Virus record (IMG/VR): IMGVR_UViG_3300044796_000352
Location: 1-23,012 of that record
Strand: one strand, 5' to 3'
Length of the DNA: 23,012 nucleotides
From: a virus
Shown here: piece after piece, positions 1 to 23,012 of the stretch
Position numbering within the stretch: position 1 is the stretch's first letter
How the letters are laid out: each line of letters opens with the position of its first letter
Made by a program: the position numbers and the translations under genes
Notes under the pieces: model-generated
What the model was told of the DNA's origin: nothing
Seen by the model: only the letters and a program-made list of their open reading frames with translations
Databases searched by the model: none

Positions 1-158
1 CCCAGGCCGCGGACGGAGATGTTGGCTCGATGCTGCCGCGGCGGCAGATCGACCGTGATCGTTTCACCGTGGTTGCTCGGACCGCCGGCGTCGATCGCCA
101 TCACCGGAAGCGCCAGGTTCACGGCGGCAAGAAGAGCGATGGCATGGGCGAAACGCAT
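1..158 (-). CDS. Secreted protein of unknown function (partial, runs off window)
   Basis: The frame opens with ATG at 158 and stays open to the window edge, giving at least 52 residues, so only the N-terminus is visible. It begins with a typical signal peptide: basic start (MRF), a hydrophobic core over residues 5-20 and a likely cleavage after VMA at about residue 21. The mature part begins with IDAGGPSNHGE and is polar. A purine-rich AGAGGA sits 7 bases before the ATG, supporting this start. It lies 14 bases after the previous gene in the same direction, so it is probably co-transcribed. Export plus position at the end of the tail genes would fit a lysis or particle-release role, or a host-modifying lipo- or periplasmic protein, but no domain can be recognised from this fragment. 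Function not assigned. Confidence 0.6.
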   Translation of the reverse strand, partial: MRFAHAIALLAAVNLALPVMAIDAGGPSNHGETITVDLPPRQHRANISVRGL

Positions 159-172
159 GGCAAATCCTCTCT

Positions 173-442
173 TCATTTCGACGCGGTAGGACGGTGGACA
201 GAGGCAGGAGATCGAACGATCGGCCCAATGGGTGTGGCCTCGATCGCGTCCCGGCCCCTGCCCTCCGTTCTGGGCGACATCTCCAACGAGCGCTCGAAGT
301 AGTGGATCATCAAGAAACCAAACGCGGCCACGATCAGACCAGCGAAGAGGCCGCGGAGCGTGAGCCCCCGGCCGCTGGGCGACGGGGCGGCGGCGGTCGA
401 ATTGGGCGGATTGGCGCTGGCAATCACGGAATGGGCAAGCAT
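173..442 (-). CDS. Small single-pass membrane protein
   Basis: An 89-residue protein with one clear membrane segment at about residues 29-47 (LRGLFAGLIVAAFGFLMI). The N-terminus is rich in Ala, Pro and Ser and the C-terminal half is charged and then Pro/Ser-rich, without cysteines. ATG at 442 follows CGAGGCTCCC, an acceptable ribosome site. It starts 10 bases after the preceding three-helix membrane gene, and the two are probably translated together. Two adjacent small membrane proteins behind the tail genes suggest a lysis cassette (holin with antiholin or spanin-like partner), but this rests on position and topology alone. No family recognised. Confidence 0.55.
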   Translation of the reverse strand: MLAHSVIASANPPNSTAAAPSPSGRGLTLRGLFAGLIVAAFGFLMIHYFERSLEMSPRTEGRGRDAIEATPIGPIVRSPASVHRPTASK

Positions 443-452
443 GGGAGCCTCG

Positions 453-758
453 TTATTTGGGCGGCGCGCTCTGTTGCCAGGCGACGCAGAAGGCGACGAA
501 TCCCGTGATTAGGCACAACACGGGCTTGGCGAAGATCCACCAACCGGGCCATTGCTCATACTTCGCGACGAAGAAGTGAGCGCTGAGCCCACCATAGGCG
601 ACGATCACAATGGGCCAGGTGAAGCCGATCCACTGCATTTGCTTCGAGAGCGTGGCATCGTTGCCAACGCAAGACGCCAAGATCACGTCGAGAATGATGC
701 CCGCAACGAACATCAAGGCGATCAAGTAACGCGTCGTGAGCGGCGTCCAGTCGATCAT
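453..758 (-). CDS. Small membrane protein with three predicted helices, holin candidate
   Basis: A 101-residue protein starting at ATG 758. The frame stays open upstream, but the start is fixed by AGGAG six bases before this ATG and by the poor quality of the upstream residues. Three hydrophobic segments are visible: about residues 10-31 (YLIALMFVAGIILDVILASC), 42-64 (WIGFTWPIVIVAYGGLSAHF) and 74-96 (WIFAKPVLCLITGFVAFCV). Size, three-helix topology and position behind the tail genes of a prophage resemble class I holins, which pore the inner membrane to release endolysin. The family itself is not recognised and no endolysin is seen in the window, so holin is an inference. The C-terminus (QQSAPPK) is short and less charged than in many holins. 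Confidence 0.6.
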   Translation of the reverse strand: MIDWTPLTTRYLIALMFVAGIILDVILASCVGNDATLSKQMQWIGFTWPIVIVAYGGLSAHFFVAKYEQWPGWWIFAKPVLCLITGFVAFCVAWQQSAPPK

Positions 759-811
759 GGGCGAACTCCTGTGGTCGACCCCCGCCGAATTCGGCGTGGT
801 ACGATCGCGAA

Positions 812-934
812 TCACGCAGCCTTCTTGAAAATCGTCTGGCCAAAGCCAACCGGCAGCCGGCCGAGCAGAGCTTTGCATCGTGCCCGCACTTCGCTCTTCT
901 GGCGAATTCCGCCGACTCTCCGCCGCCCGGTCAT
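812..934 (-). CDS. Possible 40-residue basic protein
   Basis: A short frame from ATG 934 to TGA at 812 encodes about 40 residues rich in Arg and Lys (MTGRRRVGGIRQKSE at the start, GQTIFKKAA at the end). It fills most of an otherwise empty 222-base gap between the unknown gene ending at 981 and the membrane gene starting at 758, in the same direction. GGGGGCGA lies about 13 bases upstream, which is a weak ribosome site. No family is recognised. It could be a real micro-protein or chance coding in GC-rich spacer; the filled gap favours the former. Confidence 0.35.
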   Translation of the reverse strand: MTGRRRVGGIRQKSEVRARCKALLGRLPVGFGQTIFKKAA

Positions 935-980
935 GGCGATGTAAGTCGCCCCCGAAAGGCACTACGGAGAGCCGGCAAGT

Positions 981-1451
981 TCAATCGACCAGCGACGCTT
1001 CGACGGTTCCCGTGAACGTCAGCGCCCCGGCGCGTTTCTTCTTGCCGAGGGCCTCGGCCTGAACCATCTTGAATTCGGTGACGGCCTGGTCGACGTCGAG
1101 CAGGCGGTCTTTGGTCGGTTGATCGTCGTTCTCGCCGTCTTGGCTTTGCCACGCGATGCCGAGGGCCTGGGCGACAAGCCGGCGGCTTTCGTCGCGGCCG
1201 ATCTTGGCGCGCTTGAGGATCTGCATCAGCACGCGTTGCCAGGGGATCGAGATCGGTTCGTTGACTTCGCTGTCGGCGGCTTTGTTGAGACCGCCGCGGA
1301 CGACGAGAAGAATCCGAGCATCGACGTGGTGGGCGCCCACGTCGACGGCCGGCATGCCCTTCTGTTGCTTCTCCAGGCCCTTCAAGGCGGCGGCAACGAG
1401 GATCGGATTCAAGGCGGGATCAACAGCGGTAGCTTTGGGCTTCGACAACAT
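981..1451 (-). CDS. Phage-associated protein of unknown function
   Basis: About 156 residues from ATG 1451 (MLSKPKATAVDPA). The frame is open for 18 more codons upstream, but those residues (Arg/Pro-rich) look like translated leader, and a candidate promoter at 1546-1554 lies upstream of both starts. The protein looks soluble and mixed alpha/beta: residues 15-30 form a probable helix, then a strand-rich stretch (VDARILLVVRGGL) followed by helices (QRVLMQILKRAK, DESRRLVAQALG) and a Lys-rich tail. I recognise no motif. A 202-base gap with a candidate promoter and a copy of the 21-bp repeat separates it from the tail genes, so it may begin a separate transcription unit leading into the small membrane proteins. 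Confidence 0.6.
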   Translation of the reverse strand: MLSKPKATAVDPALNPILVAAALKGLEKQQKGMPAVDVGAHHVDARILLVVRGGLNKAADSEVNEPISIPWQRVLMQILKRAKIGRDESRRLVAQALGIAWQSQDGENDDQPTKDRLLDVDQAVTEFKMVQAEALGKKKRAGALTFTGTVEASLVD

Positions 1452-1545
1452 GAGGGCTCTCGGGCGAAGGGCGGGGCGAATGGGCGAACGGGCTTGCATG
1501 GACAATTTACGTCGCGCTGCCGGCCCCCGTCAAACCGGGCCGCTA

Positions 1546-1554
1546 GTTATAGCA
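1546..1554 (-). promoter_or_regulatory. Candidate extended -10 promoter for the 1451-to-1 unit
   Basis: On the minus strand the site reads TGCTATAAC, a TGn extended -10 with five of six consensus bases. No convincing -35 lies 16-18 bases upstream. It sits about 95 bases ahead of the ATG at 1451 inside the only large gap in this part of the window. The match resembles the TGCTATAAT site at 22713, which supports both weakly. Confidence 0.35.
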
Positions 1555-1625
1555 CGAATTATTTCCTGGGCTTGAGCGACATGTCCACCATAAGGCGACA
1601 TCGGCCCCGGCCGGAGAGGCCGCTC

Positions 1626-1646
1626 GCCAAAATGCTATGCTTGGCA
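1626..1646. repeat. Dispersed 21-bp interrupted palindrome, copy 1
   Basis: The sequence GCCAAAATGCTATGCTTGGC followed by A is identical at 1626, 17162 and 22441. The ends GCCAA and TTGGC are inverted repeats around a 10-base centre that on the minus strand contains GCAT-A-GCAT. This copy begins 7 bases after the TGA of the gene ending at 1654 and lies about 70 bases upstream of a candidate -10, that is, at a transcription-unit boundary. Confidence 0.8.
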
Positions 1647-1653
1647 CAACGAA

Positions 1654-2214
1654 TCAAGGGCTGGGAATCGGATCCCCGGCGCCCAGCCCGATGGCGGCTG
1701 CGATCATGCCGATGATCGGCGCCGGGCCGAGGCGAACGCCAATCTGAGCGGCCACGTCCGCGGGCGTCGGAGCTTGCGGGTCGATGGTCTGCCCCGCGCG
1801 ATTGGCGACGATCTGAGCCTCGATCTCGGCGGCGGTGGGCACGGCCACGCCGGCCCGCTGAGCGATCAACTGAAGGGCCGCGGCAAAGCCCTCCGAGACA
1901 TTGTTGACCAAAGTGAACGCGGTCGAGTCGGCGGCGCGGCTGGCGAAGTGGACCGGCTCGTCGCCGTGGAGCATCAGAGCCGCCGCGGCTGAACGCGTGT
2001 CGGCCGTGAACTGCGTGGCCTCGCTCGCGATTGCCGTTTGCACGGCCGTCTGCTGATCGCTGGTCAGTTCTTGGGCGGCGGTCACGACGATCGATTCCGA
2101 CAGCGACTGAACGCCGGGAATCACGCCGCTGCAAAGCGGAAGGCCGGAAGCGATCAAAGTCGACTGCAATCGAGGCGCATTGATGCCAGCGGCGGCGAAT
2201 GTGTATTGGTTCAT
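1654..2214 (-). CDS. Ala-rich virion-associated protein of unknown function
   Basis: 186 residues starting at ATG 2214 (MNQYTFAAAG). This ATG overlaps the TGA of the 704-residue gene by four bases (ATGA), the usual sign of translational coupling, and AAGGAG lies 11-12 bases upstream. An upstream TTG in frame is less likely. The protein is Ala/Gln/Thr-rich with probable helices over residues 50-75 and 105-140 and a hydrophobic Gly/Ala/Ile end (PIIGMIAAAIGLGAGDP). No signal peptide and no recognised domain. It is the last gene of the tail cluster before a long gap, so it may be a fibre-associated or tail-tip protein, or a fibre chaperone. Function is not assigned. Confidence 0.65.
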   Translation of the reverse strand: MNQYTFAAAGINAPRLQSTLIASGLPLCSGVIPGVQSLSESIVVTAAQELTSDQQTAVQTAIASEATQFTADTRSAAAALMLHGDEPVHFASRAADSTAFTLVNNVSEGFAAALQLIAQRAGVAVPTAAEIEAQIVANRAGQTIDPQAPTPADVAAQIGVRLGPAPIIGMIAAAIGLGAGDPIPSP

Positions 2215-4325
2215 TTGAGCAGGGACTCCTTGCAACCGACCAAGTAGGCCGTTCCGGTGCCGGACGATCCCGCGACCTGTTGAAAAGCCTGCGCGTCATC
2301 GACATTAACCTCGATTTGCTGGTAGAGGTAAGTAAGGGAAGCCTCACCGACGATCGCATCCGGACGAAGCAGGTCGGTTTCTCCCGCGCCGCGTTTTCGG
2401 AAATACCAGTTGCCTTGTCCTGATCCTGGCTCAAACCCACCCAGCAATGTGATGGATTGCACGGAGGGCGAAAGAAGTTTTTGCTGGGCGGTCACGTCGG
2501 TCCACGATCCCGTGGCGGCGGCGCCGGAGAAGATCCCGAGCGCCGCGTTGTGCACCGTGATCAGGTTGCACTCGAACTTGTATGCTCGGTCGAGCCCGCC
2601 CCCGGATTGCGAGAATCCGAAGATGCCGTTGGCATCGGTGACGACGTAACCGACGCGGCGAACGTAAGTGTTGTACCCGCTGATTCCGAACGGAGTTGTT
2701 CGCTGGGTGGAGAAAAACACCGCCGTGCCGCTTCCGCCGCTGCCAACCCAAACGTAATAACGAACCCATTCGTTCGTGATCCCCGTTTGCCGGCCGCCGC
2801 ATAGGGGCGTGACGCTGGTTTCGTTTGATCCGGTGTAAGCGCTGGCAAGCGTCAGCGACGTGTTCGAGGCGATGACGCTGACGACTTGCGGGCTGCCCCC
2901 GGGACCTGGGGCGAAGACGGGATTTTCGACGATCGTGAAAACAATGCCCGAAGCTCCGGTGTTCACCGCGGTGCCGAGGGTCAAATGGGTGTCGTCGGCG
3001 ATCGCGACGACTTGGCGGAACAGGGCCGCGCCGTCGTTCACGTAGACCAGATCGCCGATCGTCAACTCCGACATGAACAGCGTTCCGGAGCCGACGACAG
3101 CGGTCGACGAGCTTGTTGTCGTGAGAGAACCGGTGCCGTTTCGCGTGCCGAATTCCGTGGCAAACAACGTGCTCGAACCGGTCGCCGTTGTGCTGCCGTT
3201 GTTGATCGACACCGTGCCGGTCATCGTCTTCGTGTCATTGCCGCCGGTGCTGCCGCCAGCCAATGTCAGCGTCAGGGTTTGTTTGGAGGTGAGCTTGATC
3301 AGCGGAGTGGCGGCGTCGAGCGTGTAACCGGGGCCGACGGTAATCGTCGTCGCGCTGGCCGAGGCGCTGCGAAACCCGCAGGGGATGCCGGCGGTGGACG
3401 GCGAAGAAACCGCGACGGCCGCGACTTTCGACACGCGGCCCTGGGCATCGACGGTGATCTGAGGCACATGGGTCGCGTCGCCATACTGTCCAGGCGTGAC
3501 GCCGTTGGGAACCAAGGTATTGCGTGGCGAAAAGACCTCACTGAAGATCTGCGCATCGGCCGTGAGGTTGGCCCCGGCCGCGGCGATCGCCACGGGAGCG
3601 ATCGAGGTAATGCGGCCGTTGGAATCGACGGTGACTTGCAGGGTGTGCGTGGCGTCGCCGTTCTGTCCCGGCGTCACGCCGTTGGGAACCAAGAGATTGC
3701 GCGGCGCAAAGACCTCGCTAAAGATCTGCGCATCGGCCGTGAGGTTGGCCCCGGCCGCGGCGATCGCCACGGGAGCGATGGCCGTGATGCGGCCGTTGGA
3801 ATCGACGGTGACTTGCAGCGTGTGCGTGGCGTCGCCGTTCTGCCCAGGCGTCACGCCGTTGGGAACCAACAGATTCCTCGGCAGAAACACTTCTTTGGAA
3901 ATCACATTGCCGGCATCGTCGTTCGCCGTTCCGCTGGCCGTGATCGAAACCGGCGTCACGCTGATCACGCGGCCGAGGGCGTCAACGGTGACCTGGGCGA
4001 CGTGCGTGCCGTCGCCGTATTGCCCAGGCGTCACGCCGATGGGCACAAGCGGATTGCGCGGTAAGAACGCCGCCTTCGAGAGAACCTGGGAGGCATCATC
4101 CGCGGCGGGGATGGCAGGGAAGGTAATGGCCACGGCCGTCGCCTGGACCAGCCGGCCCTGGGCGTCGACCGTGAACTGGCCGATGTGCGTGGCGTCACCG
4201 TACTGCCCGGCGATGACGCCAGAGGCGAACAGCGACGACGAGCGCGCCGCGAAGACTTGCCGACGAATGAGTTCGTCGGCATTCCCCCACGGATTCGGCA
4301 TCAGCATTGGGTTGACGTGGAACAT
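2211..4325 (-). CDS. Tail fibre-like protein with five tandem repeats
   Basis: 704 residues from ATG 4325. Residues 36 to about 306 contain five tandem units of 59-61 residues, beginning at about 36, 97, 157, 216 and 275. Each carries the pattern GVTPGQxGDATHxxQxTVDxxGRI, a beta motif I know from fibre and adhesin-like phage proteins. Units three and four differ at only three of 59 residues. Residues 330-530 are Thr/Ser/Gly-rich beta sequence, with a TxxTxxSELTIGDLVYV segment like crossover or grooved-surface modules. The C-terminal third (about 530-704) is a mixed domain that could bind the receptor. It is the largest gene in the window and lies at the distal end of the tail cluster, which suits a host-contact fibre. 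Assignment rests on repeat pattern, size and position; the receptor-binding role is inferred. Confidence 0.7.
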   Translation of the reverse strand: MFHVNPMLMPNPWGNADELIRRQVFAARSSSLFASGVIAGQYGDATHIGQFTVDAQGRLVQATAVAITFPAIPAADDASQVLSKAAFLPRNPLVPIGVTPGQYGDGTHVAQVTVDALGRVISVTPVSITASGTANDDAGNVISKEVFLPRNLLVPNGVTPGQNGDATHTLQVTVDSNGRITAIAPVAIAAAGANLTADAQIFSEVFAPRNLLVPNGVTPGQNGDATHTLQVTVDSNGRITSIAPVAIAAAGANLTADAQIFSEVFSPRNTLVPNGVTPGQYGDATHVPQITVDAQGRVSKVAAVAVSSPSTAGIPCGFRSASASATTITVGPGYTLDAATPLIKLTSKQTLTLTLAGGSTGGNDTKTMTGTVSINNGSTTATGSSTLFATEFGTRNGTGSLTTTSSSTAVVGSGTLFMSELTIGDLVYVNDGAALFRQVVAIADDTHLTLGTAVNTGASGIVFTIVENPVFAPGPGGSPQVVSVIASNTSLTLASAYTGSNETSVTPLCGGRQTGITNEWVRYYVWVGSGGSGTAVFFSTQRTTPFGISGYNTYVRRVGYVVTDANGIFGFSQSGGGLDRAYKFECNLITVHNAALGIFSGAAATGSWTDVTAQQKLLSPSVQSITLLGGFEPGSGQGNWYFRKRGAGETDLLRPDAIVGEASLTYLYQQIEVNVDDAQAFQQVAGSSGTGTAYLVGCKESLLK
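3408..4220 (-). repeat. Five in-frame tandem repeats within the fibre-like gene
   Basis: Units are 177-183 bases long. The two central copies (about 3504-3680 and 3681-3857) are near identical in DNA as well as protein, marked by GCCGTTGGGAACCAA starting at 3501, 3678 and 3855, exactly 177 bases apart. The outer units have diverged, which suggests the central pair arose by recent duplication or gene conversion. Confidence 0.85.
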
Positions 4326-4338
4326 GGGCGACCTGATC

Positions 4339-4695
4339 TTACTGGATGCGGTTCACATAACCGGAAGCGATGACGACGTTGGCCGCGCTGGCGAAGACGC
4401 CAACGACGAGACCATTCTGGAGCACTTGCCCGGTCAAGATCGGAATCGGCGGCGAGTTCGCCGGCAGCGTGTAGGTGTCGACGATATGCTGATCGGGCGA
4501 CGTGACGCCGCCGAATTCAATCGTCACCGTCCGCGCCACGGTGTCGGTGTTGGTCAGCCAGAGATAGATCTCGTCGAACGCGGACGTTCCGGCGATCGCG
4601 GTGTGAACCGTGGTGCCGGCCGTGGCCGTGGCGACGATCTTGATCGGCTTGCCGTTGGTCGAGCCGGAGAGCAGTTGACGGGAGTAAGAAGCCAT
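4339..4695 (-). CDS. Conserved-type small beta protein, probable virion component
   Basis: 118 residues (MASYSRQLLSGSTNGKPI at the start) from ATG 4695, preceded by GAGGTGATTC, a good ribosome site. The sequence is short alternating strands with many Thr, Val and Ala. Features of note are a WLTNTDTVARTVTIEFGG core and a YTLPANSPPIPI loop. From memory this resembles small hypothetical proteins in tail-gene clusters of unrelated phages, but I know no established function. It lies 8 bases after the 501-residue gene and 13 bases before the fibre-like gene. Its size and fold prediction would suit a fibre cap, adaptor or decoration subunit. Function is not assigned. Confidence 0.7.
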   Translation of the reverse strand: MASYSRQLLSGSTNGKPIKIVATATAGTTVHTAIAGTSAFDEIYLWLTNTDTVARTVTIEFGGVTSPDQHIVDTYTLPANSPPIPILTGQVLQNGLVVGVFASAANVVIASGYVNRIQ

Positions 4696-4703
4696 GAATC
4701 ACC

Positions 4704-6209
4704 TCAGAAGGAAAAAACATTTTGTTGGATGACGTCGACCGAACCCGTGCCGAGAGCAGTGATGATGCCGCCATTGACATCGTCGCCGCCGCCGCTGGTA
4801 CCGGTCGCGCCGAAGACGATTTTCCCGGACGCCAGCTGAATGCCGTACTTGATGTTCCCGCCCGGACCGTCGCTGATCTCGCCGCCGCTGATATAGAAGC
4901 AACTGTTGGCGCCATTGAATTTCGCGCTGATCTGCCCTGGGTTCGAGCTAATGATCCCCGTGACTGAATAGCCCCGAACGAACGGGTCGGCGCGGCTGAC
5001 CACTATGCCTGATTCTGTCGTTGTCGTCGAAGGTGTCGGCGTGAGCAAAACGCCGGTTGTCGGATTGTAAGAATAAGGCGAATTCGAGATGACGAATTGA
5101 CCAACGACGGCGGAATTAATGTAGTCGCCAAGATGGATCGCGAGCCCCGTGCCGATGGTGTAGGACGATGTTCCCGAGACCCACGCAATGCTGATGGTGA
5201 TCCCGTTCGACGCCGCGGGACTGACGAGAACCATTCCCAGCCCGGTTGGGTCGCCCAACAAGCTGTCGCCGACTTTGACGAAATCAACGACGTGCTGCTC
5301 GCCATATACATCGAACCGGCCGTGGAAGGCATTTTTGAACATGCTCCCCAGGCTTTTTGATGCCAGGAAAAACGAGTCCGATCCCGTCTCATCGATCAAG
5401 GCAATCTCAGCGTCCGACGAGTTAGCCTGGTTGGCCAAGATCGAATGGGTGAATTTCTTATCGCCGGATCCCATGATCTGGCCGGATGTCAGATTCACCA
5501 GCCCACTTGCCGTAGCGCTGGCATCGTCGATTGTCGTGACGGCCTCGCCGCCAACGAGTGTGACGACGGAGTTATTGACCTTGTGAACCGTGGAGGTCTG
5601 CGCGCCGCCCTTGTCGTCTTTGATCGTCTCGCCGCGGCTGGCTGCTGACTCCGCCGCGCTCACGGCATAGATGAACATGCCGTTGCTTTCGACGCGCATC
5701 AGGCGAGCTTTGTAGATCGTCGTGACCAGCGTGCCATTCGCCTGGATCTGGATCGGCGTGCCCGAATGCGAGTTCGCGAACGTGGCATCGAACGTCGTCG
5801 ACGTCACGGCCGTGACGGTGACGCTTTCCGAGTTGGCGGTTTCGGGATCGACGAGCAGGGAAAGCCCGACCGTGATGCCGACCATTGAATCGGGCGTGAC
5901 CGTCTGCGATCCCGGGGAGATCGTCGACTGGCTGAGCGTATCGACGAGAGGCGTGATGGCTCGGGCTTGGTTCGCGGCGTCGCTCCAGGCTGTGCCGTCC
6001 CAGAACTGGACGTAACAGGGAGAGCCAAAGCTGTCGGGCGTCGCCGAAGAAACGCGGATGAGTTGGTTGATGGGGGACGTCGCGCCGCCGCCATTGGCCG
6101 AGGCGCGGTCGTAGCTATCGAGGCGCTTGCCGCGGCGGAGCCATTGCTGGACAAGTTCCTGGACAGCAATGGCGAGCGGTTCGTCGAGGGCTACGGGATC
6201 CGGACGCAT
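4704..6209 (-). CDS. Large beta-rich tail or fibre protein with a shared module
   Basis: 501 residues from ATG 6209. Residues 1-40 are charged and helical (AIAVQELVQQWLRRGKRLD), a plausible attachment region. Residues 65-78 (YVQFWDGTAWSDA) are a strand pair. Residues 96-156 form a module (SQTVTPDSMVGITVG, then TTFDATFANSH) also present in the connector at 13496-14305 and in the 387-residue protein at 6785-7948. The remainder is Ser/Thr/Gly-rich beta sequence with HxxD and GGxI stretches, like fibre shafts. A REP-like inverted pair fills the gap immediately upstream, and the next gene starts 8 bases downstream. Its position among tail genes supports a structural role in the distal tail; no enzyme motif is visible. 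Confidence 0.65.
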   Translation of the reverse strand: MRPDPVALDEPLAIAVQELVQQWLRRGKRLDSYDRASANGGGATSPINQLIRVSSATPDSFGSPCYVQFWDGTAWSDAANQARAITPLVDTLSQSTISPGSQTVTPDSMVGITVGLSLLVDPETANSESVTVTAVTSTTFDATFANSHSGTPIQIQANGTLVTTIYKARLMRVESNGMFIYAVSAAESAASRGETIKDDKGGAQTSTVHKVNNSVVTLVGGEAVTTIDDASATASGLVNLTSGQIMGSGDKKFTHSILANQANSSDAEIALIDETGSDSFFLASKSLGSMFKNAFHGRFDVYGEQHVVDFVKVGDSLLGDPTGLGMVLVSPAASNGITISIAWVSGTSSYTIGTGLAIHLGDYINSAVVGQFVISNSPYSYNPTTGVLLTPTPSTTTTESGIVVSRADPFVRGYSVTGIISSNPGQISAKFNGANSCFYISGGEISDGPGGNIKYGIQLASGKIVFGATGTSGGGDDVNGGIITALGTGSVDVIQQNVFSF

Positions 6210-6220
6210 GGGCTTCTCTT

Positions 6221-6274
6221 GTAGGACAGGCCTCCCGGCCTGTCCCGAATGACAGGCCGGGAGGCCTGTCCTAC
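6221..6274. repeat. REP-like inverted pair (REPIN-type)
   Basis: Two 24-base units face each other across a 6-base spacer (6245-6250). Each is GTAG, then an 8-bp stem GACAGGCC/GGCCTGTC around a TCCC loop; the second (6251-6274) is the exact reverse complement of the first (6221-6244). GTAG head plus hairpin, doubled in inverted orientation, is the architecture of REPINs. The pair fills nearly the whole 66-base gap between two tail genes, and a single copy of the same unit lies at 10848-10871. Confidence 0.75.
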
Positions 6275-6275
6275 A

Positions 6276-6776
6276 TCAAACCGGGAATTCATCCACGATC
6301 AATTGAGCGAACAGGCCAACCGGTTTCGAGGCGCCGGCGACGGCGGAGATCTGCACTTCGAGGACGTCGCCGGCGACGAGTGCCGTCGAGGTGAAACCGG
6401 CCGCGGGCTTGAGCACGTAAGAGGCCGTGCCGTTGTCGAGCACGATGTCCGCGGACAAGATGTCCGCGCCGTTCTTGAGCAGCTTGCACGTCGCCGAGGA
6501 CGCCGAGCCGGCCGCGGTGACTGCGCCCAAACCGAAGGCGAGAATCGTTCCGCCGCCGCTGGCCTTGCAGACGTAGATGACACGCTGTTCCGTGGCGGCG
6601 TTGGCCGTCGACAGTTGCGCCCAGTGCGTCCAGTTGCGATGGCGGAGCTTGGTCGGGTCGACGTTGCTGCCGGCGGCAATGCCATCGTCGTCGATGCAGC
6701 CTTCGGGCGCGTTGAACGTGCTCGGCGACAAGTTGCCGTCAATGCGCACGTCGCCGGGGAAAACGGTCTGGGCCAT
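6276..6776 (-). CDS. Probable virion protein of unknown function
   Basis: 166 residues from ATG 6776, with GAGGTGAATC just upstream. It opens with MAQTVFPGDVRIDGNLS, a pattern I recall from hypothetical proteins in planctomycete prophages. Residues 30-50 contain HRNWTHWAQ; the C-terminal half is a run of strands (RVIYVCKASGGGTILAFGLG, CKLLKNGADILSA, VAGDVLEVQISA), consistent with a small jelly-roll or Ig-like fold. No signal peptide, membrane segment or catalytic motif. It lies 8 bases after the 387-residue gene and ends at the REP-like pair. Tail decoration or fibre-attachment are possible roles. Function not assigned. Confidence 0.65.
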   Translation of the reverse strand: MAQTVFPGDVRIDGNLSPSTFNAPEGCIDDDGIAAGSNVDPTKLRHRNWTHWAQLSTANAATEQRVIYVCKASGGGTILAFGLGAVTAAGSASSATCKLLKNGADILSADIVLDNGTASYVLKPAAGFTSTALVAGDVLEVQISAVAGASKPVGLFAQLIVDEFPV

Positions 6777-6784
6777 GATTCACC

Positions 6785-7948
6785 TCAAAACGGGATGCGC
6801 AATTTCGAAAACTTGGCTCGCTTGCGTTGGAAGGTCTGGTACGTGGGCACGCCGGTGACGATGCAGCCGTTGGGATGCGCGTTGCGGAAATTGGCGGTGA
6901 AGCTCGATGGCCCGAGCGCATCGATCTTCACGTCTTCCTGCGCATCTCCGGTGTCGATCCGAAGCATGTCGCCGACGTCCATGTTGGCGTCGGAGAAGAC
7001 GGAGACAAGGATTGCTTGCCCTGGACCGAACGCGGCCGAGGCGACGGATGTCTGAGGCAGCATGTGGCCTTTCGCGTCGAGCATCACGAGCCCGTTCAGC
7101 GCCATGCCGTTGGGGTCGACTGGCTTGATGCGATCGTGCGTGCCGTCGCGAGCGATGCAATAGTTGCCCTGGTTGAGAACCTGCCAATCCCAGCCGCCAA
7201 TCTGCAGCTCGATTTCCCACTTGTTGGCGAAGTAAACAATGCCGTTGTCTTCCTGCTGATCGCCGGTCCAAACATTGAGTTTGCAAAGGCCTGGGACATT
7301 GCCGAGCCAGGGATCGGAGTTCACCGCGCCGGTGTACTGCCAGGCCATTATCGGATCGTAGGCGATGGTGTTCTTCGTGATGGTCACAACCAGGTTGTGA
7401 AGATCGTCCATGACCGGAGGATCGAAGCGCTCGCCGGCCGAGTTGACGACGGCCCTTCCCTTGAGGTTGGCCGCGATCGCCGCCAGGGCGTTGCCGTTGC
7501 CCGGTGCCGGCACAAGGGAGTAATCGCTTTCGAGGGGCTGCTGGCGCTGGCGGGTCGCGAAGCTGATGATCGGCAGACGCGCCAGCGGATTGCCCACGGC
7601 CATTCCGCCGTTGTCCGCATTGCCTTGGTTCTTGCCTTCCTTGTCGCTAACGAGTTCCTGCTCGACATCCGATTCATACGTAATGTGAGCTTTCCACTCG
7701 AACGGGTTTTCCTCGGAGTCTTCAATGCCGATCTCGGAGACGTAGGCCCCTTCGTCGGATTCGTTCGCCGCTTCGTAGGTGTCGCCCCACTGAGGCAACC
7801 CGGATGCGAAAGCGGCTTCAAGCGAGGCCGTCAGCATGTTGTTGGTGTAAACGCGGTACGTGCGCTCATAGCGCCGGACAAGCTGGCGGTTGCGATAGGT
7901 CCAGGTGAGACGGCGTCCGCCGGTCTCGGCTTCGACGATCACGGCCAT
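6785..7948 (-). CDS. Distal tail or tail-hub candidate
   Basis: 387 residues from ATG 7948, which overlaps the tape-measure stop by one base (TAATG). Directly after the tape measure is where siphophages place the distal tail protein or hub. The N-terminal 90 residues contain YRNRQLVRRYERTYRVYT and later DSEENPFEWKAHITY, mixed strands and loops; residues 180-260 include VVTITKNTIAYDP and WEIELQIGGWDW, a large strand-rich core. Residues 308-368 carry the shared beta module (VGDMLRIDTG, then SSFTANFRNAH). I see no Dit or Tal signature, no peptidase motif and no collagen repeat, so hub is an inference from position and coupling. The gene is unusually acidic around residues 60-110. Confidence 0.6.
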   Translation of the reverse strand: MAVIVEAETGGRRLTWTYRNRQLVRRYERTYRVYTNNMLTASLEAAFASGLPQWGDTYEAANESDEGAYVSEIGIEDSEENPFEWKAHITYESDVEQELVSDKEGKNQGNADNGGMAVGNPLARLPIISFATRQRQQPLESDYSLVPAPGNGNALAAIAANLKGRAVVNSAGERFDPPVMDDLHNLVVTITKNTIAYDPIMAWQYTGAVNSDPWLGNVPGLCKLNVWTGDQQEDNGIVYFANKWEIELQIGGWDWQVLNQGNYCIARDGTHDRIKPVDPNGMALNGLVMLDAKGHMLPQTSVASAAFGPGQAILVSVFSDANMDVGDMLRIDTGDAQEDVKIDALGPSSFTANFRNAHPNGCIVTGVPTYQTFQRKRAKFSKLRIPF

Positions 7949-9633
7949 TACTGGGCGAGCCCTACGATCTTTTGCACGGGACGTTTCTTCAGTTCGCCAA
8001 GAACTCCCTTCATGTCCTTGGCCATCGCCTTCTCTTCGATCAGTTGCTTCTCACCTAGGGCGGCAAGCTGTTTGAGCGGATCGTTATCCTTCGTCTCCGC
8101 GCCGCGTTCGAGCGCGTTGATCGCGGAGAACGCGGCTTGCGAACCGCGCAGCAAGGCCTCGGGCGCTTTGCGTTCGGCGATCTTGTTCTGATCCAGAAGC
8201 TGCTTCGTCATCTTGCCGACGAGATTGTCAAACAATTCGGCCTCGATCCAGCCGCGGTTGAAGGCGACCTGAAGCTCTTCCACTTCCTCGGTCCACTTCT
8301 GGAACGGAGTCTTCAGGCCGTCGAGTTTGGCCATCGCTTTTTCGATGGCATCGAAGGCACGCTGGTCGATTCCACCGAGTATGCTTCCGACCAGGTTCAA
8401 TCCGCCGGTACCGGTGAACATCTCCTTGACGCGATCGCGGAACTCTTCGAGCTTCTTCATTACCGCGTCGACGTCGACGCCGTCGATGTTCTTCTTGATC
8501 TCTTTCATCGTGCCTTGAATGACCGACTCGATGGCATCTTCCCAGTTCTTCAATTCCTTGATCGATTCCTTGACCTTGGCGTTGCCGCCGGGCGTCAATG
8601 CGTCCGTCGCCTCGGCGATGTAGCGCCCGAGCGTTACGAAGGCCTTGGCAAGGGCCAGGGCCGCGAGCTTGACAAAGCCGAACACGGCTTCGATCTTGAG
8701 CCAGATGTTGTAAACCTCGACGGCCGCGCGGATGATGTATTTCGCACCGCCGAAGATGATGTCGGCGACGGCCTTGGCCGTCACGCCGCTCCCCTTGAGT
8801 TCTTCCTGCAACATGCGAATGAAGGGGATCGCTTCGAGGGCGATCTGCGTCCAGATGCCTTTGACGATGCCGTCGAATTCTTTCATGCCCTTCTTCGCCG
8901 CGGCCGCGGCCGTCGCGTCCGCTTCCGTGAGGATGAGGCCGAGGTCCCGTGCCTTTTGCGCCATGGCTTCAATGCCCTTCGATCCCTTGGCTAAGAGCGG
9001 CGCCATGTCGGCCCCAGCTTTGCCGAAGATGGTGAAGAGGAAGTGAGCCCGCTGGGCGGGATTGGCGATCTGTTTGAAGCGATCGGCGACTGTCTTCAGC
9101 GAATCGAGCAAGTTCATGTTGGCGAGCTTGTCGGAGTCCAAGCCCATCAACCGGAACTCTTTTGCCGCGCTCTTGCTGCCGCTGGCCGCATCGCCGAGCT
9201 TGTGGTTGAACTTCTCCAACGACTTGACAACGCTCTCGGCGTCGCCGCCAGCAATGAAGAGGATTTCTCCCATCGTGCCGACGTCTGTCCCGAGCTTTTG
9301 CGCCTGCTTGCGCATGTCGGAGATTTCTTCAATGACGCTCTTGAGCTTGCCCCAAAAACCCTCGGCAAAGCCAATCCCAGCGGAGAAGAAGCCGCCCACA
9401 TAGGGGATGGCCCCAATGAGGTTCTTCGCTGATTCGTAGAGCATGGCGAACGGATCGCCGCCGGAGGCGAGCTTGTTGAGCGCGCCGCCGACGCCTGAAA
9501 GAGATGAAGCCAGAATACCGTTGGTGAACTTGGCGAACTTGCCGACGGCGCTGATGCCCTGATCGAGGCCGGCTTTTAGACCGCCGACTCCGGCGGAGAT
9601 TTTGAGTACGAGATTACCGATGGTTGTGGCCAT
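7948..9633 (-). CDS. Tail tape measure protein
   Basis: 561 residues from ATG 9633. It is rich in helix, Ala and Lys, and has the pattern of tape measures: a Gly/Ala-rich N-terminal segment (residues 1-60), a hydrophobic stretch at about 70-92, and a conserved block at about 120-250 with ESVVKSLEKFNHKLGDA, then FRLMGLDSDKL, then AQRAHFLFTIFGKAGADM. A second long hydrophobic stretch lies at about 315-340. The C-terminal 200 residues are charged helices suited to coiled coil. Tape measures set tail length and reach from tail tip to head; at about 1.5 angstrom per residue this predicts a tail near 84 nm (inference). It overlaps the chaperone extension by 20 bases, as in lambda, and no lysozyme or peptidase domain is present. 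Confidence 0.88.
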   Translation of the reverse strand: MATTIGNLVLKISAGVGGLKAGLDQGISAVGKFAKFTNGILASSLSGVGGALNKLASGGDPFAMLYESAKNLIGAIPYVGGFFSAGIGFAEGFWGKLKSVIEEISDMRKQAQKLGTDVGTMGEILFIAGGDAESVVKSLEKFNHKLGDAASGSKSAAKEFRLMGLDSDKLANMNLLDSLKTVADRFKQIANPAQRAHFLFTIFGKAGADMAPLLAKGSKGIEAMAQKARDLGLILTEADATAAAAAKKGMKEFDGIVKGIWTQIALEAIPFIRMLQEELKGSGVTAKAVADIIFGGAKYIIRAAVEVYNIWLKIEAVFGFVKLAALALAKAFVTLGRYIAEATDALTPGGNAKVKESIKELKNWEDAIESVIQGTMKEIKKNIDGVDVDAVMKKLEEFRDRVKEMFTGTGGLNLVGSILGGIDQRAFDAIEKAMAKLDGLKTPFQKWTEEVEELQVAFNRGWIEAELFDNLVGKMTKQLLDQNKIAERKAPEALLRGSQAAFSAINALERGAETKDNDPLKQLAALGEKQLIEEKAMAKDMKGVLGELKKRPVQKIVGLAQ

Positions 9634-9993
9634 GACGAGCTAGCCGGACGGCGCGGAGACAGGCGACCCACTGGTCGATGTTGTCGGCGACGTTGGTTTC
9701 CGACTCCTCCTTATTCGCCGTGTCGCCCATCCAGTCGGGCATGAAGTCTTTGGGCAGGAAGGCTAGCTTGTGCTTCTCTTTGTCGCGCCAGACTTCCGCC
9801 GTTATCGAGCACAAGATGCCGAACAACAGATCGAGCCGCTCGCCGTCCCATGGATCGATCGAGTACAGTTGAGCCCACTCGTCGAAGACGTCGTTGGGCA
9901 TGCTCTCGCGAAAGGCGTCGGGATCGAGGATGGCCTCGCCGCCATGCGCCAGAGCGAGCTTCAGGAGCAACCGCCGCTTCGGGCGGTTCCTCA
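9614..9993 (-). CDS. Tail assembly chaperone, frameshift extension (GT-like)
   Basis: This frame has no good start of its own and is entered by a -1 shift at the AAAAAAC heptamer (9994-10000) at the end of the upstream chaperone. The extension adds about 126 residues beginning LRNRPKRRLLLKLALAHGG, giving a fused protein of about 249 residues. It contains EAILDPDAFRESMPND and FDEWAQLYSIDPWDGERLD, typical of short helical chaperone tails. In lambda the equivalent G and GT proteins coat the tape measure and recruit tube subunits, and both forms are needed in a fixed ratio. The gene overlaps the tape measure start by 20 bases. An independent start within this frame is possible but no ribosome site supports one. 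Confidence 0.8.
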
Positions 9994-10000
9994 GTTTTTT
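9969..10000 (-). promoter_or_regulatory. Programmed -1 ribosomal frameshift signal
   Basis: On the minus strand the chaperone ends GCA AAA AAC TGA. The heptamer A AAA AAC (9994-10000) is a canonical X XXY YYZ slippery site in the correct phase, directly before the stop. After a 5-base spacer (TGAGG) comes a perfect 7-bp stem AACCGCC/GGCGGTT with a 6-base loop CGAAGC (9969-9988), a suitable stimulatory hairpin. The -1 frame then continues for about 126 codons. Confidence 0.88.
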
Positions 10001-10362
10001 GCGTCGCCCTCGACCAGGTCTTTGATCTCGGCGTCGGAGTAGCCGCAAAGGCGCGTGGCGACGTCGAGACAGCGTTGCATCGGGGCTGCGGCCTTCTCGC
10101 CGAGGGCCTCGACGTCTTCCGGAGCGAAGAGGCATTTGCCCGCTTCATCGACCAGGCAGATCGCCAGCAACTTCGCCGAGAAGTTCTGCATGTTGAGCTG
10201 GCGGTTCTTGCCTTTGCCTTTGGCCAGTCCGTCTTCGAAGGCATCGCGTTGGTTGCGAGTTATCGCCCTTACGAGCACGTCGCCGCCCCATTCGGGGACG
10301 TTGACGGGTTCCGTCTTGATGTCTTCGGCGGCGAGGATCTGATCGCGGTTGAGCAGTGGCAT
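9991..10362 (-). CDS. Tail assembly chaperone (G-like)
   Basis: 123 residues from ATG 10362, with GGAG about 8 bases upstream. Sequence features are VPEWGGDVLVRAITRNQRDAFED at residues 22-44 and CLDVATRLCGYSDAEIKDL near the end, the layout of tail assembly chaperones that sit between tail tube and tape measure: a small beta domain, then helices. A large share of ribosomes should terminate at TGA 9991 to make this short form; the rest shift into the downstream frame. It follows the tail tube gene across a 40-base gap holding a REP-like hairpin. Role by family and position: keeps the tape measure soluble and directs tube polymerisation. Confidence 0.82.
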   Translation of the reverse strand: MPLLNRDQILAAEDIKTEPVNVPEWGGDVLVRAITRNQRDAFEDGLAKGKGKNRQLNMQNFSAKLLAICLVDEAGKCLFAPEDVEALGEKAAAPMQRCLDVATRLCGYSDAEIKDLVEGDAKN

Positions 10363-10373
10363 CGGGTTTCTCC

Positions 10374-10397
10374 ATAGGGCCGGCTTTCCAGCCGGCC
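10374..10397. repeat. REP-like hairpin, ATAG head
   Basis: On the plus strand it reads ATAG, then the stem GGCCGGCT/AGCCGGCC (8 bp, perfect) around a TTCC loop. Same layout as the other units here but with a different stem sequence. It lies in the 40-base gap between the tail tube stop and the chaperone start. Confidence 0.6.
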
Positions 10398-10402
10398 GCG
10401 GG

Positions 10403-10825
10403 TTAAACGATCGTGATGGCTTCCCAGGCTTCGCCGGTGAAGTCGATGACTTTGTCTTCGTCGACCTTGATCACGCGCGCCTGTTTCTTGCAGAGCACGT
10501 TGAAGGTCTCGGAATTGCTCCCGTTCGAATCCGTCACTCGGAACTTCACCGTGTTGTCGAGAAGCATGCCGACGAACGCGGTGAACAGCGCGGCCGTCCA
10601 GATACACTTGAATTTGAAGTCGCCGAGATCGAGTGTGGCGGAATTCTTCTGCGCATAGTTGGTGCCACGCAGCGGCCGGTACACGGCGTTCTTCTGGTCG
10701 ATGTCCGGCGGTTCCAGGTCGAGCACGTCTTTGATTTCGACCCAAGAATTCGAGACGGATGTCTGTTGATATTCGAGCTTGGTGCCAAGTCCGATTGTCG
10801 GCGTCACGCCGTTTGCGTCTGCCAT
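10403..10825 (-). CDS. Major tail (tube) protein
   Basis: 140 residues from ATG 10825 (MADANGVTPTIGLGTKLEYQ). Early GTKLEYQ and WVEIKDVLDLEPPDI, then LDLGDFKFKC and later VKFRVTDSNGSNSETFNV, match the strand layout of small siphophage tube proteins, which form stacked hexameric rings around the tape measure. Size is typical of the short single-domain type without the extra Ig domain. Position between the tail completion gene and the chaperones is decisive: this order is shared by HK97-like phages. The leader holds a REP-like hairpin and a second short hairpin (GTCTCC/GGAGAC at 10832-10850), which could affect expression of what should be one of the most abundant products. Confidence 0.82.
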   Translation of the reverse strand: MADANGVTPTIGLGTKLEYQQTSVSNSWVEIKDVLDLEPPDIDQKNAVYRPLRGTNYAQKNSATLDLGDFKFKCIWTAALFTAFVGMLLDNTVKFRVTDSNGSNSETFNVLCKKQARVIKVDEDKVIDFTGEAWEAITIV

Positions 10826-10847
10826 GTTGGGCGTCTCCTACTTCGGA

Positions 10848-10871
10848 GACAGGCCGGGAGGCCTGTCCTAC
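10848..10871. repeat. REP-like hairpin, single copy supplying a stop codon
   Basis: Identical to the unit at 6251-6274: stem GACAGGCC/GGCCTGTC, loop GGGA, tail CTAC; its reverse complement begins GTAG. The TAG of that head, at 10868-10870, is the stop codon of the tail completion gene. A further palindrome (GTCTCC/GGAGAC, 10832-10850) abuts it. Confidence 0.75.
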
Positions 10872-11293
10872 GGGGCAATGATCCAGGTCACATCCATCCG
10901 CACGTCGCGGAGGCCGGAGCTTTCGCCGGGCCGCGGCGGTTCGTCGTCGTCCGTCGCGCCTTCGTCTTCGTCGCCGGTGCCGATGAAGGAACCGATCACG
11001 GTCAAGCCGCCGAAGGTTCCCAATGTCCCATCCAGGAGCGTCTTCAATGCGCTCTGCAACTGCTCGGCTTGCAAGCGCGTCGCGAGGTACGCTTTCAACT
11101 GGAAGCGGCTGCGGATGCTTCCGACCGGTCCGCGGAGGCCTTTGCGCTGGTAACGCGAGACCTCCTGAAATTCCAGGTAGGGCTCGACAACCGTTTCGCC
11201 GGCCTGGTCGGGATAGATCGCCGGGCCGAGGATCGCCGTGATCGTGTCTTGCGACGCGAGGAAGGCTCCGAAGGCTTGCTTGGGTGTCGGCAT
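10868..11293 (-). CDS. Tail completion / head-tail joining protein, DUF3168-like
   Basis: About 141 residues from ATG 11293, whose ATG overlaps the preceding TGA (TGATG); a GTG one codon upstream is an alternative. The pattern PTPKQAFGAFLASQDTI, then AIYPDQAGETVVEPYLEFQ, then RFQLKAYLATRLQAEQLQSALKTLLDG, matches DUF3168 proteins: a small alpha/beta fold in which the line about input pressure of Y/Q residues precedes a long helix. These cap the tail tube where it meets the head. An acidic loop (GTGDEDEGATDDDEPP, about residues 106-121) is an unusual insertion before the last strand. It ends in a stop codon provided by a REP-like hairpin. Between the gp10-like protein and the tail tube, as expected. 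Confidence 0.78.
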   Translation of the reverse strand: MPTPKQAFGAFLASQDTITAILGPAIYPDQAGETVVEPYLEFQEVSRYQRKGLRGPVGSIRSRFQLKAYLATRLQAEQLQSALKTLLDGTLGTFGGLTVIGSFIGTGDEDEGATDDDEPPRPGESSGLRDVRMDVTWIIAP

Positions 11294-11799
11294 CACTTGC
11301 TCAATTCAGCGGCTAGGCCCGCTTCGCATTCGGCGGCGAATATCTCTTCAGTCGATGACTTCGTTTCTTCGTAGCCGGGCCGCATGTGCGGGTTGGGCTT
11401 CGCGCCCGGATGCTGGATCACGCGGCCGTCTCGATCGATCTCCGCATGCGGGGCCGTGCCGAACTCGACCAGGTGAGCGATCTTGGCCGGATCCTCGTAG
11501 ACTTCTTTCCTGCCCCAGCCGTCGCCTTGCACCATGCCGCCGAAACCGTTGCGTGCCCCGATGACGGCGACGATCGTCATCGTCTTCGGATAGCTCTTGA
11601 TCTTGCGGCCGAGGGCTTTGCGAAGCAGCCCGGAGCGTTGTTTCACGTGGCCTCGGATGGCGGCGACCGTTCCCTTCGTGGCCCGGCTCATGGCTTTCTT
11701 CATCACCTTGCGTTGCATCTTGTCGGGGATGGAGGCGAGGACTTGCGTCGCCGCTTCCGCCCCTTCCAGTTTGCCGCCGAGGTCGACCATGTCAGGCAC
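11293..11799 (-). CDS. HK97 gp10-like head-tail / tail completion protein
   Basis: 168 residues from GTG 11799, overlapping the adaptor stop by 8 bases; an ATG three codons later (11790) would avoid most of the overlap. Typical gp10 features: LGGKLEGAEAATQVLASIPDK, a basic helix (KMQRKVMKKAMSRATKG), LRKALGRKIK, and the signature IAHLVEFGTAPH followed by HPGAKPNPHMRPGYEE, close to the family motif with a Pro-X-X-hydrophobic-Arg-Pro ending. The family is an alpha/beta protein at the head-tail junction. It is about 30 residues longer than the shortest members. Flanked by adaptor and completion genes in the standard order. Confidence 0.85.
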   Translation of the reverse strand: MPDMVDLGGKLEGAEAATQVLASIPDKMQRKVMKKAMSRATKGTVAAIRGHVKQRSGLLRKALGRKIKSYPKTMTIVAVIGARNGFGGMVQGDGWGRKEVYEDPAKIAHLVEFGTAPHAEIDRDGRVIQHPGAKPNPHMRPGYEETKSSTEEIFAAECEAGLAAELSK

Positions 11800-12160
11800 T
11801 CCGCTCTTGCACCATCATCACGAGCGATTCGCGTTTCTCGTCCGGACTGCGCGGCGTGCCGTCGATGCTGAAGATCCGCAAGGCGTTCGTGCCCGGATCG
11901 AGGTATTCCAAGCGATACAAGGCACTCATTCCCGGTCGGTAACGCATGGTCACCTTGTGGGAAATCTGCCGGCGCATCTGAGCCGCGGCGTAAAGTTCCG
12001 AGGCGCTGAGCGGCTCGATCGAACACCAGACGCCCGTGGCCACTGCGACCGACCAGTCTTCGATCGGCTGGCGATTGGCGTCGATCGCCGGCGTCGCCAT
12101 GTTCTGGTATGGCTGGCGGATCGTGACCTGATGGCGTAAGGTGCCGGCGGCCAATCCCAT
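11792..12160 (-). CDS. Phage head-tail adaptor (stopper) protein
   Basis: 122 residues from ATG 12160. GTLRHQVTIRQPY near the N-terminus, then WCSIEPLSASELYAAAQ, then HKVTMRYRPGMSALYRLEY and RIFSIDGTPRSPDEKRESLVMMVQE, follow the head-tail adaptor family (SPP1 gp16 / HK97 gp7 type) closely: a beta barrel with a conserved R-H-x-x-x-I-x-x strand and a final E-R strand ending. It seals the portal channel after packaging and receives the tail. Usual family length is about 105-120. In related phages this gene directly follows the gp6-like connector; here three unknown genes separate them. Confidence 0.87.
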   Translation of the reverse strand: MGLAAGTLRHQVTIRQPYQNMATPAIDANRQPIEDWSVAVATGVWCSIEPLSASELYAAAQMRRQISHKVTMRYRPGMSALYRLEYLDPGTNALRIFSIDGTPRSPDEKRESLVMMVQERSA

Positions 12161-12197
12161 GTTTGCTTCTCCGCGATCGGCCAGTCACGCGGCCGTG

Positions 12198-12515
12198 TCA
12201 CGCCGCTGCCGGCACGCTCGCCGTTTCCAGCGTGGGAGCCGTCGGCGGTTCCGGCTCGGCCGGGCTCGCCGGTTTCGGCGTTGGAGGATCCACCAACGTC
12301 AACGTGAGTTGGTAGACCTGGCCCGGTTTGACTTCCTGGCCCTCGGCGAGCGTGGCCGCGCCGAGTTCGACGTGGCCGCGGGCCGTGTGGACGATGATTC
12401 GCGCGTGCGGATCGCCGTCCGGAACTTCCGCTTCGAGGGTGACGATGATCTGCTCTTTGTCGGCCCAATGCGTGTCTTTGACGCTGGAAACCGTGAGCGC
12501 GTGGTTGAGGATCAA
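12198..12515 (-). CDS. Small protein with Pro/Ala-rich tail, unknown function
   Basis: 105 residues starting from TTG 12515, which overlaps the previous TGA (TTGA). GGAGGG lies 6 bases upstream, strongly supporting the rare start. Residues 20-75 form a small beta domain (QIIVTLEAEVPDG, ARIIVHTARGHVELG, VYQLTLTLVDPP). Residues 76-105 are a low-complexity Pro/Ala/Glu tail (TPKPASPAEPEPP), probably disordered. Such tails are seen on exposed or head-lining proteins. No family recognised. The gene sits between connector and adaptor genes, where a structural accessory is plausible. It ends 37 bases before the adaptor start. Confidence 0.6.
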   Translation of the reverse strand: MILNHALTVSSVKDTHWADKEQIIVTLEAEVPDGDPHARIIVHTARGHVELGAATLAEGQEVKPGQVYQLTLTLVDPPTPKPASPAEPEPPTAPTLETASVPAAA

Positions 12516-13072
12516 GCAGTCCCTCCAATGACCGTGATCAACACTTTGGCGGCAACGCCGCTGTCGTTGTTCACGATCTTGAGATTCAAGTGGCTGGAAT
12601 CGACGGTGATGCCCGAAGCCGATCCGTCCTGGTAGTGAAGAACGGAGCCGTTGTTGATCGTGATGGTCGGCGTGGTGCCGGCCATGTTGAGGACGTTCGG
12701 ATTGCTGGCGCCGCCGCCAACAGTGATCGACGAGCAGGCGTTGCCGGCCGTGCCGTCGGGCGCGGCGTCGTTGGCGCCAAGCAGGTGAATTCGGAAGCCC
12801 TTGATGCGGGCGAGGCTGATCGTGGCCTGCCCGGCGATGTCGGTGAAGCTCTGCAAGTTGATCGTGACGTTGCCCGACGCGCTAATCGACAGCAACGAAT
12901 GATAGACTTCATCCGCTCCGCCGATGGCGGCGTCGGCCGCGGCCAGGCTGAGTTGCTGCGTCTTCGAGGCGATGGTCTGACCGCCCAGGCCGTTGGCGAG
13001 CCCGGCGACGGCCAGGGAGCCGTTGACGTTGGCGATCGATTGCAGGCTCGATTGTTGCGTTGTCAGGGGCAT
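12512..13072 (-). CDS. Beta-rich virion protein of unknown function
   Basis: 186 residues from ATG 13072 (MPLTTQQSSLQSIANVNG). GAGGAATTGCCC directly precedes this ATG. The frame is open for 25 more codons, but those are translated from a REP-like palindrome, so the shorter start is preferred. Residues 1-55 are helical and Ala/Gln-rich; the rest is beta with repeated Ile/Val strands (ITVGGGASNPNVLNMAGTTP, then LNLKIVNNDSGVAAKVLI). The end pattern resembles hypothetical proteins I recall from planctomycete prophages. It lies between connector and adaptor genes, coupled by TTGA to the gene downstream. Decoration or neck protein is possible. Confidence 0.65.
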   Translation of the reverse strand: MPLTTQQSSLQSIANVNGSLAVAGLANGLGGQTIASKTQQLSLAAADAAIGGADEVYHSLLSISASGNVTINLQSFTDIAGQATISLARIKGFRIHLLGANDAAPDGTAGNACSSITVGGGASNPNVLNMAGTTPTITINNGSVLHYQDGSASGITVDSSHLNLKIVNNDSGVAAKVLITVIGGTA

Positions 13073-13088
13073 GGGCAATTCCTCAAGA

Positions 13089-13135
13089 GGCAAGCGAGAC
13101 GCTTGCCCTACGTGGAGCAAGCGTCTCGCTTGCTC
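13089..13135. repeat. REP-like pair, tail to tail
   Basis: First unit 13089-13111: GGCAAGC/GCTTGCC stem around GAGAC, ending CTAC. Second unit 13112-13135: GTGG, then AGCAAGC/GCTTGCT around GTCTC. The heads meet directly (CTAC-GTGG), the reverse arrangement to the pair at 6221. The second unit runs into the stop codon of the gene ending at 13134. Confidence 0.68.
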
Positions 13136-13499
13136 ATGACTTCGCAATTCCGTTGACGGTGATGGTTCCGTGGGTGCCGCCGACGTCGTCGATCACTTTG
13201 ACGCGGTAGTAGCGGTACGGGGCCGGGTTGGCCGTGTAGCTGGCGTTGCTGCCGGCCGTGATCTTCGTGGCGGCGAGGACGGCGACTTCGTCGGAGTAGT
13301 CGGCGGCGTTGGCGCCGAAGACGCTCCAGTCGACGTCGTGCGTCGCGGCGATCGCGGTGTAAGCGACCGTCTTGTACTGGGTGACGTCGAGTTCTGCGCC
13401 GGTGACGACAACCGTGGCGTTGGTCGATGTCTGTGGGCCGACGGCGCCGGTGACCAGGGCGGCGGGGAGGGTGTCGGTTTGGACTTTCGTTGCACTCAC
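13134..13499 (-). CDS. Small beta protein of unknown function
   Basis: 121 residues from GTG 13499, which overlaps the connector TGA (GTGA), the simplest coupled start; an upstream in-frame GTG at 13541 lacks a ribosome site and would lie inside the connector gene. Strands alternate with small residues (ATVVVTGAELDVTQYKTVAYTAI, DVDWSVFGANAADYS), and residues 88-98 carry APYRYYRVKVIDDVGG, a typical sheet edge. This looks like a single Ig- or discoidin-like beta sandwich, often found in phage decoration or neck proteins. No family is recognised. The stop overlaps a REP-like unit. Confidence 0.62.
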   Translation of the reverse strand: MSATKVQTDTLPAALVTGAVGPQTSTNATVVVTGAELDVTQYKTVAYTAIAATHDVDWSVFGANAADYSDEVAVLAATKITAGSNASYTANPAPYRYYRVKVIDDVGGTHGTITVNGIAKS

Positions 13500-14305
13500 G
13501 GATAGATCCCACTGTGCGCGCTGCTCAGCAGCGATTCCCACCGATCAAATTCCGCCTTGGACGGTTCGCGGTTCAGGTATTTCCAGCCGATCGACAGCAG
13601 CATCGCGGAGAGGATTCGCGAGGGAACCGATCGGACGGTCACGCCCGCCAGGTGGCTTTGCGCGAACGTGGCCGTGAACGTCGTCCCCGTCACGCCCGAG
13701 ACAACCACTTGTTCGGCGGTCGCTCCGCTGTCGACGCCAAGGATGCTCCCGGCGACGATGCCGGCCATGCTTCCTGGTGTCACGGTCTGACTTCCGGACG
13801 CGATCGCCAGGGCAACCGTCGTGCATGGCCAGCCGGCGACGTATTGGATCAGCACCGAGTCGGCCTGATAACGGCTGACCGGCCACACCTGGCCATATGC
13901 TGGTTCGATCGTTCCGGGCTCGCGATCGGCCGAGGCCAGATAGAGCGTCGGATCGAGCGTTTGCAAGTTGCCGAACGTATCGACGTAGGTGATTCCCGAA
14001 ACACTCACCAGCGGCGGCCGCGGCAACCGGATGCGCCGGGCTTCGAGCCATTCGTAAGCCCCGACGCCGAGCGTCGAATAGCGCGGCTGGCTCGATCCGT
14101 CGTAAAACGGAAAGCGATCGAGGGAAATCTTCCAGGTCTGCGCCGGGATCGTCCGCTGCGTGAAGACTTCGGCTTCCTCGCGCGCGGCGGTGATCCACAT
14201 CGACAGCAACGCATCTTCCGCCGTCGAATCGATCCGGCAATGCAAGCGAGCTTCCGTAAGCGTCACCGGCTCGGCCGCCGGCGGAGTCACGAGGGTGATG
14301 TGCAC
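13496..14305 (-). CDS. gp6-like head-tail connector with an inserted beta module
   Basis: 269 residues from GTG 14305, preceded by GGGAGGGCGATC. Residues 1-65 show the connector signature: LVTPPAAEPVTLTEARLHCRID, then AREEAEVFTQRTIPAQTW. Residues 95-160 continue the normal fold up to QYVAGWP, and the usual final helix (ILSAMLLSIGWKYLNREPS) resumes at residue 231. Between them, residues about 163-229 are an extra beta module (SQTVTPGSMAGIVAG, then TTFTATFAQSH) where the family normally has a short loop. Connector proteins form a dodecameric ring under the portal. Ordinary members are about 180-200 residues, so the insertion accounts for most of the excess. The same module occurs in two tail proteins in this window. 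Confidence 0.85.
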   Translation of the reverse strand: MHITLVTPPAAEPVTLTEARLHCRIDSTAEDALLSMWITAAREEAEVFTQRTIPAQTWKISLDRFPFYDGSSQPRYSTLGVGAYEWLEARRIRLPRPPLVSVSGITYVDTFGNLQTLDPTLYLASADREPGTIEPAYGQVWPVSRYQADSVLIQYVAGWPCTTVALAIASGSQTVTPGSMAGIVAGSILGVDSGATAEQVVVSGVTGTTFTATFAQSHLAGVTVRSVPSRILSAMLLSIGWKYLNREPSKAEFDRWESLLSSAHSGIYP

Positions 14306-14319
14306 GATCGCCCTCCCTT

Positions 14320-14343
14320 CCGGTTGCGGAGCAACCGGTCTAC
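14320..14343. repeat. REP-like hairpin, GTAG head
   Basis: Reverse complement: GTAG-A, then the stem CCGGTTGC/GCAACCGG (8 bp, perfect) around TCC. It nearly fills the gap between the duplicated-domain gene and the connector, and its first base overlaps that gene's TAG stop (14343-14345). Confidence 0.68.
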
Positions 14344-15071
14344 TACGCCGTCAGGATCGAGTGCCATTGACCGGCAACGGTGCAATACAGTGTCGCGACT
14401 TTCGTCGTGGCCATCGACAGGGCCGCATTGGCGCCCAGGGCGTTGATCTGTTCCGTTGTCGTGCCGCCGGCGTTGGGGAACACTTGCAGCGAATGCGCGC
14501 CGGCGTTGATGATCGTCAGTTCCATGCCCGGCGCGCTCACGGGGAGCGTGCAGGCGTCGCCATTGTTGGCGACCGTGGTGAAACGACTGATGGCGGCGGT
14601 GATCGCCAGGCCACCCGCTTGCGTTTGCGTGGTGCCCGCGGTCAGGGCGTCGGCGGCGGAATAAGTCGGTAAGCTGCCGTTGTAGCCGACGCCGGGCGAA
14701 TCGCTGTACCACTTCCCCGCGACAGGGCAGGTGTAGTAGCAGCACGAATTTTGCATCTGCGACACGCCGGTCGCGGTGGCGACGTCGTTGATCGTGTCGG
14801 CATAGCCGTTGTCGCCGAAGACCTGCATCGGGTTGGCGCCCGAGTTGATCACGCAAACGGTGAGCCCCGGAATGGCCGGCGGCAAGGCGACGGAGTCGGC
14901 CGCGGCGGCGACGGTGCTGACGCGATTGATCAGGTTGACGAGCTTCAGGGCCGACGTCTGACCGCCTCCGGAATGCGCCGTGAGCGCGTCCAGGTTGGAC
15001 AGGTTCAATTGTCCGTCCTGGCCGATGAAGCATCGACCAGGAAAGTGTCCGAGTTCCGCGGCTGCCGACAT
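14343..15071 (-). CDS. Virion protein with an internal domain duplication
   Basis: 242 residues from ATG 15071; GGAGGGTTGATTC upstream is a strong ribosome site. Two similar domains are visible. The first, about residues 44-130, runs LINRVSTVAAAADSVALPP, LTVCVINSGANPMQVFGDN, ending YYTCPVAGKWYS. The second, about residues 155-240, runs AISRFTTVANNGDACTLP, LTIINAGAHSLQVFPNAG, ending LYCTVAGQWHSI. They share the order of strands, the IN(S/A)GA and QVF motifs and the final AG(K/Q)W(Y/H)S. A short linker (GGGQTSAL region at the start, Ser/Thr/Ala-rich in the middle) separates them. It lies between a small head protein and the connector, a position used for head decoration, fibre or neck-whisker proteins. 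Function not assigned. Confidence 0.65.
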   Translation of the reverse strand: MSAAAELGHFPGRCFIGQDGQLNLSNLDALTAHSGGGQTSALKLVNLINRVSTVAAAADSVALPPAIPGLTVCVINSGANPMQVFGDNGYADTINDVATATGVSQMQNSCCYYTCPVAGKWYSDSPGVGYNGSLPTYSAADALTAGTTQTQAGGLAITAAISRFTTVANNGDACTLPVSAPGMELTIINAGAHSLQVFPNAGGTTTEQINALGANAALSMATTKVATLYCTVAGQWHSILTA

Positions 15072-15090
15072 GAATCAACCCTCCACGAAT

Positions 15091-15113
15091 CACAAGTTGG
15101 AAACTTGTGCCAC
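15091..15113. repeat. REP-like hairpin, GTGG head
   Basis: The stem CACAAGTT/AACTTGTG (8 bp, perfect) surrounds GGA and is followed by CCAC; the reverse complement begins GTGG and has a TCC loop. It lies in the 49-base gap between two head genes. Confidence 0.65.
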
Positions 15114-15120
15114 TTGAGAA

Positions 15121-15543
15121 TTACGCGTTGGGGCCGGCGAAGTCGGAGGCGGCGATGGTCTGGGTCACGGGCATGTTCTTCGAGTTGAACTGGATGGCGA
15201 GGATCGCGGAGATCGCGGCGTTCTGCGCCGTGCGCGTCACGTAGGCGAAGACGTAGCGCTGGGTCGGGCGCTGGACTTCGACCGATTGGACCGTGTCCGA
15301 AGACGTCGCCGCGGTGATGGCCGTGCCGGTCTTTTCCACGGTGCCGCCGCTCGACGAACTGGTCGGGTTGCTCTTCACGGCCAGGGTGACGACGGAATTG
15401 TCGGTGACCGTGCCGAGAATGGCGACGAAGATCACCGAGTCGTAACCCTGCATGTCGAGCACGCTCGACGATTGCGCCGTGGTGCCGGCGGCGACTTCGT
15501 TCATCACGCGGGTGATGAGCATGTCTTTGGTAATCGAAAGCAT
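15121..15543 (-). CDS. Small head-associated protein, decoration candidate
   Basis: 140 residues from ATG 15543 (MLSITKDMLITRVMNEVAAGT). The pattern TRVMNEVAAGTTAQSSSV, then MQGYDSVIFVAILG, then QRPTQRYVFAYVTRTAQNA is beta-rich and resembles small hypothetical proteins I recall next to capsid genes in planctomycete prophages. It has no signal peptide and no enzyme motif. It follows the major capsid gene after a 59-base spacer, the place where many phages carry a decoration or head-stabilising protein. The role is inferred from position only. Confidence 0.65.
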   Translation of the reverse strand: MLSITKDMLITRVMNEVAAGTTAQSSSVLDMQGYDSVIFVAILGTVTDNSVVTLAVKSNPTSSSSGGTVEKTGTAITAATSSDTVQSVEVQRPTQRYVFAYVTRTAQNAAISAILAIQFNSKNMPVTQTIAASDFAGPNA

Positions 15544-15602
15544 GGGCGGGGCCTCAGCACGTTGGACTCGGAAAGCGAAACTCGAAACTCAAAACGCTGG
15601 CG
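15544..15602 (-). other. Short spacer with heptamer repeat
   Basis: This 59-base gap between capsid and decoration-candidate genes holds two tandem GAAACTC copies (15577-15590, plus strand) with a related GAAAGCG just before and AAAACGC just after. It shows no hairpin or promoter I would defend. Confidence 0.4.
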
Positions 15603-17075
15603 TTACGCCACTTGCAGGAGCTTGACCGGGGTGTTGCCGGCGGTCAGGAGATTGCCGTCTTCGCGCGTGAAGGCGATGAAGCCGTCTTGATCGGTGTCGC
15701 GGTAGCGCTCTTCCAGACGATACATCCGCGTCGCGCCGACCGTGCGAATCTTGTACTTGGAGAGGTCGCCGTAGGCCAGCACGTTCTTGCCCGTGGCAAC
15801 CGTGTTGTCCATGTCCTGATTGGTGACGATCGGGTCGCCGTCGAGGGTGTCGGGCGCGCCGTCGCGGATGTTCGACTGCCACAGGGGCCGGCCGATGCCA
15901 TCCTTGAACAGGCGCATGTACATCAAGATCTGGTCGTGGCACATGAACGCCGGATTGACGCGGTAGGACGGCTCGACCGAGGCCTTGAGCTTGACGATGT
16001 CGTCGAAGACGAACGATCCCGCCTTGCCGCTGAGGATGTAACCTTTGGCGTAGCCGGTCGGGTACGAGAGCGTGTCGTTGCCGAGCGCCACGAGCTTGCT
16101 GATCAAGCCCATCGGCGTGGCCGCTCCGGAGCCGAGCGTGAACTTCGTGTTGCCGACGCGGCCGAGGCGGATGCCGAACATCTCGCCGATCATCTTGGCG
16201 ACGTCGAACGCCGCGTCTTGCAGAAGCTCGGTCGGGATCAGGCAGGGCTTCGACGAGAACTTATAGGCGTCCCAGTAGACCTTGGCGAAGCTGGGATCGA
16301 CCGAACTGCCGATCGAGGCCGATTCGCCAAGCTGGACGCCGGTGTTGCCAGTATCATCCGCGGTGGGCCACGACATGCGTTCGCCGGTCGCGGTGCGAAT
16401 GGTCTCGGCGGCCTGGCGCATGCCGCCGAACATCAGCATGTTGACTTCGAGGGAGCGGATCAGCGTCTCGGGCGGAACGAGGTAGCCGCCAGCGGTGCCG
16501 CTGCCGATCGACAACGTGGCCTTGTAGCCGTTCATCTTGTTGGCGGCGTGCGACGGATGGACCGAGCGACACGCGCTGACCAACTTCGAATAATCTTCGG
16601 TGCCGAAGAGCGGCATCGTCAATTCTTTGGCCATCGGATTGAAGCGGATCAACTTGCAGGCCGCTTGCATGTCTTCGTCGAGGTAGGCGCCGAGTTGGGC
16701 GGAGAACCACGCGGCCATCGCCGTGGCGCGGACTTCCTCGTCGGAATCGAAGCCGGCCTCTTTGAGAAGCTCGGCGTGGGCTTCTTGCTGATGCTTGCGC
16801 TTGGAGACTCGCGTGCTGCCGCCGGTGTCGCCGCGGCGATCTTCGCGGCCGATGTCGGCACGCCAGTCGGCGATGACGCCCTGGTCTTTGGCGACCTGGG
16901 CGGCGCGCTCGGCGACTTCGATCTGCGCGGTGAGGGCGTTGTACTCGTTGTTGGCCTGGACCCAGGCCGGGGTGAACTGGCCCGCAGTATCAACGGCGGT
17001 CCCATCGGCGGACATCTTGGTGATGGCGGCGCCGATGGGGGCGCGTTTCTCGCGGAGTTCTTTGACGGTGGGCAT
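15603..17075 (-). CDS. Major capsid protein, HK97 fold
   Basis: 490 residues from ATG 17075, with GGAAG 6-10 bases upstream. Residues 1-110 are charged and helical (MPTVKELREKRAPIGAAI, then a coiled stretch at about 41-65 and REDRRGD at 77-83), the delta-domain type that serves as built-in scaffold and is removed by the head protease. The folded part has family marks: GTAGGYLVPPE at about 193-203, MSWPTADDTG near 234-243, GSGAATPMG at 315-323, DGDPIVTNQDM near 412-422, and GDLSKYKIR at 436-444. The capsid forms the icosahedral shell. A Cys at 278 and two earlier ones make it richer in cysteine than many relatives. It has its own 117-base non-coding leader with a hairpin. Confidence 0.93.
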   Translation of the reverse strand: MPTVKELREKRAPIGAAITKMSADGTAVDTAGQFTPAWVQANNEYNALTAQIEVAERAAQVAKDQGVIADWRADIGREDRRGDTGGSTRVSKRKHQQEAHAELLKEAGFDSDEEVRATAMAAWFSAQLGAYLDEDMQAACKLIRFNPMAKELTMPLFGTEDYSKLVSACRSVHPSHAANKMNGYKATLSIGSGTAGGYLVPPETLIRSLEVNMLMFGGMRQAAETIRTATGERMSWPTADDTGNTGVQLGESASIGSSVDPSFAKVYWDAYKFSSKPCLIPTELLQDAAFDVAKMIGEMFGIRLGRVGNTKFTLGSGAATPMGLISKLVALGNDTLSYPTGYAKGYILSGKAGSFVFDDIVKLKASVEPSYRVNPAFMCHDQILMYMRLFKDGIGRPLWQSNIRDGAPDTLDGDPIVTNQDMDNTVATGKNVLAYGDLSKYKIRTVGATRMYRLEERYRDTDQDGFIAFTREDGNLLTAGNTPVKLLQVA

Positions 17076-17130
17076 GGGCGACTTCCACTAGGACTGTGAG
17101 TGCCGTGAGGTGATCTCAGGACACTATAAA

Positions 17131-17160
17131 CCCCCGCCCCAACGGTTGGGAGCGGGCGGG
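17131..17160 (-). terminator. GC-rich hairpin in the capsid leader, possible attenuator
   Basis: On the minus strand CCCGC and CCCAA pair with TTGGG and GCGGG around CCG, with an unpaired CCGCT bulge. It is followed by GGTTTATAG, which has only three consecutive T, so it is a poor intrinsic terminator. It could partly stop readthrough from the protease, protect a processed capsid mRNA end, or be incidental. Confidence 0.3.
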
Positions 17161-17161
17161 T

Positions 17162-17182
17162 GCCAAAATGCTATGCTTGGCA
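17162..17182. repeat. Dispersed 21-bp interrupted palindrome, copy 2
   Basis: Identical to the copies at 1626 and 22441; here the flanking T extends the arms to TGCCAA/TTGGCA. It lies between the 35-residue micro-gene and the capsid gene, next to the GC-rich hairpin. An 11-base piece (ATGCTTGGCAT, inverted) recurs at 17275-17285 but lies within coding sequence. Confidence 0.8.
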
Positions 17183-17192
17183 TTTCAGGGCA

Positions 17193-17300
17193 TCATTCCC
17201 CGTGGACCCAATCTCCGGCCTTCTCGAATCCAAACAACCAAAACACACCGGCGATCGGATGGACAACGATGTTATGCCAAGCATTGCGTAGGCGTCGCAT
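17193..17300 (-). CDS. 35-residue phage micro-protein
   Basis: ATG 17300 to TGA 17193 encodes MRRLRNAWHNIVVHPIAG, then VFWLFGF, then EKAGDWVHGE. The pattern HNxVxHPxxG, a hydrophobic core, GDWVH is one I know from very small conserved proteins of tailed phages (HNLVAHP and WLHD type motifs). GAGGGG from the end of the protease gene lies about 10 bases upstream, and the start is 6 bases past the protease stop. It may associate with membrane or capsid; no function is established. It is easily missed because it is shorter than most gene-finding limits. Confidence 0.6.
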   Translation of the reverse strand: MRRLRNAWHNIVVHPIAGVFWLFGFEKAGDWVHGE

Positions 17301-17306
17301 TTCAAT

Positions 17307-18203
17307 TTACCCCTCAATGGCGATCGCCCGGGCGCGGGCAATCGCTTGGTTGCGGCGAGCTTCGGCGCTGGGCGTGTCCGTTGCGCCGAGTTGCTTCATG
17401 ATCTTGTCCATCGTGCCGATGCGATCGATCATGCCCGCGGCCAGGGCGTCCTCGGCGTTCAGGGTGCGACCTTGGCCGAATGTCTTGTCGACCTTCGATT
17501 CGGAAATGCCGCGGCCCTTGGCGATGTCGGCGACGAACTGCGCGTGAACCGCGTTGCAATTCTTTTGCAGGTTGGCCTTGGCCTCATCGGTGAGCGGCTG
17601 CCAGAGTTCGGCCTTGTATGGGGCGCTGGCGATTAACGTCGTCGTGATGCCGTCCATCTCATCGGCCTTGCTGTAGTCGGTGTGGCCGTAGAGCACGCCG
17701 ACGCAGCCCGCTTGACCGCTGGGCGTGCAAACGATTTCCGATGATTGCGAGATCAACCAGTAAGCCGCGGACGCCGCGCAGGGATCAATGAAGCCGACGA
17801 TCTTCTTCTGATCGCGAGCGGCGCGAATCTTGGCGGCCAACTCTTGGACGCCGGGCACACTGCCGCCGGGGGAATCGTAGACCATCACGATCGACTTGAC
17901 CGCTTTGTCACTCACGAGCGAATCGAGGCTGGCGCCGAGTTCTTCCGTGGATACGCCGCCGCTGGCGCGTTCGAGCATGCCGACGCGCTGGGAGATGGTG
18001 CCGAACACGGGGAGCACGGCGACGCGGCCGACCATCTGCACGCCGTCCGGTCGACGCGAGGCGGCGAGCGCCTGCACCTGTTCATCGAGCAGTTCGCCGC
18101 CATCGGCCTTCATGCGCAAGAAGGCGCGGATCTCCGCGAGCTTCTCGGGCAAGATCGCCCAGGGCGTGGAGAAGAAGGCGGAGAGAATTTGCTGGTACTT
18201 CAT
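17307..18203 (-). CDS. Prohead protease, S49 (SppA-like) family
   Basis: 298 residues from ATG 18203, with TAGGAG 7 bases upstream. Core strand VAVLPVFGTISQR at 61-73; YDSPGGSV at 109-116, the conserved glycine turn; catalytic Ser145 in CAASAAYWL; and Lys197 in SAPYKAELWQPLTDE, the Ser-Lys dyad of S49 peptidases. Phage members cleave scaffold and capsid N-termini during head maturation. There is no long C-terminal scaffold as in lambda C/Nu3; the extended capsid N-terminus probably takes that role. The first 30 residues are amphipathic rather than a true signal peptide, which fits a cytoplasmic prohead enzyme. Located between portal and capsid, as expected. Residue identities are visible; activity is inferred from family. 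Confidence 0.9.
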   Translation of the reverse strand: MKYQQILSAFFSTPWAILPEKLAEIRAFLRMKADGGELLDEQVQALAASRRPDGVQMVGRVAVLPVFGTISQRVGMLERASGGVSTEELGASLDSLVSDKAVKSIVMVYDSPGGSVPGVQELAAKIRAARDQKKIVGFIDPCAASAAYWLISQSSEIVCTPSGQAGCVGVLYGHTDYSKADEMDGITTTLIASAPYKAELWQPLTDEAKANLQKNCNAVHAQFVADIAKGRGISESKVDKTFGQGRTLNAEDALAAGMIDRIGTMDKIMKQLGATDTPSAEARRNQAIARARAIAIEG

Positions 18204-18213
18204 GTGGCGACTC

Positions 18214-19497
18214 CTAAGTATTGTTCTTCGGGTTGCCCGGTTGCGGACCGCCCTTGTCGTCGGGTTGATTGTCCTGGCCGCCCTTGCCCATGTTGAGCGG
18301 GTTGAGATATTCCGCGGCCTCGCCGCCGAGCGGATTCATATTCATCTTCTCGCGGGCTTCGTCGGGGAGCATCCAGGGCCGGCCGCCCAGGGCGGTGCGG
18401 AAGTAATTGGACTGCGCGGCTAAGTCGGCCTTCACCAGCGATTCGCGGTGGAACTCGATGACGTGCGAGTCTTCCGTCTTCTGTTCTTCCGTCAACAGTT
18501 TCTCGCGATGTTCGGCTTCAACCATGCAAAACCAACCGTCGAGGCAATCGTCCAGGAAGTTTTGATCTTCCTGTTCGAGGGACGCGAAACTGCGACCATC
18601 CTTGTCGCCGAGCTTGTGCGGCGGCAGCCCGAGAATATTGGCCATGTCGACGATGGAGAACTGCCGGCTCTCGATCAGTTGCGCTTTCTCGGCGTCGATC
18701 GATAGTTGCTGGATCTCCGCGCCGCCGTCGAGGATGCCGGCGCGGTGGGCATTGTCGAGGCCCGAGTGCATCCGGTCGAAGCCCTTGAGCAACTCGCTCT
18801 TCGCTTTGTCGACCAGCGAGTTTTTCGTCTTGATCACGACGCCCGGCCTCGCGCCCCGGCCGAAGAATCCCGCGGAGTACTTCTGCTTGGCGAGGCCTTC
18901 GCCGAGCGCCTCGCGCGCGAAGGTCAGGACGTCGTAACCGACCAGGCCGTCCCAGCCGAGGCCGCGCCAGTGGAGGACGTCCTCGGAAGGTAACTTGCGT
19001 TCCTGGCCGCCGACTTTGGTGATGTACCAGACTTGGCCGTCGACGCGAACCGGCTGCGTCACGTCGGGATCGAGGAGCAATAATTCGCGGGGAGTGCCGT
19101 CGCCGTTGCGAAAGATGTAGCGATAGCCGTTTCCCTTCAGCAGGACGTGGGCCATCTTGACGCGCTTCTGATCGAAGGCCGTGGTTTCAATGCGCGTTGG
19201 GATCGGCTGATAGCGCAGCAGCCCGTAGGCGAAATGCTTGGTGTCGACGACTTTGCCGGCGCCGCCATCAACGCGACGGTAGACGATCTCGGGGATCTTC
19301 GCGAAGTTGGTGCAGATCAAATTCACACCGCGCCAGAACGCAGGCAGCGTCAGCGCGCTCTTGCGGTTGATCGGCAAGCCCGCCGCGGATGGAGTGCCGG
19401 CGTCGAAGGCTTCCCAGGCGCCGGGATCATTCAAGGAGAAGCGTGGATTCTCCGGCGTGGCGGCCCGCGGCGTCAGCAGTCGGTTGAGCCAGGACAT
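18214..19497 (-). CDS. Portal protein, HK97 family
   Basis: 427 residues from ATG 19497, which overlaps the stop of the small membrane gene (TAATG), so an in-frame start at 19575 is rejected. Signature segments are SALTLPAFWRGVNLICTNFAKIP at about 48-70, DVLHWRGLGWDGLVGYDVL at 173-191, GGAEIQQLSID at 258-268 and VDMANILGLPPHKLGD at 283-298. The C-terminal 30 residues are Gly/Asn/Pro-rich and probably disordered. The portal is a twelve-subunit ring at one capsid vertex through which DNA enters and leaves; it binds terminase and later the connector. Length is usual for the family. It is followed by the prohead protease after 10 bases. Confidence 0.93.
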   Translation of the reverse strand: MSWLNRLLTPRAATPENPRFSLNDPGAWEAFDAGTPSAAGLPINRKSALTLPAFWRGVNLICTNFAKIPEIVYRRVDGGAGKVVDTKHFAYGLLRYQPIPTRIETTAFDQKRVKMAHVLLKGNGYRYIFRNGDGTPRELLLLDPDVTQPVRVDGQVWYITKVGGQERKLPSEDVLHWRGLGWDGLVGYDVLTFAREALGEGLAKQKYSAGFFGRGARPGVVIKTKNSLVDKAKSELLKGFDRMHSGLDNAHRAGILDGGAEIQQLSIDAEKAQLIESRQFSIVDMANILGLPPHKLGDKDGRSFASLEQEDQNFLDDCLDGWFCMVEAEHREKLLTEEQKTEDSHVIEFHRESLVKADLAAQSNYFRTALGGRPWMLPDEAREKMNMNPLGGEAAEYLNPLNMGKGGQDNQPDDKGGPQPGNPKNNT

Positions 19498-19652
19498 TAG
19501 CGAGCCCCCCACAAGCCGAGCGACATGAAGACGATGCCGGCCACGACGAGGCAAAGCGGTGGCCAGATCCACCAAAGGCCGATGCCCATGATGGAGAGAC
19601 CGGCGAGGAACAGGCCTTCCGGCAGACGGCCGGGCGACAAGGGCGATTTCAT
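19497..19652 (-). CDS. 51-residue membrane protein between terminase and portal
   Basis: ATG 19652 to TAA 19497. After a polar start (MKSPLSPGRLPEG) come two hydrophobic stretches, about residues 13-32 and 33-49 (PLCLVVAGIVFMSLGLWG). The terminase stop lies 4 bases upstream and the portal ATG overlaps its stop, so it is locked into the operon by coupling. Its function is unknown; a role in membrane-associated packaging, portal insertion or superinfection is possible. Not recognised as a named family. Confidence 0.75.
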   Translation of the reverse strand: MKSPLSPGRLPEGLFLAGLSIMGIGLWWIWPPLCLVVAGIVFMSLGLWGAR

Positions 19653-19656
19653 TGGA

Positions 19657-21501
19657 TCAATTCCCGCAATAGAAGGTTGGATCTTGCGCCGGCGGCGAGG
19701 CGAGATCGACGCCCAGGGCCATGACTTTCGCCGTGATGCCGTCGATCTTCTCGGGGCTCTTGTCCTTCGAAGGTTTCATCAAGCCGCTCTTGACTTCGGC
19801 GGCGCAGTTGCCGGCCATCCAGTTGGTCACGGGATTGTTGGGATGGTGCCAGCGACCGGCCTTGACGAGTTCAAGAAACTCGCGGAACGGGGCGTTCATG
19901 CTGATGATGCCCTGGGCAAAGCTCACGACGATCTCCTCGCCGTAGAGTTCGACGAACTTGCCGGCGATCCAGTTGCCCTGGAAGCCGCGGTCGATGGCGA
20001 GCTTGCGAAAGCGGAACTTGCGGCCGATCTCTTCGATGTCGAGCAGGACCTGGGCGTAGTCGACCAGGTTGCCCGGCGTCGTGCGAATGTGCCCTTGGCG
20101 ACGCCAGGCCTCGATCAAGGCCGCGGTGTGTTCGTCGCGGCGCACGGGCGTTTCAGGCAGCCAGTAGTAATTGATCGACGTGTAACTGCGGCGCGTGATG
20201 GTTCGCTTCGGGCCATCGGGCTTCGTGCTGTCTTCCGGGATCTCCAACGTCTCGACGTCGTCTTCGGGGAAGACGAGCGACAGCGCGCAGAAGTCGGACG
20301 TGGCGCCGATGTCGAATCCAGCGGAGCAAGAGCGGCCTTCGAGCGTGGCCAGATCGATCTCGCGAGCGCAGGCTTGCCAGCGATCGCCGGGGATGCAGCG
20401 CGAAGAGACTTGCGTCCAAAGGCAAAAGTTGAGCCGCTTGATTTCGTTTTCGCTGGCCGGCATGCCCTTGGCGCTGGCGACCTGGTCGCGAAGGTAGCGA
20501 AGGGTCACACTCACGCCGAGGTTGGGATTGGCCTTGGGCCAGACCCTTTCGTCACGCCAGTCGTCGCAGTCGGGGCAGCCCTCGATCGGCAGATCCTGGC
20601 CCTCGGCGAGATGCTTCTCGCATGGATCGAGGCCGAAGACGATCGCGAGCCACGAATCGTCGGGGACATTGCCGACCAGAATTTGAATCGAGTAGGCGTG
20701 ATGCTGCCAACAAATGCTGGCGCGGTCGCTGCCGGAGTTGGTGATCTCCACGCAGATCGGTTGACGGCGTCCCTTCTTGCCGGCGTGGGCCATCTGGATG
20801 ACGGCGCCGGTGCGATGTTCGTGGACTTCGTCGACGAGCGTGCAATGCGGCCTCGGCCCGGACTGGCTGTGTTCGTCGCTCGCCAATGGCCGGAACCAAC
20901 TGCCGCTTTCGTGATGCGCGAGATTGTTCTCTTTGCCCTTGCCGCCGCTCGCTTCGATGATGCGTTGGAGGCTCGGCGATTGTTGAACCATCGCGACGGC
21001 GTCGCGGAAGAGGATCATGGCCTGATCGCGCTTCGTCGCCATCGCGTAGACTTCGGCACGCGGCTCGTTGTCCGCGATCTGGCACTTCAGTCCGATGCCG
21101 GCGGCGAGCGGTGACTTGCCGTTGCCCTTCGCGATCTCGATGTAGGCGGTGCGAAAGCGGCGCGAGCCATCGGCGAGCTTCCACCCGAACAAGAGGCCGA
21201 CGACGAACGCTTGCCACGGCTGAAGAATGAACGGCTTGCCTTCGTGATCGCCGCCATTGAGGCAAAGGATCTGCTCGAAGAAGTCGATCGCGAATTCAAC
21301 GGAGTCGATGTCCCAGACCAGGCCGCGCTCGTGACCTTTGACCAGATCGTCGAGGTGACGTTGGCAGGCGAGCTTCACGAGCCGGCCGGTCACGATCTTG
21401 CCGGCGACGACGTCCTGCGCGTAAGCGGTCGGGCGGTCGACCGCTTTGGGCGGAGCGGCTGCTTGCTTCTTCTTCCGCGGCTTAGGAGTCTTTACCGGCA
21501 C
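19657..21501 (-). CDS. terL: Terminase large subunit, HK97-type
   Basis: 614 residues from GTG 21501, overlapping the small subunit stop by 20 bases. The ATPase half shows an adenine-recognition LQPWQ (93-97), Walker A IAKGNGKSPLAAG (123-135) and Walker B TLVDEVHEH (221-229). The nuclease half shows the first acidic strand GFDIGATSDFCAL (395-407; Asp397), a second LAIDRGFQG (501-509; Asp504) and EKIDGITAKVMALG near 584-597 with Asp587. These fit the family that cuts concatemeric DNA and pumps it into the prohead through the portal. A CxxC-like pair (GCPDCDDW, about 308-315) lies in the linker and might bind zinc. Length is normal for the family. No frameshift. Confidence 0.95.
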   Translation of the reverse strand: MPVKTPKPRKKKQAAAPPKAVDRPTAYAQDVVAGKIVTGRLVKLACQRHLDDLVKGHERGLVWDIDSVEFAIDFFEQILCLNGGDHEGKPFILQPWQAFVVGLLFGWKLADGSRRFRTAYIEIAKGNGKSPLAAGIGLKCQIADNEPRAEVYAMATKRDQAMILFRDAVAMVQQSPSLQRIIEASGGKGKENNLAHHESGSWFRPLASDEHSQSGPRPHCTLVDEVHEHRTGAVIQMAHAGKKGRRQPICVEITNSGSDRASICWQHHAYSIQILVGNVPDDSWLAIVFGLDPCEKHLAEGQDLPIEGCPDCDDWRDERVWPKANPNLGVSVTLRYLRDQVASAKGMPASENEIKRLNFCLWTQVSSRCIPGDRWQACAREIDLATLEGRSCSAGFDIGATSDFCALSLVFPEDDVETLEIPEDSTKPDGPKRTITRRSYTSINYYWLPETPVRRDEHTAALIEAWRRQGHIRTTPGNLVDYAQVLLDIEEIGRKFRFRKLAIDRGFQGNWIAGKFVELYGEEIVVSFAQGIISMNAPFREFLELVKAGRWHHPNNPVTNWMAGNCAAEVKSGLMKPSKDKSPEKIDGITAKVMALGVDLASPPAQDPTFYCGN

Positions 21502-21985
21502 GGTTCATCAGCCTTTGGAATGGATCGATTGTCTTCGGCTTCTCGGTCTTGACGTTGACCCGCGACGCCGGCGTGAGGCCGAACTCGGCCAGGTATGCGC
21601 GGAGACGAGCGAACGCGTCTCGCTGCATCCTGACGATCGGATGCGCCTTGTGTTTGTCGCCGATGTGTGCGCCCGATTTGTCGATGATCGGCTCGACGAC
21701 GATGCGGCCCTGTTGGTGGAGGACCTGCGTGCATTCGACCAGCTCCGCCCAGGCCTGACAGCAAGCGGCCAATGCCGCTCGGTCGACCAACGTCAGCACG
21801 CCGAGCTTCAGAAGCTCCGGAACAATGCGAGTCCATTCGGCCTTGGCCTCACCCTTGATCCAGATCGGGCACGTCGGTTCGCCCGAAGGTGGAGTCGGCT
21901 CTTGCTCGTTGAGCGGCCGGCGGCCGGGGTTGCCCTTCCGTTTCTTGGTCTCGGTTGGGGTCGGCCGCGGCCCTCGCTTTCCCAT
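21482..21985 (-). CDS. terS: Terminase small subunit, P27 family
   Basis: 167 residues from ATG 21985. MGKRGPRPTPTETKKRKGNP, followed by GRRPLNEQEPTPP, is the hallmark N-terminus of P27-type small terminases, and fixes this start although the frame is open for 53 more codons. The rest is helical: WTRIVPELLKLGVLTLVDRAALAACCQAW, then PIVRMQRDAFARLRAYLAEFGLTPASR. The protein forms a ring that recognises the packaging signal and stimulates the large subunit. The upstream gap of 95 bases might hold a packaging site, since such sites are often near terS; none can be defined by eye. Confidence 0.9.
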   Translation of the reverse strand: MGKRGPRPTPTETKKRKGNPGRRPLNEQEPTPPSGEPTCPIWIKGEAKAEWTRIVPELLKLGVLTLVDRAALAACCQAWAELVECTQVLHQQGRIVVEPIIDKSGAHIGDKHKAHPIVRMQRDAFARLRAYLAEFGLTPASRVNVKTEKPKTIDPFQRLMNRAGKDS

Positions 21986-22022
21986 TGGAATAATCCCCAC
22001 ACGAAATCTCAAAACCTGCGCC

Positions 22023-22051
22023 AAAAAAAACGCGGCTGCTACGCGGTCCGC
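22023..22051 (-). terminator. Weak terminator-like hairpin before terS
   Basis: On the minus strand GCGG and CCGC can pair around a 12-base loop, followed one base later by eight T. The stem is short, so it is at best a partial terminator or attenuator between HNH and terS. The rest of the 21986-22080 gap shows no gene. Confidence 0.25.
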
Positions 22052-22080
22052 AAGGCCGAGGCCCCAAAGATTCAGACCCC

Positions 22081-22395
22081 CTACCCCCTGCGTCGATCGC
22101 GTCCGAAGCCGCCGTCCTGCGTCGCTGTCTTGCGCGAATGGCAACTATGGCACAAACCTTGCAGATTGGTCTCGTCGTCGCTGCCGCCATCCTCGCGGGA
22201 AATTATGTGATCGACTTGCGTTGCGGCCTCGACACGTAATTCACGCTCGCAGTGGCGGCACAACGGATGCCTTCCGAGGTACGCTTTGGCCAGCTTTTCC
22301 CAGTCGCGTCCGTAGCCGCGGCGTGTGGCTGACAGCCGGCGATCAGCGCGCACGGTGACTGGTGGTTGTCGGTGTGGGCGTGGGAGTTGGGGCAT
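22081..22395 (-). CDS. HNH endonuclease next to terminase
   Basis: 104 residues from ATG 22395. Features are RGYGRDWEKLAKAYLGRHP at 26-44, the first zinc pair CRHC (46-49), the catalytic VDHIISREDGG (61-71) with Asp62-His63, Asn78 in ETNLQGL, and the second zinc pair CHSC (82-85) followed by HSRKT. Phages with cos-type ends often carry an HNH nuclease beside terS; it works with terminase in specific end cleavage. The first 20 residues are Pro/Arg-rich. A promoter-like pair at 22404-22432 lies just upstream, which would give a very short leader. The last 12 residues (TQDGGFGRDRRRG) are basic. Confidence 0.9.
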   Translation of the reverse strand: MPQLPRPHRQPPVTVRADRRLSATRRGYGRDWEKLAKAYLGRHPLCRHCERELRVEAATQVDHIISREDGGSDDETNLQGLCHSCHSRKTATQDGGFGRDRRRG

Positions 22396-22403
22396 GGACT
22401 CAG

Positions 22404-22432
22404 CTTAAATCGGAAGGGTCTGCACATGCCAA
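22404..22432 (-). promoter_or_regulatory. Candidate promoter for the packaging and head operon
   Basis: On the minus strand TTGGCA (22427-22432; five of six consensus bases) is followed after 17 bases by TTTAAG (22404-22409; four of six). Transcription would begin near 22397, only a few bases before the HNH ATG, so the first gene would be nearly leaderless. No strong ribosome site is seen there. The 21-bp repeat lies 8 bases upstream. Confidence 0.4.
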
Positions 22433-22440
22433 GACTCTGC

Positions 22441-22461
22441 GCCAAAATGCTATGCTTGGCA
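22441..22461. repeat. Dispersed 21-bp interrupted palindrome, copy 3
   Basis: Identical to the copies at 1626 and 17162. It overlaps the last codons and TAG stop of the zinc-ribbon gene (GTG TGC CAA GCA TAG) and sits just upstream of the candidate promoter for HNH, again at a boundary between units. Confidence 0.8.
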
Positions 22462-22668
22462 CACAGCGCGACCACGCTTGATGGCGCGGGCACGGTTCTT
22501 CGGCGCCTGCTCAGTGAAGCGTTCTTCGCTGCGCAACCGGATGTTGCACTTGGGACATTCCCGGTATCTGACGAGATGGTCTTTGCGCCTGCGGCAGCCG
22601 GTGCAAATCATGTAGCTGCGGCATTTGGGACAATGCCCGAATTGATCGCTCTGCTTGAGGATGTTCAC
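22450..22668 (-). CDS. Zinc-ribbon protein, NrdR/Ogr-like finger
   Basis: 72 residues from GTG 22668. Three CxxC pairs are seen: HCPKC (Cys13, Cys16), CTGC (Cys22, Cys25) and ECPKC (Cys38, Cys41). Between and after them lie RRRKDHLVRYRE and IRLRSEERFTE, close in style to the N-terminal finger of NrdR (RRRRECxxCxxRFTTYE) and to late-gene activators such as Ogr. The C-terminus is basic (KNRARAIKRGRAV). A transcription regulator of the late genes is attractive, since it stands just before them, but DNA binding is inferred. The stop codon is provided by the 21-bp repeat. No strong ribosome site precedes the GTG; an extended -10 lies 45 bases upstream. Confidence 0.65.
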   Translation of the reverse strand: MNILKQSDQFGHCPKCRSYMICTGCRRRKDHLVRYRECPKCNIRLRSEERFTEQAPKNRARAIKRGRAVCQA

Positions 22669-22712
22669 GGGCGTGTCCGGGATGAGGCGTCTTGGTGTGA
22701 GTCGCGGAGGAC

Positions 22713-22721
22713 ATTATAGCA
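22713..22721 (-). promoter_or_regulatory. Candidate extended -10 promoter for the zinc-ribbon gene
   Basis: On the minus strand it reads TGCTATAAT, a perfect -10 with TGn extension. No good -35 is seen 16-18 bases upstream. It overlaps the stop codon of the upstream gene (CTA TAA) and would give a leader of about 38 bases to the GTG at 22668. Confidence 0.5.
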
Positions 22722-22932
22722 TGCCCTGCTCAACCAGCTCCAACTCCGAATCCGGATGGACGAAACAGCCACGCTCGACATCCCAAATGCGGAAGTAGCA
22801 ACCCTCGAACGCGGGCCTACCGTCGCCGTCGATCGCCGTCATCATCGACCGCACGGCGATCGCATCCTCGATCCTGTCGTACACGCCAATCGGCCGGCCA
22901 TGCCCGTGGATCTGTCCCCACACTTCAAACAT
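22714..22932 (-). CDS. 72-residue protein of unknown function
   Basis: Starts at ATG 22932 (MFEVWGQIHGHGRPIG); GGGAGG lies 7 bases upstream, so an in-frame GTG at 22947, within that ribosome site, is rejected. The pattern WGQIHGHGRPIGVYDRIEDAI, then GRPAFEGCYFRIWDVERGC, suggests a small alpha/beta fold like single-domain phage accessory proteins. It overlaps the stop of the preceding membrane gene by 8 bases and ends in a TAA that forms part of a -10 element. No family recognised. Confidence 0.65.
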   Translation of the reverse strand: MFEVWGQIHGHGRPIGVYDRIEDAIAVRSMMTAIDGDGRPAFEGCYFRIWDVERGCFVHPDSELELVEQGML

Positions 22933-23012
22933 CTCGCTTCCTCCCACTCGGCAGCCCCAACATCGCCGCGAAGAACAACCCCACGACGGAGAACGCCAAG
23001 AGCATCGCGATC
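22925..23012 (-). CDS. C-terminal end of a small membrane protein (partial)
   Basis: Only the last 28 residues are in the window: IAMLLAFSVVGLFFAAMLGL, then PSGRKRDV and TGA at 22925. A strong membrane helix followed by a basic end suggests an inside-facing C-terminus. The stop overlaps the next ATG by 8 bases (ATGTTTGA), so it belongs to the same coupled series. Total size and function are unknown. Confidence 0.55.
   Translation of the reverse strand, partial: IAMLLAFSVVGLFFAAMLGLPSGRKRDV

Follow-up and report, generated by a model that had tools for sequence, protein, structure and literature searches.

REP elements are tiny mobile repeats whose copies are distributed over bacterial chromosomes by RAYT transposases, and they are thought to spread inside a chromosome. 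Planctomycetes carry REPs of the GTAG type; for Rhodopirellula baltica, several families per genome were described, with many REPs flanking tyrosine transposase genes (PMC3733652). For cleavage, group 3 TnpA-REP depends on the GTAG head, on certain bases of the loop, and on a perfectly paired stem (PMC8266576). REPs usually avoid mobile elements: those of Pseudomonas lie in REP deserts, and REPs mark older regions of the genome (PMC3390384). A first-pass annotation of the DNA considered here knew of no description of such repeats in planctomycetes; that view is superseded by the 2013 report of GTAG REPs in this group (PMC3733652).

The window, that is, the whole stretch analysed, is a virus record of 23,012 bases. 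All of its identified genes lie on the minus strand and together form a siphophage late block. The block proper (7948..21501) comprises the terminase large subunit (19657-21501), portal (18214-19575), protease (17307-18203), major head protein (15603-17075), head-tail connectors, tail chaperone (9991-10362), and tape measure (7948-9633), and a tail-fibre-like protein is encoded at 2211-4325. No RAYT gene was recognised within the window. Between the late genes lie eight short hairpins, all confirmed at the positions first reported for them. Judged from their sequences, and with a probability of about 0.88, these are GTAG-type REP elements that derive from a Gemmataceae-like planctomycete with several RAYT/REP lineages and landed in the late block of a phage.

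The eight units fall into five stem classes and include two inverted pairs, each of a single class. Class A has the form GTAG-GACAGGCC-TCCC-GGCCTGTC. Its units at 6221..6244 (plus strand) and 6251..6274 (minus strand) are the left and right halves of an inverted, heads-outward, REPIN-like pair, and a single unit lies at 10848..10871 (minus strand). The second pair is heads-inward and consists of a class B unit (GTAG-GGCAAGCG-TCT-CGCTTGCC; 13089..13111, minus strand) and a variant that differs from it by one compensated pair (GTGG-AGCAAGCG-TCT-CGCTTGCT; 13112..13134, plus strand). Classes C (GTGG-CACAAGTT-TCC-AACTTGTG; 15091..15113, minus strand), D (GTAG-A-CCGGTTGC-TCC-GCAACCGG; 14320..14343, minus strand), and E (ATAG-GGCCGGCT-TTCC-AGCCGGCC; 10374..10397, plus strand) are each represented once. 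The class D unit has one spacer base between head and stem, and class E was assigned from architecture alone. Heads thus lie on the plus strand in three units and on the minus strand in the other five, and the four unpaired units are of mixed orientation. Beside the class A unit, within 10826-10871, there is a further inverted repeat, GTCTCC-GAAGTA-GGAGAC, the middle of which contains another GTAGG; this is perhaps a decayed second unit.

What these units share is their architecture. Stems are perfect in all eight, at 8 bp or slightly more, and a GT[AG]G head stands at the foot of the hairpin, directly or 1-2 nt 5' of it, in seven; the unit at 10374 has ATAG instead. Loops are 3-4 nt long (TCCC, TTCC, TCC, or TCT). 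The first three loops had been read correctly in the first-pass annotation, whereas its fourth, GTCTC, counted a G-C pair as loop, the real loop being TCT. The five classes described there also stand, but not the view that they are unrelated, as the bridging stems CACAGGTT, CACAAGCG, and AGCAAGCG occur in the planctomycete genomes G338 and G003. The five stem classes are several RAYT/REP lineages that share head, loop, and pairing, rather than five accidents.

As originally claimed, the units occur only in gaps between late genes. All eight are intergenic, distributed over six gaps, and no overlap with a stop codon exceeds 4 nt. Relative to the upstream gene's stop codon, each unit or pair starts anywhere from 4 nt inside to 7 nt past it, and 11-22 nt separate its end from the next start codon. 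The REPs thus take up the short stretch that leads from a stop codon to the next ribosome site. Without their units, the gaps would be 12, 16, 22, 16, 14, and 26 nt long. Of the gap that separates the gene at 6276-6776 from that at 4704-6209, the class A pair leaves only 12 nt free, and the gene at 10868-11296 takes its TAG stop codon from the GTAG head of the 10848 unit. Units are absent from the larger gaps at 15544-15602, 17076-17306, and 19576-19656, so not all gaps are used.

Relatives of the units are dispersed through bacterial chromosomes. The exact class A 24-mer, GTAGGACAGGCCTCCCGGCCTGTC, matched more than 120 genome stretches, a lower bound among the matches listed, that belong to Acidobacteriota (Bryobacterales/Solibacter) and Planctomycetota (Gemmataceae), and is present in 4 of 95 Gemmataceae genomes. 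One of the Gemmataceae genomes, G001, carries 16 class A copies with GTAG and GTGG heads (reversed control, 0). The two units of the class A pair are separated by 6 nt in the window. Inverted class A pairs are spaced 7-13 nt apart in Gemmataceae, with which the window agrees, and anywhere from 2-101 nt in Acidobacteria. Among 398 Planctomycetia genomes, class B occurs 20 times in G338, three times in G254, twice in G288, and once each in G353 and G001. The copies in G254 and G001 include GTAG-GGCAAGCG-TCT (three and one, respectively), while GTAG-AGCAAGCG-TCT is found in G338. Class D reaches about 111 copies at up to two mismatches in the Gemmataceae genome G040, with 22 exact copies among the matches listed. 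Class C is absent from the 398 genomes at up to one mismatch; its relative GTGG-CACAGGCT-TCC, two base pairs from the 15091 unit, occurs with close variants 73 times in G003. The sole match to class E among the 95 Gemmataceae genomes has one mismatch, and this class is unplaced. No single genome carrying all five classes was found. These comparisons point to a Gemmataceae-like planctomycete as the host.

REP-like units are abundant in such genomes. Counts of units with a GTRG head, compared with control heads, were 27 against 1-6 in G001 (400 kb), 77 of about ten classes against 5-16 in G003 (364 kb), 28 against 1-7 in G254 (258 kb), and 19 against 0-3 in G338 (81 kb), a genome selected for class B. 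The proposed search of host-type genomes for an intergenic bias gave a divided result. When genes were called by a simple method, 22 of the 27 G001 units and 60 of the 77 G003 units fell outside genes, although about 88% of the sequence is coding. In G254, however, only 12 of 28 are outside and 16 are inside predicted genes, so the bias is not universal. At 0.35 units per kb (8 in 23 kb), the window is unexceptional against a REP-rich host such as G003 (0.21 per kb; P=0.12), and exceptional only against the REP-poor G001 (P=0.0002).

The proposal that these are REPs of the RAYT system is well supported by the genes that the units accompany. In a Bryobacterales genome (L187/L077), the class A 24-mer flanks on both sides an open RAYT gene of 188 aa (1192-1758), with units at 1157 (plus), 1723 (plus), and 1778 (minus), the last with one loop base changed. 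The encoded protein scores 79.3 bits against the NCBIfam model for REP-associated tyrosine transposases (cut-off 80). Three homologues from Gemmataceae score above this threshold (83.7, 88, and 94.8), and a fourth, of the spacer type, scores 58.8. The Gemmataceae RAYTs are flanked by GTGG-GGCAGGCC-TCCC (G001:C58), GTGG-CACAGGCT-TCC, the class C relative (G003:C120), GTGG-CACAGACA-TTCC (G003:C112), and GTAG-T-CATCACGC-TCC (G003:C581), and that of a further planctomycete by GTAG-C-CCTGTCGC-TCC (G254:C119). In a tree of 21 RAYTs, C112 joins C120 (100/98) and C581 joins C119 (100/99); the former clade accompanies units without a spacer base, and the latter units with one. Both groups of units are present in the window, at 15091 without a spacer base and at 14320 with spacer A.

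Class A itself flanks a RAYT gene, in Bryobacterales; for class C, it is a close relative that does so, in G003. No partner RAYT was found for class B or class E. A spacer-type RAYT was predicted for the class D-rich G040; no close relative of one turned up in that genome, which is in many small contigs, and the protein that was found there is only 29% identical and differently built. The RAYTs beside the class A unit in Acidobacteriota and beside its variant in Planctomycetota are only about 34-43% identical, and the identical 24-base REP is multi-copy in both phyla (L077:1157-1801; Gemmataceae loci such as L065:5138-5161). A Bryobacterales metagenome-assembled genome (G004, the genome of L039) has about 15 matches to RAYT-like proteins, several with their own flanking REP class (L262, L270, L284). 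Some Gemmataceae RAYT reading frames (L265:1450-2262, L278:1156-1860) run upstream through REPs, giving repeated peptides such as GREACPT and CGTGFQPV; these REP-derived peptides may be mis-annotated as protein.

The comparison with related prophages yielded no GTRG unit in 167 kb of eleven Gemmataceae prophage stretches with a related terminase (25-41% identical). Some hosts of these prophages are REP-poor, for example G099 with one unit in 80 kb, and the absence is therefore weaker evidence than it appears. Thirty terminase relatives from IMG/VR contain four GTRG units in 334 kb, which is not above control heads. Classes B-E have no match in viral contigs, and the class A pair has none in the INPHARED phage collection. 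A REP-bearing late block is thus unusual; it could be the outcome of long residence or else of insertions made while the phage was replicating.

Class A is also found in five virus contigs, and in some of these T7-like portal and head genes adjoin the unit. Eighty relatives of this portal (L360-L439, from IMG/VR) contain 32 GTRG units, compared with 0-20 for control heads, so some of the 32 are due to chance. Most of the real-looking ones are double hairpins of host type in late-gene gaps (for example, L397:2910-2931 and 4506-4527), situated ahead of the portal or of the next head gene, or else behind a gene of 303 aa. With repeated sites counted once, about 22 are oriented against transcription and three with it, whereas in gaps between same-direction genes of acidobacterial loci 35 are oriented with transcription and 13 against. 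The contrast is large, but its nominal P of 1e-6 is overstated, because class A served to select the acidobacterial loci, the two sets differ in their classes, and the phages are interrelated. These T7-like phages are unrelated to the window phage and, to judge by their REP classes, their hosts are probably Acidobacteria.

Several other explanations can be weighed against this evidence. Inverted repeats might arise by chance in G+C-rich spacer DNA, and 7-10 bp stems without a head do occur elsewhere in the window. Dinucleotide-preserving shuffles of the window, scored for stems of at least 8 bp with an [AG]T[AG]G head, gave a mean of 0.08 units and a maximum of one, compared with eight observed, which upholds the claim of an excess over shuffled sequence and rejects pure chance. 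The GTRG head itself accounts for seven units, a count that takes in the spacer-type unit and leaves out the ATAG unit, compared with 0-2 for other head tetramers. Together with identical units in bacterial genomes, the shuffle result makes the probability of coincidence practically nil. The first-pass annotation had also offered mRNA structures, owned by the phage and selected to tune late-gene expression as processing sites, stabilisers, or attenuators, rather than mobile elements. Such a role would suit the presence of a unit within 7 nt of the stop codon in each occupied gap, the strength of the late-mRNA hairpins (to a predicted -58 kcal/mol for the RNA fold of the 6221-6274 pair), and the nearly uniform orientation of the comparable hairpins of the T7-like phages. 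Exact or near copies scattered through bacterial chromosomes, the lack of units in 167 kb of related prophages, and the mixed orientations of the window's unpaired units all speak against it. Moreover, the asymmetric loop tracks the head and not the transcript in both orientations, which argues for a DNA-level rather than an RNA-level element. An intrinsic terminator was rejected because the stems have no T run behind them on the transcript strand, and a known structured RNA because there were no matches at the Rfam gathering score. Regulatory structures of the phage's own making are consequently very improbable.

A more serious possibility, if still the weaker side of the odds, is that the late block is an old and perhaps domesticated phage remnant, such as a defective prophage or a gene-transfer-agent-like element, in which the REPs would be no more than a sign of long residence. 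Such a reading keeps to the preferred explanation, as a variant that adds a date for the insertions. It draws on the association of REPs with older genome regions and on the REP deserts of Pseudomonas mobile elements (PMC3390384), as well as on a unit density within reach of a REP-rich host. The identified late genes are, however, open and recognisable, with none seen broken, and T7-like phages carry REPs too, so long residence is not required.

If the hairpins are REPs of host origin, a RAYT (TnpA-REP, an HUH tyrosine transposase) would recognise the single-stranded hairpin by its GTRG head, its loop, and its perfect pairing and, by analogy with the known biochemistry of other RAYTs, would place copies at other sites. 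Copies may have entered the late block while the phage resided or replicated in its host, and purifying selection would have retained only those that lie behind a stop codon and ahead of the next ribosome-binding site. The resulting hairpins in phage mRNA would probably be a tolerated, near-neutral side effect. Since head, loop, and perfect stem remain constant while the stem letters vary in a compensated manner, the architecture follows from known TnpA-REP recognition, and no new mechanism is required. A broader scenario, which for now seems unlikely, is that RAYTs regularly insert host REPs into replicating phages, that the survivors are those in late-gene gaps, and that phages ferry REP classes between species and even phyla. 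This would explain the patchy distribution of REPs, including the identical class A in Acidobacteriota and Planctomycetota.

One phage with several REP classes, and a second phage group in which host-type REPs recur, make phages a testable vehicle for REP spread. Late-gene gaps offer tight landing sites in which the insertion preferences of RAYTs could be read. For annotation, such hairpins are to be labelled as REPs and not as phage regulators.

Compared with known systems, the units most resemble the GTAG REPs of Di Nocera 2013 (PMC3733652), including those of Rhodopirellula baltica, in their GTRG head, 6-9 bp stem, and short loop, and in having several families per genome, inverted dimers, a mostly intergenic location, and a link to RAYTs, planctomycetes included. 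They differ from these in lying in a phage late-gene block; the comparison with the published families is one of features. REPtrons and the TnpA-REP subclasses (PMC6006769; PMC8266576) similarly combine a RAYT with flanking direct and inverted REPs and recognition of head, loop, and perfect stem; the window, unlike a REPtron (PMC6006769), has no recognised RAYT, and the cognate RAYTs shown are limited to that of class A, which comes from another phylum, and that of the class C relative. The 6221-6274 pair is heads-outward and folds into one long hairpin, as in REPINs (PMC3116915), but its spacer is only 6 nt, and the 13089-13134 pair is heads-inward. A search of the open literature, with most subscription journals outside its reach, found no report of REPs in phage late genes. 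The kind of element is already known; its setting in phage late-gene gaps, where such repeats are normally missing, is the unusual part.
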